A DNA stretch of 64,000 nucleotides from the NCBI GenBank assembly GCA_904397865.1, contig CAJFOS010000006.1, forward strand, positions 44,455 through 108,454. Direction: 5' to 3'. This DNA is from Candidatus Allochristensenella caecavium. Lineage in GTDB: Bacteria; Bacillota; Clostridia; Christensenellales; QAND01. Under the pieces are notes generated by a model, which made no database searches, was not told the origin of the DNA, and worked only from the letters and a program-made list of their open reading frames with translations. The position numbers and the translations under genes were made by a program. This document shows, one piece after another, positions 1-64,000 of the stretch. Each line of letters begins with the position of its first letter. Position 1 is the stretch's first letter.

Positions 1-902
1 GTTTCAGCAAACAGCGGCGCCACCGACACAATCTTGATTTTACTGCATTGGCGAATGTATGGGTTTTCCACCGAGTCCGTTGAAATCAGCATTTCAATCG
101 GGCTGTTTTCAATGGCTTGTACCCCTTTTTCACGAATCAGGATATGGCTCAGGCATGCATAGATATGCCGAGCCCCTTTGTTTTTCACCGCATTGGCAAT
201 TTCCACCAGTGTGCCGCCGGAAATCGTGAAGTCGTCCACAATCAGGCAATCCTTGCCCTCTACATTGCCGATAACTTCCAGCACCTTGGCCTTCTCATCA
301 TGCGCCACACGGGTTTTATCCCCAATCGCTACCGGCACGCCCAAATAATCCGCGTACCCGCGCGCATCCTTGGCAAACCCTGCATCCGGTGAAACAACGA
401 CCATGTTATCTGTCAATCCAAGGGATTTAACGAATTCACACAGCATAGGTTTGGAATACAGGTGGTCTACCGGTTTACGGAAAAAGCCTTGTACCTGCGG
501 CGCATGTAAGTCCATGACAATCACACGGTCAGCGCCCGCCATTTCAATGCAGTCCGCACATACACGCGCCCGGATAGACACGCGCGGCTCATCCTTCTTA
601 TCGCCTTTTGCATACCCGAAATAAGGAATTACAGCCGTCACCGAACCCGCAGAAGCCCGCTTCATCGCATCCATCCAGAATAGGATTTCCACAAATTCGT
701 TATTGGGATTCAGCCCAATCGGCTGGACAATATATACGTCCTTATCGCGCACCGTTTCCTTAATCCGCACGAAGATGTTTCCATCCGAAAACGTAATCAC
801 TTCGCTGTCGCCCAATTCACATCCGATGTACTCACACATTCTGCGCGCAAACGGTTTTCCCGTCGAGCCCGCAAAAATCTTTACGTCCCCGTTGGCATGC
901 AT
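1..902 (-). CDS. prs: Ribose-phosphate pyrophosphokinase, 3' end cut by window
   Basis: Makes PRPP from ribose 5-phosphate and ATP for nucleotide, His, Trp and NAD synthesis in the cytoplasm. About 300 residues are visible and the gene runs off the window start. The motif DLHAPQVQGFF is seen, and later the PRPP-binding loop reads VDDFTISGGTL. Common bacterial Prs has VDDMIDTAGTI there; an SGGTL loop is more like the plant class II enzymes, so this is a divergent Prs, and a second canonical copy may exist elsewhere (inference). The ATG at 902 follows an AAAGGCG ribosome site. A promoter lies just upstream, so the gene is transcribed apart from ftsH. Confidence 0.88.
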   Translation of the reverse strand, partial: MHANGDVKIFAGSTGKPFARRMCEYIGCELGDSEVITFSDGNIFVRIKETVRDKDVYIVQPIGLNPNNEFVEILFWMDAMKRASAGSVTAVIPYFGYAKGDKKDEPRVSIRARVCADCIEMAGADRVIVMDLHAPQVQGFFRKPVDHLYSKPMLCEFVKSLGLTDNMVVVSPDAGFAKDARGYADYLGVPVAIGDKTRVAHDEKAKVLEVIGNVEGKDCLIVDDFTISGGTLVEIANAVKNKGARHIYACLSHILIREKGVQAIENSPIEMLISTDSVENPYIRQCSKIKIVSVAPLFAE

Positions 903-944
903 CCCAATCAACGCCTTTCAAACATTAAAACTTTCGGTAATTTT

Positions 945-973
945 ATTGTACCACCGAGTCCCTGTTCCTTCAA
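945..973 (-). promoter_or_regulatory. Sigma-A type promoter of prs
   Basis: On the minus strand TTGAAG (968-973) is followed by a 17-base spacer and TACAAT (945-950), with TG one base before the -10 box. It sits about 45 bases upstream of the prs start. Confidence 0.6.
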
Positions 974-1061
974 CCAAACATTCTACAATTCTTTAAAAAT
1001 TCTTCTGTTTTTCTACATATATCCATGTTTTCAAGCTGGCGTATCGTGTCTTTTGATGATG

Positions 1062-1090
1062 AAAAAAGGACCATTGCAATGGTCCTTTTC
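1062..1090 (-). terminator. Intrinsic terminator after ftsH
   Basis: A hairpin with AAAAGGACCATTG/CAATGGTCCTTTT arms ends in a T run on the minus strand, immediately after the ftsH stop. Confidence 0.8.
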
Positions 1091-1101
1091 CGTTTTTCTG
1101 A

Positions 1102-3015
1102 TTATGCTTCATGCTCCGGCTGTTCATCAGTAGGGACAGCGGATGTTTCAAGCTGCGCAGGCGCGCTGGCCTGGTCCTTAGCAAACAATGCCTCGAATGT
1201 CTGCTGGTCCAATTTTTCCTTTTCCAACAGAATTTGGCACATCTGTTCGAGCGTATCCCTGTGTGCATTCAGAATATCCTTGGCCACTTTATAGGCGCTT
1301 TCGATAATGCGATGAATTTCTTCATCAATCTCAGCCGCAACCTTTTCCGAATACGAGCGCGTCTGGCCATAATCACGGCCCAGGAACACCTCATGTTCAC
1401 CGCCATAATAGGTGCGTCCGATGGCGTCGCTCATGCCGTATTCAACCACCATCTTGCGCGCTGTGCTCGTCGCCTTCTGCAGGTCGGACGAAGCACCGGT
1501 AGAAATCTCTCCAAGCATGAGCTCTTCCGCTGCACGGCCACCCAGCATCATCGCAATGTCATCGGTCATTTTGCTCTTAGTGACATAATGCGTTTCTTCG
1601 CCCGGCAGCGTCATCGTATAACCGCCTGCCTGCCCGCGCGGAATGATGGACACTTCATGCACCGGGTCGCAGTGCGGCAGTACATGGCCCACCAACGCAT
1701 GGCCTGCTTCATGATACGCCACCAGCTTCTTGTCTTTTTCGGTCACGACGCTGCTCTTTTTCTCCGGCCCAATTGTTACACGGTTGATGGCCTCCAAAAT
1801 GATAGGCATCGTAATCTCTTTCAATCCACGGCGCGCGGTTAGAATGGCCGCTTCATTCATCACATTCTCCAAGTCTGCACCCGTAAACCAGGGGGTTCGT
1901 TTGGCCAGCACTTTCAAGTCAACATCTTCGGCCAACGGCTTGCCTTTGCTGTGCACTTTGAGAATCTCTTCACGTCCTTTGATATCCGGATAGTTGACCG
2001 TAATCTGGCGGTCAAACCGACCCGGGCGCAACAGCGCCGGGTCCAGAATATCCGGACGGTTGGTCGCCGCGATGATGATAATGCCTTCATTGGGGGCAAA
2101 GCCATCCATCTCCACAAGCAACTGGTTCAGCGTTTGTTCACGTTCATCATGGCCGCCGCCCATGCCCGCGCCGCGGTGACGGCCCACCGCATCAATCTCA
2201 TCGATGAAAATCATGCAGGGTGCGTTTTTCTTCGCTGTATCAAACAAATCACGCACACGCGAAGCGCCTACGCCGACGAACATCTCTACAAAATCGGAAC
2301 CGCTGATGCTGTAGAACGGCACGCCCGCCTCACCAGCAACTGCTTTGGCCAGCAACGTTTTCCCCGTTCCCGGAGGGCCGACCAGCAATACGCCTTTGGG
2401 AATACGCGCGCCTAAATCCGCAAATTTTTTGGGATTTTTTAAGAAATCGACGATTTCAGCCAGTTCTTCGCGTTCCTCTTCAGCGCCAGCGACATCTTCA
2501 AATGTCTTTTTATTCTTGTCATCCGTATTGACCTTGGCACGGGATTTGCCAAAACTCATGACGCCGCGGCCGCCGCTTTGGCCCCCCTGCTGGCTAATCA
2601 TGAAATAGAACAGCCCGCCCATCAACAACATCGTCAACAGATAGGGCAGCATCGTCAGCAACCAGCTCGGCTCCGGCTCCGCTACAAACTGCAGCGAAAC
2701 ATCCTTATCCGCCGGATTCGGACCCAAGATGCTTTGCACGTCTTTCATAAATACGTCAATACTGGGCAAATACGTCGAAACATCGTATTGCTTGGGGAAA
2801 TCCTCTTTTTGGATTGTGGTGGACCGTTTGAGCGCCTTTACCTCATTTTCCATGACATAAATGCTGCTAATCTCGTTGTTTTCCACCAGTTGCATGAATT
2901 CCGAATACCCGACTTCCTTATCAACCGTCGGCGTTCCGCCCAGCGAAGATACCAGGAAAAACACCAGCAACAGCAATAAGAGATAGGTACCCGGCCCACG
3001 TAGCGCTTTTTTCAA
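1102..3015 (-). CDS. ftsH: ATP-dependent zinc metalloprotease FtsH
   Basis: Membrane-anchored AAA+ protease that degrades misfolded membrane proteins and some regulators. One transmembrane segment lies near residue 10 ([15 protein letters not shown]), a second near residue 120 after an extracytoplasmic domain. The Walker A motif GPPGTGKT, Walker B MIFIDEID and the zinc-binding HEAGH are all present. An ATG exists at 3054, but an AGAGGAGG ribosome site ends about 9 bases before a TTG at 3015, which gives 637 residues beginning MKKALRGP; I prefer that start. It follows tilS-hpt, as in Bacillus, but has its own promoter and terminator. Confidence 0.96.
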
Positions 3016-3081
3016 GTTGGATAATCCTCCTCTATATTCCGTCCATCCATGCATAAATGCAAATTCGAAAGTTTGCGGATT

Positions 3082-3110
3082 ATTATATCATATCTTCCCA
3101 TCAGCGACAA
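3082..3110 (-). promoter_or_regulatory. Sigma-A type promoter of ftsH
   Basis: TTGTCG (3105-3110), a 17-base spacer and TATAAT (3082-3087) are read on the minus strand between hpt and ftsH. Confidence 0.65.
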
Positions 3111-3127
3111 CCGAATTCTCCGTGTGC

Positions 3128-3664
3128 TCAGCAGTATTCTTCCTCTTTGAGCACACAAACATCCGGATAATTGCGGTGATGAGAAGCAAAATCCAGACCA
3201 TAGCCGACAACAAATTCATTGGGAATGGAAAAACCGACGTAGTCTGCCTGTAAGTCTACCAGCCGGCGTTCTTTTTTATCCAACAACGTGCAAATTTTCA
3301 GCGAAGCCGGATTGCGCTTGAGCAAAATATCCTTCAGCGCATTGAGCGTCTGTCCACTGTCAATGATATCCTCGATAATCAAGATATGTTTGCCCTGAAT
3401 ATCCACACCAAAGTCACGCTTAATTTCCACCGTGCCGCTGCTTTCCGTGCTGTCCCCATAACTGGAAACGATTAAAAACTCCACCGACATCGGCAGGTCA
3501 ATCGCGCGCACCAGGTCTGCAGCAAAGATAAACGCGCCGTTAAGGATACACGTGGCAACGATTTCCTGTCCTGCATAATCCTGTGTAATCTGTTTGCCCA
3601 GTTCCTGCACTTTCCGCGCAATTTCCTCTTTGGATACCAACACCTTTTTGACTGCCTGATTCAT
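3128..3664 (-). CDS. hpt: Hypoxanthine phosphoribosyltransferase
   Basis: Purine salvage enzyme that converts hypoxanthine or guanine plus PRPP to IMP or GMP. The 178 residues are the normal length. The PRPP loop is visible as IIEDIIDSGQTL, followed by a typical CTLLDKKERR segment. The ATG has a GGGGGA ribosome site. It starts only 18 bases after the tilS stop, so tilS and hpt form one transcript, an arrangement conserved in Bacillus and Clostridia. Confidence 0.95.
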   Translation of the reverse strand: MNQAVKKVLVSKEEIARKVQELGKQITQDYAGQEIVATCILNGAFIFAADLVRAIDLPMSVEFLIVSSYGDSTESSGTVEIKRDFGVDIQGKHILIIEDIIDSGQTLNALKDILLKRNPASLKICTLLDKKERRLVDLQADYVGFSIPNEFVVGYGLDFASHHRNYPDVCVLKEEEYC

Positions 3665-3682
3665 TGTTTTCCCCCATCTTGC

Positions 3683-5029
3683 TTATAGATCCGCGACCCA
3701 TTGTAATTGAAGTATCGTATTGGTCCGCCCGTTGACCAGTGCGCTGTCGCTACGCGCCACCCCGGGAATCCATAAGACCTGCGTGCCGCTGCACACCACT
3801 GGCAGCCTGTCGCGCAGGCCATGTGGCACCTTTTGGTCCGTCAAAATATCACTGACGCTCTTGGTGCCCGCCTTTGTATGAATCTTGTCGCCCTTATGGC
3901 GCGGCCGCGCCGTCAAAATAGGCGTGGATAACGCCTGCTCATCCAGCCAAAGCGTATCCATATCCAACGGCAACGACATGCCCTCACGCCTTTGTAAACG
4001 ACTGACCACGATGCGCCCTCCATCCAGGCGGACGCATCCCGGCTGTGCAAGCGGCATGGCGGCAAACGGCTCTGCATCGATGCATAACTCCACCCAGGCT
4101 CCACACCATATCTGGCAGTTCGGCGTAAGGCGGGCATGCGTACCGGTTTGCACCGTCTTGAGGGCATCAGCCAATATCGTCTGCCGCATTTCCGTCAGGC
4201 CTAAACACTCCATCGCCGTTAGCAGCAACCGTTTCTGAACGGGAACAGGCTGCCGGCAAAAAGCCTGCCTGTCCATGCGTATCCAATACGCATCCTGCCC
4301 CTGCCAGTGTACCTGTTTCATCGCTTGGTGCGTCCATTGCTGTAAAAGCGCCTCATCCTCACGCACATTTTGTGCTAAGCGAACCAGGGCCGTTACAATT
4401 TGCGGATTGAACTCCGCTTGCAAGTAAGGCAGCAAACCATGGCGGATTCGGTTGCGTGTATACCGGCAATCTGCATTGCTCTTGTCCTCACAATACGGAA
4501 TCCGGTTTGCACGAATATAGGCTTCAATCGAAGCGCGGCTGTTGTATAACAACGGGCGAATCAGCCAGCCGCGTTTGGGCTGCATTCCCTGCAGGCCTCG
4601 CAGACCTGTTCCCCGCAGCAGATGCATCAACACCGTTTCCGCCTGGTCCTCCTGATGATGCGCAACCGCTACCACGCCTGGCGTCTGTTCACACATACGC
4701 TGAAAAAAGGCATACCGCAGGCGGCGTGCCGCCTGTTCAATGCCTTCGCCCTTGCGCTGTTCCTTGGCTACATCCACCCGCTCTACCACGCAGGGAATGC
4801 CCCAGGCAGCGCACACACGCTGGACAAATGTCGCTTCCTTGCTACTTTGTGGGCGCAGCATATGGTCCATATGCAGCACCGTTATCGAAAAGGGTACCTC
4901 TCGGGCCGACAGCCGCAGCGCGTGCAGCATGGCCATAGAGTCACGCCCACCGGAGACAGCTGCATACACACGGCCGTTGCGCGGTACCATGGCATATTGC
5001 TCCATGGTTTTCTGCATCTGTTCCCGCAA
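3683..5029 (-). CDS. tilS: tRNA(Ile)-lysidine synthase
   Basis: Adds lysine to C34 of the CAU-anticodon isoleucine tRNA so that it reads AUA. The N-type ATP pyrophosphatase loop SGGRDSMAML is near the N-terminus, followed by the TilS linker and C-terminal domains; total length about 448 residues fits the family. An upstream ATG at 5080 lacks a ribosome site. AAAGGGGG precedes a TTG at 5029, and an ATG at 5017 is a possible alternative, so the start is uncertain by a few residues. A terminator just upstream separates it from spoIIE. Confidence 0.92.
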   Translation of the reverse strand: MREQMQKTMEQYAMVPRNGRVYAAVSGGRDSMAMLHALRLSAREVPFSITVLHMDHMLRPQSSKEATFVQRVCAAWGIPCVVERVDVAKEQRKGEGIEQAARRLRYAFFQRMCEQTPGVVAVAHHQEDQAETVLMHLLRGTGLRGLQGMQPKRGWLIRPLLYNSRASIEAYIRANRIPYCEDKSNADCRYTRNRIRHGLLPYLQAEFNPQIVTALVRLAQNVREDEALLQQWTHQAMKQVHWQGQDAYWIRMDRQAFCRQPVPVQKRLLLTAMECLGLTEMRQTILADALKTVQTGTHARLTPNCQIWCGAWVELCIDAEPFAAMPLAQPGCVRLDGGRIVVSRLQRREGMSLPLDMDTLWLDEQALSTPILTARPRHKGDKIHTKAGTKSVSDILTDQKVPHGLRDRLPVVCSGTQVLWIPGVARSDSALVNGRTNTILQLQWVADL

Positions 5030-5106
5030 GCGCCCGCCCCCTTTCAATATGTACTCATTGTACCCATTCTGTCCGCGCAAAGCAACTGATTCCCGCGCTT
5101 TTCCAC

Positions 5107-5148
5107 GAAAAAAAGCGCCCCGTGCACCGTGGGCACGAAGCGCTTTTG
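5107..5148 (-). terminator. Intrinsic terminator after spoIIE
   Basis: On the minus strand a stem built from AAAGCGC and CGTGC blocks is followed by a run of seven T, between spoIIE and tilS. Confidence 0.75.
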
Positions 5149-5155
5149 GGGGGAG

Positions 5156-7192
5156 CTAATGTACCTTTGCCTTTTCCGTTCGTTTTATACGCAACACAAT
5201 GGCCGTCATATCATCCTTGGCACCGCCGGCCTGTTCCATCGCCAAATCCACCAGCCGGCCTGCAGCCGCATGCGCATCCGGCGCTGTTGTGGCCTGCAGC
5301 AGCCAAGATGAGACCAGTTCCGGTTTCATCATGTCCGCAACGCCATCGCTCAACAGCACAATGGTGTCACCGGGCGCGATGTCCCGTTGCATCATTGCCG
5401 GCTGCACACTATCGACAATGCCAATCGGCAATGCCCCCTGCGCGATGGATTCCGCAATTCCCCGCCGTATCAAAAACGATGGCGCCGCACAGGTTTTGAT
5501 AAAATGGCAGCGTTGTTTGTTTAGGTCAATCAAGCATAGGTCCACGGCGGCAAATACATCTTTCTGGCGCATTGTGAGAATGCGATTTACCATGGGCAGA
5601 ATATCCTTCTCTTCATATCCGGCCATAAAATAATCCTCTATCAGCTGCGCTGCCGCCTGGGCTGTCTGGGCCGCCTGTTCACCGCTACCCATGCCGTCAC
5701 ACAGGCATATCAGTTCCCGGCCGCCTTGCAGATGGACGGAGGAAACTACATCGCCGCATACGCTTTCGCCCTCTTTTTGTACACAGGCCGCCCCGCCTTG
5801 CATACTCAGTGGAAATACCTGCGCATATCCCATCACGCATTTGTTCCTTTTCGCGCCGCAGCAAGGCCGTTCCAACGGGCGCATCTCCACCCCGCAGGCC
5901 GCAGAAACCGCTTTTTGCATCATCTTCTGGCATACGCCGTGACCGCCGCAGGCCCGCGTTTCCACCCGAGCCACCAACCCGTCCTCCTCGCGCACAGCAA
6001 CGCCCAACACATCCACCCCTGCCAAGCGCAGACGCTGAGCGATGGTGCGTTCCGCCCAATCATCAAAGCCGCTTCCCTGCTCCACCTGCCGGGCGGTTTT
6101 TTTCAGCAATTCCGCCGTTTGAGCGGACTGCTCAGCCAACAGCACTGTCTGTGCCTGCGCGTCCGTTTCCTTGCCCAATACACGGGAAGTCTGTTTCATC
6201 GCCTTGCTCAGCCGAAACAGCTTTTCCGATACCAACCGCTGCAGCATCGCCGAACGCGGCACATCCAGCAGTGTGCGGCTACGCCGGAACATCGCACCCA
6301 GTGCGTCCAGCCAGCTCTGGGGAACGGCCGCGCAAAGCGCACCTGCTACCATCAGTTCCCCCAAGGGGATAATCGCCTGCGCATTGGCGTTGATATACAC
6401 AGTAAACAGCGCGTTACACAGCATGAACCCCAGGATGGCACCACCCTTGCCCATCCGTCCACAATATCCGGCAATCAGGGCGCATATGCCCATATTCCCG
6501 ATATATAGCGCCGTGGCGCCGCCGCACAGCGTCGCACAAAAGCCAAGTGCCAGGCCGATGCACGCCAATAAGGGGGGCGACATACAACAAGCCAACGCCA
6601 TCAAAATGGCAATCTCGCCCATACGCATTGCATTCATGCTCATAATCGAAACAGAAGCCAGCCCCATCAGCAAGGCACAGATGCCAAAAATGACGGCCAA
6701 CACCTCGTTTTCCTTGAGCGGCGCCTTTCGTTCCAGTGCCGAAAGCCCCCGCAGCGTTTCCGTAAAAATAAACGTGCAGGCCACTGCTAACGTTCCCTCT
6801 AAAAGAGTAATCAGAATGCCATACCAGGTATCCCTACGCACATACATCGTCCCGCAAACCGCGGCCAGCAGTAATGCATAGCGGATGCGCGGCGCTACCG
6901 TGCGGTTATGATGTTCCGCTATAAACTGCATACCCAGCTGCAACGGTGCGTTGAACAGCGTCAGAAACATCATCTCCCTGGATGCAAAGCACGCACCCAC
7001 CACACATCCAATCGCCGTCCGATTGCCCCCTTTGCGTTGCAGATAACTGGCGGTACAAAAGGCCGCTGCAAATGGGCAAAGGGATTTTACTACGCAAGCC
7101 TGCGCCAAAATGACCGCAATGCCCAGCGGAGCAAACGTGCGAATCCAGGTCCCAATGGGAACGGCTTTGAGTTGTTCCATACGCTGTTCCAT
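5156..7192 (-). CDS. spoIIE: Stage II sporulation protein E, PP2C-type phosphatase
   Basis: In the forespore SpoIIE dephosphorylates SpoIIAA and so frees sigma-F; it also acts at the polar septum. The N-terminal half, to about residue 310, is a run of hydrophobic membrane segments. The C-terminal third is a PP2C/SpoIIE phosphatase with the metal-binding stretch LCDGMGSGEQAAQ and a later LLSDGVADMM. Its 678 residues are shorter than the 827 of the Bacillus protein. A strong GGAGGAGG site precedes the ATG at 7192, which I prefer to the ATG at 7270. The promoter region carries a 0A-box-like site. Confidence 0.95.
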   Translation of the reverse strand: MEQRMEQLKAVPIGTWIRTFAPLGIAVILAQACVVKSLCPFAAAFCTASYLQRKGGNRTAIGCVVGACFASREMMFLTLFNAPLQLGMQFIAEHHNRTVAPRIRYALLLAAVCGTMYVRRDTWYGILITLLEGTLAVACTFIFTETLRGLSALERKAPLKENEVLAVIFGICALLMGLASVSIMSMNAMRMGEIAILMALACCMSPPLLACIGLALGFCATLCGGATALYIGNMGICALIAGYCGRMGKGGAILGFMLCNALFTVYINANAQAIIPLGELMVAGALCAAVPQSWLDALGAMFRRSRTLLDVPRSAMLQRLVSEKLFRLSKAMKQTSRVLGKETDAQAQTVLLAEQSAQTAELLKKTARQVEQGSGFDDWAERTIAQRLRLAGVDVLGVAVREEDGLVARVETRACGGHGVCQKMMQKAVSAACGVEMRPLERPCCGAKRNKCVMGYAQVFPLSMQGGAACVQKEGESVCGDVVSSVHLQGGRELICLCDGMGSGEQAAQTAQAAAQLIEDYFMAGYEEKDILPMVNRILTMRQKDVFAAVDLCLIDLNKQRCHFIKTCAAPSFLIRRGIAESIAQGALPIGIVDSVQPAMMQRDIAPGDTIVLLSDGVADMMKPELVSSWLLQATTAPDAHAAAGRLVDLAMEQAGGAKDDMTAIVLRIKRTEKAKVH

Positions 7193-7220
7193 GCTTGTCC
7201 TCCTCCCCTGTTGTAGGGGG

Positions 7221-7255
7221 ATTATAACAAGCTGCACAGGGCGCGTTTCGTCGAA
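7221..7255 (-). promoter_or_regulatory. spoIIE promoter with 0A-box-like site
   Basis: An extended -10 (TGTTATAAT, hexamer 7221-7226) lies about 30 bases before the spoIIE start. The palindrome TTCGTCGAA (7247-7255) contains CGACGAA, one base from the Spo0A consensus TGNCGAA, where the -35 element should be. In Bacillus spoIIE is activated by phosphorylated Spo0A through such overlapping boxes; activation here is inferred. Confidence 0.45.
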
Positions 7256-7335
7256 GGGCGCTTTCGCCAAAAGCCGTAGTCGTTCGCGTAAAAAAGCAAG
7301 TATATTTTTGGCATTTTATTTTGCAGTATTTTATT

Positions 7336-7364
7336 TTGACATTCAAACTACTTTCTGTTATTAT
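7336..7364 (+). promoter_or_regulatory. Consensus sigma-A promoter of the M28 peptidase gene
   Basis: TTGACA (7336-7341), a 17-base spacer and TATTAT (7359-7364) precede the peptidase gene by about 45 bases. Confidence 0.75.
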
Positions 7365-7408
7365 GGGCAACGGTTTTTTATTTTCCCAACGGATTTGGAG
7401 GTAGAATC

Positions 7409-9184
7409 ATGCAAAAACAAACCAGACGAATGGCCGCCTATGGATTGACGGCCGTCGTCCTTCTTCTGGGGGCTTTTTTGGGATATCGGCAGATTTGCCC
7501 GCCCCAAACCCCTGACAATTTTCAGGAAAACAATACCCTTACGCTTTCCGATGTCGCAGGGCAGACGGAACCTTCGATGAATATGATGCTTTCTCATCTG
7601 AAAATCATGAGCCGGCAGATGCATGTGGCTGGAAGCGACGCCAACCGGCAGGTACATGACTACCTGGTTCAACAACTGACTGCCATGGGCTACACCCCGC
7701 AAACCGAATCATATCAGCTCACCCCCCAGCAGATTTTTCAAATCGAACGTACCCACCGCAACCACCAGGACGATGTATATGACGAACAGGAAATCCGCGA
7801 TTATGCTGCCATGGGCGACGCACAGACCTTGGATATCCAAAATGTGCTGGTTACTATCCCCGCGCCGCAGGCGCAGGGGGCCGTTCTGGTCATGGCGCAT
7901 TATGACAGTGTGAAATTCGGTCCCGGCGCATCGGATGACCTCATTTCCGTCACCGCATTGATGGAAACGCTGCGTACGCTGGATACAACCGGCATGCAAA
8001 ACGACCTGTATGTCCTCTTCACAGACGGGGAAGAACAGGGCTTACTGGGTGCCGCTTGTTTTGTGGACAGCCATCCTGAACTCAAGGATAGGCTTTCTCT
8101 GGTGGTGAATGTCGAATCCCGTGGGCAGCGCGGCGCGCTGCTGATGTTCGAAACCACGGCCAATAATCAGGCCATGATTGACCTATACCAACAAGGCGTT
8201 CCCGTTCCTGTCAGCTTTTCCATCGCAACGTCCGTCTACCAGATGATGCAGAACGATACGGACTTGAGCGAATTCATGCTTGCCGGCTATGCGGGCCTCA
8301 ACTTTGCCTGCATTGAAGGCGCCGAAGTCTACCATACCGAAAACGATACCTTTGAAGGGATTGACCGCGATACCGTTTACCACTATCTGCAAACAACCTC
8401 AGGGTTTGTCAACTTTCTCTGTAGGGCGGATGTATCTGCCGTCGCCAGCTCCCAGCAGGATGCTGTGTTCTTCCCGCTTTTGCAGGGAAACCTTGTCGTC
8501 ATGGGCGATGGAACCGCTAGGGGGATTGCTTGGGTAAGCGCAGCGCTTGCATGCGCTTGGATTGCCTTCCTTCTCCTCGCCCGTAAGGCCAGCGGAAAGA
8601 CGTTGCTGAAAACCGTGGGCATGCAATTGGGAATGATGGTAGCCGGAGCACTCGTTAGCTTTGTAGTGGTCAAAATCGCCAGTACGGCCGCACACCTGTC
8701 CACCACGCGCGAATACCTCACCTGGGCGCTTTCTACGCCGCTGTTTTTGATTCTCTTGGCCATCAGCATGGTTGTCAGCACATGGATTTTGCTGCGGTAT
8801 GCACGCAAACAAAACGAACCGCTGGCCGTGCTGGCTGGTATGATGCCGCTGCTCATCCTTGGTGCGATTGGTACCGCCCTGGCATTCAATGCGGCAAGCT
8901 ACTTATTCTCTCTGCCGCTGTGCCTGTTGCTGGCTGTCAGCGTGATTGCCTGGATTTTGCAATCCAAACACATGCGCCTGCATATGTTGGGTAGCATCAG
9001 CCTGGTAGTGATTGGCCTGTTCACATTGCTGCTGTTCACGCCCATCGTATACTTGGTGTATGTAGCGCTCGCCTTGCCGATGGCGCCGGCCGCAATTGCC
9101 CTGGCCGGTATTCCTCTTTCCATCTGTGTGGCATGTGCATGTTTGCTGTTTCCCTGCGACACGCCGGAATCAGCTCTTGCATAA
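7409..9184 (+). CDS. Membrane-bound M28-family zinc peptidase
   Basis: Predicted zinc aminopeptidase of the M28 family, anchored in the membrane with its catalytic domain probably outside. One N-terminal membrane segment (about residues 10-25) is followed by an M28 domain. The expected metal ligands are visible: His in MAHYDS (about 164), Asp in GASDDL, paired Glu in DGEEQGLLGA, Glu in VVNVESRG and His in EVYHTEND. After residue 370 come about seven hydrophobic segments with no motif I recognise. Start ATG has a GGAGG site. It has its own promoter and terminator and is divergent from spoIIE. Substrate unknown. Confidence 0.85.
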   Translation: MQKQTRRMAAYGLTAVVLLLGAFLGYRQICPPQTPDNFQENNTLTLSDVAGQTEPSMNMMLSHLKIMSRQMHVAGSDANRQVHDYLVQQLTAMGYTPQTESYQLTPQQIFQIERTHRNHQDDVYDEQEIRDYAAMGDAQTLDIQNVLVTIPAPQAQGAVLVMAHYDSVKFGPGASDDLISVTALMETLRTLDTTGMQNDLYVLFTDGEEQGLLGAACFVDSHPELKDRLSLVVNVESRGQRGALLMFETTANNQAMIDLYQQGVPVPVSFSIATSVYQMMQNDTDLSEFMLAGYAGLNFACIEGAEVYHTENDTFEGIDRDTVYHYLQTTSGFVNFLCRADVSAVASSQQDAVFFPLLQGNLVVMGDGTARGIAWVSAALACAWIAFLLLARKASGKTLLKTVGMQLGMMVAGALVSFVVVKIASTAAHLSTTREYLTWALSTPLFLILLAISMVVSTWILLRYARKQNEPLAVLAGMMPLLILGAIGTALAFNAASYLFSLPLCLLLAVSVIAWILQSKHMRLHMLGSISLVVIGLFTLLLFTPIVYLVYVALALPMAPAAIALAGIPLSICVACACLLFPCDTPESALA

Positions 9185-9185
9185 T

Positions 9186-9216
9186 AAAAAAGAGCATCTA
9201 AAGATGCTCTTTTTTA
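9186..9216. terminator. Bidirectional terminator between peptidase and ferredoxin genes
   Basis: AAAAAAGAGCATC and GATGCTCTTTTTT arms with a 4-base loop can stop transcription from either side. Confidence 0.85.
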
Positions 9217-9405
9217 TTCCTGAATATCAATCACGCTGACTGGGCAGCTATCACGTGCTTCCTGTGCAGCTGCCTCCGCCTCTGGTGGAATTGGATTAAC
9301 CACTGCCTCCGCTTTTCCTTCATCATTCAGCGCAAAGACCTCGCCGCATATGCCTGTACACAATCCGCAGCCAATACAACCTTCCTGGTCCACTGTCGCA
9401 TGCAT
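9214..9405 (-). CDS. Single-cluster [4Fe-4S] ferredoxin
   Basis: Small cytoplasmic electron carrier of 63 residues. CIGCGLC gives three cluster cysteines (about residues 10, 13 and 16) and the fourth is in SCPVSVI near the C-terminus, the pattern of Thermotoga-type monocluster ferredoxins; an extra Cys at about 20 is also typical. The GGAGG ribosome site ends right against an ATG at 9414 and lies about 9 bases before the ATG at 9405, so the latter is chosen. Redox partner not evident; the flavodiiron gene 2.2 kb away is a speculative candidate. Confidence 0.9.
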   Translation of the reverse strand: MHATVDQEGCIGCGLCTGICGEVFALNDEGKAEAVVNPIPPEAEAAAQEARDSCPVSVIDIQE

Positions 9406-9459
9406 GCTTGTCATCCTCCTCGTTTGTACTTGTTGCTAGCATTCGCCATTTTGCAGATT

Positions 9460-9963
9460 CTATACAATCTTTTTTTCATAACAAATAAACGGCATTCCCC
9501 AGGCCTCAATTTCACCGCGGGCGCTGTACCCACATCCTTCATAGACCCGCAAACTGGACAGGTTTTCCCCAAAAGCCTCTAGACGAATTGCCTCAAAACC
9601 ACGCTTGCGTGCCACTTCCTCCACAAATGCCATGGCACGCCGGCCAATCCCCCGCCCCTGTTGGTCCGGCCTGACGCAGAGCCGATGAATCACACAATAA
9701 CGGGCATGCGGCGCGGCCCATTCCACCTGTTCATATTGCGGAATCCCTTCTGTGGACAGGGCAAAACAAGCCACCACCTCCGCATCGCTCATCACCACAA
9801 ACAGCGCCTTTTGCGCAATATCCTGCTCAATTAACGCAAGCGTTGGATAATGTTCATCCCACTGCCCAAATCCCTGTTGGGCCATCTTTTTGCCCGCGTC
9901 CTGCATCATCTGATAAAGCATTTCCGCCTGGTTTGTGCACGCCAAGGCTACCTTCCATTCCAT
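9460..9963 (-). CDS. GNAT-family N-acetyltransferase
   Basis: Transfers an acetyl group from acetyl-CoA to an unknown amine. The 167 residues contain the acetyl-CoA-binding loop DQQGRGIGRRAM followed by a typical RVYEGCGYSARGE C-terminal strand-helix. The ATG follows GAAGGACG. It is read in the same direction as the ferredoxin gene, about 55 bases ahead of it, and the two might share a transcript. Substrate cannot be inferred. Confidence 0.85.
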   Translation of the reverse strand: MEWKVALACTNQAEMLYQMMQDAGKKMAQQGFGQWDEHYPTLALIEQDIAQKALFVVMSDAEVVACFALSTEGIPQYEQVEWAAPHARYCVIHRLCVRPDQQGRGIGRRAMAFVEEVARKRGFEAIRLEAFGENLSSLRVYEGCGYSARGEIEAWGMPFICYEKKIV

Positions 9964-10317
9964 GATTCATTCCGTCCTTCTGCGGCTGGTCCTGCATAGG
10001 CCAGCGCTTTTTCACATGTCTCTATGATGCATTGTAGCATAGAACGCTTTTCGTATGTTGCACTCATTTTTTGTCCGTGCCCCCCTTTCCCATCCTCCAT
10101 CCAACAAAAATGTTCCTCTGCGGTCACTTCCCCAATCTTTTCCTTCTTTTGCACAATTTTCCCAAGGCATCCCGAGGCTTTGCGAATTTTTAGGAAATAA
10201 ATAGGAATTTTTCAGAAGTACTTGCGCGGCCATTTTACATTATTATAATGTATTTCGATAATATCTTTTATAAATATGCTTAATTTTACTTTATTGTTAT
10301 TAAAGGAGGCGGGTTGT
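9964..10317. other. 354-base intergenic region with one promoter
   Basis: No supported gene. The only clear signal is on the plus strand near the right end: TTGCGC (10222-10227), 16 bases, TATAAT (10244-10249), inside an imperfect ACATTATTATAATGT palindrome that could bind a regulator. It would drive the first Spo0A-C-like gene. Confidence 0.5.
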
Positions 10318-10692
10318 ATGCAAGTCATTCCCACAGAATCTGCCAAGCAAACGATTGAGTCCCTTCTCATCGAACTGAACCTCTCTCCGCATTACAAGGG
10401 TTATCATTACTGCCTTTCCGCGCTCCTGCTTTGTCTGGAAGATATCCACTATCTATCCGGTCAAATCACCAGGACCCTTTATGCCGAAATCGGCATGCAG
10501 TATCACGTCAGCGCTGCGGCCGTGGAGGCGGGCATCCGACACGCTGTCGCTGCTATATGGACGGAAAGCAACACAGCCGCGCTGGACCGTGTTTTTGGCG
10601 AACGACCTTCTTTTCGCCCATCAAATGCGCTGTTTCTCGGTCTTTTAACAAATCGGCTGCACAAACTTTCCAGTCAACGCCGTCCAAAATGA
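10318..10692 (+). CDS. Stand-alone Spo0A C-terminal (DNA-binding) domain protein 1
   Basis: The 124 residues align along their whole length with the DNA-binding domain of the Spo0A at 51317-52090 and have no receiver domain. Shared landmarks are KGYHY, a following ED pair (LCLED against VMEDS), the LY segment and the recognition-helix core IRHAV with a Trp (Spo0A: AIRHAIEVAW), then RPSNALF against KPTNGEF. The Arg after VE in the Spo0A recognition helix is Ala here, so DNA specificity may have changed. The start at 10318 follows AAAGGAGG; an earlier in-frame ATG at 10276 has no site. Predicted phosphorylation-independent DNA-binding protein or Spo0A modulator (inference). Confidence 0.75.
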   Translation: MQVIPTESAKQTIESLLIELNLSPHYKGYHYCLSALLLCLEDIHYLSGQITRTLYAEIGMQYHVSAAAVEAGIRHAVAAIWTESNTAALDRVFGERPSFRPSNALFLGLLTNRLHKLSSQRRPK

Positions 10693-10800
10693 TGCCGTCT
10701 GTTTCTTTTTATACGTTCAATGGATGCGTATTTCCTTTACAGATTCGGCTTGGAATCTTTAACATAAAAGTAAGTTCTTCATATAGAAAGGAGCATTGGC

Positions 10801-11172
10801 ATGAATCAAATTTCCCCTTTGTACGACATTGAAGTTATTTTGACCAAAGTCCATATGCCTCGTTATTTGAAAGGATTTGATTACGCAGCGATGGCAATTC
10901 TATGTTGTCTGGAGGATTCCTCGCTCCTACACAGTATGAAAAAACATCTTTATCCCAAACTAAGTCAAATATTTGACGTCGGCGCAGATGGAATTGATTC
11001 CAGCATCCGCAATGCAATCCGGAAGACCGAATCCCAAATTGAAAAGAGAAACCTGCCGCCCAATGATGAAGCCCTTAAAATCTTGGAAGGACTAGAAGGA
11101 TTCACCAACAATTATTTCATCGCACATATCACCGCCTATCTCCGCACACAGGGAATGTCCCCAAAGGAATGA
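10801..11172 (+). CDS. Stand-alone Spo0A C-terminal-like domain protein 2
   Basis: A 123-residue relative of the previous gene and of the Spo0A effector domain. It keeps KGFDY (Spo0A KGYHF), CLEDSSLLHSM (VMEDSTMINRI), LYPKLSQIF (LYPKVAEHF) and IRNAI (IRHAI). The recognition-helix VER of Spo0A is replaced by IDS, and the Trp is lost, so it may bind different DNA or none. It has no receiver domain. ATG follows AAAGGAG. It lies 108 bases after its paralogue and is followed by a strong terminator, so both may be co-transcribed. Role unknown. Confidence 0.68.
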   Translation: MNQISPLYDIEVILTKVHMPRYLKGFDYAAMAILCCLEDSSLLHSMKKHLYPKLSQIFDVGADGIDSSIRNAIRKTESQIEKRNLPPNDEALKILEGLEGFTNNYFIAHITAYLRTQGMSPKE

Positions 11173-11187
11173 GGAACGGCTTTCTAC

Positions 11188-11227
11188 AAAATGGAGCTCT
11201 TAAAAGAGCTCCATTTTGTGTTGTTTT
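11188..11227 (+). terminator. Intrinsic terminator after the Spo0A-C-like pair
   Basis: AAAATGGAGCTCTT pairs with AAGAGCTCCATTTT and is followed by a T-rich tail. Confidence 0.8.
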
Positions 11228-11307
11228 ATTGACCAACCTGAACTCTCCCGTTTACCTGCAGCGTCAACCGGCGCACACTGTAGTTATTTTGCATTCTAAC
11301 CCTACGG

Positions 11308-11544
11308 AGCACTCTATTATTCTGGCTGAATATGAAATTTTACCGGATAGGAACGCCGACCATTGTATCGATACAGGGTTCACTCATGCAGGCCGCTTTT
11401 ACTTGGGTAATCCGAATAAAGTCGATAAATATGTCGGCCTCCGTCTATGGCGCACTTTTCATCTACTTGTCATTCTGGTGCACCATTGGAACAAGCAATT
11501 GGTCTCTTGCTTTTTCAATTTCAAGCTTTTATACTCATAGTTAG
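11308..11544 (+). pseudogene. Decayed C-terminal remnant of a YihY/BrkB-like membrane protein
   Basis: One frame reads LLFWLNMKFYRI, then IQGSLMQAAFTW, SINMSASVYGAL and NWSLAFSISSFYTHS. These follow in order the last blocks of YihY/BrkB-family proteins (a hydrophobic stretch ending in a PN turn, a GxLfQ helix, the YNAIYGS block and a W-rich final helix). There is no start codon with a ribosome site, and the block after VYGAL fits better after a shift of frame. I read it as a degraded gene end; the match is from memory of the family and could be coincidental. The rest of 11228-11655 shows nothing coding. Confidence 0.35.
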
Positions 11545-11655
11545 CAACCGCTAATTATACTCGGGCATAAATTATATTCTCGTCTGCTGACAAACGCGGA
11601 AGAAAAAACGTGCGGCAGGGAAGACTATGCTTTATCTAAAAAAGGAGTGTTGAAT

Positions 11656-12858
11656 ATGTACTGTACACGCAATATTTCTGAATCCGTCATATGGGTAGGC
11701 GGATGCGACCGCCGGCTGGCTTTATTTGAAAACCTCTTTCCCGTACCGCGCGGCGTAGCTTATAATTCCTACCTAATTCTGGATGAAAAGACGGCGTTGA
11801 TTGATACGGTGGACTCTTCTATCTCCCGCCAGTTTTTAGAAAATGTTTTGTACTCGTTGGGCGGGCGTACACTCGATTATCTGGTTATCAACCACATGGA
11901 ACCGGACCATTGCGCCAACATTGAAGAACTGTTGCATCGCTTCCCCGCATTAAAAATAGTAGGCAATGCGAAAACGCATACATTCATCCGCCAATTTTAT
12001 GATACGGATATTCAAGGCCGTACCATCACCGTGCAGGACAACGATACGCTTTGCCTTGGACAGCATACGCTGCAGTTCTGTTTCACACCCATGGTCCATT
12101 GGCCGGAGGTCATGATGACATATGAACAAAAGGAGCGTATCCTATTCTCTGCGGATGCCTTTGGTAGTTTTGGGGCGTTGAACGGCAACATCTTCAACGA
12201 TGAAGTGGATTTTGACCGCGACTGGCTGGCGGACGCCCGGCGATATTATGGAAACATTGTGGGCAAATATGGCCCGCAGGTACAAACAGCGTTGAAAAAA
12301 GCGGCGGAAAAAGAGATTCAAACCATCTGTCCGCTGCATGGCCCTATCTGGCGCAGCAATCTGGGATATTTGCTGGAAAAATACAACCGCTGGAGTCTGT
12401 ATGAGCCGGAAGAGCATACCGTCACATTTCTATACGGCTCCATGTATGGGGATACGGAAAATGCCGTAAACATCTTGGCTACGGAAATGGCGAAAGCAGG
12501 TATCAAAAACATTGTAGCCCATGATATGTCCAGTACACATGTATCCACATTGATTGGCGAGGTGTTTCGTTGCAGCCATCTGGTGCTGGCCTCTCCTACC
12601 TATAACAATGGTATTTATCCTGCTATGCTTAATTTCCTACATGATATGAAAGCACTGAATCTGCAAAACCGCACCATCGGGCTGGTTCAAAATGGTTCCT
12701 GGGCGCCTTCCAGCGCTAAGCAGATGCGTGCATTGCTGGATGAAATGAAAAACATGCAAATACTTGAACCCGTGGTGACGATTCAATCCTCTTTGAAAGA
12801 ATCTTCGTTGGAACAACTGTTTTCCTTAAAAGATAGCCTGCTTGCTTCGCTGCAATAG
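11656..12858 (+). CDS. Flavodiiron protein (A-type flavoprotein)
   Basis: Reduces oxygen to water, or NO to nitrous oxide, to protect an anaerobe. Residues 1-250 form a metallo-beta-lactamase-like diiron domain with all expected ligands: HMEPDH, the His in VHWPE, Asp in SADAFG and His in PLHGP. Residues 255-400 are a flavodoxin domain (GSMYGDTENAV, then SPTYNNGIYP) for FMN. AAAGGAG lies 8 bases before the ATG at 11656. It is monocistronic with a terminator. No rubredoxin gene is nearby; the window's ferredoxin at 9214 is one possible donor. Confidence 0.93.
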   Translation: MYCTRNISESVIWVGGCDRRLALFENLFPVPRGVAYNSYLILDEKTALIDTVDSSISRQFLENVLYSLGGRTLDYLVINHMEPDHCANIEELLHRFPALKIVGNAKTHTFIRQFYDTDIQGRTITVQDNDTLCLGQHTLQFCFTPMVHWPEVMMTYEQKERILFSADAFGSFGALNGNIFNDEVDFDRDWLADARRYYGNIVGKYGPQVQTALKKAAEKEIQTICPLHGPIWRSNLGYLLEKYNRWSLYEPEEHTVTFLYGSMYGDTENAVNILATEMAKAGIKNIVAHDMSSTHVSTLIGEVFRCSHLVLASPTYNNGIYPAMLNFLHDMKALNLQNRTIGLVQNGSWAPSSAKQMRALLDEMKNMQILEPVVTIQSSLKESSLEQLFSLKDSLLASLQ

Positions 12859-12903
12859 ACCCAAATGGTGCAGCCGTAATATTATTTTAACAGCCCCATA
12901 ATA

Positions 12904-12935
12904 AAGGGAGCCTATCTGGGCTCCCTTCTCTTTTA
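12904..12935 (+). terminator. Intrinsic terminator after the flavodiiron gene
   Basis: AAGGGAGCC and GGCTCCCTT arms are followed by CTCTTTT. Confidence 0.75.
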
Positions 12936-13532
12936 CTCATCAGGGATGCACCGCATCTGCGCATCCTTGGCTAAAAAAAACACTTCGTGTAAACAGGCCT
13001 ACCATTCACAGCATCTAAACGACACCTTCACCTCGTTGTTTGTGCATTGCTAACAATCAAACAGTTTCATATGCGATTCTGTAATAAATACATTCGCTAC
13101 AGCGTTATCTTTTCCCTGTTTTTCAATTGCTTAGCAGCTCTCCAATCGTTATATAAATATACAGGTTTGCAAATGAATTCACAGCATATACCGGTACGTA
13201 ATTCCCCATATTTTTGCACATCTATTACAAACGCCTCTTACAGCTTCATCAATACCCGTATCCCTTTTTAAAAAACTTTTTAAAGACCCTCTCACACAAT
13301 TCCCTATATCGGATACATAGTCACATTCTTCAAACCCCATTTCACTATCCCTTTTGTCTGACATTATACTTCGGCATATTAGAAAGAAATATTTTTGTTT
13401 CCAGCAAACACATCCCGTTCTTTGCCAGTAGATGACCCGGTTGCCCAGTTCAACCAAAATGTCACTTTGCTACTCAAATGAGTTCGGATATCTTTGTCTC
13501 TTTCAATGGTCACACAACTAGTTTGCAGAACA
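12936..13532. other. AT-rich intergenic stretch of about 600 bases
   Basis: Composition is more AT-rich than the flanks and I see no convincing gene, repeat or family match apart from one weak small reading frame on the minus strand (13179-13340). It lies inside the accessory block between spoIIE and the tRNA genes. Confidence 0.4.
13179..13340 (-). CDS. Possible small cysteine-containing protein
   Basis: A 53-residue frame beginning MGFEECDYV, with four cysteines, has AAAGGG about 8 bases before its ATG and a TATAAT-like box a little further upstream. I recognise no family. The length is within what chance allows in AT-rich DNA, so this is a weak call. Confidence 0.22.
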   Translation of the reverse strand: MGFEECDYVSDIGNCVRGSLKSFLKRDTGIDEAVRGVCNRCAKIWGITYRYML

Positions 13533-13562
13533 CAAAAAAAGAGCCCGAAAAACAGGCCCTTT
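13533..13562 (-). terminator. Intrinsic terminator of the tRNA-fMet/tRNA-Met unit
   Basis: On the minus strand AAAAGGGCCTG pairs (with two G-U pairs) with CGGGCTCTTTT around a T5 loop and ends in seven T. Confidence 0.75.
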
Positions 13563-13639
13563 TGGTAGCGGTAACTGGATTTGAACCAGTGACACTCCGG
13601 GTATGAACCGAATGCTCTAGCCAGCTGAGCTATACCGCC
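13563..13639 (-). tRNA. tRNA-Met (CAT), elongator
   Basis: A complete 77-base cloverleaf with encoded CCA. The anticodon loop TTCATAC sits on a TTCGG/CCGGA stem, the T-arm is ACTGG/CCAGT and the acceptor is GGCGGTA/TACCGCT with a G-U first pair. A paired first position and no run of three G-C pairs in the anticodon stem mark it as elongator. Confidence 0.93.
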
Positions 13640-13674
13640 ATAAAAAACGGCTACCGAAGCAACCGTCTTAAACA

Positions 13675-13752
<78 letters not shown>

Positions 13753-13764
13753 ACGACTTTTTTA

Positions 13765-13793
13765 ATTATATCTGTATGCCATACGCTTGTCAA
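13765..13793 (-). promoter_or_regulatory. Perfect-consensus promoter of the tRNA unit
   Basis: TTGACA (13788-13793), 17 bases and TATAAT (13765-13770) on the minus strand. It sits between the end of the ppx gene and tRNA-fMet. Confidence 0.85.
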
Positions 13794-13796
13794 CCC

Positions 13797-14699
13797 TCAA
13801 ATTCCAAGCTTATACGCCAGATAGCCATCCAATCCATCTTTATCGCTGGCGACCAACGCATCGGCGCCTGTATGCTGCAATATGGCTACGGCAATGGCAC
13901 AACCAGGCACAATGACATCGGCCCGTTGGGGTTCCATGCCGGGCAGGCACCGACGTTGTTCGAGCGGCAGATGGAGCAAATGCTCCAAAAGCGCTTCTAG
14001 CCTGTCCTTATGCATGACAAATCCCTGTACGCGTCCTGCGTCATAAGCGGGCAATCCCAGCGATAGCATCGCCAGCTGGGTGGCTGTCCCGCCAACACCA
14101 ATCACCCGCTCCACCTTATGGTTCCCCAATACCTGTTTGCACAATCCCTCTGCGTGCATCTGTGTTTCCTGCCGTAGACGTTCTTGCTGGGCAGGGATGA
14201 TTGGGTTGGTGTCAATCAGCCGTTCCAACAACGTCACACAGCCCATGGGAATGGAACGTGTATACAGTTTTTCTTCCCGCCAACAGGTCAGTTCCGTCGA
14301 ACCGCCGCCGATATCCAGCACCACTCCGCCTTTACACGAAGCCCCATGATAGGCCAGATACGCTTCCAATTCGCCGCCGATGATTTCCGTCTGCAAGCCG
14401 GAAATCTCGGCCAATTGCTCCAAAAGCGCCGCACCGTTGGCTGCTTCGCGCGCCGCACTGGTCGCATAACAGAATACGGGTGGCTGCGCGCCACTTTGTT
14501 GTGCCAGACGAACAAACTCCCGAACTGCTTGTACAGTACGTGTCAGCGCTTGGGGCTGCAACATTCCTGTAGATGCCAAGCCTTCGCCAAGGCGCGTAAT
14601 ATGCAGATATTTTTTTGTAGCGCATAACGTTTTGTGTTCTACATCGGCAAGCAATAACCGAACGGAATGTGTTCCAATATCAATCGCAGCTCTTTGCAT
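13797..14699 (-). CDS. Ppx/GppA-family phosphatase
   Basis: Exopolyphosphatase or pppGpp phosphohydrolase of the ASKHA fold. The 300 residues cover only the two actin-like domains. Visible motifs are IDIGTHSVRLLL at the N-terminus, ATSAAREA, VVLDIGGGSTEL and IGVGGTATQLA. The short form lacks the C-terminal HD domain of E. coli Ppx, so polyphosphate or pppGpp specificity cannot be told. ATG follows GGAGGAGC. It lies between yabR and the tRNA genes and is read in the same direction. Confidence 0.9.
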   Translation of the reverse strand: MQRAAIDIGTHSVRLLLADVEHKTLCATKKYLHITRLGEGLASTGMLQPQALTRTVQAVREFVRLAQQSGAQPPVFCYATSAAREAANGAALLEQLAEISGLQTEIIGGELEAYLAYHGASCKGGVVLDIGGGSTELTCWREEKLYTRSIPMGCVTLLERLIDTNPIIPAQQERLRQETQMHAEGLCKQVLGNHKVERVIGVGGTATQLAMLSLGLPAYDAGRVQGFVMHKDRLEALLEHLLHLPLEQRRCLPGMEPQRADVIVPGCAIAVAILQHTGADALVASDKDGLDGYLAYKLGI

Positions 14700-14719
14700 G
14701 CTGCTCCTCCTTGCATAGG

Positions 14720-14747
14720 AAAAAGCCGCTGGTCAGCGGCTCTTTTC
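14720..14747 (-). terminator. Intrinsic terminator after yabR
   Basis: Minus-strand AGAGCCGCTG/CAGCGGCTTTTT hairpin between the S1-domain gene and the ppx gene. Confidence 0.75.
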
Positions 14748-14748
14748 T

Positions 14749-15111
14749 TTACCTACCGCGGCCTCCGCCGCATTTTTTGCGAATGCTCCGTTTTAAATCC
14801 AGCTGGCGTTCTTCCGATTGTTTGATAAACTTTGCCAGCGTTTCATCAAAATCCTGCTGTGAGACTACCCGTTCTTCCGGCGCGAGTGCCTGCTTGATAG
14901 ACAAGCGAAGCCGCCCATTTTCATCTGCACCCAAAACCTTGATTTGCACCTGGTCGCCAACGGCCAGATACTCATTGACGTCTTTGACAAACCCACGAGC
15001 TACTTCGCTGATATGGACCAGCCCTTTTCGTCCGTCCGCCAGCTTGACAAAAGCGCCAAAATTGGTGATTCCTTCAACCACCCCTTCTATGATTTCACCT
15101 TGTTCCCCCAT
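14749..15111 (-). CDS. yabR: S1 RNA-binding domain protein, YabR type
   Basis: 120 residues: an S1 OB-fold (about residues 4-72, with GVVEGITNFGAFVKL and GLVHISE) followed by a charged tail ending in a Gly/Arg-rich CGGGRGR. Probably binds RNA or ribosomes; exact role unknown even in Bacillus. It is the last gene of the yabP-yabQ-divIC-yabR unit, whose order matches Bacillus, and is closed by a terminator. AAGGAGA is about 13 bases before the ATG, a little further than usual. Confidence 0.88.
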   Translation of the reverse strand: MGEQGEIIEGVVEGITNFGAFVKLADGRKGLVHISEVARGFVKDVNEYLAVGDQVQIKVLGADENGRLRLSIKQALAPEERVVSQQDFDETLAKFIKQSEERQLDLKRSIRKKCGGGRGR

Positions 15112-15134
15112 CAGTCTATTGGTTCTCCTTATTC

Positions 15135-15437
15135 TCAGTTTGTTTCTTTTTTGAACACGTACCGGGTTTCGCCCTGTTTAACCCAACCAAGTTTTTCCCG
15201 CGCTACGGATTCAATATATGCATCTGTCTTGGCCGTTTCCAGCATATGCTGCAGCTTGTCCTTTTCCACGGCCGCGTCCTCGGTCTGTTGCTGCAGCTCC
15301 TTCTGTTCGGCCTTCAAACGGTTCAACTCCTGTTGCTGGATAAAGAATGTTATACCAACGTACAGCAAAAGCGCGCAGAAGGTGACGATAAAAAAGCGTT
15401 TGGTCATTCGCCGCCGCACTTTTGGTTTTTGCTGCAC
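15135..15437 (-). CDS. divIC: Septum formation initiator DivIC/FtsB family
   Basis: A bitopic division protein of about 100 residues: basic N-terminus, one membrane segment (FFIVTFCALLLYVGITFFI), then a coiled coil (QQQELNRLKAEQKELQQQ) and the conserved YIESVAREKLGWVKQGE end. It would form the DivIB-FtsL-DivIC type complex at the septum. An ATG at 15452 overlaps the ribosome site itself; GGAGG lies 8 bases before a GTG at 15437, which I take as the start. Confidence 0.9.
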   Translation of the reverse strand: MQQKPKVRRRMTKRFFIVTFCALLLYVGITFFIQQQELNRLKAEQKELQQQTEDAAVEKDKLQHMLETAKTDAYIESVAREKLGWVKQGETRYVFKKETN

Positions 15438-15470
15438 GTTTTTCGCCTCCATTCTTTTGTTGTCTATAGC

Positions 15471-15848
15471 TTACCCGTTTTCGTCCTGATTTTCAAGCTT
15501 GCTGCGCAGATGCTCGCCTACCCGGCGAGCCAAGCGTATCAGCGCCTGTACAGCCCTGCGGATACCCTGCGCCAGCCATTGCCCCACACTTTGCCAAACA
15601 ATCCCAAAGCCCAGTACATAAGCAATTGCTGCAAAGATGCGCAATTCGCCCTGCAGCCATACCCACAGGCAAGCCGCGAACGTCAACCCTGCCAACAGCA
15701 CAAACAACACATCTGAACACCAGCGCAGCCACTTCGGATTGCCCACCCCATGCCGCACGCCTGCCAATACGCTGTACGCCAAGCCGGCACATCCTCCGCA
15801 AAGCGCAAAGGCTACAAATGCGCTGGGCTGAATCATCATGCTAGCCAT
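15471..15848 (-). CDS. yabQ: Spore cortex biosynthesis protein YabQ
   Basis: Integral membrane protein of 125 residues with four hydrophobic segments, required in Bacillus for spore cortex formation in the mother cell. Identification rests on length, topology and place directly after yabP and before divIC. The ATG is adjacent to the yabP stop (TAAATG), so the two are translationally coupled. Expected regulation by sigma-E is from Bacillus and was not seen here as a promoter. Confidence 0.85.
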   Translation of the reverse strand: MASMMIQPSAFVAFALCGGCAGLAYSVLAGVRHGVGNPKWLRWCSDVLFVLLAGLTFAACLWVWLQGELRIFAAIAYVLGFGIVWQSVGQWLAQGIRRAVQALIRLARRVGEHLRSKLENQDENG

Positions 15849-16142
15849 TTATCGGTTCCAAAGGCGCGATAAAAAGCCGCCCTGCGCTTCGTCCTCATCC
15901 GTATAGACGGCGCCAAAAATCGTACCTGAAACGATGAGCTGTCCCTCTTCCAGGTTCAATTTATCGATATGCAAACCTTCGCCTTCAATGGTCAGCGTTC
16001 CCAGCTCGGTGAACAATACGATTTGCTGTTCATGAAAACAATCCAATTCTTCCACGCCATAGACGGTTACCCGCTGCCGGCCTTCAATGACAAGCGAATG
16101 CGGCCGCAAGGCTCGCCGGCCTGTATCAAGTTCCTTATTCAC
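15849..16142 (-). CDS. yabP: Sporulation protein YabP
   Basis: 97-residue YabP/YqfC-family protein, needed for spore coat and cortex assembly in Bacillus. The family pattern is clear: HSLVIEGRQRVTVYGVEEL, then FTELGTLTIEGEGLHI, LNLEEGQLIVSGTI and a final Tyr-containing strand. It starts at GTG (16142) preceded by AAGGGGGAA. First gene of the four-gene unit. Confidence 0.92.
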   Translation of the reverse strand: MNKELDTGRRALRPHSLVIEGRQRVTVYGVEELDCFHEQQIVLFTELGTLTIEGEGLHIDKLNLEEGQLIVSGTIFGAVYTDEDEAQGGFLSRLWNR

Positions 16143-16200
16143 CCGTTGTTCCCCCTTTCCCTGTATGAAAGGGTATGCGGAAAATGACGGGTATATGCGT

Positions 16201-17299
16201 TTAGGAATGAATCAGATATTCTGTAATAAACAGTTCCAAGTCCCCATCCATTACAGCCTGAATATTGCCGGTTTCCGCATTGGTACGGTGGTCCTTGACC
16301 ATGGTATAGGGATGAAATACATAAGAGCGAATCTGGCTACCCCATTCAATCTTTTTCATTTCGCCCTTGATTTCTGCGTTTTTCTCCGCAATTTCACGTT
16401 CTTTCAATTCGATGAGCTTGCTGCGCAGCATACGCATTGCCATTTCGCGGTTTTGTATCTGACTACGCTCATTCTGGCATTGAACGACGATGCCGGTCGG
16501 CAGATGCGTGATGCGAATGGCAGATTCCGTCTTATTAACGTGCTGACCGCCTGCGCCGCTGGAACGATAGGTATCGACGCGCAAATCCTCCGAGCGAATT
16601 TCCACTTCTGTCGCATCATCCACTTCCGGCATAACGTCCAACGAGGCAAAGGAAGTATGACGGCGGCCCGAAGCATCGAACGGCGAAATCCGCACCAGCC
16701 GATGCACGCCTTTTTCCGCCTTCAGATAGCCATATGCGTCATCGCCCACCACTTCAAACGAAACGCTTTTGATACCGGCTTCATCACCTTCGAGCAAATC
16801 CAGCACCTTGACCGTATATCCTTTTTTTTCACAATAGCGCGTGTACATGCGGTATAGCATGGATACCCAGTCCTGTGCTTCCGTACCGCCTGCGCCTGCA
16901 TGCAGGGACAAAATGGCATTGTTGTGGTCGTATTCGCCTTTGAGCAACGTGGACAAGCGAAGTTCTTCCACACGCTTTTCCAACGCATTGGTTTCCGCTA
17001 CCAAATCCGCTGCAACGGCTTCATCCGGTTCATCCAGCGTCATTTCACATAATTCCAGCGTATCCGATACCCCTGTACATAGCTGCTGATAATGCTCAAT
17101 CCGGTCTTCCAGCCGCTTGATTTGCTGATTTACCTTCTGCGCTGATTCCGGGTCATCCCAAAATCCCGGCGCTTCCATCTGTGTATGAAGTTCCTTCAAC
17201 TGCGCCTGCATCGCCGGCACGTCAAAGGGACTCACCTGCCTTTTTTAAGACGTCCATCATCGCCTGCAGGCGCGTAATGGCCTCTTCAATGATTACCAT
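16201..17299 (-). CDS. prfB: Peptide chain release factor 2, with programmed +1 frameshift
   Basis: RF2 ends translation at UGA and UAA. The gene starts at ATG 17299 (GGAGGAACACA before it), encodes 25 residues (MVIIEEAITRLQAMM...), and meets an in-frame TGA at 17222-17224 in the classical slip site CTT TGA C, with an upstream AGGTGAG that can act as the internal Shine-Dalgarno element. After a +1 shift it continues as DVPAMQAQL to a total of about 365 residues. The stop-codon-reading SPF motif is not obvious to me, but the GGQ loop is present as GAGGQHVNK. It starts 10 bases after secA, as in many Firmicutes. Confidence 0.95.
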
Positions 17300-17309
17300 T
17301 GTGTTCCTC

Positions 17310-20006
17310 CTATGCGTTTTTCCCGCAACAATTTTTATACTTCTTTCCACTTCCACATGGGCATGGGTCATTTCGTCCAACTTGAGCGCCTTTTTTCACT
17401 GTGCCCTGTTTTCCTGCCCAGGACGCCTCCGCCTGTTCCATATTCGTCTGCGCTTCTTCCGCTACCTCTTTGCGCTGTGGCGCGGATTTGACATTGAGAT
17501 GGTATAGCATAAACAGCGTGCTTTCCTGAATGCTGTGCACCATGTTTTCAAACATCTCATAGCCTTCAAATTTATACTCGACCGCCGGGTCGCGCTGCCC
17601 ATACGCGCGCAGGCCCACTCCTTGACGCAGCTGGTCCATCTGGTCGATATGGTCCATCCAATGTTCATCCACGCAGCGCAGCAGTACCACGCGCTCGATT
17701 TCACGCATATCCGCACCCGCATCCACGGCTTTCTGTTCACGTACGGCATAGTAATCCCGCATGGCCTTGGTCACGCGTTCGATGATGTCTTTACGCGGAA
17801 TCCGCGTGCGGTCTTCCTCCTCGGTAAACAAGGCGATTTCCGGCGGCAGACAGACGCGGTGGATATATTGGTTCAGCCCTTCCGTATCCCACTCGCTGGG
17901 GTCCACATTTTCCTGGCAATATACGGAGACGGCATATTCGGCCAGCGTGCCAATCATCTCTTCGATGTTATCGTGCATATTCTCGCCCATCAGCACACTG
18001 CGACGCTGGGCATAGATAATCTCGCGCTGCTGATTCATCACGTCGTCGTATTGCAAAACGTGTTTACGGATATCAAAGTTGCGCGATTCAATGCGTTTTT
18101 GCGCCGTTTCAATCTGCTTGGAAAGCATGCCGATATCCATGGCCATCTCATCGCCCGGGTTCAGCTTTTCAATCAATCCCTGAATGCGTTCGCTGCCGAA
18201 CAGGCGCATCAGGTCATCTTCCAACGCTACATAGAATCGTGTGGAACCCGGGTCGCCCTGCCGGCCGGCACGGCCGCGCAGCTGGTTGTCAATCCGGCGG
18301 GATTCATGCCGTTCGGTACCGATGATGTGTAAGCCGCCCAGTTCCACAACTTTCTGGTGTTCTTCCTTACAGACGGCATCATGCTTTTCATACAAGCCCT
18401 GATATGTCCGTCGTGCGCTAAGGATTTCCGTATCCTCTGTCTCTGCATGGGAAACGGCGTCTTCAATCTGTTCGTCCGTGTAACCATCACGGCGCATATC
18501 CTGGCGCGCCAGATAATCCGGATTGCCACCCAGCAAAATATCCGTCCCACGACCCGCCATGTTGGTGGCAATCGTCACTGCGCCAAGCTTACCGGCCTGG
18601 GCGATGATTTCCGCTTCTTTCTGATGGTTCTTTGCGTTGAGCACTTCGTGTTTGATGCCGCGACGTTTGAGCATGGAACTGAGCAGTTCACTCTTTTCCA
18701 CCGACACCGTACCAACCAATATCGGCCGGCCTGTATCGTGCACTTCCGCAATCTCTTCAATGACCGCTTTGTATTTGCCCTGTTCCGTGGCGAACACCAT
18801 GTCGTTGTTATCCTTGCGGATGTTGGGTTTGTTGGTCGGGATTTCGACGACGTCCAAGCCATAGATGCCACGGAATTCTTCCTCTTCCGTTTTGGCCGTA
18901 CCAGTCATGCCCGCCAATTTTTCATACATGCGGAAATAGTTTTGGAATGTGATGGTCGCCAGGGTTTTGCTTTCGTTTTCAATCCGCACATTTTCCTTGG
19001 CTTCGATGGCCTGATGCAACCCTTCGCTGTAACGGCGGCCAATCATCAGGCGGCCGGTAAATTCATCAACGATGACCACCTGGCCGTCCTGCACGACATA
19101 GTCCACATCGCGCTTATACAGCGCATGTGCTTTGAGCGCCTGGTTGATATGATGGTTCAATTCCGTATTGTCGACATCGGACAGGTTTTCAATGTGGAAC
19201 GCCTTTTCCACCTTCTTCACGCCCGATTCGGTCAGCGTGGCCGAACGCATCTTCTCATCGACTTCGTAATCCTCTTCCGGGTTGAGTTTGGCCACCACAC
19301 GGTCTGCACGTGTGTACATCTCCGTCGATTTGTCGCCCTTGCCGGAAATGATAAGCGGCGTACGCGCTTCGTCAATCAAAATGGAGTCGACTTCGTCCAC
19401 GATAGCATAATGCAGCGGGCGCTGCACCATCTGTGCGGCATAAATGACCATATTATCGCGCAGATAATCAAACCCATATTCGTTGTTGGTGCCATAGGTG
19501 ATATCGGCCGCATAATTTTTCCGTCGTTCTGCGGCATCCATGTCGTGGACAATCAGCCCGACTTCCATACCCAAAAATCGGTAGATTTTTCCCATCCATT
19601 CGCTATCGCGCTTGGCCAGATAATCGTTGACGGTGACGATGTGCACGCCTTTACCCGTCAGCGCGTTCAGATAGGCAGGCAGCGTAGCCACTAACGTTTT
19701 TCCTTCACCTGTTTTCATTTCCGCGATGCGGCCTTGGTGCAAAACAACGCCGCCGACCAACTGTACACGGAAGTGGCGCATACCCGTGGTGCGCACGCTG
19801 GCCTCCCGGACGGCTGCAAATGCTTCGGGCAATAAATCATCCGTGGTTTCGCCATTTTGCAGGCGCTGACGAAATGTATCGGTCTTGGCGCGCAGCTGCT
19901 CATCGCTGAGCGCTTGGAACTGCGGTTCCAGCGCCTCTATCTGGTCCACAATTTTATTGACGGCCTTCAACGGGTCGCCTGTCAACATCTTCTTAAAAAA
20001 GGACAA
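17310..20006 (-). CDS. secA: Preprotein translocase ATPase SecA
   Basis: Motor that pushes unfolded secretory proteins through SecYEG. The 898 residues include the Walker A region [21 protein letters not shown], a long helical scaffold, and the C-terminal SEC-C zinc motif [14 protein letters not shown]. Translation starts at TTG (20006), 9 bases after AGGAGA. It lies between hpf and prfB, a conserved order. Nothing unusual in length or motifs. Confidence 0.97.
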
Positions 20007-20106
20007 TGCGGTTGCTCTCCTGTGTTCATTTTTGCCTTTTACAGGCTTCTAAGTATTGTATCATCATTCCAGGCCGAGGGCAATGCGGCGCGTGGGAAGA
20101 TTTGGT

Positions 20107-20138
20107 TAAAAAAAGGAGGTTGGGCAACCAACCTCCTC
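20107..20138 (-). terminator. Intrinsic terminator after hpf
   Basis: Minus-strand GGAGGTTGG/CCAACCTCC hairpin followed by seven T, between hpf and secA. Confidence 0.8.
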
Positions 20139-20147
20139 CAGCTTGTT

Positions 20148-20699
20148 TCATCCGATTTCCGGTTCAATCAAACCGATATTGCCATCGTTTCGTTTATAAA
20201 TAACGTTCACCTGACCATCTTCAGCATTGGAAAAGACAAAAAAGGCATGCCCGAGCATCTCCATCTGCATGATTGCCTCTTCAATGCCCATGGGCTTGAC
20301 GGCAAAGCGTTTGGTTCGCACCACCTGCGGCCAGGCTTCCTCCGCATCGGCCGGCGGCGCATCCGCCAAGAACTCTTCACGGAGCGGTTCATGTTTGAGG
20401 GCGCTTGCATGGATGCGCTTGTCCATGCGGGTGCGGTAACGGATAATCTGGCGTTCCAGCTTTTTGCAGGCGTTGTCCACCGAAGCATACATATCGCCGG
20501 TTGCTTCTTCGCTGCGCAGTACCACTGTACCAACCTGCACCGTCAATTCAGCTACCTGACGGCCCCGGAACATGGAAAGTACGACTTGTACGTTGGTGTC
20601 GTCATTCAAATATTTGTCCAGCTTTCCTACGCGTGTGTGCACCACGTCTTCCAGGTAAGCGGAAATCTCCATGCCCTTGCCGTTGATTGTTATCTTCAT
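20148..20699 (-). CDS. hpf: Ribosome hibernation promoting factor, long form
   Basis: Dimerises 70S ribosomes into inactive 100S particles in stationary phase. Residues 1-100 are the RaiA/YfiA fold (MKITINGKGMEISAYLEDVV), followed by a linker and the C-terminal dimerisation domain (VVRTKRFAVKPMGIEEAI, LGHAFFVFSNAEDGQVNVIY). Length 183 matches the long HPF of Firmicutes. The ATG at 20699 follows AAAGGAG; an earlier ATG at 20786 has no site. It is downstream of the zinc-ribbon gene and the putative raiA RNA. Confidence 0.95.
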   Translation of the reverse strand: MKITINGKGMEISAYLEDVVHTRVGKLDKYLNDDTNVQVVLSMFRGRQVAELTVQVGTVVLRSEEATGDMYASVDNACKKLERQIIRYRTRMDKRIHASALKHEPLREEFLADAPPADAEEAWPQVVRTKRFAVKPMGIEEAIMQMEMLGHAFFVFSNAEDGQVNVIYKRNDGNIGLIEPEIG

Positions 20700-20848
20700 T
20701 GCGTCCACTCCTTTCGATGTATCCATTGCAAACGGGCTATCCCGTTTCTTGTTTATATTATACCATGAAAATTTCCCACCTAACACGTCAAAAGCGGAGC
20801 AAAATGCGTTGTTTTTCTGTCATAAAAGCGGCGCCGCCGGCCACAAAG

Positions 20849-20880
20849 AAAAAAGAGGCTGTAAAACAGCCCCTTCTTTT
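20849..20880 (-). terminator. Intrinsic terminator after the zinc-ribbon gene
   Basis: Minus-strand GGGGCTGT/ACAGCCTC stem followed by six T. Confidence 0.75.
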
Positions 20881-20889
20881 ATCTGGGAT

Positions 20890-21162
20890 TTATCGATTGC
20901 GCATCTGCGCGAAACATTCACTGCAATAAATCGGTTTGTCGTTTTTCGGGATAAAAGGAACTTCCGTTTCGGCCCCACAGTTTGCACACACCGTCCGGTA
21001 GCTCACTTTTTCGCGGCGGCTCTGCTTTTTGGCATTGCGGCAATCACGGCAGCGCACCGGGTCGTTAAGAAAACCCTTTTCCGCAAAGAATTCCTGTTCA
21101 CCGGCGGTGAATACGAATTCGGCCCCACAGTCACGGCATACGAGCGTTTTGTCCTGGTACAT
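20890..21162 (-). CDS. Zinc-ribbon protein (zf-trcl type)
   Basis: 90 residues with four CxxC pairs: CRDC, CRDC, CANC and CSEC. The first half (DKTLVCRDCGAEFVFTAGEQ) is the zf-trcl zinc-ribbon signature; the second half adds another four-cysteine knuckle. Predicted to bind two zinc ions; the molecular role of the family is unknown. ATG follows GAGGGA. It lies directly downstream of the structured RNA and upstream of hpf, a position common for such genes in Clostridia. Confidence 0.85.
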   Translation of the reverse strand: MYQDKTLVCRDCGAEFVFTAGEQEFFAEKGFLNDPVRCRDCRNAKKQSRREKVSYRTVCANCGAETEVPFIPKNDKPIYCSECFAQMRNR

Positions 21163-21199
21163 TTGTTTTCCCTCGCTTTGTTTGTTTGTTGGACACTAC

Positions 21200-21483
21200 A
21201 TGTTCGGCTGACCTGGTCTTTGCCCCCACACTCGCCGGCTGGAAGGTTCGCTCCTAAGGTTTATACCTCCCCACTACTACCTCTCTCAGGAATCACTTGT
21301 CTTGCCGGAGAAAGGTCATGCAACTGTCCTTTACACCCATCCAAAGCAACTGGTTTCTGGCCGGGCTTACATCTAAGCCGCACCATGCTCGCCGCTTATT
21401 TTAAGCGGTTTATGTGGATCGTTTCGCCTGCGACTGGCATCGATTTGCAACCACAGACCCGATCATGGAATGTCCATTCCCTA
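21200..21483 (-). ncRNA. Structured noncoding RNA, probably raiA motif
   Basis: About 280 bases without a supported reading frame carry many short stems: GGAAT/ATTCC at the 5' end, CCGCTT/AAGCGG (21394-21410), GGCTTA/TAAGCC (21364-21379), plus G-rich conserved-looking single strands. A promoter immediately upstream sets the 5' end near 21483. The raiA motif RNA of Firmicutes is known to lie near raiA/hpf and comFC genes, exactly this setting, and in Clostridium acetobutylicum its loss impairs sporulation. I assign it from position and structure; I could not test the covariance model. Confidence 0.6.
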
Positions 21484-21489
21484 ATCCGA

Positions 21490-21518
21490 ATTGTAGCGGA
21501 TTTGTTAACAAAAAGCAA
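21490..21518 (-). promoter_or_regulatory. Sigma-A type promoter of the putative raiA RNA
   Basis: TTGCTT (21513-21518), 17 bases, TACAAT (21490-21495) on the minus strand, placed between comF and the RNA. Confidence 0.65.
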
Positions 21519-21563
21519 TCACTTTTTCATAATCTTAATCAAATAAAAACAATTCTCTGCATT

Positions 21564-22223
21564 TTATGACGCATCCGCCGATGGTTCACACACCCTGGCT
21601 GCAGCCACGCCCCGCACGACCGCTTTCTTATCGCGCAGCTCCTGTACACACGCGGCAAACGTCGCGCCCGTAGTGAACACGTCATCAACCAAAATCAGCG
21701 TTTTCCCCGCCACGCATGCATCCGCTTGGAACGCGCCTTTGACGTTTTCCCTGCGTTCCGCTGCGCTCAGGCCAATTTGATGGCGTGTATCACGGACACG
21801 TTGAAGCGCTGTGTGCCATACGGGAATACTTAATTCCTGGGAAATAGCCTGACAAAGCAATTCGCTTTGGTTAAATCCCCGGTCCCGATACCGGGTTGGA
21901 TGAAGCGGCACCGGGATTAATCCGTCTGCTTCTACATCCCGCAAACACTCCGCCATTAAACGGCCTAATGGCTCTGCCAGATAACGGCGCCCCTCAAATT
22001 TGAGCGCGTGAATCATTCGTTTTGCCTGTTCTTCATAACGCAGTGGCGCTGGGCATATAACCCCTTCCCGCACAGCAGGCGTGTCGTTCCACGGCAGCTG
22101 ATTGAGGCAATCCTCGCATAGTCCACAGGGCCGCAATCCGCGTTCTGCGCCACACCAGGCACAACAAATATCCCGCGGGAACAGCAGTCGTTCGACCCCG
22201 CGGACCCAATCCTGCCCCTTCAT
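21564..22223 (-). CDS. comF: ComF-family phosphoribosyltransferase-like protein
   Basis: About 219 residues: an N-terminal zinc-finger-like region (CAWCGAERGLRPCGLCEDC) and a PRTase domain with the PRPP loop LILVDDVFTTGATF. ComF acts with the ComFA helicase in DNA uptake in competent cells, but many non-competent species also keep it. The ATG at 22223 overlaps the recD2 stop as ATGA, so it is translationally coupled to recD2; the longer frame to 22328 would lie inside recD2. No comFA is next to it. Confidence 0.88.
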   Translation of the reverse strand: MKGQDWVRGVERLLFPRDICCAWCGAERGLRPCGLCEDCLNQLPWNDTPAVREGVICPAPLRYEEQAKRMIHALKFEGRRYLAEPLGRLMAECLRDVEADGLIPVPLHPTRYRDRGFNQSELLCQAISQELSIPVWHTALQRVRDTRHQIGLSAAERRENVKGAFQADACVAGKTLILVDDVFTTGATFAACVQELRDKKAVVRGVAAARVCEPSADAS

Positions 22224-24412
22224 CGGGCAAACAGCGCAGTGAGCGCCTGCTGCATGCCGCTGTAACGCGCTTTGGTTTGATTGTTGTGTATCATCTGCTG
22301 CAGCGCGCCGCGGCGGCCGATAATCCACAGCCGTTCTTTGGCGCGCGTGACCGCTGTATATAACAGATTGCGCGTATAAAGCATCGGCGGACCGCCGGAA
22401 AGTACAATCACGACTTCGTCAAATTCACTGCCCTGTGATTTGTGGATACTGATTGCATAGGCCAGTTCCAAAGCATCTGTCTGCAAGAAATCGTACCGTA
22501 CAACATGGTCATCGTCAAACAAAACGGTCATCTCCCGCGCAGAAGGGTCTATCTTGCGAATTATCCCCATCTCGCCATTGAATACGCCGAGTCCTTTTTC
22601 CTGGTGCAGACCTGTATCGCATGTCCATTCCATGCGGTAATCGTTACGAATCTGCATCACCTGGTCCCCTTCTCGGAATTTACGCACCGGATGTGCCAGT
22701 TCCTGCTTGTCACGGGCAGACGGATTGAGTAAGTCCTGCAAGCGTTCGTTCAACCCGGCCACGCCCAAGTCGCCCTTGCGCATCGGGGTGAGCACCTGTA
22801 CGTTGGGCCGATGGCAGACGGCCTGCACCTGCTGCCATACCTGAATCGGCGTATCGCATTCCACAACGCTGAACCGTTCGCCATCCGGCTGAGGCATCTG
22901 TCCGTGATTGATACGGTGTGCGTTCAGGGGGATGGCGCTGCCCGCGTCCTGCCGGTAAATGGTATCCAGTTCAATGACTGGAATGGCCTGACAGCCAATA
23001 ATATCTCGCAGCACGTTCCCCGGTCCCACCGAAGGGAGCTGGTCTGCATCGCCAATCAGCACAACCCGCGTCCCCGGTTTGATGGCACGCAACAGCCGCA
23101 TCATCAAAAACACGTCCACCATGGACATTTCATCCACAATCACCGCACCCGCATCGAGCGGATGTTCTTCATTGCGGCCATAAACCTCCTGTTCGTCTTC
23201 ACTCCGGCCATATTCCAGCAGGCGGTGAATGGTGCTTGCCGGGCGGCCGGTTGCCTCTGTCATCCGTTTAGCGGCACGGCCTGTCGGCGCACACAACGCC
23301 ACCTCTACGCCTGCCTGGTCAAAAATCGACAAAAGGAACTGTACAATCGTCGTTTTTCCCGTGCCCGGACCGCCGGTAATCACATGCAAAGGGCCTTGTG
23401 CGGCCGCCAACACAGCACGGCGCTGACGGTCTGCCAGCTGTAATCCACTTTCCCGTTCATGGTTATGCACCGCCTGTTGCGTGTCCACGCGCAAAGGTGC
23501 GGGGGCTTTGCTGCATAACTGGTGCAGACGCAGCGCACACTCCTGTTCGCTGTGAAAATAGACGCCGAGATAGACCGGCTCCTGTTCACCGGAGCCGAGA
23601 ACAAGTTCTCCTGTCTGCACCATGCGCGCTGCCGCACGTTTGACGGCTTCGGCATCCGTCCCCAGTTGTTTGGCAGTAAAATCCACCAAAATCTGCGCAG
23701 GCAGATAGGTATGCCCCTCGCCCGCCGCGCGCTGCAGGCTATACCGCAAGCCAGCGGCCAGGCGGAATGGCGCATCCGGTTCGATGCCCATACTCTGTGC
23801 GATGGCGTCGGCAGTTTTAAAGCCAATGCCAAATATATCTTCTGCCAAGCGATAGGGATTCTCGCGCACCATGGCAACGCCGTCCGCACCATATTCCTTT
23901 GCAATGCGGATAGCCTGCCCCACAGTCACCCCATATTCGCTCAGCCCCGAAACGACCTCGCGCAGCTCCATATTCTCCACATAGGACGCGCCAATCTTTT
24001 CGGCCGTAATGAGGCCAATCCCCGGCACTTCTTTGAGCCGGTAAGGGGCATATTGGAGAATATCGGCCGTCTGGTCACCAAACTTCTGCACGATTGCATG
24101 TGCGTTTACCGGCCCGCACCCCCGAATCAGTCCACTGGCCAGAAAACGTTCCATCTGTTCCGCCGTCTGCGGCATCTGTACGCGGCAGGAGGTAATCTGC
24201 AGCTGTTTGCCATAATCGCGATGGGTCGTCCAGGTTCCTTCCACCTCTACCCGTTCACCTTCGCCCAGCCGCGGCGCCGGACCGACGGCGGTGAATGCCA
24301 TTTCGTCATTTTCCAGTTCCATGACCGTATAGCCGTTCATTTCATTGCGAAAAATGATGCCGATGACCTCCGCTTTTAAGCGGACAGGCCCTTGTGCGTC
24401 TATGGATTGCAT
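22220..24412 (-). CDS. recD2: RecD2-type ATP-dependent DNA helicase
   Basis: 5'-3' SF1B helicase involved in DNA repair, acting without RecBC. The 730 residues begin with the RecD2-specific OB and helix-hairpin-helix region (VPGIGLITAEKIG and IFGIGFKTADAIA), then the helicase core: Walker A TGGPGTGKTT, Walker B VIVDEMSM, LIGDADQLPSVGPG, and the terminal AISIHKSQGSEFDEVV. ATG has an AAAGGAG site. An extended -10 (TGCTATAAT, hexamer 24445-24450) lies upstream. It is co-transcribed with comF. Confidence 0.95.
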   Translation of the reverse strand: MQSIDAQGPVRLKAEVIGIIFRNEMNGYTVMELENDEMAFTAVGPAPRLGEGERVEVEGTWTTHRDYGKQLQITSCRVQMPQTAEQMERFLASGLIRGCGPVNAHAIVQKFGDQTADILQYAPYRLKEVPGIGLITAEKIGASYVENMELREVVSGLSEYGVTVGQAIRIAKEYGADGVAMVRENPYRLAEDIFGIGFKTADAIAQSMGIEPDAPFRLAAGLRYSLQRAAGEGHTYLPAQILVDFTAKQLGTDAEAVKRAAARMVQTGELVLGSGEQEPVYLGVYFHSEQECALRLHQLCSKAPAPLRVDTQQAVHNHERESGLQLADRQRRAVLAAAQGPLHVITGGPGTGKTTIVQFLLSIFDQAGVEVALCAPTGRAAKRMTEATGRPASTIHRLLEYGRSEDEQEVYGRNEEHPLDAGAVIVDEMSMVDVFLMMRLLRAIKPGTRVVLIGDADQLPSVGPGNVLRDIIGCQAIPVIELDTIYRQDAGSAIPLNAHRINHGQMPQPDGERFSVVECDTPIQVWQQVQAVCHRPNVQVLTPMRKGDLGVAGLNERLQDLLNPSARDKQELAHPVRKFREGDQVMQIRNDYRMEWTCDTGLHQEKGLGVFNGEMGIIRKIDPSAREMTVLFDDDHVVRYDFLQTDALELAYAISIHKSQGSEFDEVVIVLSGGPPMLYTRNLLYTAVTRAKERLWIIGRRGALQQMIHNNQTKARYSGMQQALTALFAR

Positions 24413-24553
24413 CGGCCCGCTCCTTTCTGCCTTGATATATGGGAATTATAGCATACTTTGCTCGCGCTTCGTATCCTGTGGCAGACATTGAGGGATTCCC
24501 TCTGTTTTTTCCGCGCAGGCGATGGTATAATCGGGCGGAAAGGCGGTGACGAA

Positions 24554-25306
24554 ATGAAACAAACCTTAGGCTGTATACGCAAAGCGGACACTGATTTCGC
24601 TTTGATTGAGCCGGGCGACCGTGTTGCCGTCGGTCTTTCCGGAGGGAAGGACAGTCTGCTTCTGCTGGAAGCACTGCGGTTGTATCGTCTGTTCTCACAC
24701 AAGGATTATTCGCTCTGTGCGATTACGGTGGACCCAGGCTATCAGTTTGACCCAACGCCGCTGGCGCATTATTGTGCACAGGCAGGCATTCCGTTTCATT
24801 TTCGGCCCGGCGCCGTTGTACAGACCGCCAATGAACGCACCAAATCCGGCAAAAGCCCTTGTCCGCTGTGCGCCAAAATGCGTCGCGGGGTGCTCAATAG
24901 CGCGGCGGCAGAACTTGGATGCAATAAGGTGGCGCTCGGCCATCACCGGGATGACGCCCTGGAAACGTTTTTACTCAGCATGTTTTATGAAGGGCGCCTG
25001 AATACACTCGCCCCCAAAAGTTATATGGAACGGGCGCGTGTGACGGTCATCCGTCCGCTTCTATATCTGGAAGAACGACACATCCGTGGCGCGGTACGTA
25101 CGCTGGGGCTGCCGGTGCAACCTCCCATCTGCCCATTTGACGGGCATACCCAGCGGCAGGCTATGAAGAATTTCCTCGCCGACTTGCGCAACACCTTCCC
25201 GCGGGCGGACGAAATGATGTTCTTTGCTCTGCACAACACGGACGGTTATCATTTATGGGACCGTTATAAACAACATGCCGGAAAAGAGGAACCTTTATGC
25301 AAATAA
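24554..25306 (+). CDS. TtcA-family tRNA sulfurtransferase (PP-loop ATPase)
   Basis: Probable tRNA thiolation enzyme of the TtcA/TilS family. The PP-loop GLSGGKDSLLLL is at about residue 30, the CxxC PCPLC at about 100, and the conserved GHHRDDALETFL after it; 250 residues fit TtcA-type proteins. Target base (C32 thiolation in TtcA) is inferred. ATG follows AAAGGCGG. An extended -10, TGGTATAAT (hexamer 24526-24531), lies just upstream. It overlaps the next gene by 10 bases. Confidence 0.85.
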   Translation: MKQTLGCIRKADTDFALIEPGDRVAVGLSGGKDSLLLLEALRLYRLFSHKDYSLCAITVDPGYQFDPTPLAHYCAQAGIPFHFRPGAVVQTANERTKSGKSPCPLCAKMRRGVLNSAAAELGCNKVALGHHRDDALETFLLSMFYEGRLNTLAPKSYMERARVTVIRPLLYLEERHIRGAVRTLGLPVQPPICPFDGHTQRQAMKNFLADLRNTFPRADEMMFFALHNTDGYHLWDRYKQHAGKEEPLCK

Positions 25307-25887
25307 ACAAACGACCCGCTTGGATATACGGCATCTCCATGGCGGTTTATATTGCCACGTTTATCATTCGCTTTACAACGGACCATCCTGTTTCTTGGAT
25401 GTACTTTCTCATCGCGCTTGCGTTACAGACAGCCTGCTTTTTGTTTTTGCAAAACGCTCCTTTTCTTGTATTCATTGGGGCATCTGGGTTTGTGACCTGC
25501 ACGCTGTATTTTGGGTCCATGTTGAATTTCTACCGTGTTTTTAGCTGGTATGACCTTTTTTTACACGGTACCAGCGGCTTTCTTCTTTTCTTTGCCGCGC
25601 ACTTTTTTTATCGGTTTCTTCTTCGTCGGCACCCGGCCCCAAACGTACCGCTTACCCTTCCCATTTATTTTGACCTGTTTGTCGCCACCACCTGCGCGGG
25701 GCTGTGGGAAATCTATGAATTCAGCGCCGACTATCTACTGGGGCAGCACATGCAAGGCCCGATGACTGATTCCATGACTGATATGATAGCCGGCACCATC
25801 GGCGCCATTGCAGCAGCCGTGCTGGTTTATCGTCGTTTCAAACGAATACCGCCCGACCCAGATACACGCAAAATTTTTACACTTTGA
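25297..25887 (+). CDS. DUF2238 / YjdF-like membrane protein
   Basis: 196 residues with about five hydrophobic segments. Family marks are WYDLFLHGTSGFLLFF and the later LWEIYEFSADYLLG followed by a methionine-rich DSMTDM loop before the last membrane helix. Function unknown. It overlaps the PP-loop gene and is followed by a bidirectional terminator, so the two form a short operon. Confidence 0.8.
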   Translation: MQINKRPAWIYGISMAVYIATFIIRFTTDHPVSWMYFLIALALQTACFLFLQNAPFLVFIGASGFVTCTLYFGSMLNFYRVFSWYDLFLHGTSGFLLFFAAHFFYRFLLRRHPAPNVPLTLPIYFDLFVATTCAGLWEIYEFSADYLLGQHMQGPMTDSMTDMIAGTIGAIAAAVLVYRRFKRIPPDPDTRKIFTL

Positions 25888-26009
25888 GTTTTGACAGTAA
25901 CGAGCCACGCGTTTGGCTTGCAGACGTAGCAGCTCGTCGGTGTTCCGTTTAAAAGGCCCCTTTTCAGCGAATTGTGTCTGCTGAAAAACGCGCCTTTGCC
26001 GTATCAAAC

Positions 26010-26039
26010 AAAAAAGCGCTGCATATGCAGCGCTTTTTA
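26010..26039. terminator. Bidirectional terminator
   Basis: AAAAAAGCGCTGCA and TGCAGCGCTTTTT form a near-perfect palindrome between the convergent DUF2238 and LCP genes. Confidence 0.85.
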
Positions 26040-26047
26040 TATCTGTC

Positions 26048-27112
26048 TTATTGCGGCGTCGCCGTAGGCCGGGCCACATTCGGGTCTTTGGTATAGAACG
26101 CATCAAGGACTGTCTCGTTTAGTTTTTCTTCATCCAGCACCACGACACTACGTCCATCCTTCATCGCGCCTTTGCCCGTCAACTGCGTTATCTGAATATC
26201 ATCCAACGATACGCGGGAAAGCAATTTGGCATAAGCGACGATTTCATCCGTATTTAGGTTGGTAAACGCATACTGGTTGACCTTGCTGTATACGCCGGGC
26301 ACCGACGTTACTTCCATGCTCTTTATTTTCTTTGCCAGGCCCAGCAGGTACGTCATTTGCCGTTTGCCGCGCGAAGTATCCGAGCCGTCAAGTCCATTGG
26401 TTTTGCGTTCTACGCAGTATGTCAACGCCTTGGACGCGTTGAGCGTTACCGTTTGCCCTTTTTTCCCAATGCCGGGGAAATTCTGTTCCAGCGTCACGTC
26501 CACGCCGCCAACTGCCGTTGTCAGCGGGCCAATGCCGTCCATATTAATACCGCCGTATTTTGTCAATTCAATATCATACTTGCCATCGCAGGAAAGCAGG
26601 CGGCCTACGCAATACATCACGTTTTCCGCACCCATTTCATCATCCTGGTTGCCGCATCCATAGGGGAATGCCGCGTTGAGTTTATTCATCACATTGTCCT
26701 TGACCGAACCATCCTTATTCAGCCAGCGGATTTCTGCATAGGTATCGCGCGGACATAGAATCATCTTCACCTGGTTGGTCTTGATATCGATGGCCACAAC
26801 CGTCATCAGGTCGCTGCGTGCCCCCAGTCCTTCGCGGTCGCTACGGTCGGATGCGTCCGTACCAATGAGCATCAGCGTTACGATATTCTGATTCCGATAA
26901 TACGTTTCCCCGTTATACTGTACCTCTTCCAATGGCACATCGTTGGTCGGGTCTTCGTCATTATTGCCAAACTGCAATAGGATATCCGGATTGATTTCCT
27001 TCAACCGTGCATAAGCACGATAGGTGACAAAACCGCCGGCCAGGACCAGCACGCCCAACACGCCGGCCAGGATTTTTATCATCTTCTTCCGGTTGATTCT
27101 TACTCGGCTCAC
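26048..27112 (-). CDS. LytR-CpsA-Psr (LCP) family protein
   Basis: Membrane-anchored enzyme that attaches anionic polymers to peptidoglycan. Short basic N-terminus, one membrane segment (IKILAGVLGVLVLAGGFVTY), then the extracellular LCP domain with LMLIGTDASD, RSDLMTVVAIDIKT, LCPRDTYAEI and DGIGPLTTAVGGVDV. GGAGGG precedes a GTG at 27112 by 6 bases (354 residues); the longer frame from 27202 has no ribosome site. It follows mbl, in keeping with a cell-envelope role. Confidence 0.92.
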   Translation of the reverse strand: MSRVRINRKKMIKILAGVLGVLVLAGGFVTYRAYARLKEINPDILLQFGNNDEDPTNDVPLEEVQYNGETYYRNQNIVTLMLIGTDASDRSDREGLGARSDLMTVVAIDIKTNQVKMILCPRDTYAEIRWLNKDGSVKDNVMNKLNAAFPYGCGNQDDEMGAENVMYCVGRLLSCDGKYDIELTKYGGINMDGIGPLTTAVGGVDVTLEQNFPGIGKKGQTVTLNASKALTYCVERKTNGLDGSDTSRGKRQMTYLLGLAKKIKSMEVTSVPGVYSKVNQYAFTNLNTDEIVAYAKLLSRVSLDDIQITQLTGKGAMKDGRSVVVLDEEKLNETVLDAFYTKDPNVARPTATPQ

Positions 27113-27138
27113 TCTATTCCCTCCAAAGAAAAGCGCTA

Positions 27139-27191
27139 AGCCCTTCGTACCTTGTCGTTCGCTGTCGAACGGCCAATGTGCGAAGGGCTCC
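27139..27191. repeat. Long inverted repeat between mbl and the LCP gene
   Basis: AGCCCTTCG and CGAAGGGCT form outer arms, and CGTTCG/CGAACG inner arms, of a hairpin about 53 bases long. It lacks a clean T run. It also contains TGTCGAA (27165-27171), an exact match to the Spo0A box consensus. It may be a weak terminator, an mRNA stabiliser or a regulatory site. Confidence 0.5.
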
Positions 27192-27216
27192 AATCTCCAC
27201 ACAACGCGATTGGATT

Positions 27217-28281
27217 TTATAAATCGAAGTAATCTCCGCGTTTATAATCATATACCGCATTGGCGGGATAACTGTCAATATCTTCCAACGCTTTACCCGT
27301 GCCAATCGCTACGCAGGAAATCGCATCCTCTGCAACATAACAGGGCAGCTTGGTTTTCTCTGCCAACATCTTGTCCAGCCCATACAGCAAGGCGCCGCCA
27401 CCCGTCATGCAGATGCCGTTTTCCGCAATATCGGCGGAGAGTTCCGGCGGCGTACGCTCCAAAACACCGTGCACCGCTTCAAAAATCAGCTGAATCGGTT
27501 CCTCCAGTGCTTCCAGGATTTCATTGCCCGCAACGCGCACCGTGCGCGGAAGGCCGGAAATCAGGTTGCGGCCGGTGACATCCATATACACTTCTTCACT
27601 GCGCGGATAGGCCGTGCCGATATTGATTTTCAATTCTTCAGCCGTACGGTCGCCAATCAACAGGTTGTGTTTTTTGCGGATGTAGCGCACAATTGCTTCA
27701 TCGAAACGGTCGCCCGCACATTTGATTGAATCGCTGACCACCGCGCCACCCAGCGAAATCACAGCGATATCCGCCGTGCCGCCGCCGATGTCCAGCACCA
27801 TCGAACCATACGGCGCACCGATATCGATACCTGCACCAATGGCCGCCGCAATGGGTTCTTCAATCAGGTATGTCTTGCGCGCGCCTGCCTCATCCGTCGC
27901 TTCAATGACACTACGCTTTTCCACTTCCGTCACGCCGCTGGGCACGCAAACCACCACCCGGGGTTTGAAAAACATCTTCCGGCCGATGACTTTACGCAAA
28001 AAATAACGCAGCATGCGTTCGGTGACGTCAAAATTGGAAATCACGCCGTCTTTAAGCGGACGAATTGCAACGATGTTGCCCGGCGTACGCCCAATCATCC
28101 GCCGCGCTTCATCGCCAATCGCCAGCATTTTGCCCGACAGACGGTCAATCGCGACAACCGAAGGCTCACGCAGCACAATCCCCCTGTCTTTGACATATAC
28201 CAGCACACTGGCCGTGCCCAGGTCGATGCCAATATCGCTGTATTCAAACATTTTCGTGTTAAAGTTCATTCGAAAATTCAT
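27217..28281 (-). CDS. mbl: MreB-like actin homologue Mbl
   Basis: Cytoskeletal ATPase that guides cylindrical wall growth. 354 residues with the actin-fold phosphate loops GIDLGTASVLVYV and VLDIGGGTADIAVISLGG and the adenosine loop MTGGGALLYGLD. Named mbl rather than mreB because it directly follows spoIIID, as in Bacillus, and no mreCD is present. GAGGGGA precedes the ATG at 28281; the longer frame to 28329 lacks a site. Confidence 0.93.
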   Translation of the reverse strand: MNFRMNFNTKMFEYSDIGIDLGTASVLVYVKDRGIVLREPSVVAIDRLSGKMLAIGDEARRMIGRTPGNIVAIRPLKDGVISNFDVTERMLRYFLRKVIGRKMFFKPRVVVCVPSGVTEVEKRSVIEATDEAGARKTYLIEEPIAAAIGAGIDIGAPYGSMVLDIGGGTADIAVISLGGAVVSDSIKCAGDRFDEAIVRYIRKKHNLLIGDRTAEELKINIGTAYPRSEEVYMDVTGRNLISGLPRTVRVAGNEILEALEEPIQLIFEAVHGVLERTPPELSADIAENGICMTGGGALLYGLDKMLAEKTKLPCYVAEDAISCVAIGTGKALEDIDSYPANAVYDYKRGDYFDL

Positions 28282-28392
28282 CGTTTGTCCCCTCGTCTTT
28301 GTTTGGGGTTGTCCACCGGCTCTGCACAATAAACGCCGGCTCCATACACCTAATGCATATCATAAACGTATCTTGCCAAATTTTCAACTGCT

Positions 28393-28644
28393 TTATCCAA
28401 TCCCCCGGTATTTGATATGCGTTGCCTGCCCGCCGCGCAGGTGCCGTTCTGCCTTATTTTTATCCAAAACAACGCGTACTTGACGAAACAGACTTGGGTT
28501 GATGCGGCGCAACCGTTCACACACATCCTTGTGTACCGTGCTCTTGCTGATGCCGAATACCTTCGCCGTTTCGCGTACCGTCGCACCGGTTTCAATGATG
28601 TGATTGGCCAGTTCCATTGCGCGTTCTTCCATGTAATCGTTCAT
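28393..28644 (-). CDS. spoIIID: Sporulation transcription regulator SpoIIID
   Basis: Mother-cell DNA-binding protein that tunes sigma-E genes and sigK. The 83 residues contain an HTH (TVRETAKVFGISKSTVHKDV) followed by the conserved LRRINPSLFRQVRVVL and RHLRGGQATHIKYRG tail. I place the start at ATG 28644 (AAAAGG upstream), where the match to Bacillus SpoIIID begins; an ATG at 28665 is in frame. It lies immediately upstream of mbl. Confidence 0.95.
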   Translation of the reverse strand: MNDYMEERAMELANHIIETGATVRETAKVFGISKSTVHKDVCERLRRINPSLFRQVRVVLDKNKAERHLRGGQATHIKYRGIG

Positions 28645-28852
28645 ATCCCTCACAACCTTTTGCACAGTTTGTACAACCTATGCAAAAGTGGCACGCAATA
28701 TGAACCTGGAACATGTATCCTTGCCGTACGCCTCTTATTTCTATACAACAAACGGACTCTGGATATAGTGCATTTTCCCTTTTCATGGTAAAATTGCTCA
28801 TCAATCAGAACTTTCTTTTTTTGACCCTATCTATCAGGAAAGGAAACCTTTG

Positions 28853-31216
28853 ATGGAACAACCCAAATCCATTTCCCGTATCCGGGCGGATTACCAGCAG
28901 GGGCTCAGCCACCAACAGGTACGCCAGCGCAAGGAAGACGGGCTTGTCAACGCCAAAGTGCGCAGCAATCAGAAAACAGTGCCGCAAATCATCCGTGACA
29001 ACGTGATGACGCTGTTCAACGTGTTTAATTTTGCCATCGGTGTATGTATTTTTCTGGTCGGCTCCTATGAGAATTTGGCCTATTTATTCGTAATTATTGG
29101 CAACATCCTCATCGGTATCATCCAAGAGATTCGCTCCAAAAAAATGGTGGAACATCTTTCGCTGATTACCATGCCCACTGCCGATGTCATACGGCAAGGG
29201 GAACGCCAGTCCATCGCCGTCGAAGAGCTTGTGCTGGATGACATCATGTTCTTGCAGGCCGGCAAGCAAATCTGCGCCGATGCCATCGTCATTCATGGCC
29301 AGGTGGAAGTCAATGAAGCCCTGTTGACAGGCGAATCCGACCCCGTTGTCAAACGCAGCGGCGATACGCTTCTCTCCGGCAGCTTTATCATCAGCGGTAC
29401 CTGTTATGCCCGTGTGGAACATGTGGGCAAAGAGAATTATGCAACGCATATTGCACTGTCCGCCCAGACGTATAAGAAATTCAAAAGCGAATTGATGACC
29501 TCTTTGAACAAAGTCGTACGCTTTACCAGCTATTTCATCCTTCCGCTAGGCGCGCTGATGGTGCTGCGCTCCCAGCTGTTTTTGCACGATACATGGGAAA
29601 GCACGATTATCTCCACCTCTGCTGCGCTGTTGGGCATGCTGCCCAAAGGGCTGGTGCTTCTGACTAGCGTGTCGCTGGCGGCGGGCGTCATCAAACTGGC
29701 GCGCAAACGCACGCTGGTGCAGGAACTGTTCTGCATCGAATCGCTCTCGCGTGTGGACGTCCTGTGCCTGGATAAAACCGGCACACTCACACAGGGCAAT
29801 ATGCAGGTTACGGACGTCATCGCCCTGCAGCCCAATCCATTGGATGAACCCCTGGATGCGCTGCTGAGCACCTATGTCGCCCATGCCGAAGAAAACAACG
29901 CCACCTTTCTGGCCTTGCGCAATGCCTTCCCCACCTCGCAAACCAACACGACCGAAGTCGTTTCCCATACGCCCTTTTCCTCCTCACGCAAATGGGGGTC
30001 GATAACCCTGGCAAACGGAGGTACGCTGTACCTGGGCGCCCCGGACCGAATCGCCCCGTTTTATCCTATTCCCCGCCCCGTCAGCGAGCGTATCCGGCAG
30101 GGTGCGCGCGTGCTCCTGTTTGCATACAGCGCGCAGTCACACCCGGATGGTTCCCCCGAGGAACCAGTTCCTCTGTGTGCTATCGTTCTACATGACCCGC
30201 TGCGCAAGGACGCCAAGAATATTCTTTCCTTTTTTGCCAAAGAAGGCGTGCAGGTCAAGATTATCTCCGGCGACCATCCTTCCACCGTAACCAGCATCGC
30301 CCAGCAGGCAGGCCTGCAGCGTTGGCAGCATGCGGTGGACGCCACCACGCTAAAAACCGAGGCGGACATCCAGAAGGCAGTGATGGATACCACCATATTC
30401 GGACGCGTAACCCCTACGCAAAAGCGGCAAATCATCCGGGCTTTCCAGGCCCAGGGGCATACCGTCGCCATGGTCGGTGATGGCGTGAACGACGTGCTGG
30501 CACTTAAGGATGCGGATTGCTCCATCGCCATGGCCGCCGGAAGTGAAGCTACCCGTCAAATTGCACAGCTGGTGCTGCTGGATTCCCAGTTCTCCTCCTT
30601 GCCGGATGTGGTGATGGAGGGGCGGCGCGTGGTCAATAACATCACGCGCACTGCCTCTTTGTTTCTCATCAAAACCATCTTTTCCTTTTTGCTCAGCTTT
30701 TTAACTGTGCTGGGGCTAGTGGAATATCCATTCATCCCCATCCAGCTCAGTCTGATAGGCATTGTAATGGAGGGCATCCCGGCATTCCTGCTGACTTTTG
30801 AACCCAACCATGCCCGCATTGACCAACCCTTTTTGCCCACGGTTCTGCGCAGTGCGCTGCCAAGTGCATTGGTGGTTGTGGTCAATATCCTGATTATTCA
30901 GCTGGGCGCAGGCGTCTTTGGCTTGACGGAACAGGACGTGCACACCCTTGACGTATTGCTCACTGGCTTTGCTGCACTGATTCTGCTTTGGAAGGTATGC
31001 CGCCCATTCAACTGGTTCCACCGCGCGCTCTGGCTATGCATGACAGCACTATTTTTCTCCTGTGCCTATCTCTTCCATGACCTGCTTTCTATCGGCGTGT
31101 TGACAACTGCTTCATGGCCGGTGTTGATTGTCATGGCAGTGGCGGATGTGCTGCTGACGTGGTTTTTGTCCAGTCTGGCAAGGCGCGTCCATCTGCCTGC
31201 TTCCCGCTCAATTTGA
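28853..31216 (+). CDS. P-type cation-transporting ATPase, CtpE-like
   Basis: 787-residue ion pump. Actuator TGES (LLTGESDPVV), phosphorylation site CLDKTGTLTQGN, hinge MVGDGVNDVLALKDADC, and about eight to ten membrane segments are seen. The membrane motif before the phosphorylation site reads MLPKGLVLLTS where calcium pumps have PEGL, so cation specificity is uncertain; overall shape resembles the CtpE type proposed to move calcium. No regulator overlaps. It is monocistronic and closed by a terminator. Confidence 0.9.
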   Translation: MEQPKSISRIRADYQQGLSHQQVRQRKEDGLVNAKVRSNQKTVPQIIRDNVMTLFNVFNFAIGVCIFLVGSYENLAYLFVIIGNILIGIIQEIRSKKMVEHLSLITMPTADVIRQGERQSIAVEELVLDDIMFLQAGKQICADAIVIHGQVEVNEALLTGESDPVVKRSGDTLLSGSFIISGTCYARVEHVGKENYATHIALSAQTYKKFKSELMTSLNKVVRFTSYFILPLGALMVLRSQLFLHDTWESTIISTSAALLGMLPKGLVLLTSVSLAAGVIKLARKRTLVQELFCIESLSRVDVLCLDKTGTLTQGNMQVTDVIALQPNPLDEPLDALLSTYVAHAEENNATFLALRNAFPTSQTNTTEVVSHTPFSSSRKWGSITLANGGTLYLGAPDRIAPFYPIPRPVSERIRQGARVLLFAYSAQSHPDGSPEEPVPLCAIVLHDPLRKDAKNILSFFAKEGVQVKIISGDHPSTVTSIAQQAGLQRWQHAVDATTLKTEADIQKAVMDTTIFGRVTPTQKRQIIRAFQAQGHTVAMVGDGVNDVLALKDADCSIAMAAGSEATRQIAQLVLLDSQFSSLPDVVMEGRRVVNNITRTASLFLIKTIFSFLLSFLTVLGLVEYPFIPIQLSLIGIVMEGIPAFLLTFEPNHARIDQPFLPTVLRSALPSALVVVVNILIIQLGAGVFGLTEQDVHTLDVLLTGFAALILLWKVCRPFNWFHRALWLCMTALFFSCAYLFHDLLSIGVLTTASWPVLIVMAVADVLLTWFLSSLARRVHLPASRSI

Positions 31217-31225
31217 TTGGACATC

Positions 31226-31254
31226 AAGCGGATGCAAATGCATCCGCTTTTTTT
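31226..31254 (+). terminator. Intrinsic terminator after the P-type ATPase gene
   Basis: AAGCGGATGCA/TGCATCCGCTT stem with a T7 tail. Confidence 0.82.
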
Positions 31255-31480
31255 ACTCTCCGAACTCACCATCCACCCTCTTCCTCCATAGGGAGTAAAC
31301 ATGTACGCAACAACTTTGCTGTATTTTGAATGGGGCATCATCGTTTCTATGCGCCTTGGGAATGCGGACAAGCAGCCTTTCTGCAGCAAATCCAGCCGAA
31401 AAGAAATATTTTTTCTTTTTCTCCTGCTTTTTCGATGTTACAATGAAAATAATCTTCCAAACAGAAAGGGTTTTTCATCT

Positions 31481-32326
31481 ATGTCTGAACCGGATGTCTT
31501 CAGCCAAATCCGTATTCATTACAATGCCTTTTCCAAAGGCAAAAAAAAGATTGCACAATACATTCTGGACCACCCCGAGCAAATTCTGCCGCTATCCATC
31601 ACTCAATTCGCACAGGTTTGCGGCGTGGGGGATGCTTCCATTTCACGCTTTTGCCAGTCCATTGGCTATAAAGGATATCAAGATTTCAAGCTGGCGCTGG
31701 CACAACAAGTAGCCAGTACGTCTTTGCCTGGCATTGAACATCTGCAGTCCAATTCCGTACAGGATACGGCACAGGCGTTGTTAACCCGCTACAAGCATAT
31801 CCTCACGGAAACCGTCGCGCTTCTGGATGAAGCCGAACTGCAGCGTGCAACACAGGCCCTTATTGATGCGCGGCAGATTGTCTTTTTCGGCGTCGGTTCC
31901 TCTTTATATACGGCCATGGAATGCTGTCATAAGTTTATGCGCATCACGCCCAACAGCACCATGCAGTTTGACACCCATATGCAACTGATGTCCGCTGCAT
32001 TGCTCAGCGAAAAAGATGTCGCCGTCGTCGTCTCCTATTCCGGGGCAACCAAAGAGACTGTACGCATGGCTAAAATTGCCAAAGAGGGCGGGGCACGCAT
32101 CATCGCTGTCACCCGTTTTTTGCAATCCCCTTTGCAGAAATATGCAGATATCACGCTTCTTTGCGGTGCAGATGAGACCATTTTGGAGGAATTCGGCTCC
32201 TCTATCAGCATCGCACAGTCGTTTGTATTGCAGATGCTCTATCTGCAATACTTTGACCATTGCCTAGACCGTGTCCAGAACAATTTGAAAAAAACTTCGT
32301 CCACATTAATCGACCGCATGTATTAA
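31481..32326 (+). CDS. MurR/RpiR-family transcriptional regulator
   Basis: 281 residues: an N-terminal RpiR HTH (CGVGDASISRFCQSIGYKG) and a C-terminal SIS domain (IVFFGVGSSLYTAMEC, VVSYSGATKETVRMA) that senses a phosphosugar. AGAAAGGG lies before the ATG at 31481. An extended -10 (TGTTACAAT, hexamer 31439-31444) is upstream. No sugar-use operon is next to it, so its target is unknown. A strong terminator follows. Confidence 0.9.
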   Translation: MSEPDVFSQIRIHYNAFSKGKKKIAQYILDHPEQILPLSITQFAQVCGVGDASISRFCQSIGYKGYQDFKLALAQQVASTSLPGIEHLQSNSVQDTAQALLTRYKHILTETVALLDEAELQRATQALIDARQIVFFGVGSSLYTAMECCHKFMRITPNSTMQFDTHMQLMSAALLSEKDVAVVVSYSGATKETVRMAKIAKEGGARIIAVTRFLQSPLQKYADITLLCGADETILEEFGSSISIAQSFVLQMLYLQYFDHCLDRVQNNLKKTSSTLIDRMY

Positions 32327-32352
32327 ACGCGCCTGCCGGTGGCTGCTAAATG

Positions 32353-32386
32353 CAAACACGGAGGGATTTACCCTCCGTGTTTTGTT
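32353..32386. terminator. Bidirectional terminator between the MurR/RpiR gene and ygiQ
   Basis: AAACACGGAGGG/CCCTCCGTGTTT hairpin with a T-rich tail on the plus strand; the ygiQ stop codon is within its loop. Confidence 0.8.
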
Positions 32387-34326
32387 TTCTGTTTTACTTG
32401 TAAACGTTGCGCCAGCTGCTGCTTGGTGCCCGCTTTATGCCCTTTTGTTACCCGTTTTTTCGGCTTGGCCCGGTTTCCGCGGCAAGCGGCGCGTGTACCT
32501 GTCGCCTGCTGCGCCGGTGTGCGCCCGCGCATTTCGCTTCGTTCCGGCCATACCAGGCAATGGCTCTCATATCCAATCAAATCCGCACGTCCGGCTTTAC
32601 GCAGCGCCTGCCGTACCAACGGCGCATTTTCCTTGCGGTAAAACTGCAAAAGCGCGCGCTGCATCCGCTTTTCTTCATAACTGCGCGGAACGTATACCGG
32701 TTCCATCGTCCGCGGGTCCAAACCCGTATAAAACATGGTGGTGGACAATGTACCCGGGGTGGGGTAGAAATCCTGTACCTGTTCCGGCCGCTGGCCCGTT
32801 TTTTTCAGGTAGCAGGCCAATTCAATCGCGGCATGCAAATCGCTGCCCGGATGACTGGACATAAAATAGGGAACGATGTACTGGTCCTTGCCAAGCTGTT
32901 GATTGAGCACGCGGTACTTATGCACAAACTGGTCATACAAAGCGCGCGGCGGCTTACCCATGCGCGCCAGCACACGGTCAGAAATGTGCTCCGGCGCCAC
33001 TTTCAGTTGTCCGCTGATATGATGTTCAACCAATTCGCGAAAAAAAGCGTCGTTGGTATCATACATCATATAGTCATACCGAAGGCCGGAACGCACAAAC
33101 ACCTTTTTGATACCCGGCAGTTTGCGCAGCTGTACCAGAAGCTTTCGGTAATCTTCGTGGTCAACCTCCAGGTTTGGACAACGGGGATACAGACAGGCGC
33201 GGTCCGGACAGACCCCATTTTTACGCTGCTGTTTGCAGGCGGTCTGTCGGAAATTGGCGGTCGGCCCGCCGACGTCGTGAATATACCCCTTAAAATGGGG
33301 GCTTTTTGTCATCTGAATCGCTTCGTCTACAATGGACGCATGACTGCGCACCTGAATACGGCGGCCCTGATGATAAGTCAGCGCACAAAAGGAACACCCG
33401 CCATAGCACCCGCGGCAGCTTGTGATGGAAAATTCCACTTCATCCACCCCTGGGATGTGTTCCGTATAACTGGGATGCGGGGCGCGCATATAGGGCAGCG
33501 CATACACCGCATCCATCTCCTGCACGCTCAGCGGCATGGCCGGCGGATTCATCACCAAATATCCATCGCCATGCTTCTGCGCCAGGCGCTGGCCACGAAT
33601 GGCATCCGTCTGCCGGTGCTGTTCCAAAAATGCACGCGCATAGGCCTGTTTATCCGTACGCACCTGCTCGAACGATTCTATTTCCTTGACCGCGTCCACC
33701 CCTTGGAGCGAGGCTGTCTGGTAACACGTTCCATTGACATAGGTAATCTGCCCAATGGGAATGCCCGCCGCAAGGGCCTGTGCAAGCTCCACCACCGGAC
33801 GTTCCCCCATGCCGTAAATCAACAAATCCGCCCCTGCATCAACCAGAATCGAACGGCGTACCTTATCGTCCCAATAATCATAATGGGCAAAGCGGCGCAG
33901 GCTCGCCTCAATTCCGCCGATGATAATCGGCATATTGCGGTAGGCCTGCCGAATCATGTTCGTATAAACAATCACTGCCCGGTCCGGCCGGGCGCCTGTT
34001 TTGCCCCCCGGCGTATAGGCATCGTCGCTGCGGCGTTTTTTGCTGGCCGTGTAATGACATACCATGGAATCGATATTGCCGGAATTGACCAGAAACCCCA
34101 GCCGCGGGCGGCCAAAGCGCTGGAAATCCCGCACGCTTTTCCAATCCGGCTGCGCAATCACCGCCACTTTGAACCCCTGACTCTCCAGCACCCGGCCGAT
34201 GATGGCAGTGCCAAAGCTGGGATGGTCGACGTACGCATCCCCCGTGACCAGGCAGAAATCCGGCCGTTCCCAGCCGCGTGCCAACATCTCCTGGCGTGTA
34301 AGCGGCAAAAACTGTTTCTCCATCAT
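32368..34326 (-). CDS. YgiQ-family radical SAM protein (UPF0313)
   Basis: 652 residues. Radical SAM cluster motif [16 protein letters not shown] (CxxxCxxC) in the middle, preceded by a B12-binding-like N-terminal domain and followed by the conserved [13 protein letters not shown] and a Lys/Arg-rich tail. Reaction unknown for the family. The start ATG overlaps the stop of the upstream cas6-like gene as ATGA, so the two are translationally coupled. Its length and motifs are normal for YgiQ. Confidence 0.93.
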
Positions 34327-35051
34327 ATCTGTTCGTTCCGTTCCCTTTCCAAATCAAACAGACCAAAGCCCGTGCTTCGGCGACTGCCCATCCCTGCCCC
34401 GTACAAGTAACGCAGCAGCCGGACATCCCCTAAAAGCACACATGTGCCAAGCGAAGCATGTATCTTCTTCCCCTGATGCAGCACACGCAGGCGTTTGAGT
34501 CCATCCAGTCCCTCTATCCGCCAACTGGTGATGGCGTCCATCGGCAAGCCAGCCTGCTGTCCCTGCGCGTGAACGATGCGCGTCAGTACGGACACAAAAT
34601 TCGTATCCTGTGCGCTTAAATATCGTTCGCCCGCGCCGCCATGCTGGTCACGCACCAAAAGAGGACTGCGCAGCCGTATCCGTATGCGTTCCCCTATATA
34701 CGGCGGCTGTGCAAACACGCGCACCTGCTGCAGATGCATGCCATCCTCCCGCCAGGCAAATGGCTCGTCCTCGTGCAGTTGCCGGTCGAACATCTGCCGG
34801 AACCGCTCGCCCCAGTCGGCATCATAACAGGAAAACAACACGCTCACCCTTTGCCCAGGCACCGTGATGCGCTGTGCTGAAAACGATGCCTCAGGCAGGT
34901 ACACGGAAAAGGTGAAGTCCCGGCTCATGGTCTGCGGCCAGGCGTCTGTACACGCCTGCTGATAAGCAGCTTGTATCCATTGCGCAACCATCCGCCGATA
35001 TTCCAGTGTCCATGACGGTTGTGAAAGTGCCAACTGTAGTTCCAATCGCAT
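34323..35051 (-). CDS. Orphan Cas6-like CRISPR endoribonuclease homologue
   Basis: 242-residue RAMP protein with the Cas6 architecture: an N-terminal ferredoxin-like half, [14 protein letters not shown] in the middle and the diagnostic glycine-rich loop [19 protein letters not shown] near the C-terminus. Cas6 cuts CRISPR precursor RNA, but no array or other cas gene is in the window. The N-terminal half has no His before the HEDEP near residue 93, so the catalytic His of Pyrococcus Cas6 seems absent; it may bind RNA without cutting. Start ATG 35051 has an AGGA site; an earlier frame to 35117 has none. It is coupled to ygiQ. Confidence 0.8.
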
Positions 35052-35121
35052 GTTATATCCTGCTCTCTTTGGTTTTAATTCTATTGTACATGATTTGCCT
35101 GCGTTCCGCCGCTTCATTTTT

Positions 35122-35177
35122 ACACAGGGGCGTGGGAAAACAGCCGCAAAATCGACTCGTCTCCCACGCCCCTGTAT
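35122..35177 (-). repeat. Long hairpin in the fumarase-cas6 intergenic region
   Basis: Perfect 14-base arms (ACAGGGGCGTGGGA, 35124-35137 and 35162-35175) enclose 24 bases that can form a smaller AGTCG/CGGCT stem. No T run follows on either strand, so it is not a typical terminator. It ends about 70 bases upstream of the cas6-like start; a TACAAT -10-like box lies between them at 35084-35089. Confidence 0.75.
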
Positions 35178-35224
35178 CGGCGATTGGACTGAAAACAGCT
35201 CGTCTTATGACGATATTCATGTAT

Positions 35225-35785
35225 TTACAACTTCACGTTATTCCTGTATGCATTGGGCCCGTCGATATATGCGTTCCCGCCGTGGGCGTCCAGCGCCACC
35301 ATGCACGGAAAATCCTCCACTATCAACCGTGCCACCGCTTCGCTCTGCAATTCCGGATAGGCAATCACTTCACGCGAACGCACCGCGCGTGCCAACAGCG
35401 CCCCTGCACCGCCCATGGCCGCAAGATATACTGCGCCGTTGCGTACCACCGCGTCACATACGGCCGCGTTTCGTTCCCCTTTGCCAATCATGGCGCAAAG
35501 CCCCGCATCCAGTAAATCAGGCGTGAATCCATCCATCCGTCCGCTGGTCGTTGGGCCCAGTGCACCGACTGGGCGGCCCGGCGGATTGGGCGTCGGCCCC
35601 GCATAATAAATGACCGCGCCCTGCAAATCAAACGGAAGTGCCTCGCCCGCCGCCAGCGCGGCCGCCATGCGGGCATGCGCGGCATCCCTTGCCGTATAAA
35701 TCGTACCCGAAATCCATACTTCATCGCCCGCTTTCAACTGGGAGAGCATCTGCTTTGTCAGCGGTGTGTGCAAACGTACCGGCAT
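35225..35785 (-). CDS. Class I fumarate hydratase, beta subunit
   Basis: 186-residue C-terminal part of the iron-sulfur fumarase/tartrate dehydratase family, interconverting fumarate and malate with the alpha subunit. Landmarks are VWISGTIYTARDAAH, the conserved GPTTSGRMD and MGGAGALLA. ATG at 35785 follows AAGGAGGG. It begins about 50 bases after the alpha gene ends. Fumarate is most likely, though L-tartrate dehydratase cannot be ruled out from sequence alone. Confidence 0.9.
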   Translation of the reverse strand: MPVRLHTPLTKQMLSQLKAGDEVWISGTIYTARDAAHARMAAALAAGEALPFDLQGAVIYYAGPTPNPPGRPVGALGPTTSGRMDGFTPDLLDAGLCAMIGKGERNAAVCDAVVRNGAVYLAAMGGAGALLARAVRSREVIAYPELQSEAVARLIVEDFPCMVALDAHGGNAYIDGPNAYRNNVKL

Positions 35786-35839
35786 CGGTTTCCCTCCTTT
35801 TTCAACACGTGGTTCATCCTGCAATCAGCTATCCTGACC

Positions 35840-36682
35840 CTACAACACCGCGTGCACATGCCGGGATACATGACAGTTGATATTGACCGCCACCGGTAGC
35901 CCGGCTATATGCGTGGCATGCGGCACGATGTGCACAGCCAGCGCCGTTGTCTTTCCACCAAAACCCTGCGGCCCGATGCCAAGCCGGTTGATGGCCCGCA
36001 GTAATTCCTCCTCCATCCGGCGGTAGAACGGGTCTTTGTGCAGTGTGCCAATCGGGCGCAGCAGGGCCTGTTTGGCCAAAAGCGCCACGCGGTCAAAACT
36101 ACCGCCTATCCCCACGCCCACCACAATCGGCGGACAGGGATTGGAGCCTGCCTGCCGGACGGTCTCCAACACAAATCGCTTGACTCCTTCCGCACCATCC
36201 GCGGGTTTCAACATCGCCAGGCGGCTCATATTTTCGCTGCCAAACCCTTTTGGCGCAACCGTAACGTCCACTTGGTCGCCAGGTACAATCTCCATATAAA
36301 TCAATGCGGGCGTGTTGTCTTTGGTATTAACCCGCTGCAGCGGGTCTGCCACAACGGATTTTCGCAGATAGCCTTTGGCATAACCATCTCGCACGCCTTG
36401 CTGTACAGCCTGCTGTAAATCTCCCTCTGTCCAATATACCTGTTGACCGATGCGCAGAAAAACGCACGCCATGCCTGTATCCTGGCAAATCGGTGTCTGC
36501 TCCTGCACCGCCACAACCGCATTTTCCCGCAGCGTATGCAACACGCGCCGTGCCGGCAGCCATGGTTCTTCCTGTTCCGCCCGTTCCATCGCCGCACATA
36601 CATCCTGTGGCAACTGGTAACAGGCTTGTATGCACATCTGTTCCACCAATGCGCGCAAGCGCTGCACGGATACTTCCCGCAT
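35840..36682 (-). CDS. Class I fumarate hydratase, alpha subunit
   Basis: 280 residues binding the catalytic [4Fe-4S] cluster. Three candidate cysteine ligands are visible: ICQDTGMA, GSNPCPPIVV and NINCHVSRH. KGFGSENMS and VGIGGSFDRVALLAK are family signatures. The ATG at 36682 follows AAAGGGCGGGG; longer in-frame starts up to 36850 cross the promoter and are unlikely. With the beta gene it makes a two-gene operon. Confidence 0.92.
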   Translation of the reverse strand: MREVSVQRLRALVEQMCIQACYQLPQDVCAAMERAEQEEPWLPARRVLHTLRENAVVAVQEQTPICQDTGMACVFLRIGQQVYWTEGDLQQAVQQGVRDGYAKGYLRKSVVADPLQRVNTKDNTPALIYMEIVPGDQVDVTVAPKGFGSENMSRLAMLKPADGAEGVKRFVLETVRQAGSNPCPPIVVGVGIGGSFDRVALLAKQALLRPIGTLHKDPFYRRMEEELLRAINRLGIGPQGFGGKTTALAVHIVPHATHIAGLPVAVNINCHVSRHVHAVL

Positions 36683-36710
36683 CTCGTTCCCCGCCCTTTC
36701 TTTCGTCCCA

Positions 36711-36738
36711 AGTATAGCATGTTTTCTCCCTTGCGCAA
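36711..36738 (-). promoter_or_regulatory. Promoter of the fumarase operon
   Basis: TTGCGC (36733-36738), 16 bases, TATACT (36711-36716) on the minus strand, between the divergent fumarase and ZIP genes. Confidence 0.6.
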
Positions 36739-36828
36739 ACGGGGCTCCTGCGTTGTCCGCACACCTTTTGCACACCGCCGCATAGGATACCACAAACCGG
36801 AAAACCAAGAAAAAACGGAGGATAAAAC

Positions 36829-37593
36829 ATGAGTGGAGCTTGGTATGCATTTCTAGGCGGCCTGTTTACCTACGGGATGACGGCCTTGGGAGCCGCTGTT
36901 GTATTTTGTTTTCGTTCCGTCAACCAAAAAGTGCTCAACGCAATGATGGGCTTTGCCGCAGGGGTGATGATTGCCGCTTCCTTCTGGTCCCTGCTGGCGC
37001 CTTCGCTGGAAATGAGCGCCAGTTGTGTACCGGCCATTGTCGGCTTTTTGCTGGGTGGCATTTTCCTGTTCATTGTAGACCGCTTCCTGCCCATTGATAA
37101 AATCAAAAGCGGAAGCATGATTGCCTTGAAAGGGGACCAGGCAAGGCGCAGCTTCATGCTGATTTTTGCCATTACATTGCATAACATCCCCGAAGGCATG
37201 GCCTTTGGCGTCGTATTCGGCGCAGCCCAAAATAACCCGGCTATGCTGCCTGTAGCCGTGGCAATTGCCATTGGCATCGGCATTCAAAACTTTCCAGAAG
37301 GCGCAGCGGTATCCATTCCCCTGCGCCGCGAAGGTCTGTCCGTGGGACGAAGCTTTGTCATGGGGCAGCTCTCCGGGATTGTGGAACCAATTGCAGCAGT
37401 GATTGGTGCCTTATTGGTCGTTTATATCGAAGCGCTGCTTCCCTATGCCCTTGCCTTTGCCGCTGGCGCAATGATTTTCGTCGTCACCGAAGAACTGATT
37501 CCCGCTTCGCAGAGCGAACGGAAGGGGCATATGGTCACCATGGGCACCATGCTTGGCTTTGCCGTGATGATGCTGCTGGATAATGTTCTTTAA
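36829..37593 (+). CDS. ZIP-family metal transporter
   Basis: 254 residues with about eight membrane segments. The ZIP metal-site motifs are LHNIPEGMAFG in helix 4 and IQNFPEGAAVS in helix 5, and EELIPAS near the end. Imports zinc or another divalent metal (GufA-like branch). ATG follows CGGAGG. It is divergent from the fumarase operon and closed by a terminator; no metal regulator box was recognised. Confidence 0.92.
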   Translation: MSGAWYAFLGGLFTYGMTALGAAVVFCFRSVNQKVLNAMMGFAAGVMIAASFWSLLAPSLEMSASCVPAIVGFLLGGIFLFIVDRFLPIDKIKSGSMIALKGDQARRSFMLIFAITLHNIPEGMAFGVVFGAAQNNPAMLPVAVAIAIGIGIQNFPEGAAVSIPLRREGLSVGRSFVMGQLSGIVEPIAAVIGALLVVYIEALLPYALAFAAGAMIFVVTEELIPASQSERKGHMVTMGTMLGFAVMMLLDNVL

Positions 37594-37613
37594 GTCGCCG
37601 GTTCATTGGATTG

Positions 37614-37645
37614 TAAAAAAAGAGGAGCGTTTGCTCCTCTTTTTG
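37614..37645. terminator. Bidirectional terminator
   Basis: AAAAAGAGGAGC/GCTCCTCTTTTT hairpin between the convergent ZIP gene and the large membrane-protein gene. Confidence 0.85.
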
Positions 37646-37648
37646 CCT

Positions 37649-39274
37649 CTACTTTTTTTGTATGGCGATGATGGTCTGCAACGTGCTTCCCTCCGTAGGC
37701 GCGTATTGCACTTCCACTGTATCGCCTACATTGTAGGTGACGACCTCCTGCATCGTCTGTACAGGAACGATGAAATACATCGGCAGGTCGCTTAACCGCA
37801 GATAATAATATGAATTGCCATCCTTGACCGCCGTGCGGATTTCCGCAATTGCGGCGGTATGCGTCTGCACAGCTGAACTGCCCTCCGTCTGGATACCCTG
37901 TTCACTCAAGAGACGGATGTATTCCTTTTCGCATTGTTCCGGCGTATCGCCAATGCCCACGATTTGATATCGTTCCACGTTGACCATGGCATATTTTTTC
38001 ACCAGCTGCGCATCATCCTTAAGCGCCACAAAGTAGGTGGGCTGACCGCCGATGTTCAACAGCAAGGGGAACGTAGCCGTATATCGCAGGTTCTGCACCT
38101 GGCCTTCAGCCGACGCCTGTGCAGACGCTTCGTCCGCACCAGGGACTGAATAGTATTTGGCTTCCTTGGTCCGCTGATTGACCAGCAGGAACCCAACGTT
38201 GCTCTGGTCTGAGACGACGCTGGTCACGCCCGTATACATATAGATATCGTCGTTCATCGCCAAGTAATTATATCCTTGTGTAGCACGCAGTGAATCGCGT
38301 TGGCCGAAGATGGAGTTCCAGAAACCGTGTTTGAGCGAGCCCCAGTTATCGAATTGTTCAACCAATAAATCCGAACTAAATGCCCGGTCAATCCACTGCG
38401 GTACATCGGCCAGGTCGTAGTATTGCGTGTCCCCTGTCACGGCATCGCACAGCACCACGCCAACGATATCCTTGCCGCCATACAAGCCAATCGTGTAATC
38501 CACCCGCGGCACCACCCAATAAGGATGGCCATCGTCATCTACTTCAAAAATCGCAGGGTCAAACAGGAATGTCGGATACCGGAAACGCAGATGCCGCGGT
38601 AAATACCGGCCAAAATGGTCGGACATGGAAATCTTCATACCCTCTTCCAAACGATGCACCGTGACTTCCTGTGTCACCATATCAATCATGATGTACGCCG
38701 GCAACCCTTCGCCAACGTTATTGAACCATTTGATTAAATCGCTGTATTCCAGCGGCGTCACGCGCACCGGCCGCCCCTGGTAATTGATTTGCGAATAATC
38801 ATCCGCCACTTCAAATTGGGATACCATATCCACCAGTTCGCCCATCTTCCGGTCGCCCAATTTTTTAGCGCTTTCTTCATCCAGCATCGGAATCTGGTCG
38901 AAATGGATTTCCTCTACATCCTCCGTAAAATTGCCTTCCTGAACGTTCAACAGTTTTTGATAAGCGCTTGCATGGAAGATTTTGGTCGAACTGATAAAAC
39001 CCCATACCATACACAACACAAACAGACCGGCTGCTGCCACCAGGCAGATTTCCGCCACGCCCCAGTGGAACCCGTCAGCAAACGGATTCCCCTGTCCACG
39101 CCAACCCTTGCGCACAAAACACAGCACCGCAAACAGCGCCAACATCACCGACAGCCAACCCGTGAATACCTTATCGTGAATGTTGACCGCGGGCAGCAAT
39201 ACATAAAAGCTCACAAACGCAACCACCAACGTGATTCCCAGGCTAATGGTTACGTCCTTCCAAGTCAGTTTCAA
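37649..39274 (-). CDS. Large membrane protein of unknown function
   Basis: 541 residues. Three hydrophobic segments in the first 115 residues (ISLGITLVVAFVSFYVLL, WLSVMLALFAVLCFV, EICLVAAAGLFVLCMVWGFI) are followed by a large, probably extracytoplasmic part with repeated strand-rich motifs such as GLPAYIMIDMVTQEVTV and PYWVVPRVDYTIG. I recognise no enzyme motif; similar proteins occur in Clostridia, sometimes labelled CvpA-like. AGAGGAGGG precedes a TTG at 39274; the longer frame to 39349 has no ribosome site. Monocistronic. Confidence 0.75.
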   Translation of the reverse strand: MKLTWKDVTISLGITLVVAFVSFYVLLPAVNIHDKVFTGWLSVMLALFAVLCFVRKGWRGQGNPFADGFHWGVAEICLVAAAGLFVLCMVWGFISSTKIFHASAYQKLLNVQEGNFTEDVEEIHFDQIPMLDEESAKKLGDRKMGELVDMVSQFEVADDYSQINYQGRPVRVTPLEYSDLIKWFNNVGEGLPAYIMIDMVTQEVTVHRLEEGMKISMSDHFGRYLPRHLRFRYPTFLFDPAIFEVDDDGHPYWVVPRVDYTIGLYGGKDIVGVVLCDAVTGDTQYYDLADVPQWIDRAFSSDLLVEQFDNWGSLKHGFWNSIFGQRDSLRATQGYNYLAMNDDIYMYTGVTSVVSDQSNVGFLLVNQRTKEAKYYSVPGADEASAQASAEGQVQNLRYTATFPLLLNIGGQPTYFVALKDDAQLVKKYAMVNVERYQIVGIGDTPEQCEKEYIRLLSEQGIQTEGSSAVQTHTAAIAEIRTAVKDGNSYYYLRLSDLPMYFIVPVQTMQEVVTYNVGDTVEVQYAPTEGSTLQTIIAIQKK

Positions 39275-39605
39275 TCCATTCCCTCCTCTACGGTTTCTAC
39301 AGGGAACCGCATCTTTTGCTATCTTATCAGTTTGCCTGTTTTTGCACAAGCGAACACGGCATGTATGCCATCCGTTGTCTGCATTGAAACAGCCCCTCTT
39401 TTCCCTTATTTTATATGATTAACTTATTTGTATTTTATTTTTCTATTGCATAAAGATTTTATAAAATTTTAAAGCACCTTCTTAAGAGGGGCTTACCCAT
39501 GTCATTGCTTGCTGTTCGTCTATCGCGCATGTTATAATAAAGAAATTCTTTTTTTCATTATATCCCGTTTGAATATTTACATGATAAGTAAAGGAGTTTG
39601 GAAGT
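39275..39605. other. Intergenic region upstream of the ABC exporter
   Basis: An AT-rich stretch of about 330 bases between divergent genes. Apart from the exporter promoter at 39509-39538, nothing was recognised; no regulator gene lies within it. Confidence 0.5.
39509..39538 (+). promoter_or_regulatory. Promoter of the ABC exporter operon
   Basis: TTGCTG (39509-39514), 18 bases and an extended -10 TGTTATAAT (hexamer 39533-39538). Confidence 0.6.
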
Positions 39606-41390
39606 TTGCAACGGCCGACACGGCATCTTTGGAACGATATCCTGCGTGGTCAGCGTCTGCGGTTTGCCGGCGCTCTCTTTTGTGTAGCCATTTCCGCCTT
39701 TTTGAGCTTTGTTCCCGCGCAGATTCTCCGCTACACCGTCGATGTAGTCATCGGCGGACAAACCATGGCGCTTCCGGCCTGGCTGGACCGCTTTCTGCTT
39801 TCTCTGGGCGGGGTGCAGCTGTGGCATTGTGCGGTCGCCATGGTAATTGCAGCGCTGGTCAGCGGCGTGTTCACCTATTTGCGCACGCTGTTATCCGCTG
39901 ATGCAAGCGAACGCGCCGCACGCAATTTACGCAATCGTTTATATAACCATCTGCAGCGGTTGCCCTATGATACGCTGCATCATCTGGGCACGGGCGACCT
40001 TTTGCAGCGCTGCACTTCCGATGTTGAAATGCTGCGCCGCTTTCTTTCTACCCAAATTGCGGAAATTGGCCGGGCGGTCAGCATGCTGATTTTCGCCCTG
40101 GCATTGATGCTGCCCATGCATGTTGCGATGACCTTTGTATCGTTGGCATGCGTACCGTTGGTCTTCTTTTTCTCCTATGGTTATTTTGCGTTGGTGCGCC
40201 GCCGTTTCCGCAAAGCCGAGGAAGCAGAGGGCCGTATGTCCATCGTGCTGCAGGAAAACTTGACAGGGGTACGCGTTGTCCGCGCCTTTGGGCAGCAGGC
40301 TTACGAAGAACATAAGTTTGATGAGGCCAGCCGTACCTTCCGTGACCGTTCGCGGCGGATGGTCTCACTGATGGCCTACTACTGGGCCGGCTCGGATTTG
40401 ATGATTTATGCACAGCTCATCGTCACGCTCGTCGCAGGCCTGGTCTATGTACAAAGCGGTGCCATCACCGTCGGCACGTTGATGACATTTATCACTTACA
40501 CATCCAGCTTATTATGGCCTATCCGGCAGATGGGACGCATTCTCAGCGACCTGGGGAAAACCTTTGTCGCACTGGAACGCATTGATGCAATCCTCCGTCA
40601 ACCTATCGAATGTGATGCGCCGGATGCTACGACGCCCGCCATTGACGGTCAGATTACGTTCGAACACGTCACATTTGGCTATGATGCACAGACCGATGTG
40701 CTGCACGACATATCCTTTACCGTGCAGGCGGGGCAGACCATTGGCATTCTAGGTGCAACCGGCAGCGGTAAAAGTTCGCTCGTTTCGCTTCTGCAGCGTT
40801 ATTATGACCCGCGCCAGGGTGCTATCCTGCTTGACGGCGTGGATATCCGCCATATTCAGCGTGCCTGGCTGCGGCGGCATGTGGGCATCGTGCTGCAGGA
40901 ACCGTTTCTCTATTCACGCACCATTGGTGAAAACATCGCCATCACACAGCCACAGGCCGACCCCGCTGCAATTTGGGAAGCCGCTCGCATCGCTAGCCTG
41001 GATACCATTCCGCAGGATTTGCCGCAGGGCTTTGATACCATCGTCGGCGAACGCGGCGTCACCCTGTCCGGCGGGCAAAAGCAACGCGTAGCCATCGCCC
41101 GTATGATTATGCAACGGACGCCCATCATGATTTTTGACGATTCGCTTTCTGCACTGGATACGCAAACCGACGCCGCTATTCGTCAGGCGCTGCGTACGCG
41201 GCAGACACACGCCACCACGCTGCTGATTTCTCATCGCATTGATACGCTGCGCGAAGCGGACTTGATTTTGGTCTTGGAACAGGGGCGTATCGTTCAGCAG
41301 GGAACACATGAAGCGTTGATTGCGCAGGATGGCCTTTACCGGCGCATCTGGCAGCTACAGGGAGCCCAACGGAAGGAGGGAGCGCAATGA
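39606..41390 (+). CDS. Heterodimeric ABC exporter subunit 1 (degenerate ATP site)
   Basis: 594 residues: six-helix exporter membrane domain then an ATPase domain with Walker A GATGSGKSSL, signature LSGGQKQRVAIAR and Walker B MIFDDSLSALD. The catalytic Glu after Walker B is Asp here, as in the degenerate half of BmrCD/LmrCD or TM287/288 exporters. Starts at TTG (39606) after AAAGGAG. Its stop overlaps the start of the partner gene (ATGA). Substrate unknown; such pairs export drugs, peptides or lipids. Confidence 0.92.
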   Translation: MQRPTRHLWNDILRGQRLRFAGALFCVAISAFLSFVPAQILRYTVDVVIGGQTMALPAWLDRFLLSLGGVQLWHCAVAMVIAALVSGVFTYLRTLLSADASERAARNLRNRLYNHLQRLPYDTLHHLGTGDLLQRCTSDVEMLRRFLSTQIAEIGRAVSMLIFALALMLPMHVAMTFVSLACVPLVFFFSYGYFALVRRRFRKAEEAEGRMSIVLQENLTGVRVVRAFGQQAYEEHKFDEASRTFRDRSRRMVSLMAYYWAGSDLMIYAQLIVTLVAGLVYVQSGAITVGTLMTFITYTSSLLWPIRQMGRILSDLGKTFVALERIDAILRQPIECDAPDATTPAIDGQITFEHVTFGYDAQTDVLHDISFTVQAGQTIGILGATGSGKSSLVSLLQRYYDPRQGAILLDGVDIRHIQRAWLRRHVGIVLQEPFLYSRTIGENIAITQPQADPAAIWEAARIASLDTIPQDLPQGFDTIVGERGVTLSGGQKQRVAIARMIMQRTPIMIFDDSLSALDTQTDAAIRQALRTRQTHATTLLISHRIDTLREADLILVLEQGRIVQQGTHEALIAQDGLYRRIWQLQGAQRKEGAQ

Positions 41391-43228
41391 GCACAAAGGA
41401 AAGCGGTTTGCAGGAACAGGAATTCTCCGAACACCTGGACCGTTCGGTTTGGAAGCGGCTGCTCGCTTTTACCAAACCGTATCGCTGGCTGATGTTGCAG
41501 CTTTGTCTGTTCAACCTTGTCCTTGCGCTGGGAGAAACGGCCTTTCCCCTGCTGACCCGTTATGCCATTGACCAGTTTGCCCACGTGGGCATGGACGCTT
41601 CCATGACCACCTATCTGGCGCTGACCATAGGCCTTTCCGTTCTTTTGGCGTTGTGTACCTTCTTGTTCATCCGCCATGCAGGAAAGATTGAACAATTTGT
41701 TAGTTACGACATCCGCAAAGCCTGTTTTCGTCGTCTGCAGGAATTATCTTTTTCCTATTATGATAAAACACCCGTAGGCTATATCATGGCGCGGATGACC
41801 AGCGACACCATGAAATTATCCGAAACCATTGCCTGGGCATTGGTGGATATCCTCTGGTCGCTTGCACGCATGGCCGGCGCCATTGCCGCGATGCTGTACC
41901 TCAGCCCTTCCATTACACTGTGGGTGCTGTTGGTCATTCCACCTCTGGCGGTGGCCACAGTCTATTTTCAACGCAAGATTTTCCGGTGCCAACGCAAGGT
42001 ACGCCGTACCAATTCGCGCATCACCGGTGCGTTTAACGAATCCATCATGGGGGCCGTTACCACCAAATCCCTTGTCCGTGAGGAACAGAACCTGGAGGAG
42101 TTTTCGCAAATCACACAGACGATGTACCGCGCTTCCCGCAAAGCCGCCCATTACAATGCCATTTTCTTTCCCACTGTGCTTTGCCTAGGCAGCATCGGCA
42201 CAGCGCTGGCGCTCTGGAAAGGCGGCGTACTCGTTCTGCAAGGCGTTATCTGGTTCGGCACCATCTCTGCCTTTGCCAGCTACGCGACGCAGTTTTTTGA
42301 ACCCCTGCAGCAGCTGGCGCGTATCTTCAGCGAAATGCAAATGGCACAGGCTTCAGCCGAACGCGTCTTTACTCTATTGGATACGCCGGCTGATATTACC
42401 GATACGCCCGAGGTTATGGAACGCGATGGCGATTCTTTTACCCCCAAACGCGAACATTGGCCTTCCATACGCGGCGATGTGGATTTCGACCATGTAACCT
42501 TTGCCTATCAGCCGGGCATCCCCGTACTGCATGATTTTGATTTTCATGTCAAAGCGGGACAAACCATTGCCCTGGTCGGTCAGACAGGCAGCGGCAAGAG
42601 CACCATTGTCAATCTGCTTTGCCGTTTTTATGAACCAACGGAAGGGTGTATCCGCATCGATGGCGTAGATACGCGTGAACACAGCCAGCTTTGGCTGCAA
42701 AGCCATCTGGGCTATGTATTGCAAACACCGCACCTGTTTTCCGGCACCATCGCCGACAATATCCGCTATGGCCGGCACGACGCCAGTGACGCACAGGTCA
42801 TTCACGCTGCACAACTTGTCTCGGCTGATGCATTTATCCGCCAGTTGCCGCACGGATACCAAACCGAAGTGGGAGAAGGCGGCAACCGTCTTTCCACCGG
42901 ACAAAAACAGTTAATCAGCTTTGCGCGCGCTATTTTGAACGACCCGCCTCTGTTCGTGCTCGACGAAGCAACCAGTTCCATTGATACGGAAACCGAACAG
43001 CTTATTCAATCTGCCATCACACGCACACTGCAAAACCGTACGTCCTTTATTATCGCGCATCGGTTGTCCACCATTCGCAGTGCCGATTGCATCCTTGTCC
43101 TCAAACATGGCCGCGTGGTGGAACAGGGGACACACGAACAACTGCTGGCGCGCAATGGCTATTATGCCAGCCTTCACCGCAATCAATTGCTCGAACAACA
43201 AGAACAGGCGCTGTTTCAATCCAAATAA
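41387..43228 (+). CDS. Heterodimeric ABC exporter subunit 2 (canonical Walker B)
   Basis: 613 residues with the same layout as subunit 1. Walker A is GQTGSGKSTI and Walker B FVLDEATSSID keeps the catalytic Glu, but the signature reads RLSTGQKQ instead of LSGGQ. In the dimer this altered signature faces subunit 1's weak Walker B, so both changes fall in one nucleotide site, as expected for asymmetric exporters. Translationally coupled to subunit 1; a terminator follows. Confidence 0.93.
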   Translation: MSTKESGLQEQEFSEHLDRSVWKRLLAFTKPYRWLMLQLCLFNLVLALGETAFPLLTRYAIDQFAHVGMDASMTTYLALTIGLSVLLALCTFLFIRHAGKIEQFVSYDIRKACFRRLQELSFSYYDKTPVGYIMARMTSDTMKLSETIAWALVDILWSLARMAGAIAAMLYLSPSITLWVLLVIPPLAVATVYFQRKIFRCQRKVRRTNSRITGAFNESIMGAVTTKSLVREEQNLEEFSQITQTMYRASRKAAHYNAIFFPTVLCLGSIGTALALWKGGVLVLQGVIWFGTISAFASYATQFFEPLQQLARIFSEMQMAQASAERVFTLLDTPADITDTPEVMERDGDSFTPKREHWPSIRGDVDFDHVTFAYQPGIPVLHDFDFHVKAGQTIALVGQTGSGKSTIVNLLCRFYEPTEGCIRIDGVDTREHSQLWLQSHLGYVLQTPHLFSGTIADNIRYGRHDASDAQVIHAAQLVSADAFIRQLPHGYQTEVGEGGNRLSTGQKQLISFARAILNDPPLFVLDEATSSIDTETEQLIQSAITRTLQNRTSFIIAHRLSTIRSADCILVLKHGRVVEQGTHEQLLARNGYYASLHRNQLLEQQEQALFQSK

Positions 43229-43257
43229 AAAAGAGCCTTAGAAAGGCTCTTTTTTCT
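43225..43257. terminator. Bidirectional terminator
   Basis: AAAAAAGAGCC/GGCTCTTTTTT hairpin between the exporter and the convergent lipoprotein gene. Confidence 0.85.
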
Positions 43258-44025
43258 ATATAGCTCTTTCATCTGACTCCGGCGTTGAATGGCTGCAGAA
43301 AAATCCTTCTTTTAAAATCTGCGCCGTTTGTTGACGCGCATAGACGTAGTATGTCGGCTGTGCTAAAATCGTACACCAATATTGCCGCGTTTCTGTCTCC
43401 CAAATATAGAGCGTACCAAAATAACGTCCTTCATCAGGCACCACTAACTGAAAATTCATTCGGCCAGCTGTGTAAGCCCCCACCGGCACCTGCTCCATTG
43501 CTTCCACATATTCATATTGTGCCCGTTCTTCTGGAAACTGCGTCGTATAGTCCGTCCAGCAATCCTTTACCGTTTTTTCCAAAAGCTGCACGTCAACCTG
43601 CCGCGGCGTATCCACCGGCTGTCCTTGTTGTAACGGTTTAATCCACGTATTTGCTTTCTCATGGGATGAAATGGAGAAGGAGATCGCTCCGCTTTTGTCC
43701 CCGCGCATATAATAATATACCTGGTTGGTGCCGCTTACCTTTGTATGCTGCCAGCGCAACGGGGGAATTAATGTCATGTCAATAAACGGGTCACTCCAGA
43801 CCATCATCATCGTTTCCGTGTCCAGGTCCTCTGGCAGATGCATCTGTTCTCTTTCTTCATCCGTTAATGTGAAATCAGGGATAGACGCTTGAGCTACTTC
43901 TGGTGTCACGGAAGGAACGGGTGTTTGATGGGAAACGGCATGCTGCGCACCGTAGCAGCCGACCGGCACCATCATGCAAAGCATCATCGCGAGCAGTATG
44001 ACAATTGCTGTTTTTTTATTTCATT
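43256..44025 (-). pseudogene. Lipoprotein gene broken by one base in its signal peptide
   Basis: The intact frame (43256-43987) begins MMLCMMVPVGCYG, a truncated signal peptide without a ribosome site. At 44025 there is an ATG with AAAGGAGG 6 bases before it, but it reads ATG AAA TAA. Removing the single minus-strand T (position 44019) joins this start to the frame and gives MKKKTAIVILLAMMLCMMVP then VGC, a textbook lipoprotein signal. The rest, about 230 residues, is soluble and of unknown function. Either a true inactivating insertion or a sequence error; no ribosomal slip site removes the stop. Confidence 0.6.
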
Positions 44026-44078
44026 TACATCCTCCTTTATCATTTATTATTATTTTATCATTTTTGTCTTAAATTTAA

Positions 44079-44108
44079 TAAAAAAAGAAGGCGTACGCCT
44101 TCTTTTTT
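44079..44108. terminator. Terminator after the MBL hydrolase gene
   Basis: AAAAAGAAGGCG/CGCCTTCTTTTTT palindrome; on the minus strand it ends in seven T. Confidence 0.82.
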
Positions 44109-44772
44109 ACTCCTTGCCGCATGTGGGTTCCATCACTAACACCTTATATCGCTTGGGAAAATCCGCCGCTGTATATTCCTGCGTTTTCGCGTGATGCATG
44201 CTGACAGCATATTCATCCTGCGTCATATACTCCAAAAATGCTTCCGGGCCATCCAGCTCATCCCCGGCAATGTCGGTACGGTAATGCATGGGAATAACCA
44301 CCTTGGGATTCAATGCAGCTACCACCTGCCGGGCGCCCGCCGCGTCGATGGTATATACGCTGCCGATAGGCACCATCAGTATATCCACATGGCCAATCTG
44401 TTTGGTTTCCTCTTCCGTCAGCATGCGGCCTAAATCACCGCAGTGGCAAATGCGCAGTCCTTCCGTTTCGATGATATACATCATATTGCTTCCGCGCACC
44501 TGGCCGCCTTTCTCATCATGGTCGGTCGGAATACCCGTCACCCGGAACCCCAGGGCTTCCTGAGTGCCTGCTGTGCGAATCACAAGCGGGTTCCCTGTGA
44601 CAACCCCGGCGTTATTATGGTCGGTATGTTCATGCGAAATGGTTACAATATCCGCTTTGATTTCCTTTGGCACCGGATATCCAATCGATTCCGTATATGG
44701 GTCTGTTACCAAGGTATACCCCTGTTCGTTTTGAATAAAAAAACATGCATGCGCCAGCCATTGAAGAATCAA
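44107..44772 (-). CDS. Metallo-beta-lactamase-fold hydrolase (UlaG-like)
   Basis: 221 residues. The fold's metal motif is SHEHTDHNN, with further ligands in HCGDLG and PMHYRTD. Family members such as UlaG and UPF0173 proteins hydrolyse varied esters; substrate unknown. GAGGAGG lies 8 bases before a TTG at 44772, giving the typical start MILQWLAHACFFI; the ATG at 44796 has only a weak site. An extended -10 TGGTATAAT lies upstream. Confidence 0.85.
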   Translation of the reverse strand: MILQWLAHACFFIQNEQGYTLVTDPYTESIGYPVPKEIKADIVTISHEHTDHNNAGVVTGNPLVIRTAGTQEALGFRVTGIPTDHDEKGGQVRGSNMMYIIETEGLRICHCGDLGRMLTEEETKQIGHVDILMVPIGSVYTIDAAGARQVVAALNPKVVIPMHYRTDIAGDELDGPEAFLEYMTQDEYAVSMHHAKTQEYTAADFPKRYKVLVMEPTCGKE

Positions 44773-44848
44773 TTGCTCCGCCTCCTCGTCGTTCATTTGT
44801 TCCAGATTTTTATTATTATACCATGATTGCCCATAAAAGGAAAAAGCC

Positions 44849-44878
44849 GAATGATGGCATCATTCGGCTTTTTTTGTG
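44849..44878. terminator. Terminator after ypeB
   Basis: AAAAGCCGAATGATG/CATCATTCGGCTTTTT hairpin between ypeB and the MBL gene. Confidence 0.85.
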
Positions 44879-44900
44879 AAAACGGCGGCTTTCGCTATAT

Positions 44901-46232
44901 TTAGTAAGTAAACGTCCCATTTTCGGCGTCAATGATTTGCAAGATATCTTCCTCGACGCCGGTCTGTGCATTGATTTGCACCACAAACGTCTGTTCACGG
45001 TTCGTTCCGACGAATTCATAACAGAGCTGTTCCTTCAAGTCCTCCGTTGGAATCAATACGATATGATAATCCGTAATCTCCATGCGTTGAGCCACGCGTT
45101 CATACGCCAGGTCAAACGAATAGGTGGAGTTGGGCAGCGTCCGGTCCGTATGGTTGACAACATAGTTATGGGCATCCATGCCAATGACCTGTTTGGTTCC
45201 GATATCCACCCAGACTTTGACCAAGTCCGGGTACAAAATTACCGCTTCCTTCAACGGCGCCATGTTGATGACCATCACACCGTTGTAATACTGGGCATAG
45301 GCTGATGTCATCTCTGGATAGCCATGCGATTCCAGATAGTCTTTGGCAATTTGTTCCATTTCCGGCACCATGCCTTCGTTGGCTCTCTCATCGGTGGACG
45401 GTTCGTTCAGCGGCACCACAGCGTGCATCCATCCGCTCTTTTTCGTTACTGTGATTGCATATTCCTTCCCATCCTCCTGTTTGCATTGCATACTGTAAAC
45501 GGGGACCTGGCCGCCCACCTCGCCCGTGTCCGTATAAGTTCCGGGAAAGTACTGCTGGGCGACGGCAACCGCCTGTTCGTACGATACTTCAGCGCCGTTG
45601 GCTCCCCTGGGTTCAATGGTTTCGGCGCGTTCGGAAAACGGTCCGTCGTAAATCAGCCGGGGATATTGTTCCAAACTCTTGGCAATCTGGCTTTCCTGCG
45701 CATCGTCGGCCGGATAAGCATCTTGTTCATCCAAGTTCCACGCAATGCCTTCCATCCGCCGCGCGTCCACCTGCGTAAACAGCTCCTGGCTGCGTTGTTC
45801 AAGCTGATAGAGCGTATCATACTGTTCCTGCGTAATGGTCGCTCCCCGCTCTACATCTTTGGAAAGCATGTAGCAATAATCGCCCAGTTCATTGACAAAT
45901 TGCAGCATCGGTCCACTGATATCCGATGTAATCGGCAGTGCACTGACCGCATCCTGCGCCTGTCCGGCCAGCCGCCATACACTACCCAGCAGCAATGCCT
46001 GTTGCGAGGGCGATGTGCTCACGCGCATTTTAGCCAGCGTCGTCGCTATATTGGACAGATTGCCGGACACTTCATCCAGCGACCTCTCATATACGTTTTG
46101 CAGCTGGACGGTACGCTGGTCACGTTCTGCTTTGGCGCTGACAGCCCAGAAAATGCTGCCAATCAGTGCCGCCGCCAGCGCAATGCATGCCGCCGGCCAC
46201 AACCAGCGTTTCCATGTGCTTTGTTTTTCCAT
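44901..46232 (-). CDS. ypeB: Germination protein YpeB
   Basis: Partner that stabilises the cortex-lytic enzyme SleB in dormant spores. 443 residues: an N-terminal signal anchor (LWPAACIALAAALIGSIFWAV), a helical region, then PepSY-like repeats (VSYEQAVAVAQQYFPG). GAGGAGGG precedes the ATG at 46232. It follows sleB by 14 bases; the pair is conserved in spore formers. Confidence 0.93.
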   Translation of the reverse strand: MEKQSTWKRWLWPAACIALAAALIGSIFWAVSAKAERDQRTVQLQNVYERSLDEVSGNLSNIATTLAKMRVSTSPSQQALLLGSVWRLAGQAQDAVSALPITSDISGPMLQFVNELGDYCYMLSKDVERGATITQEQYDTLYQLEQRSQELFTQVDARRMEGIAWNLDEQDAYPADDAQESQIAKSLEQYPRLIYDGPFSERAETIEPRGANGAEVSYEQAVAVAQQYFPGTYTDTGEVGGQVPVYSMQCKQEDGKEYAITVTKKSGWMHAVVPLNEPSTDERANEGMVPEMEQIAKDYLESHGYPEMTSAYAQYYNGVMVINMAPLKEAVILYPDLVKVWVDIGTKQVIGMDAHNYVVNHTDRTLPNSTYSFDLAYERVAQRMEITDYHIVLIPTEDLKEQLCYEFVGTNREQTFVVQINAQTGVEEDILQIIDAENGTFTY

Positions 46233-46246
46233 GCCAACATCCCTCC

Positions 46247-46969
46247 TCAACGTGCAAATACATGATTCCCGATGCGCGTAATCACCGGCCGCGAATAAAT
46301 CCATTTATTGGTCGTTTTCGCAGGGTTGTAGTAGTAGATGGCACCGCCGGTCGGGTCCCAGCCATTGAGGGCATCGCGAGCGGCACGAATGGCCGTGCTG
46401 TTTGGCGTCAGATTAATCTGCCCATCGGCAACGATGGAAAATGCGCCCGGCTGATAGGCCACCCCTGAAATGGAATTGGGGAATTGCGAGCTGCGCACAC
46501 GGTTCAGCACAACGGCCGCCACTGCCACCTGGCCGGTATAGGGCTCTCCGCGCGCCTCCCCATATACAATGCGCGCCAATAGATTCAAATCCGCGTTGCT
46601 TACGCTTCCGCTGGAGGAACTGCTGTTGCTGCTGGTGGAATTAGGCAACTGAATGCCAATGTACGCCGCTGTCTTTGTCCCAACGATACCATCCACCTGC
46701 AATCCATTTTTCCGCTGAAAATATTTGACTGCATTCTCCGTATCGCTGCCAAAAATGCCGTCCACCGCTCCATTGAGATAACCCCACCGCTTGAGCTTCT
46801 GCTGAATCACTCGTACTGTTTCTCCCCGGTCCCCGCGCCGGATGCTTTTGGGGGCGGCCTGCACCAGCGAAGGCAAAGCGATAGCAAACAGCACAATGCC
46901 AATACCCAGAGCAATCGCCAATCCTTTTAAGTCTTTGCGGGCTGATGCCGTTTTCGTCTTTTCTTTCAT
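46247..46969 (-). CDS. sleB: Spore cortex-lytic enzyme SleB
   Basis: Lytic transglycosylase that breaks the spore cortex during germination. 240 residues: signal segment, a peptidoglycan-binding repeat (about 44-105, RRGDRGETVRVIQQKL), a Ser/Asn linker and a hydrolase_2 domain (LLARIVYGEARGEPYTGQVA with the catalytic Glu). GGAGG lies before the ATG. It starts 13 bases after spoIIR, so spoIIR-sleB-ypeB look like one operon, an unusual link of an early forespore signal to germination genes. Confidence 0.94.
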   Translation of the reverse strand: MKEKTKTASARKDLKGLAIALGIGIVLFAIALPSLVQAAPKSIRRGDRGETVRVIQQKLKRWGYLNGAVDGIFGSDTENAVKYFQRKNGLQVDGIVGTKTAAYIGIQLPNSTSSNSSSSSGSVSNADLNLLARIVYGEARGEPYTGQVAVAAVVLNRVRSSQFPNSISGVAYQPGAFSIVADGQINLTPNSTAIRAARDALNGWDPTGGAIYYYNPAKTTNKWIYSRPVITRIGNHVFAR

Positions 46970-46982
46970 ATTTTCCTCCTAC

Positions 46983-47492
46983 TCAACCACCGAAGAGGGA
47001 AGAGAACCAGGATTGATACTCAACGCCATCTTCCGGCTGCCAATCAGGTTCCACTTGCGTGGGCTGTACCAGGCACAACGGCGGGAACAGCACACACCAC
47101 CAGTTCTGTCCCTGCGCCTGTCCCAACCGAATGCGCAGGGCGCGGTAATCACCGGCCGGAAAGGTAACATCGTTGTATGTTTTTTCCGGAAAAGCGAAGG
47201 TACCGATTTCCGCGCTGGCGGTATAATCAAATCCATTTTCCGCCAACACCTGGTTTGCAACCGCAATCAATTCCGCCTGATGCGCCGTGATGTAAGCCTC
47301 CGCCTGTGCACGGTCCTGTGCCCCATCCATTTCTCCCAGGGCATCGATGACGGCATCCCGTACCTTCAGCTTGACGGCCTGGTCCTCCTGGCTGTCGCTG
47401 TTTGCCAGGATATGCAAGCGAAATACCTGCGGCGTCTGCTGTGTGCAGGTCAACAAAATCAAACATAAAAACAAAGTCAGCCAACGCTTCAT
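46983..47492 (-). CDS. spoIIR: Stage II sporulation protein R
   Basis: Forespore protein secreted toward SpoIIGA to trigger sigma-E processing in the mother cell. 169 residues: hydrophobic N-terminus (WLTLFLCLILLTC), then FRLHILANSDSQEDQAVKLKVRD, the family signature, and a C-terminal NWWCVLFPPLC block. GGGAGG is 6 bases before the ATG at 47492 (another ATG at 47495). First gene of the operon with sleB and ypeB. Confidence 0.93.
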   Translation of the reverse strand: MKRWLTLFLCLILLTCTQQTPQVFRLHILANSDSQEDQAVKLKVRDAVIDALGEMDGAQDRAQAEAYITAHQAELIAVANQVLAENGFDYTASAEIGTFAFPEKTYNDVTFPAGDYRALRIRLGQAQGQNWWCVLFPPLCLVQPTQVEPDWQPEDGVEYQSWFSSLFGG

Positions 47493-47523
47493 CATGGACC
47501 TCCCAATCGTTGCTTGTACGCAG

Positions 47524-47550
47524 AGTATGTCCAAACTTCGGAATTTTAAC
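47524..47550 (-). promoter_or_regulatory. Possible sigma-F type -10 element before spoIIR
   Basis: GGACATACT (47524-47532, minus strand) fits the forespore pattern GGNNANANT and lies about 30 bases before spoIIR. The best -35 match, GCATG, is 18 bases away, a little too far, so the call is tentative. spoIIR is a known sigma-F gene. Confidence 0.3.
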
Positions 47551-47556
47551 CATGCA

Positions 47557-47584
47557 TTGCCAAAATTCCCAGTTCTGATACAAT
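47557..47584 (+). promoter_or_regulatory. Promoter of ispE
   Basis: TTGCCA (47557-47562), 16 bases, TACAAT (47579-47584). Confidence 0.6.
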
Positions 47585-47607
47585 ACCTTTGATAAGGAGG
47601 CGTCCTC

Positions 47608-48474
47608 ATGCACCAATGCGCCTATGCAAAATTGAACATCACCTTGGACATCACCGGCCGACGGACGGACGGATATCACCTGCTTGATTCGGTCTTTCAC
47701 ACCATCGACCTTTGCGACACACTGTCCCTGGACGAATGTCCGCAAGGTGTCTTGCTTGACTGCACAACCCCTTCCCTGCAAACGGCAGATAACCTGGTGC
47801 TCCGTGCAGCCCGTGCTTTCTTTGCTCATACGCCGGAAAAAAGAGGCGTTCATTTTACGCTTGCCAAGGCCATCCCCACACAGGCTGGTCTTGGGGGCGG
47901 CAGCGCCGACGCAGCGGCTGCACTTCGCTTATTGAATCGCTTTGCCGGCCATCCGCTTACCAACCAGCAGCTTATGGCCTTGGGGTTAACGCTGGGGGCA
48001 GACGTCCCCTTTGCCCTGGCCGGCGGTACCCAGCGTGTAACAGGCATCGGTGAACACTTGACGCCTATTCCGTTGCATCGTCCTTACTATTTTGTCCTGA
48101 TTCAACCGGAACAGGGCCTGTCCACCGGGCTGGTTTACAGTCGTTATGATGCAGACCCTTCTGCACAGCGCCCACAGACCGATGCTTTTATCCGGGCCTT
48201 TACGTCCCATGACAGCGCGGCTCTGCGTGCACTGGGCGGCAATGTGCTCCAGCCGGCCGCAGCGTCGCTTTGCCCGGCCATTTCCCTTATCGAACAGGCT
48301 CTTTATCAGCAAGGCGCCCTTTTGGCTAGCATGACCGGAAGCGGCTCTGTGGTCTTTGGATTGTTTGAACACGCCGAACAGGCGGCACATGCGCAAAAAG
48401 TATTGGCGGCACAATGGCCCGTTTGCCTGTGCGCGCAGTCCCTTCTGCCCGGCGCCGCTGGCAGCGCGCTATAA
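47608..48474 (+). CDS. ispE: 4-diphosphocytidyl-2-C-methyl-D-erythritol kinase
   Basis: GHMP kinase of the MEP isoprenoid pathway, phosphorylating CDP-methylerythritol. 288 residues: AYAKLNITLDITGRRTDGYH at the N-terminus, the ATP loop QAGLGGGSADAAAALR and LGADVPFAL. ATG follows AAGGAGG. It lies near veg and, further on, ksgA and yabE, recalling the Bacillus order ksgA-yabG-veg-sspF-ispE. The PHP gene follows 15 bases later. Confidence 0.95.
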   Translation: MHQCAYAKLNITLDITGRRTDGYHLLDSVFHTIDLCDTLSLDECPQGVLLDCTTPSLQTADNLVLRAARAFFAHTPEKRGVHFTLAKAIPTQAGLGGGSADAAAALRLLNRFAGHPLTNQQLMALGLTLGADVPFALAGGTQRVTGIGEHLTPIPLHRPYYFVLIQPEQGLSTGLVYSRYDADPSAQRPQTDAFIRAFTSHDSAALRALGGNVLQPAAASLCPAISLIEQALYQQGALLASMTGSGSVVFGLFEHAEQAAHAQKVLAAQWPVCLCAQSLLPGAAGSAL

Positions 48475-48489
48475 AAAGGGGGCTCCATT

Positions 48490-49347
48490 TTGTTTGCACG
48501 GTGCGATTTACACATGCATTCCACCTTTTCCGACGGTACCTTTTCCCCCGAAGAACTGGTCGCTTATGCCAAAGCCAAACAACTTTCTGCCATCGCCCTG
48601 ACCGACCATCACACAGCGCGCGGCCTGCCCGCTTTTGTGCAGGCGGCGCGGCGCAGCGGAATCCTTCCCGTGGCAGGGACGGAGATTTCCGCCCTCTATC
48701 AGGGGAAGGAAGTGCATATTCTCGGACTTTTTCTGCCCGCCCATTGTTGGGATGCCATCGATGCATGGATGGCGGAACAAAAAAAGGAGAAGGAACAGAG
48801 CAACCGCCTGTTGGCCCAGCGACTGACCAAGGCGGGGTATCCGGTTGATTACCAGGCCATGCGGCGGCAATACCCAAACAGTGCCATCAACCGCGCTCAT
48901 TTTGCTACCGCCCTGGTTGAAGGCGGTTATTGTACTTCAACCGAAGAAGCATTTGCTACGTTTCTGGATGAAACATGCGGATTTTATACGCCTGCGCCGT
49001 TTGCCCCTGCAGAGGAGGTCATCGCACGCCTATCCGGACTGGGCGCCTTGGTGGCCCTGGCCCATCCGATTACGCATCTGTCCTGGGCGCAGCTACCCGG
49101 ATTTATCGAACAGGCCCTTCCCGCAGGCATGATGGCCATGGAAACCCATCATTCCTCTTTCACCCCGGCCGACATCCCGCGTCTGCAGGCGCTGTGTACG
49201 CGCTATGGCCTGCTGGAATGCGGGGGAAGTGACTTTCACGGGGCACGCAAACCGCAGGTTGATATGGGCGACGGTGGCGGCGGCACACCCATTCCCTTTT
49301 CCCTCTATCAGGTACTGGCGCAGGCCGCCGCACACATGCATCCATAA
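48490..49347 (+). CDS. PHP-domain phosphoesterase
   Basis: 285 residues of the PHP fold that binds a trinuclear metal site. Motifs: DLHMHSTFSDGTFSPEEL at the start, LTDHHTARGLP, VAGTEISA, ALAHPITH and GGSDFHG. Related proteins hydrolyse nucleoside 3',5'-bisphosphates or the 5' end of RNA (YciV/RNase AM type); the actual substrate is not known. Starts at TTG 48490 with AAGGGGGC before it. Co-transcribed with ispE. Confidence 0.9.
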   Translation: MFARCDLHMHSTFSDGTFSPEELVAYAKAKQLSAIALTDHHTARGLPAFVQAARRSGILPVAGTEISALYQGKEVHILGLFLPAHCWDAIDAWMAEQKKEKEQSNRLLAQRLTKAGYPVDYQAMRRQYPNSAINRAHFATALVEGGYCTSTEEAFATFLDETCGFYTPAPFAPAEEVIARLSGLGALVALAHPITHLSWAQLPGFIEQALPAGMMAMETHHSSFTPADIPRLQALCTRYGLLECGGSDFHGARKPQVDMGDGGGGTPIPFSLYQVLAQAAAHMHP

Positions 49348-49377
49348 AAAAAGGACCGGAATCCCGGCCCTTTTTTG
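49345..49377. terminator. Bidirectional terminator
   Basis: AAAAAGGACCGG/CCGGCCCTTTTTT hairpin between the PHP gene and the convergent DUF3794 gene. Confidence 0.8.
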
Positions 49378-49387
49378 CTGCAGGTTT

Positions 49388-50911
49388 TCACCCATGTTTT
49401 CGGCACAGCAGGATAATCTTCTGGCCCTTTTCCAAATGCTCCGCGCAGTCCGGATTGTATTTTTCGATATCCGCAATGCTGGTTTTATAGCGTTTGGCTA
49501 CGTCCCAAAGCTGGTCTCCCTCCGCAGCAAAATAGACGACGATGCCCGCCTGCGGCGTCTGCATTTCCTCACCGCATTCCACCTGGCGGACAATGGACAT
49601 CGTCTGTTCCCGGTAGCCTTCCACCTGCCAAGCCAGCAACACCCGCAAATCCATGCCTGCACCCGCCGGCACACCTTGTATTTGTTCGACATGCAATGTC
49701 GCCTGCACCTGTGTCTGCGTGGTAAAACCGGCTGCTTCTTCTTCCAGGCGGATGGGCCATTCATAGGTGTAATTGCACAACTGTCCTTCCCGGTCCATAT
49801 ACAGCATTTGGCAGGTTAATACGCTCTCCAATGTAACCCGGTCCTCCATGGCCACCGCCTTGACGGCGCTGGGGCTGGCGAAAGCAGCCAACACGCGTGC
49901 AGGAATCGGGTTCTCTCCTACGGAAATTGTCTCGCGCTGGGTTGTCGTCCCCTTAGCGTCCGCACAGCGGCAGCAAGTGTACAGCGGTTCCATTTCCAGT
50001 TCCACATCATGGCAAAGCGAATACGCGTCCACCAGGGCATTGCGCGTGAAGGATTCTTCTTCTTCGACCTCCAGCGCACAGACGGCCTGCACATGCAGCG
50101 CGTCCCCCTCTTCATTGGGACTTACATACAGGTCTTTCACCGTTGCGCGTACCTGCACCTGTTGGCCGGGCTGCGCGCCCGGAGCATGAAGCATATCCGA
50201 AAATGGTACCGTTGCAAACATCTGCGCAATCGGCGTCTGTTCATCTTCACATGCATAGGTCAGCGTCAATTTCAATTCGCCTTCCACACACAAGGTATCT
50301 TGTTCGGCAAAGGCCTGCTGTACTTTGGCAAAGCCGTCGGAAAGCAATACCTGTGCAGCCGCAGGCAGTCCCTGTGTCAAAACCACTTCCTCGTCCATTT
50401 CCGTGGCAGTCGTAGCGCGGGCCACCCGACGCACCAGTTCCAGGTCCTGACCTCTTGTCACCAAATCCTCCGGTGCGCCGTCTGCGCTGCAGTAAGCCAG
50501 GTCCACCTCATCCTGAATATAAAAGACCAAGTCGATTACAGCCGCAATGTTTAGCCTCCGCCCATCCGTCATCGACATCTCCACGCTGGAAACATATGCA
50601 TCGGCATAGCCGCGCATCCCAGCCTGCGCGCCGGGCACATCGGCGGTGTGTTTAAATGTCGAAGAGGATTCAAACGCACACAGCGTTCCCTCTTCGTCCA
50701 GATAGCAGATGCTCAGCGTCAGCGTTCCATCGGTCATGGCCCTTGCTTCCAGCGACTCTACGCTGCCGGCTTGGGCACGGCCGCGCACCATCAATACCTT
50801 GGCCATTTCCGGCTTGCCCACCGGCAGAGCCACCTCGCCCTCGATGAATGCCTGTGAAAGCGTACCGCCCGTATGGCGTAAAATCCGCTCGTTTGCGCGC
50901 AATTGTTCCAT
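49388..50911 (-). CDS. DUF3794 (SPOCS) protein with C-terminal LysM domain
   Basis: 507 residues: repeated SPOCS/DUF3794 domains over the first 440 residues (for example VEGELKLTLTYA and EITVEYVL-like strands), then a LysM (VYFAAEGDQLWDVAKRYKTSIADIEKYNPD) that binds peptidoglycan. The layout resembles SpoVID/SafA-type spore coat morphogenetic proteins of Clostridia. ATG follows AGGGGGA. A terminator separates it from veg upstream. A spore coat role is inferred from domains. Confidence 0.88.
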   Translation of the reverse strand: MEQLRANERILRHTGGTLSQAFIEGEVALPVGKPEMAKVLMVRGRAQAGSVESLEARAMTDGTLTLSICYLDEEGTLCAFESSSTFKHTADVPGAQAGMRGYADAYVSSVEMSMTDGRRLNIAAVIDLVFYIQDEVDLAYCSADGAPEDLVTRGQDLELVRRVARATTATEMDEEVVLTQGLPAAAQVLLSDGFAKVQQAFAEQDTLCVEGELKLTLTYACEDEQTPIAQMFATVPFSDMLHAPGAQPGQQVQVRATVKDLYVSPNEEGDALHVQAVCALEVEEEESFTRNALVDAYSLCHDVELEMEPLYTCCRCADAKGTTTQRETISVGENPIPARVLAAFASPSAVKAVAMEDRVTLESVLTCQMLYMDREGQLCNYTYEWPIRLEEEAAGFTTQTQVQATLHVEQIQGVPAGAGMDLRVLLAWQVEGYREQTMSIVRQVECGEEMQTPQAGIVVYFAAEGDQLWDVAKRYKTSIADIEKYNPDCAEHLEKGQKIILLCRKHG

Positions 50912-50983
50912 TGGTTTTTCCCCCTGTCGGTAGTGATGTTTGTATATGCATAGTCAACAGGGGTATGAATTATGCAAACGTAC

Positions 50984-51017
50984 AAAAAAATAGCGGGACA
51001 TCCATCCCGCTATTTTG
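50984..51017 (-). terminator. Intrinsic terminator after veg
   Basis: Minus-strand AAAATAGCGGGA/TCCCGCTATTTT hairpin with a T tail. Confidence 0.82.
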
Positions 51018-51246
51018 TTTCCAACCATTTCATTTCCACATGTTTGGTGAATACATCCGAATACGTATAGCTCATGCGCTTTTGCACGCCGTTGTGTTCC
51101 ACCAGCACCGTAAACACGCTCGGAAAGCTGTGTTCCAGAATTCCGATGGTCTCAATGCTGCGGCTGCGGCCCCGATGGTTTTTCATCCAGACCTTGGCCC
51201 CTACATGCGCTTCAATGCCGCCGCGGATTTCCTGCAAAGCGTCCAA
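51010..51246 (-). CDS. veg: Veg protein homologue
   Basis: 78 residues matching Veg: LQEIRGGIEAHVGAKVWMK, then GILEHSFPSVFTVLVE and RMSYTYSDVFTKHVEM. In Bacillus Veg is a highly transcribed small protein that promotes biofilm matrix genes by an indirect route. It starts at TTG (51246) after AGGAGGG. A hairpin with CTGTTTGGG/CCCAAGACAG arms lies just before the ribosome site in the spo0A-veg gap. Confidence 0.9.
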   Translation of the reverse strand: MDALQEIRGGIEAHVGAKVWMKNHRGRSRSIETIGILEHSFPSVFTVLVEHNGVQKRMSYTYSDVFTKHVEMKWLETK

Positions 51247-51316
51247 TCTGCACCCTCCTGTCTTGGGTCTTCGCGTTCAGCATGTCCCAAACAGTCCGGT
51301 TTTATGCAATGGTATG

Positions 51317-52090
51317 TCAGGCGCTTTGTTCCAATGACAGCTTATCCGCCACCAGCGCGATGAATTCGCCGTTGGTCGGCTTTTCATTCTTGGTATATAC
51401 CTGATAGCCAAACAGTTGATTGATGTTTTCAATCTTTCCGCGCGTCCAGGCCACTTCAATCGCATGACGGATGGCGCGTTCCACTTTGCTTGGCGTCGTT
51501 TCAAAATGTTCGGCCACCTTGGGATACAATTCCTTGGTGATGCGGTTAATCATCGTGCTGTCTTCCATGACAAGCTTAATCGCATACCGCAGGAAATGAT
51601 AGCCTTTGATATGCGCCGGAATGCCCACAGTCAGGAACACGCTGGTAATCTTCTCATCAATCGAACGGCTGCTCGGCAATGGAGAGATGCTCTGCCCAAC
51701 GTGCAGGCCGCGGCTATCTTCTTCCAACACTTCGAGTATCCGGCGCCGCAAATTTACAAGCGAATACGGTTTGCGCAGGAAATAACGCGCGCCCAGGTCC
51801 ATCGTCGTGCTGATTACGCGGTCGCTTGCAAACGAGGAGACCACAATCATCTCCGGCCGGGCGGCTGCCGGCAATTGTGCCACACGTTCCAGCACTGAGA
51901 TGCCGTCCACCTGCGGGATAATCAAATCCAACACCACTGCATCCACATCCTGTATGTGCGCAAGCGCTTCTTCCCCATCGTGTACGATATGCGCGAGGGA
52001 GAGCTGATTATCCTCTGCAAAGAATTGCTTCATCTCTTCGCAAAGGTCGTAATCATCCTCCACCAAAAGAATTTTCTTCTTCTCGCTCAT
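51317..52090 (-). CDS. spo0A: Sporulation master regulator Spo0A
   Basis: Response regulator that starts sporulation. 257 residues: receiver domain (VEDD at 10-13, phosphoacceptor Asp55 in VVLDLI, Ser85/86, Lys107 in FLRKPY) and the C-terminal DNA-binding domain from about 145 (IKGYHFLRYAIKLVMED, recognition helix SKVERAIRHAIEVAW, KPTNGEFIALVADKL). AGGAGGA precedes the ATG at 52090; the longer frame to 52180 lacks a site. Two 0A boxes lie upstream, suggesting self-regulation. Two receiver-less relatives are encoded at 10318-11172. Confidence 0.97.
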   Translation of the reverse strand: MSEKKKILLVEDDYDLCEEMKQFFAEDNQLSLAHIVHDGEEALAHIQDVDAVVLDLIIPQVDGISVLERVAQLPAAARPEMIVVSSFASDRVISTTMDLGARYFLRKPYSLVNLRRRILEVLEEDSRGLHVGQSISPLPSSRSIDEKITSVFLTVGIPAHIKGYHFLRYAIKLVMEDSTMINRITKELYPKVAEHFETTPSKVERAIRHAIEVAWTRGKIENINQLFGYQVYTKNEKPTNGEFIALVADKLSLEQSA

Positions 52091-52170
52091 GTAAGATTCC
52101 TCCTGTCGACCGGACTTCCGTTGTGTCGTAACTCCGATTTTTCTTTGATTGTTTTGGTGATTCTGGTTGG

Positions 52171-52176
52171 ATATTA
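52171..52176 (-). promoter_or_regulatory. Candidate spo0A promoter -10
   Basis: TGCTAATAT on the minus strand is an extended -10; no good -35 is visible, which is common for activator-dependent promoters. It would give a 5' leader of about 75 bases. Confidence 0.4.
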
Positions 52177-52224
52177 GCATATTTCTTGGGAAAAATAAAA
52201 GGAATAAGAGCGAGATTTGCGATA

Positions 52225-52251
52225 TTCGTCATTATTTCCTATGATTCGACA
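52225..52251 (-). promoter_or_regulatory. Pair of Spo0A-binding (0A) boxes upstream of spo0A
   Basis: TGTCGAA (52245-52251) and TGACGAA (52225-52231) on the minus strand both match TGNCGAA exactly, in the same orientation, 20 bases apart. They lie about 50-80 bases upstream of the candidate -10 and also within the leader region of the divergent PBP gene. Confidence 0.6.
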
Positions 52252-52329
52252 AACTTCGTATTTTTTCGCTTATTTATCCGAAATTCCCGCATGATTCTTT
52301 TCCGGATTTTGCGAACAGGAGGTGTCCTT

Positions 52330-54570
52330 TTGCGCACACAGCGTAGCCGGATGCGGCTTTTCCTTCTTTTATTGCTTTTTGGATGTTCTGTCTTATTATT
52401 CCGTCTCTTTTATCTGCAAATCACACAGGGTACTTTTTATGCCGAACAGGCGGAACAGCTGCGCGTGCGCACCGTCAGCAGCCAGGGAGTACGCGGTACC
52501 ATTACCGACCGTTACGGCCAGGTGTTGGCTTGTTCGCAAATTCGTTATCAAATCTGCTTTACACCCAGCGATGTCGCCCGGGCCGATATCAACGCCAGCA
52601 TCTGTGCCGCGCTTGCGCTTTTGCAGGATGCACGCACACACCTGCTCGTCTCCCTGCCCATCCAGGCGCAGACACCCTTTGTATTCACCTCGGATGGGGC
52701 AGCCTTTTTAAAAAAATGGGGTCTCAATGCCAATCAGACCGCGGAACAAGCCGTACAGGCGCTTCTGGCCCGCTTTGGCGCATCCGAACTGCCGCGTGAA
52801 TATCAACTTTCTTTTCTGGCCATCCGTCTGGCTATCGATGAACAAGGATATCGCGCGTATTCGCCCCTGCCCATCGCTTATACGGACGATGATTCCATCT
52901 GTGCACAATTTTCCGAACAGGCCGACCGTCTGCCGGGCTTTTCCATCTCCTCGACGTATCTGCGGACATATCCACAAGGGACAACCCTTTGCCATGTCTT
53001 GGGTTATACAGGGAAGATATCGGCTGACGAACAGGAAGAATATGCGGCCAAAGGCTATGACATCCAGCAGGACCGCATAGGCCGGAGCGGATTGGAGGCG
53101 ATGATGGAAGATGTCCTACGCCCCAGGCGCGGAGGTACCCAGGTCTCCATTGACAGCCTGGGCTATACCTCTGCCATCTTGCATTCCCAACAGCCGGAAA
53201 ACGGGCAGGATGTCGTAACAACCATCGACCTGCGGCTGCAAAAAGCGGCGGAACAGGCATTGGAGGCCACCATGGCCGACATCCGCTCTGGCCGGCTGGG
53301 AGAAGCCTTCCCGCAGGCACAGATTGGCGCTGTCGTGGCTTTGGACGTACAAAATGGCGAGGTATTGGCCATGGCCTCCGCCCCCACGTTTGACCCCAAT
53401 CTGTTCTCCCAGACCATGGATGAACAGACGTGGAATCAGCTCAGCCCTACCTATACCAAAGCCAATGGGGCCGTTGATACAGACCCTACCCTGCCGCGTC
53501 CACTGGTCAATCATGCCATTTCCAGCGCTTTTGCTCCAGGCAGCATCTTCAAACCCGTGACTGCGTTGGCAGCGCTTCGCTCCTCTTGCGTTATGGCTAC
53601 GGAAACCATTGAAGACCTGGGACGCTATACCCGTTTTTCCCAAACCCAGGCACCTGCCTGCTGGACGTGGAACGAAAGCCATACCACCCATGGCTTTGTC
53701 AATTTGCAAGCGGCCTTAGCAGGGTCCTGTAACTACTATTTCTATGAGTTGGGTTATCGTGTCGGTTCTGCACGGCTGGCGCAAATGTGTCGGGATTTGG
53801 GGCTGGGGCAAAAGACCGGCATTGGCCTGCCCGGCGAATCTTCCGGGACGATTGATTGTGCCGAACACGCCGACGCCTCCATCAGCGCTCTACTGGCTGC
53901 CGACCTGCACGAAGCCTATCCGCACATCGAAGCATCGGTATTTGAATTGGCCCTTCTGCAGATTCTGCAATCCCCCTCACTGGCCAAGGCAAAGGAGGCG
54001 CTAGGCGCCTTGGGCGTATCCGAAGCGGATGTAGTCGCTCTCTATCCAACGCTTAACGACAATCGCTGGCGCGAATCGCGCATCCTGGCCGCCGCTATCG
54101 GGCAAGGGGACCAGGCTTTCACCCCTTTACAAATGGCCAATATGACCGCTGCATTGGCCAATCGTGGCAAGCGGTTTGTTCCCCAGCTCATCCTGTCCCT
54201 GCCAGAGAGCACCGGCATGCAAACCGCACAGGTCGCACAAGACGCTTTCTTAACCGAAGCGGATGCCCAGGCCGTGCGCACCGGAATGGTTGCGGTCACG
54301 CAAACCGGAACCGCCGCCAAATATTTTCAGGGCTTTCCCTATTCCGTCGCTGCAAAAACCGGCACTGCACAAAGCACCGGCCGTGAGGCTTTTGCGTGGT
54401 TTATCGCCTACGCGCCCGCGGAGAATCCGAAAATCGCGGTGTCCGTCATGATAGGACAGGGCGGCCATGGCGGATATGCGGCTCCCGTTGCACGTGCGGT
54501 GTTGGAGGCCTATTTCGCTGCCGGCCAGGCTTCTGCGACAGTTCCACAGGCTGAATCCCTGCTCCCTTAA
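52330..54570 (+). CDS. Class B penicillin-binding protein (transpeptidase)
   Basis: Peptidoglycan crosslinking enzyme, 746 residues. One N-terminal membrane anchor (FLLLLLFGCSVLLFRLFYL), a dimerisation domain (TITDRYGQVLA), then the transpeptidase with SxxK in APGSIFKPV, SCN and KTGTAQ. AGGAGG lies 7 bases before a TTG at 52330; the upstream ATG at 52291 has no site. Divergent from spo0A, with 0A boxes between, so it might be a sporulation or septal PBP (SpoVD-like); the C-terminus has no PASTA domain. Confidence 0.93.
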   Translation: MRTQRSRMRLFLLLLLFGCSVLLFRLFYLQITQGTFYAEQAEQLRVRTVSSQGVRGTITDRYGQVLACSQIRYQICFTPSDVARADINASICAALALLQDARTHLLVSLPIQAQTPFVFTSDGAAFLKKWGLNANQTAEQAVQALLARFGASELPREYQLSFLAIRLAIDEQGYRAYSPLPIAYTDDDSICAQFSEQADRLPGFSISSTYLRTYPQGTTLCHVLGYTGKISADEQEEYAAKGYDIQQDRIGRSGLEAMMEDVLRPRRGGTQVSIDSLGYTSAILHSQQPENGQDVVTTIDLRLQKAAEQALEATMADIRSGRLGEAFPQAQIGAVVALDVQNGEVLAMASAPTFDPNLFSQTMDEQTWNQLSPTYTKANGAVDTDPTLPRPLVNHAISSAFAPGSIFKPVTALAALRSSCVMATETIEDLGRYTRFSQTQAPACWTWNESHTTHGFVNLQAALAGSCNYYFYELGYRVGSARLAQMCRDLGLGQKTGIGLPGESSGTIDCAEHADASISALLAADLHEAYPHIEASVFELALLQILQSPSLAKAKEALGALGVSEADVVALYPTLNDNRWRESRILAAAIGQGDQAFTPLQMANMTAALANRGKRFVPQLILSLPESTGMQTAQVAQDAFLTEADAQAVRTGMVAVTQTGTAAKYFQGFPYSVAAKTGTAQSTGREAFAWFIAYAPAENPKIAVSVMIGQGGHGGYAAPVARAVLEAYFAAGQASATVPQAESLLP

Positions 54571-55544
54571 CCGACACGCTCCATCACACGGCCCGTCTTT
54601 GCATCCTGCACCAGCACCCAGTAGCCCTGGCGATGAAAGGTAAAGCCCTGTAAATAGGCCGGCGGTGCAGGCGCATATTCACCGGGGATGGCAACGGCCA
54701 CAGCCTTGGGCGCGCCGGATTCATCCGGCAGCTGACCGAGCAGATAGGAGAATGCCGCTGTGCTTTCTACCCGCTGCCACTGCCACTGGCCGGGCAGTAC
54801 AGGGCCCTGCACGCGTTCTGTCTGCCTGTCCGGTTGCGGCTCTATCACTGTATGAAAAGTTCCCTCTGACGGTGGTTCTTCCCTCCGGCTCTCCGCACTA
54901 CATGCTTGACTATCCATGGACAACAGCGCCCTTTTTGATTCCGTCCTTTCATCCGGCTGCAACAAAGCGGACGCATCCATTCCACTGGTTTTCGGTTCAT
55001 TCTGTGCATGCGGTTGCGTTGGTTCACCTTCGGAAGCGCAGGCCTCAGCCGGGGTTTCTTTTTGTATTGGTTTCCGTTCTACCGGCCCATCCGTGCATAT
55101 GGGGCTCGTATCCGGCTGCACATTTTCCTTGGGTTGCAGCGTATTTTGCGGCATTTGCCGGCTTGCTGTTCGGCGGTCCGCGCGCCGCTTCTCCCTTTCC
55201 GCCTGGAACCAGCCCTCCAGCTCTTGCTCAATGGGCTGCCATTGCAGCAGCGGCGGTTCCGTCTCGCCTGCGGCCAACATCCTGCCTGCCTCATCCGTAA
55301 TCACAAAGACCAGCCGCTCATCCTGCGTTTTGCACGTCGCAGCGAACGCACCCGCTCCACCGCAAGCTGGAATTTCCGTCCACCTGCCATGGTCGCGCAT
55401 CAGGCATCGCTTGGCACGCTTGGGCATCTCCCGGATGGATAACTGAACAAACTCCTTTTCGTTTTGTGCCTGTACCTTTCCGTGTCCGCGCACCGTTCGT
55501 CCATCTGGTGCACGCAAGAGAAACTGTTTTTGCCAAAGGAGCAT
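54567..55544 (-). CDS. Unknown protein with low-complexity centre
   Basis: 325 residues, no membrane segment. A conserved-looking N-terminal 130 residues (WQKQFLLRAPDGRTVRGHGK) and C-terminal 80 residues (AFSYLLGQLPDESGAPKAVAVAIPGEY, HRQGYWVLVQD) flank a Gln/Glu/Pro-rich, probably disordered centre. I do not recognise it; the C-terminal block resembles uncharacterised Clostridia proteins near sporulation genes. ATG follows GGAGGAG. Its stop overlaps the PBP stop by 4 bases with no terminator between them. Confidence 0.7.
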   Translation of the reverse strand: MLLWQKQFLLRAPDGRTVRGHGKVQAQNEKEFVQLSIREMPKRAKRCLMRDHGRWTEIPACGGAGAFAATCKTQDERLVFVITDEAGRMLAAGETEPPLLQWQPIEQELEGWFQAEREKRRADRRTASRQMPQNTLQPKENVQPDTSPICTDGPVERKPIQKETPAEACASEGEPTQPHAQNEPKTSGMDASALLQPDERTESKRALLSMDSQACSAESRREEPPSEGTFHTVIEPQPDRQTERVQGPVLPGQWQWQRVESTAAFSYLLGQLPDESGAPKAVAVAIPGEYAPAPPAYLQGFTFHRQGYWVLVQDAKTGRVMERVG

Positions 55545-55612
55545 ACCGCTCTCCTCCCTTCAGCAAAGTATATGCACCAAACGGCAAAACAAAACCTAAG
55601 GATGAATCCTAT

Positions 55613-56479
55613 TTATTGTGATTTATGCGACCCCTTTACCAGCGGGCCAGTCGCATCGCTCAACGCAATGAACTGTTCAATACACAACGTCTCGCCCCGC
55701 ACGCCGGGTGCGATTCCACACTGGCCGAGCGCCTGCATAATCGCTGGCTTATCCAACCCCGGGATGGCGGACAGATTGTTCAAAATGGTTTTACGCCGCA
55801 TGGCAAAACTGGCCCGTACCAGAGTAAACATCCACGCCTCATCCGCCGGCTGTATGGGATACGGCCGCCTTGTCAGCCGCACGACGGTGGAATCCACATC
55901 CGGTGCAGGAAAAAAGCATGGCGGCGGCACCTGTAAGACGGTCTGCGTCTGCGAATAATACTGCACAGCCACGCTCAGCGACCCATAATCCCGTCCGCCT
56001 GGCGGCGCACAGAGCCGTTGTGCGACTTCCTTTTGCATCATCAGCACGAATGTATCTACCGTCGGCAGTTCATGCAATAGGCGCAGCAGAATGGCCGTTG
56101 TCGCATAATATGGCAGATTCGCTACCACCGCCGCGTGTTCTCCCAGGTCAAGGCTCGCTAAGTCCGCTTTGAGCGCATCGCCATGAATGAGCGTTAAGTT
56201 CTGCGCTTCTACATGGTTTTGCAACATCGCATACAACCCTGCATCCAGCTCCAGCGCATATACATGGCTGGCCTTCTTGCATAACCGCACAGTCAGCGCA
56301 CCTGCACCCGGCCCTATCTCCAGCACACGCCGGCCCGTTAAATCGCCCGCCGCACGGACGATTGCGTCTGCCGCATTTTTATCGCACAAAAAATTTTGCC
56401 CCAGCCGCTTGTTTGGCCGCAGTCCGTTTTCCGTCATCAACTGACGGAGCTGGCTTCTATTTGCTGCATCAAATTCCAT
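55613..56479 (-). CDS. ksgA: 16S rRNA dimethyladenosine transferase KsgA
   Basis: Dimethylates the two adjacent adenines of the 16S helix 45 loop during 30S maturation. 288 residues: KRLGQNFLCDKN, the SAM motif VLEIGPGAGALT and the catalytic VVANLPYYATTAILLRLL. GGAGA precedes the ATG at 56479. It follows the YabE-like gene, as in Bacillus, with a terminator between. Confidence 0.95.
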   Translation of the reverse strand: MEFDAANRSQLRQLMTENGLRPNKRLGQNFLCDKNAADAIVRAAGDLTGRRVLEIGPGAGALTVRLCKKASHVYALELDAGLYAMLQNHVEAQNLTLIHGDALKADLASLDLGEHAAVVANLPYYATTAILLRLLHELPTVDTFVLMMQKEVAQRLCAPPGGRDYGSLSVAVQYYSQTQTVLQVPPPCFFPAPDVDSTVVRLTRRPYPIQPADEAWMFTLVRASFAMRRKTILNNLSAIPGLDKPAIMQALGQCGIAPGVRGETLCIEQFIALSDATGPLVKGSHKSQ

Positions 56480-56497
56480 CGTCCGTCTCCTTCGTAC

Positions 56498-56530
56498 AAG
56501 AAAAGGCACGCCTTTGCGTGCCTTTCATTT
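56498..56530 (-). terminator. Intrinsic terminator after the yabE-like gene
   Basis: Minus-strand AAAGGCACGC/GCGTGCCTTTT hairpin with a short T tail. Confidence 0.75.
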
Positions 56531-56538
56531 TAACATGA

Positions 56539-58923
56539 TTATTTGAGAACGTATACCTTTACGTTCCGTTTTCGTCCCCAGCGGGTACAATCCGCTTTGG
56601 TATCCATGAATACGTCAATGCATACCTTGCTGCTCGTGTTGGCGCCGGTATCCTCTGCCACTGCATAGCCATATCCCGGGATATAGAACTTTGTCCCAAA
56701 GGCGAACTGCTTGGTATTGACCGCACACATACCAATCATCGGCCACTTGCCCGTGGCCGTTCTGCGGCCGGTATGCGTGTAAGCTGTAATCTGGTCGACC
56801 ACAACGGTCTTCTTAATCATACTGGAAGTTGGTCCGCCCGCCGGCAAATCATCAATCGCCGGGTTGACTGGCGCGCGCGTGCCAATCAATACAATCTTAT
56901 TGACCGCCGGTGTAGTAATCTTATCCGATACCACTGCACGTCCAGTTTCCACACCATTTTTATACGTCACACGCTCCTTGACCGTGCGCACGCCTTCTTT
57001 GCCCTGCCGGGATACCTTTTTCGTTCCCCGGTTCACCTTATTCGATTTTTGTTCAATCGTTTTAAAGGCTACTGCATACGTTTTCTCTTCATATTTGACT
57101 TCCACTGTCGTCAGTTGAATCTGCATGCCTGCCGTCAACTGTGTATCAGCCGAAGGCGATAGCTCATCGGAAGCGGAATACGAGATACCCGCCTTTTTCA
57201 ACGCGTCGGCAACCGTGCCTTCCGCGATGCGTACATTGATAGTTTCTTTCATCGTCTGCACGGACACGTCAAAAGCGCGCTTGATATGAATTTCCAAGCC
57301 CTCTTCTATCGGCGTATCCAAGCTGGGCGAAATCGCATCATCCTCATCATAGGTAACGCCGCTTTTCGCCAGCGCATCCTCTACCGTACCAACAGCCAGG
57401 CGCACCGGTGTAGCTCCTTCGCCCTCCACTGCAACGGTCATATTGCGTGCACGCTGGATAACAATCGTATAGCCATCGTCCACCTCTTCCGTCAATTCCG
57501 CCGCAACAACTTTGTCCTCAAACATCGCCGCAGTAAACACCTCTGTGGTGTCCTGTTCATCCGTCTGTTCGGTCTGGATGCTGTCAGCATCCGTTGTCTG
57601 CGGCGTCGTTTCCGGCGTCGGCGTCGGCTCCTCCGCCTGTGTCTGTTCGGATGGTGCAGCCTGACTGGTCTGTTCCTGCTGCACCTCGCCAGCCAGCTCC
57701 TCCTCGGTCAACTGCGGTTCTTCTTCGGCCGCCCGGTTGGCCGCATCCGCCTGTTCCTGCGCTGTGACAACTTTTGTCATCGTCACCAAATCATCCGGGT
57801 CAATGGTCAGCTGCGCTTCAGCCAGAATCGCATCCGCTTCCTTTTCCGCCGTGCGCACCTGCGAAATCGTCCCGTCGTCATTGATAGTGATAATACAGTA
57901 ACGGCCTTCAAAGAAATACCAGCCGCCATAACCAATGCCGCACAACGAAACAAGCGTCAGTACGCCCAAGGCACATTTCTTCCAAATGGACAACGGCGCA
58001 GGCGCACGGCCGTCTGTTCCATCGGTACCGTCCGTTCCCGTCGGCCGCTTGCTTCTCTTTTCCTTTTTCCCCATACGAAGACGCGGCGTAAACGCCGCTT
58101 CTTTTGCGGCAGGTACCTGTTCTGTTTGTTGCTCCGCTGCCGCAACTTCCGGTGCAGCATGCTCCTCAGGCTGTTCTGCCGACCCTTCCGCTTGTTCTTG
58201 CGGCACCACAGCGGGTTGCTCTTCCATATGGGGTTGGGCAACTGGCACAGCCTCTACGGTTTGACCGGTTTCCGGCTGTTTTTTCTCCGCAGCGTCTTTG
58301 CGGCGCAGAGGCAGTATCTTGGCCTGTTGCTTTTTCTCCGCTTCAGGCGGCGGTTGTATCGAATTCTTTTCTTCTTGCATCTGTGGCGTCGTAGACGCCT
58401 GTACAACCGGTTCCTCCACCTTTTCTGTGTACAGGGGACGGAAATCCAACTCTTTTTCCGACTCCTGCACCGTCGGCCTTTGCATTTCCTGCTGTGCATG
58501 GCGAATGCGTTCGGCCAGTTCTTCCTCTTCACGCAAGCGCTTTTCCAGCTGCTGGCGCTGATGCATTTGTGAACGCTGCAAACGGACGGGCCTGCTCTTT
58601 TTTTCACCGCTCAGATTCAGCTGCGGCTTATAATAAGGCACCTTTCCCTGCAGAACCGATTCCTGCTCCTGCTTCTTATTGCGCCGTCCCACCTGGTGAT
58701 TGAACTGCAACCGCTGCACCAGTTCCACGGGCATGCGTATCAGAACCCCTGTTCCGTGTGCCGCTTTTTTCGCCAGGCGTTTCACGCTTTTTAAAAAGCT
58801 ATTCGCATGGGTGTCCGCTTCCATACGTGAGCGTCCATCGTATAACACGCCATTCATCCGGTCCTTCGGATGCAGCTCGATGTCCACTTTGCGTTTGGAT
58901 ACGCGTCGTCGTACACTCGACAT
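56539..58923 (-). CDS. YabE-like G5/3D-domain wall protein with long cytoplasmic extension
   Basis: 794 residues. The outer half is standard: one membrane segment (about 315-335), DUF348 repeats (TVEDALAKSGVTYDEDDAI, TVADALKKAGISYSASDEL), a G5 domain (about 600-690) and a 3D lytic domain (about 710-794) with Asp residues in VAEDTG and VCIDVFMDTK. The N-terminal 310 residues are unusual: basic start, coiled coil (QQLEKRLREEEELAERI), Glu/Gln-rich stretch and a GTD triple repeat just before the membrane. GGAGGA precedes the ATG at 58923. Probably a peptidoglycan muralytic enzyme. Confidence 0.88.
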   Translation of the reverse strand: MSSVRRRVSKRKVDIELHPKDRMNGVLYDGRSRMEADTHANSFLKSVKRLAKKAAHGTGVLIRMPVELVQRLQFNHQVGRRNKKQEQESVLQGKVPYYKPQLNLSGEKKSRPVRLQRSQMHQRQQLEKRLREEEELAERIRHAQQEMQRPTVQESEKELDFRPLYTEKVEEPVVQASTTPQMQEEKNSIQPPPEAEKKQQAKILPLRRKDAAEKKQPETGQTVEAVPVAQPHMEEQPAVVPQEQAEGSAEQPEEHAAPEVAAAEQQTEQVPAAKEAAFTPRLRMGKKEKRSKRPTGTDGTDGTDGRAPAPLSIWKKCALGVLTLVSLCGIGYGGWYFFEGRYCIITINDDGTISQVRTAEKEADAILAEAQLTIDPDDLVTMTKVVTAQEQADAANRAAEEEPQLTEEELAGEVQQEQTSQAAPSEQTQAEEPTPTPETTPQTTDADSIQTEQTDEQDTTEVFTAAMFEDKVVAAELTEEVDDGYTIVIQRARNMTVAVEGEGATPVRLAVGTVEDALAKSGVTYDEDDAISPSLDTPIEEGLEIHIKRAFDVSVQTMKETINVRIAEGTVADALKKAGISYSASDELSPSADTQLTAGMQIQLTTVEVKYEEKTYAVAFKTIEQKSNKVNRGTKKVSRQGKEGVRTVKERVTYKNGVETGRAVVSDKITTPAVNKIVLIGTRAPVNPAIDDLPAGGPTSSMIKKTVVVDQITAYTHTGRRTATGKWPMIGMCAVNTKQFAFGTKFYIPGYGYAVAEDTGANTSSKVCIDVFMDTKADCTRWGRKRNVKVYVLK

Positions 58924-59044
58924 TTTGTTCCTCCTTGCCTGCTCCAACATGGATATTATATGGATTCCCTAAAAAGATGTCAAATCTGTTACAGATTTGC
59001 TTCGTTTTTATTTCCAATCTTCCGTTTTTCGACAGGATGTGGAA

Positions 59045-59079
59045 CAAAAAAGCAGAATCTCTCGATTCTGCTTTTTTCG
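59045..59079. terminator. Terminator after the DUF1540 gene
   Basis: AAAAAAGCAGAATC/GATTCTGCTTTTTT palindrome. Confidence 0.85.
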
Positions 59080-59188
59080 TTTGGAACACTTCCGCTCTGC
59101 TGTATGCTTATCGTCCTGCGTATACTGTCTGTCCATATGCCCATTGGCCTGCACCCAAAGCCATTGCATCGACATTTTTTAGTTCTTT

Positions 59189-59359
59189 TTAGCGTTTTTT
59201 AAAGCTACAGCATTCTGTTTCCGCCGGTTCTGCACTGCGTTCGCAACCGCAGTTGCCCACGCAGATGGTATCCAGGCCGCACGTCTGACACGAATCGTTA
59301 AACCGGCAGGAACCAACGTGGCATTCAATCCTCTGTTCGCCTTTCTTTTGTCCAAACAT
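59189..59359 (-). CDS. Small cysteine-rich DUF1540 protein
   Basis: 56 residues: IECHVGSCRFND, CQTCGLDTICVG and ETECCSFKKR follow the DUF1540 pattern of spaced cysteines, which suggests metal binding. Such peptides are common in spore-forming Firmicutes, often in two copies, with unknown role. AAGGAGGGG precedes the ATG at 59359, which decides this frame over the overlapping longer ones. It is monocistronic, with a terminator downstream. Confidence 0.82.
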   Translation of the reverse strand: MFGQKKGEQRIECHVGSCRFNDSCQTCGLDTICVGNCGCERSAEPAETECCSFKKR

Positions 59360-59478
59360 TGCTGTTTCCCCTCCTTCATTCTGTACGCATTTAGTGTGTC
59401 CCACGCGCCGTTTTTCATCGCGCCAAATTGTGTTTTTTCGTCCAAAATCTGTTTTTTTCACAAGCAAGACGGCGGGAA

Positions 59479-59507
59479 TTGAAACATCGCGTTAAATGCA
59501 GTACACT
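59479..59507 (+). promoter_or_regulatory. Promoter of the ABC-F gene
   Basis: TTGAAA (59479-59484), 17 bases, TACACT (59502-59507). Confidence 0.6.
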
Positions 59508-59535
59508 AGGAAACGATGGCATACGGGAGGCTTAT

Positions 59536-61449
59536 ATGAATATCCTAAGCGTACATCATCTGACCAAGACGTTTGGCGAACGCGTGTTATTTGACCGCGT
59601 TTGTTTTGATGTGCCCGAACGTGGACGCATCGGGCTGGTCGGCGTCAACGGTTGTGGAAAAACAACGCTGTTACGCATCCTCACAGGAGAAGAAGCACAC
59701 GACAGCGGTGACATCGCTTTACAGAAGGGCAAGCGGATTGGTTATATGGCGCAGCATGCCGCGTATGCCTCCTCCCGCACGCTCTATGAACAGACGCTGC
59801 AAATCTTTGCTCCCCTGATGCAATGGGAAGCGGAACTTGAACAGATTCGCCAGCAGATTGAAGCCGCAGAACAGCCGTTGGAGCCGCTGGTCAAACGGCA
59901 AGCTGCTTTGACTGAACGCTACCAGGCGCAAGGCGGGCTGACATATCGCGCACGTACCCGTTCAACCTTACTGGGAATGGGGTTTCGCGAAGCCGACTTA
60001 TCCCTTCCTATGCATGCGCTCTCAGGAGGACAGCACAGCAAAGCCCAAATGGCGCAGCTGTTGCTCAGCGGAGCGGACTTGCTTTTGCTGGACGAACCGA
60101 CCAACCATCTGGATATCCAAAGTGTGGAGTGGCTGGAAAACTATTTGATTGGATATCCGGGCGCATTGCTTATCATCTCGCACGACCGTTATTTTCTTGA
60201 CCGCGTTACAACCGGCACATTGGAGCTCGAACATCAGCGTATCACCGCGTTTGACGGCGGGTATTCCGCTTACCTGCAGCACAAGGAAAGGCAACGCGAA
60301 ATCGAGGCTAAGCATTATAAGACGGCACAAAAAGAAATTAAGCGCATGGAAGATATGATTACGGAATTCCGGCGTTGGAACCGAGAACGCAGTGTCCGCA
60401 CAGCAGAAAGCAAGGAAAAGCAGCTGGCTAAACTCAAACAATCCGTTAAAAAGCCAGAAAATGCGCCGCCCGCTATCCGGTTTCAAATTGATGCACAATC
60501 GGGTGGCGGTCAGGACGTCTTGATGGCCAGAGGCTTATCCAAAGCATTTGACAAGCAGCTGTTTTCCCACGTTGATATCCACATCCGCAAAGGCGAACGC
60601 GTTTTCTTGCTGGGCCCCAATGGTTGCGGAAAAACGACGCTGTTTCAAATTCTGCTCGGCCGGCAATTGCCCGACCAGGGAGAGGTACAGCTCGGTTCAC
60701 AAATCCGCATCGGTTATTATGACCAGACACAGAGCAGCTTACGCCCGGATGGCGATGCATTCAGCGCAATTGCCGACGCGTTTCCCTCCCTGAACCAGAC
60801 GCAGATTCGCAGTGCGCTCGCCGCATTTCTTTTCCGCGGCGATGATGTCTTTAAACCCATTGCGGCGCTATCCGGCGGCGAACGGGCTCGCATTGAACTT
60901 CTCAAGCTCATGCTTTCCCAGGCCAACTTTCTTTTGTTGGACGAACCGACCAACCATCTGGATGCCCCTTCACGCGAAGCGTTGGAACGAGCGCTGCTGG
61001 ACTATGAAGGAACGATTTTCGCCATCTCCCATGACCGGTATCTGGTCAATCGTCTGGCCACGCGTGTGCTAAGCCTGACGCCGCATGGATTGGACGAAAG
61101 CATCGGCAATTATGATGATTATCTACGCCACCAGCAAGAAACTGCGCAAGCGGCCCAAAAACCGGATGTCACCCCCGTCAAAACGCCAAGCGAAAGCAAG
61201 GAACGACGGGAAAATGCCGCAGCATTGCGCCGCACCCGCGCACAACTTCGCAAAGCCGAGGATACCATCGAACGCTGGGAAGAGCAGATTCGTGCGCTCG
61301 AACACCAGCTCGCTCAGCCGGAAATCGCATGCGATTATGAAAAAACGCTCGCTCTTACCGAGCAACTGCACCAGGCTCACGAAGAACTGGACCAAACGAT
61401 GGAACAATGGGAATCGCTCAGCCTGCTGTTGGAACAATCCGAAGGATGA
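59536..61449 (+). CDS. ABC-F family ATPase
   Basis: Soluble twin-ATPase protein that acts on the ribosome (translation factor or antibiotic-protection type). 637 residues: two NBDs with Walker A GVNGCGKTTL and GPNGCGKTTL, signatures LSGGQHSKAQ and LSGGERARIE, both with LLLDEPTNHLD, joined by a charged arm linker (about 240-320), and a C-terminal coiled coil. No membrane segment. GGGAGG precedes the ATG at 59536. Whether it confers resistance cannot be told; no leader peptide was seen in the short 5' region. Confidence 0.92.
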   Translation: MNILSVHHLTKTFGERVLFDRVCFDVPERGRIGLVGVNGCGKTTLLRILTGEEAHDSGDIALQKGKRIGYMAQHAAYASSRTLYEQTLQIFAPLMQWEAELEQIRQQIEAAEQPLEPLVKRQAALTERYQAQGGLTYRARTRSTLLGMGFREADLSLPMHALSGGQHSKAQMAQLLLSGADLLLLDEPTNHLDIQSVEWLENYLIGYPGALLIISHDRYFLDRVTTGTLELEHQRITAFDGGYSAYLQHKERQREIEAKHYKTAQKEIKRMEDMITEFRRWNRERSVRTAESKEKQLAKLKQSVKKPENAPPAIRFQIDAQSGGGQDVLMARGLSKAFDKQLFSHVDIHIRKGERVFLLGPNGCGKTTLFQILLGRQLPDQGEVQLGSQIRIGYYDQTQSSLRPDGDAFSAIADAFPSLNQTQIRSALAAFLFRGDDVFKPIAALSGGERARIELLKLMLSQANFLLLDEPTNHLDAPSREALERALLDYEGTIFAISHDRYLVNRLATRVLSLTPHGLDESIGNYDDYLRHQQETAQAAQKPDVTPVKTPSESKERRENAAALRRTRAQLRKAEDTIERWEEQIRALEHQLAQPEIACDYEKTLALTEQLHQAHEELDQTMEQWESLSLLLEQSEG

Positions 61450-61453
61450 ATAA

Positions 61454-61486
61454 GAAAAAGAGACAGCTTAGCTGTCTCTTTTTTTG
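61454..61486. terminator. Bidirectional terminator
   Basis: AAAAAGAGACAGC/GCTGTCTCTTTTTTT hairpin between the ABC-F gene and fhs. Confidence 0.88.
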
Positions 61487-61495
61487 TTTCTCTGT

Positions 61496-63163
61496 TTAGA
61501 AAATGCCTTGAATATACCCCTGTTCATCGATATACACATTTTCTGAAGCCGGACGCGGCGGAAGCCCGGGCATGGTCATAATCGTACCCGTCAGCACCAC
61601 GACAAAGCCGGCGCCCGCCGAAGCACGGACATTGCGCACATGCAGTGTGAAGTCACGCGGACGACCTTTCTGCTTGGCGTCATCGGACAGGGACATTTGT
61701 GTTTTGGCCATGCACACCGGCCAGTCACCCATCCCTTGTTTGGTCAACTGTTCGAGCTGCTCTTCCGCAGTTGGGCTGTACTCCACATCTTTTGCGCCAT
61801 AAATCTGCGTCGCGATGGTATGAATTTTTTCTTTGAGCGGCATAACATCGGGGTAAAGGAAATGCGGGCCATCATTGGGCGTCTGTACCAATGCAAGCAC
61901 AGCCTCGGCCAATTCTTCTGCCCCTGCGCCGCCCTTGGCCCATACGTCGGCCAGCACTGCTTGCGCACCGATTTGTTTACAATGTTCGGCTACCAAGTTC
62001 AGTTCCGCTTCTGTATCAAACACAAAGCGATTGATGGCTACGACCGTGGGCACATGGAACTTATTCTGTATGTTTTCCACATGCGCCGTCAGGTTTTCAA
62101 TGCCCTTTTGCAGTGCCTGTATATTCTCGTGATTCAAGTCCTCCTTGGCAACGCCGCCATGATACTTAAGCGCGCGTACGGTTGCCACAATCACACATGC
62201 ATCCGGCCAGATACCACCCTTGCGGCATTTGATATCCAAGAATTTCTCCGCACCCAGGTCAGCGCCGAAACCGGCCTCCGTCACGGTGATATCCGCCAGT
62301 TTACGCGCCAGGCGTGTGGCTGCCAGCGTTGAACAACCATGGGCAATATTGGCAAACGGACCGCCGTGAATCAAAGCAGGCGTACCTTCCAGCGTCTGCA
62401 CCAGATTGGGTTTGATGGCATCAGCCAACAGCACGGCCATTGCCGGCGCCACTTCCAGCTGTCCAGCACGCACCGGGTCCCCTTTACCGTCGTACCCGAC
62501 AATGATATTGGCCAGCCTGTCGCGCAGGTCATCCAAATCTTTACTCAGACACAGTGTGGCCATGACTTCGCTGGCTGCTGTGATATCAAATCCATCATCA
62601 CGCGGCACACCGCTGGTCTTGCCACCCAGACCGCTTTCAATATGCCGTAACTGCCGGTCGTTCATATCCATGCAACGCCGCCATGTAACCGTTTGAATAT
62701 CCAGGCCATTCCCCTGATAAATATGGTTGTCCACAATTGCCGCCAGCAAATTGTTGGCCGAAGTGATGGCGTGCATATCCCCTGTAAAGTGCAGGTTGAT
62801 ATCTTCCATCGGAATAATTTGCGCATGACCACCGCCGGTCGCGCCGCCTTTGACGCCGAATACAGGCCCCATGGAAGGCTCCCGCAGCGCCACCATGGTC
62901 TTTTTGCCCAGACGGCTCAAACCATCCGCTAATCCGATGGAAATGGTCGTCTTGCCCTCCCCTGCGGGTGTGGGTGTAATCGCTGTAACCAACACCAGTT
63001 TGCCGTCCGGGCGCTCTTGCACCCGTTTAGTCAATTCCGGGGATAGCTTTGCTTTGTTTCTTCCATAAAACTCCAATTCTTCCGGCAAAATACCTACTTT
63101 AGCCGCAACCTCCGTCAGCGGTTTCGGTGTTGTTTGGCGTGCGATTTCAATATCGGTTGGCAT
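61496..63163 (-). CDS. fhs: Formate--tetrahydrofolate ligase
   Basis: Activates formate to 10-formyl-THF, for purine and Met-tRNA formylation or acetogenesis. 555 residues of the expected length, with the ATP loop TPTPAGEGKTT and the conserved MDMNDRQLRHIESGLGG. An earlier TTG touches the ribosome site; GGAGG is 8 bases before the ATG at 63163. No methylene-THF dehydrogenase gene is adjacent, so a Wood-Ljungdahl role cannot be claimed. Confidence 0.97.
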   Translation of the reverse strand: MPTDIEIARQTTPKPLTEVAAKVGILPEELEFYGRNKAKLSPELTKRVQERPDGKLVLVTAITPTPAGEGKTTISIGLADGLSRLGKKTMVALREPSMGPVFGVKGGATGGGHAQIIPMEDINLHFTGDMHAITSANNLLAAIVDNHIYQGNGLDIQTVTWRRCMDMNDRQLRHIESGLGGKTSGVPRDDGFDITAASEVMATLCLSKDLDDLRDRLANIIVGYDGKGDPVRAGQLEVAPAMAVLLADAIKPNLVQTLEGTPALIHGGPFANIAHGCSTLAATRLARKLADITVTEAGFGADLGAEKFLDIKCRKGGIWPDACVIVATVRALKYHGGVAKEDLNHENIQALQKGIENLTAHVENIQNKFHVPTVVAINRFVFDTEAELNLVAEHCKQIGAQAVLADVWAKGGAGAEELAEAVLALVQTPNDGPHFLYPDVMPLKEKIHTIATQIYGAKDVEYSPTAEEQLEQLTKQGMGDWPVCMAKTQMSLSDDAKQKGRPRDFTLHVRNVRASAGAGFVVVLTGTIMTMPGLPPRPASENVYIDEQGYIQGIF

Positions 63164-63198
63164 ACGCAAGCCCTCCTCTTTATTTGTTAAGTTGACAT

Positions 63199-63221
63199 AA
63201 AAAGGGCCCTCCGGCCTCTTT
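63199..63221 (-). terminator. Terminator after queT
   Basis: Minus-strand AAGAGGCC/GGCCCTTTTT stem with one mismatch and a T tail, between queT and fhs. Confidence 0.55.
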
Positions 63222-63243
63222 GTTACAAATACATTCTACAGGG

Positions 63244-63729
63244 TCACAGGGGCAATTTTTCTTTATAACGGTCCAGCAACCTATACAATGGATAGCCCAG
63301 CGCATAACAGGCAATCGCCTGTCCCACCCCCACACAGAACACAGATAACCAATACGCTTCCTTTGCCACCAGCATCAGTGTCAGCGAAACCAGAAACGCA
63401 TTGAATAAGATGTCCGGTGCCATCGCAAGGAAAAAATTCTGTCGGCGCAGCTGGTAGATGCATACCACGCTCAAAAATGTGGCTACCGTGCCAAACAATA
63501 CGTCCAAAATGCCTAACGTACTCCAGAGCAAATTGGAAATCAGACACCCTGTCGTCAATCCAAAAATAGCGGCCGGGGTGAAAAGCGCTAGAACACATAA
63601 CGCTTCTGAAATACGCACCTGCACCGCCGCAAATCCAAAGGGAGCAAACAGTCCCGTCAGTGCGATATATAATGCGGCAATTAGCGCGCACTTTGCAATA
63701 AAGCCCGCGGTCCATTTCGTCTGTCCCAT
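63244..63729 (-). CDS. queT: QueT-type queuosine-precursor transporter
   Basis: 161-residue S component of an energy-coupling-factor importer for queuosine precursors. Five hydrophobic helices; GLFAPFGFAAVQVRISEAL is the QueT signature. GGGAGG precedes the ATG at 63729; an extended -10 (TGCTATAAT) gives a short leader, too short for the preQ1 riboswitch often found before queT. No ECF ATPase genes are nearby. Confidence 0.88.
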   Translation of the reverse strand: MGQTKWTAGFIAKCALIAALYIALTGLFAPFGFAAVQVRISEALCVLALFTPAAIFGLTTGCLISNLLWSTLGILDVLFGTVATFLSVVCIYQLRRQNFFLAMAPDILFNAFLVSLTLMLVAKEAYWLSVFCVGVGQAIACYALGYPLYRLLDRYKEKLPL

Positions 63730-63793
63730 GGAGAAATGCCTCCCTATTTTGTGCTTTTTTCTATTATAGCATAAATTTATTTGGAAGATGGGC

Positions 63794-63822
63794 TTGATTT
63801 CTGCGTATACGGGTAGTATAAT
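63794..63822 (+). promoter_or_regulatory. Promoter of the tRNA-Ala region
   Basis: TTGATT (63794-63799), 17 bases, TATAAT (63817-63822), about 15 bases before the partial tRNA copy. Confidence 0.7.
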
Positions 63823-63837
63823 GGCTAAGCATCGCAA

Positions 63838-63899
63838 GGGGCATTGGCACAGTTGGTAGTCCTTCCTGCGTGCTTTACACCATGAGGAAAACTTAACTG
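63838..63899 (+). pseudogene. Truncated tRNA-like copy of tRNA-Ala 5' half
   Basis: The first 23 bases (63838-63860) are identical to 63923-63945 of the tRNA-Ala and then diverge. The next part contains CGTGCTTTACACCATG, which looks like an anticodon arm with TAC (valine type), but no T-arm or matching acceptor follows. It cannot fold into a full tRNA. Confidence 0.6.
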
Positions 63900-63922
63900 G
63901 ATAGCACTCAACATAACAATAT

Positions 63923-63998
63923 GGGGCATTGGCACAGTTGGTAGTGCGCCTCGTTCGCATCGAGGAGGTCAGCGGTTCGACTCCGCTATGCTCCACCA
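63923..63998 (+). tRNA. tRNA-Ala (CGC)
   Basis: Complete 76-base cloverleaf with encoded CCA. Anticodon CGC in loop TTCGCAT on a CCTCG/CGAGG stem; T-arm AGCGG/CCGCT. The acceptor GGGGCAT/ATGCTCC carries the G3-U70 pair that defines alanine identity. Confidence 0.95.
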
Positions 63999-64000
63999 AA

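Follow-up and report, generated by a model that had tools for sequence, protein, structure and literature searches.

Two tandem receiver-less Spo0A effector-domain proteins in a sporulation gene neighbourhood of Candidatus Allochristensenella caecavium

Introduction

Spo0A is the master response regulator of sporulation and is composed of a receiver (PF00072) and an effector domain (PF08769). It is usually treated as a single phosphorylation-gated switch per cell. A contig of Candidatus Allochristensenella caecavium raises the question of what Spo0A effector domains might do without that switch. The stretch of DNA that was analysed, 64,000 nucleotides long and here called the window, encodes a full-length Spo0A and also two short genes in tandem, ORF1 and ORF2, whose products resemble the effector domain and have no receiver.

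This kind of protein is already known, since human-gut phages carry truncated spo0A genes that encode the effector without the receiver (Schwartz et al. 2023, PMC10294663; 29 sequences in a figure). That study proposes that the truncated proteins work without host signals. PMC6907783 also reports an enrichment of PF08769 in gut mobile elements. According to PMC3485338, phosphorylation is not needed for the isolated Spo0A effector domain (Spo0A-DBD) to bind its targets. No account of receiver-less Spo0A in bacterial chromosomes was found in the literature searched, which leaves most subscription papers outside. Two observations of the present analysis, again with no account in that literature, are the occurrence of such genes as a tandem pair among sporulation genes and their recurrence in the order, including directly after spoIVB.

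The gene pair and its flanking signals

Both genes are present, with the coordinates and lengths given by an earlier sequence-only reading of the window. They are co-directional and 108 nt apart. The features discussed below are as follows.

10234..10262, + strand: sigma-70-like promoter candidate 5' of ORF1, 10 of 12 matches
10302..10309, + strand: Shine-Dalgarno-like AAAGGAGG of ORF1, read from the sequence
10318..10692, + strand: ORF1, receiver-less Spo0A_C protein of 124 aa, pI 8.6
10787..10793, + strand: Shine-Dalgarno-like AAAGGAG of ORF2, read from the sequence
10801..11172, + strand: ORF2, receiver-less Spo0A_C protein of 123 aa
11185..11220, + strand: terminator-like hairpin of 16 pairs, with a loop of 4 and a T-rich tail
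51317..52090, - strand: full-length Spo0A with receiver and effector domain, the best Spo0A_C match of the genome
52245..52251, - strand: perfect 0A box TGTCGAA upstream of spo0A

The hairpin lies 12 nt 3' of the ORF2 stop codon. Judged by this hairpin and the 108-nt spacing alone, the two genes likely form a single transcription unit that the hairpin closes. Terminator-like sites number 3 in the scanned region against a shuffle mean of 1.5, and sigma-70-like sites number 4 against 3.8, which is no excess. An Rfam scan of 7000-17000 gave two tRNAs and nothing else.

Domain assignment and predicted fold

Both proteins exceed the gathering cut-off of 25 bits for Pfam Spo0A_C (PF08769), a profile of 104 positions. 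ORF1 scores 77.9 bits (E 6.8e-22) over profile positions 1-104, and ORF2 scores 47.7 bits (E 1.7e-12) over positions 2-103. Neither has a second Pfam family up to E 10, and Response_reg is absent from both; the window Spo0A carries Response_reg and Spo0A_C. The Spo0A equivalog TIGR02875 has a cut-off of 200 bits, which ORF1 (66.3 bits) and ORF2 (38.3 bits) fail, matching the effector part only. Among PDB sequences, the matches at E <= 0.001 are solely the Spo0A effector domain entries 1fc3 and 1lq1.

Both proteins are predicted to adopt the effector-domain fold. AlphaFold2 models have a mean pLDDT of 89.7 for ORF1 and 92.5 for ORF2, and 1fc3 and 1lq1 are the top Foldseek matches of each model (TM 0.85, rmsd 1.4 and E 6.6e-7 for ORF1; TM 0.71-0.77 and E 2.8e-5 for ORF2). 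The identification of the pair as receiver-less Spo0A effector proteins therefore stands. The profile search and structure prediction that the sequence-only reading had proposed gave a Spo0A_C match and an effector-like fold for both, and neither a better match to another family nor a different fold arose. Effector family and predicted fold are thus common to Spo0A and the pair, whereas the receiver switch is present only in Spo0A and R214 and D258 are changed in both short proteins.

Recognition-helix and other key residues

Residues are numbered as in B. subtilis through the match to 1lq1, and R214 and E213 reportedly contact bases in the work on that structure. ORF1 keeps E213, R217, H218, F236 and N249 and changes R214 to A, A257 to T and D258 to N. 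ORF2 keeps R217, A219 and N249 and changes E213 to D, R214 to S, H218 to N, A257 to T and D258 to A; it also has E at position 236, so that F236 is not kept. G172, R217 and N249 are common to the two. By these residues, ORF1 retains more of the Spo0A surface than ORF2. The motifs first read from the two proteins need some correction. The pattern of VE followed by Ala or Ser fails for ORF2, which has no VE and reads I-D-S where Spo0A has V-E-R, and LYPK is found in ORF2, whereas ORF1 has LYAE.

Full-length Spo0As vary little at these positions. Among 127 full-length rows whose domains are distinct and complete, Glu213 occurs in 126, Arg214 in 124, Arg217 in all 127 and Asp258 in 122. At position 257, Ala accounts for 105 rows, Ser for 15 and Thr for 4, and the other 3 have different residues. 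A smaller set of 66 has Arg214 throughout and A, S or T at position 257 in 61, 4 and 1 rows, and in the smallest set Arg214 and Ala257 are each found in 49 of 49. The Glu213-Arg214 pair, near-invariant but no formal criterion of Spo0A, is absent from ORF1 (E-A) and ORF2 (D-S). Three of the 127 rows have no R214 (L190, L191 and L221), and two of these, L190 and L191, adjoin spoIVB and carry changed receiver residues.

Among 54 distinct stand-alone Spo0A_C proteins, taken from hand-picked fetched loci and thus no random sample, Arg214 is found in 36, Arg217 in 38 and Ala257 in 29. Proteins with more than 45 or 60 residues before the domain (e.g., L044, L048, L080, L190) and incomplete domains (e.g., L077) were left out of this set. 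Arg214 is therefore absent from 18 of these 54 other proteins. An earlier table had Arg214 in 87 of 88 stand-alone proteins (a copy of ORF2 removed), a count biased by a word-based search seeded with R-containing sequences. The claim that loss of R214 is a unique mark of ORF1 and ORF2 was dropped for this reason, the proteins from whole genomes giving 36 of 54.

Position 257 is treated as critical in B. subtilis Spo0A. PMC9195935 describes A257V as leaving abrB repression intact in B. subtilis while abolishing sporulation, which indicates that DNA binding and activation are separable; in Paenibacillus polymyxa, the same change does not abolish sporulation. The literature links the position to dimer formation or sigma contact. 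The A257 change was nevertheless withdrawn as a mark of lost activation and carries no argument here, because ordinary full-length Spo0As can have Thr at this position. Two such proteins, L163 2854-3648 and L164 3001-3765, are full length with ordinary recognition helices, yet have Thr257.

The ORF2 family also differs in charge, with a pI of 6.8-7.7 (the lowest value being that of the shortened P0007) against a median of 9.2 for full-length Spo0A domains. The laboratory Spo0A-DBD (PMC3485338; 1fc3, 1lq1) has the same domain borders and predicted fold as the pair. As described in PMC3485338, the C. difficile Spo0A-DBD keeps all DNA-contacting residues, whereas R214 is missing from ORF1 and ORF2 and E213 from ORF2.

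Orthologues and nearest relatives

A search of 5.8 billion proteins returned six rows for ORF1 and three for ORF2. P0001 is identical to ORF1, and P0007 is identical to ORF2 over its last 105 residues. P0002-P0004 are full length with 83-89% identity to ORF1, and P0008-P0009 are full length with 62-77% identity to ORF2. P0005 and P0006, metagenome versions of ORF1, diverge as if frameshifted. In three sequences of each family, conserved columns make up 14 of 15 in the recognition helix of ORF1 against 80 of 109 in the rest, and 11 of 14 against 57 of 110 in ORF2. By these counts, conservation of the recognition helix is no lower than that of the remaining protein in both families.

Profile searches found no orthologue of ORF1 or ORF2 among 150 order-level relatives. 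The self-score of the ORF1 profile is 264.6 bits, with 64.5 at the next place; the corresponding scores of the ORF2 profile are 249.1 and 61.1. Scanning a genome contig collection with ORF1 gave no match. Orthologues are thus few, and the pair is narrowly distributed but conserved where found. The nearest relative found for ORF1 is the stand-alone protein L037 from a genome of the same family (G001; 36% identity, E 1.6e-18), with a branch support of 95/80, and the L037 neighbourhood differs from that of ORF1. In a tree of 74 rows and 115 columns, with 18 of 71 inner branches starred, ORF1 and ORF2 as a single clade give an AU p of 0.36.

Host genome and gene neighbourhood

The source genome is 1.61 Mb in 21 contigs and is 92.7% complete. 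Several Christensenella and Christensenellaceae records are among the named relatives of the window Spo0A, which makes Christensenellales the likely order. Five places match Spo0A_C at E <= 0.1. Besides the full-length Spo0A, ORF1 and ORF2, these are a Spo0A-like protein encoded on contig 14 and, on contig 13, a weaker match (24.2 bits in the genome scan and 26.8 as a translated protein, the cut-off being 25). The contig 13 protein (L005 1324-2079) has a partial Spo0A_C followed by ~120 residues that appear helix-turn-helix-like by eye. It is a possible Spo0A_C fusion, for which Pfam gives Spo0A_C only.

The classic position of spo0A is the next gene after spoIVB. In this genome, that position is held by the contig 14 protein (L002 934-1818), a second Spo0A-like protein that adjoins spoIVB. 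Its receiver has Ala-Ala-Asn where the window Spo0A has Glu-Asp-Asp, and the phospho-acceptor Asp and the Lys are kept. Since 35 rows read DDNDAK, the third of these residues, Asn, is ordinary, and what is unusual is the replacement of the first two, the acidic pair.

ORF1 and ORF2 are flanked by spoIIE (5156-7270) with tilS on one side and by yabR-divIC-yabQ-yabP on the other; spoIIE, tilS and yabR are named by sequence and gene order rather than by a profile. The interval also contains an M28 peptidase, a ferredoxin, a GNAT protein, a flavodiiron-type protein, two tRNA-Met and Ppx/GppA. The two other genomes of the family have spoIIE and tilS, and the block of the pair is not beside them in the 20-kb stretches compared.

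0A boxes

The 310 bp upstream of spo0A (52091-52400) contain one perfect and three one-mismatch 0A boxes. These four compare with a shuffle mean of 1.27, and 21 of 500 shuffles have as many, which suggests autoregulation of spo0A. No perfect box lies in front of ORF1 or ORF2. A one-mismatch box before ORF1 (10254-10260) is at chance level, 254 of 500 shuffles having as many, as is a direct repeat of TAGGAA with a period of 11 (10191, 10202; 98 of 500 shuffles with as many repeats). Control of the pair by Spo0A was therefore set aside: with no box beyond chance before it, the pair does not resemble a Spo0A target.

Stand-alone Spo0A_C proteins across the order

Spo0A_C matches at E <= 0.001 are found in 136 of 151 genomes. 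Matches were listed in full for the 34 relatives with at least three of them, not for the other 117 genomes, so the counts that follow are no order-wide figure. At least one match lies in an open frame of 90-180 aa in 28 of the 34, where a few frames may end at contig ends. Two matches within ~1.2 kb on the same strand occur in five of the 34: G075 and G066 have two short frames each, and G061, G080 and G098 have longer frames (234-370 aa). The view of this arrangement as a rarity is thereby weakened, with phage examples published and stand-alone proteins common in the related genomes searched.

The four Spo0A_C matches of G075 (E <= 0.001; genome 97% complete) fall without exception in frames of 106-112 aa, and two of them are in tandem. 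No full-length Spo0A match was found in this genome. The tandem proteins (L185 4471-4794 and 4878-5198) have 106-107 aa and near-identical C-terminal halves.

A stand-alone gene of 106-125 aa lies directly after spoIVB in six fetched loci from six genomes.

L069 3010-3387, genome G104: receiver-less Spo0A_C gene after spoIVB
L070 2807-3148, genome G046: receiver-less Spo0A_C gene after spoIVB
L203 2736-3065, genome G142: receiver-less Spo0A_C gene after spoIVB
L208 2276-2611, genome G038: receiver-less Spo0A_C gene after spoIVB
L209 2248-2583, genome G009: receiver-less Spo0A_C gene after spoIVB
L187 2936-3256, genome G075: receiver-less Spo0A_C gene after spoIVB

Together with the altered acidic pair of the contig 14 protein, the arrangement suggests that spo0A genes at the spoIVB position may first have been freed from phosphorylation control and later have shed the receiver in place. 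The stand-alone proteins of the order (e.g., L037, L069, L185, L188) are receiver-less like ORF1 and ORF2, have 104-132 aa and also form tandem short pairs, as in G075 and G066. They have other neighbours at the loci examined, and two thirds of the 54 compared keep R214, whereas ORF1 and ORF2 do not.

Phages and mobile elements

Truncated spo0A of phages resembles ORF1 and ORF2 in having the effector without the receiver. Unlike the phage genes, the pair lies in tandem among housekeeping and sporulation genes. Nine neighbouring proteins were scanned with Pfam (the M28 peptidase, ferredoxin, GNAT, flavodiiron-type and Ppx/GppA proteins, S1, DivIC, YabQ and YabP), and none is a phage structural or integration protein. 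Two scans of a viral contigs collection, with two peptide patterns each, confirmed no relative.

In a phage collection, nine and ten records matched, none of them annotated, at 24-33% identity and no closer than the host Spo0A. All seven records examined are unverified fecal scaffolds. L089-L093 have full-length frames (255-286 aa), and L094 and L095 have short ones (125 and 164 aa). Since L089-L093 are full length, they may be bacterial DNA, and the phage comparison therefore draws on PMC10294663. A phage origin of the pair was set aside, the two scans having confirmed no viral contig relative and five of the seven phage-collection records examined having full-length frames. ORF1 and ORF2 each match two PHROG families, one of which is just 111 positions long. 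In a plasmid collection, three annotated full-length Spo0As matched.

Possible function of ORF1 and ORF2

The preferred explanation, held tentatively, is that ORF1 and ORF2 regulate genes by binding DNA independently of phosphorylation, that they repress more probably than they activate, and that their preferred site is shifted from the canonical 0A box. Their DNA binding would be constitutive, by analogy with the published isolated effector domain. The site preference may have moved off the 0A box, given the changes at R214 in both and at E213 in ORF2. Activation would be weak or absent, as the changes at D258 in both and the lost F236 region in ORF2 suggest, and the two proteins would be co-transcribed. 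The sequence-only reading had proposed constitutive binders, antagonists or heterodimer partners of Spo0A, or regulators with new targets. The first of these ideas gains from the missing receivers, the predicted effector fold and the unphosphorylated binding of the isolated domain (PMC3485338). Plain competition for the canonical 0A box becomes less likely, because R214 is lost in both proteins. Loss of R214 could also abolish DNA binding rather than shift the site, and ORF1, with E213, R217, H218 and F236 kept, might still bind a degenerate 0A box.

In a rather unlikely alternative, one or both proteins are passive antagonists that bind 0A boxes without activating and so restrain Spo0A-dependent genes. 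The shared predicted fold, R217 in both, E213 and H218 in ORF1, the altered D258 and a full-length Spo0A in the genome as opponent are all in keeping with it, but neither protein has R214, and ORF2 also lacks E213. G075, with its four short frames, also speaks against it: if the assembly is complete there, the class in that genome is not solely a Spo0A antagonist. The recognition-helix changes could instead mean that the proteins do not bind DNA at all and pair with Spo0A or each other through the effector-domain dimer surface, titrating their partner in the manner of SinI on SinR. The change at D258, beside the position tied in the literature to dimer formation or sigma contact, the two diverged copies in one likely unit and the near-neutral pI of the ORF2 family (6.8-7.7 against 9.2) would fit such a role. 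This explanation is distinctly unlikely. Each family maintains R217 and a large part of the recognition helix, for which a pure protein partner would have no use.

Two further explanations deny the pair a role in the host, and both are very doubtful. The pair might be a remnant or passenger of a phage or mobile element and serve the element, as receiver-less Spo0A in gut phages (PMC10294663), the reported enrichment of PF08769 in gut mobile elements (PMC6907783) and the PHROG matches of both proteins would allow. Against this, the nine scanned neighbours have no integrase or structural phage protein, and two tRNA-Met are among the neighbouring genes; no relative was confirmed among viral contigs, and the phage-collection matches are no closer than the host Spo0A (24-33% identity). 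With just as little probability, the genes are decaying, functionless fragments of Spo0A duplicates. The order has many and varied stand-alone copies, and P0005 and P0006 read as frameshifted, but both ORFs are intact with ribosome-binding sites, have intact orthologues at 62-89% identity and yield confident fold predictions.

A more specific form of DNA-binding regulation is improbable and is given here as speculation. ORF1 and ORF2 would each be half a Spo0A and, made from one unit, would form a phosphorylation-independent heterodimer, side by side and head to tail on a composite non-0A site, and Spo0A would have to exceed the threshold that they set. On a wider scale, the order would repeatedly have made spo0A receiver-less, in several cases in place at the spoIVB-spo0A locus, with a working Spo0A elsewhere.

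If the order does carry ungated effector families, entry into sporulation may depend on protein level and competition besides phosphorylation. Gut phages with truncated Spo0A would then use a type of regulator that is also used by hosts. The proteins also provide a natural mutational series (residues 213, 214, 217 and 258) with which the DNA-recognition and activation parts of the effector domain could be separated.

Additional short Spo0A_C proteins

Other genomes of the order contain further short copies. G036 (4.2 Mb; L193-L198) has six or more short Spo0A_C proteins, and the recognition helix of three reads V-A-R-E-I-A. Near one of them, L196, transposase-like and recombinase-like genes are seen by eye. 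In G131, near-identical 119-aa Spo0A_C proteins are found on two contigs (L040 5996-6355 and L041 5993-6352), and the neighbouring frames otherwise differ, as after a recent copy or transfer.
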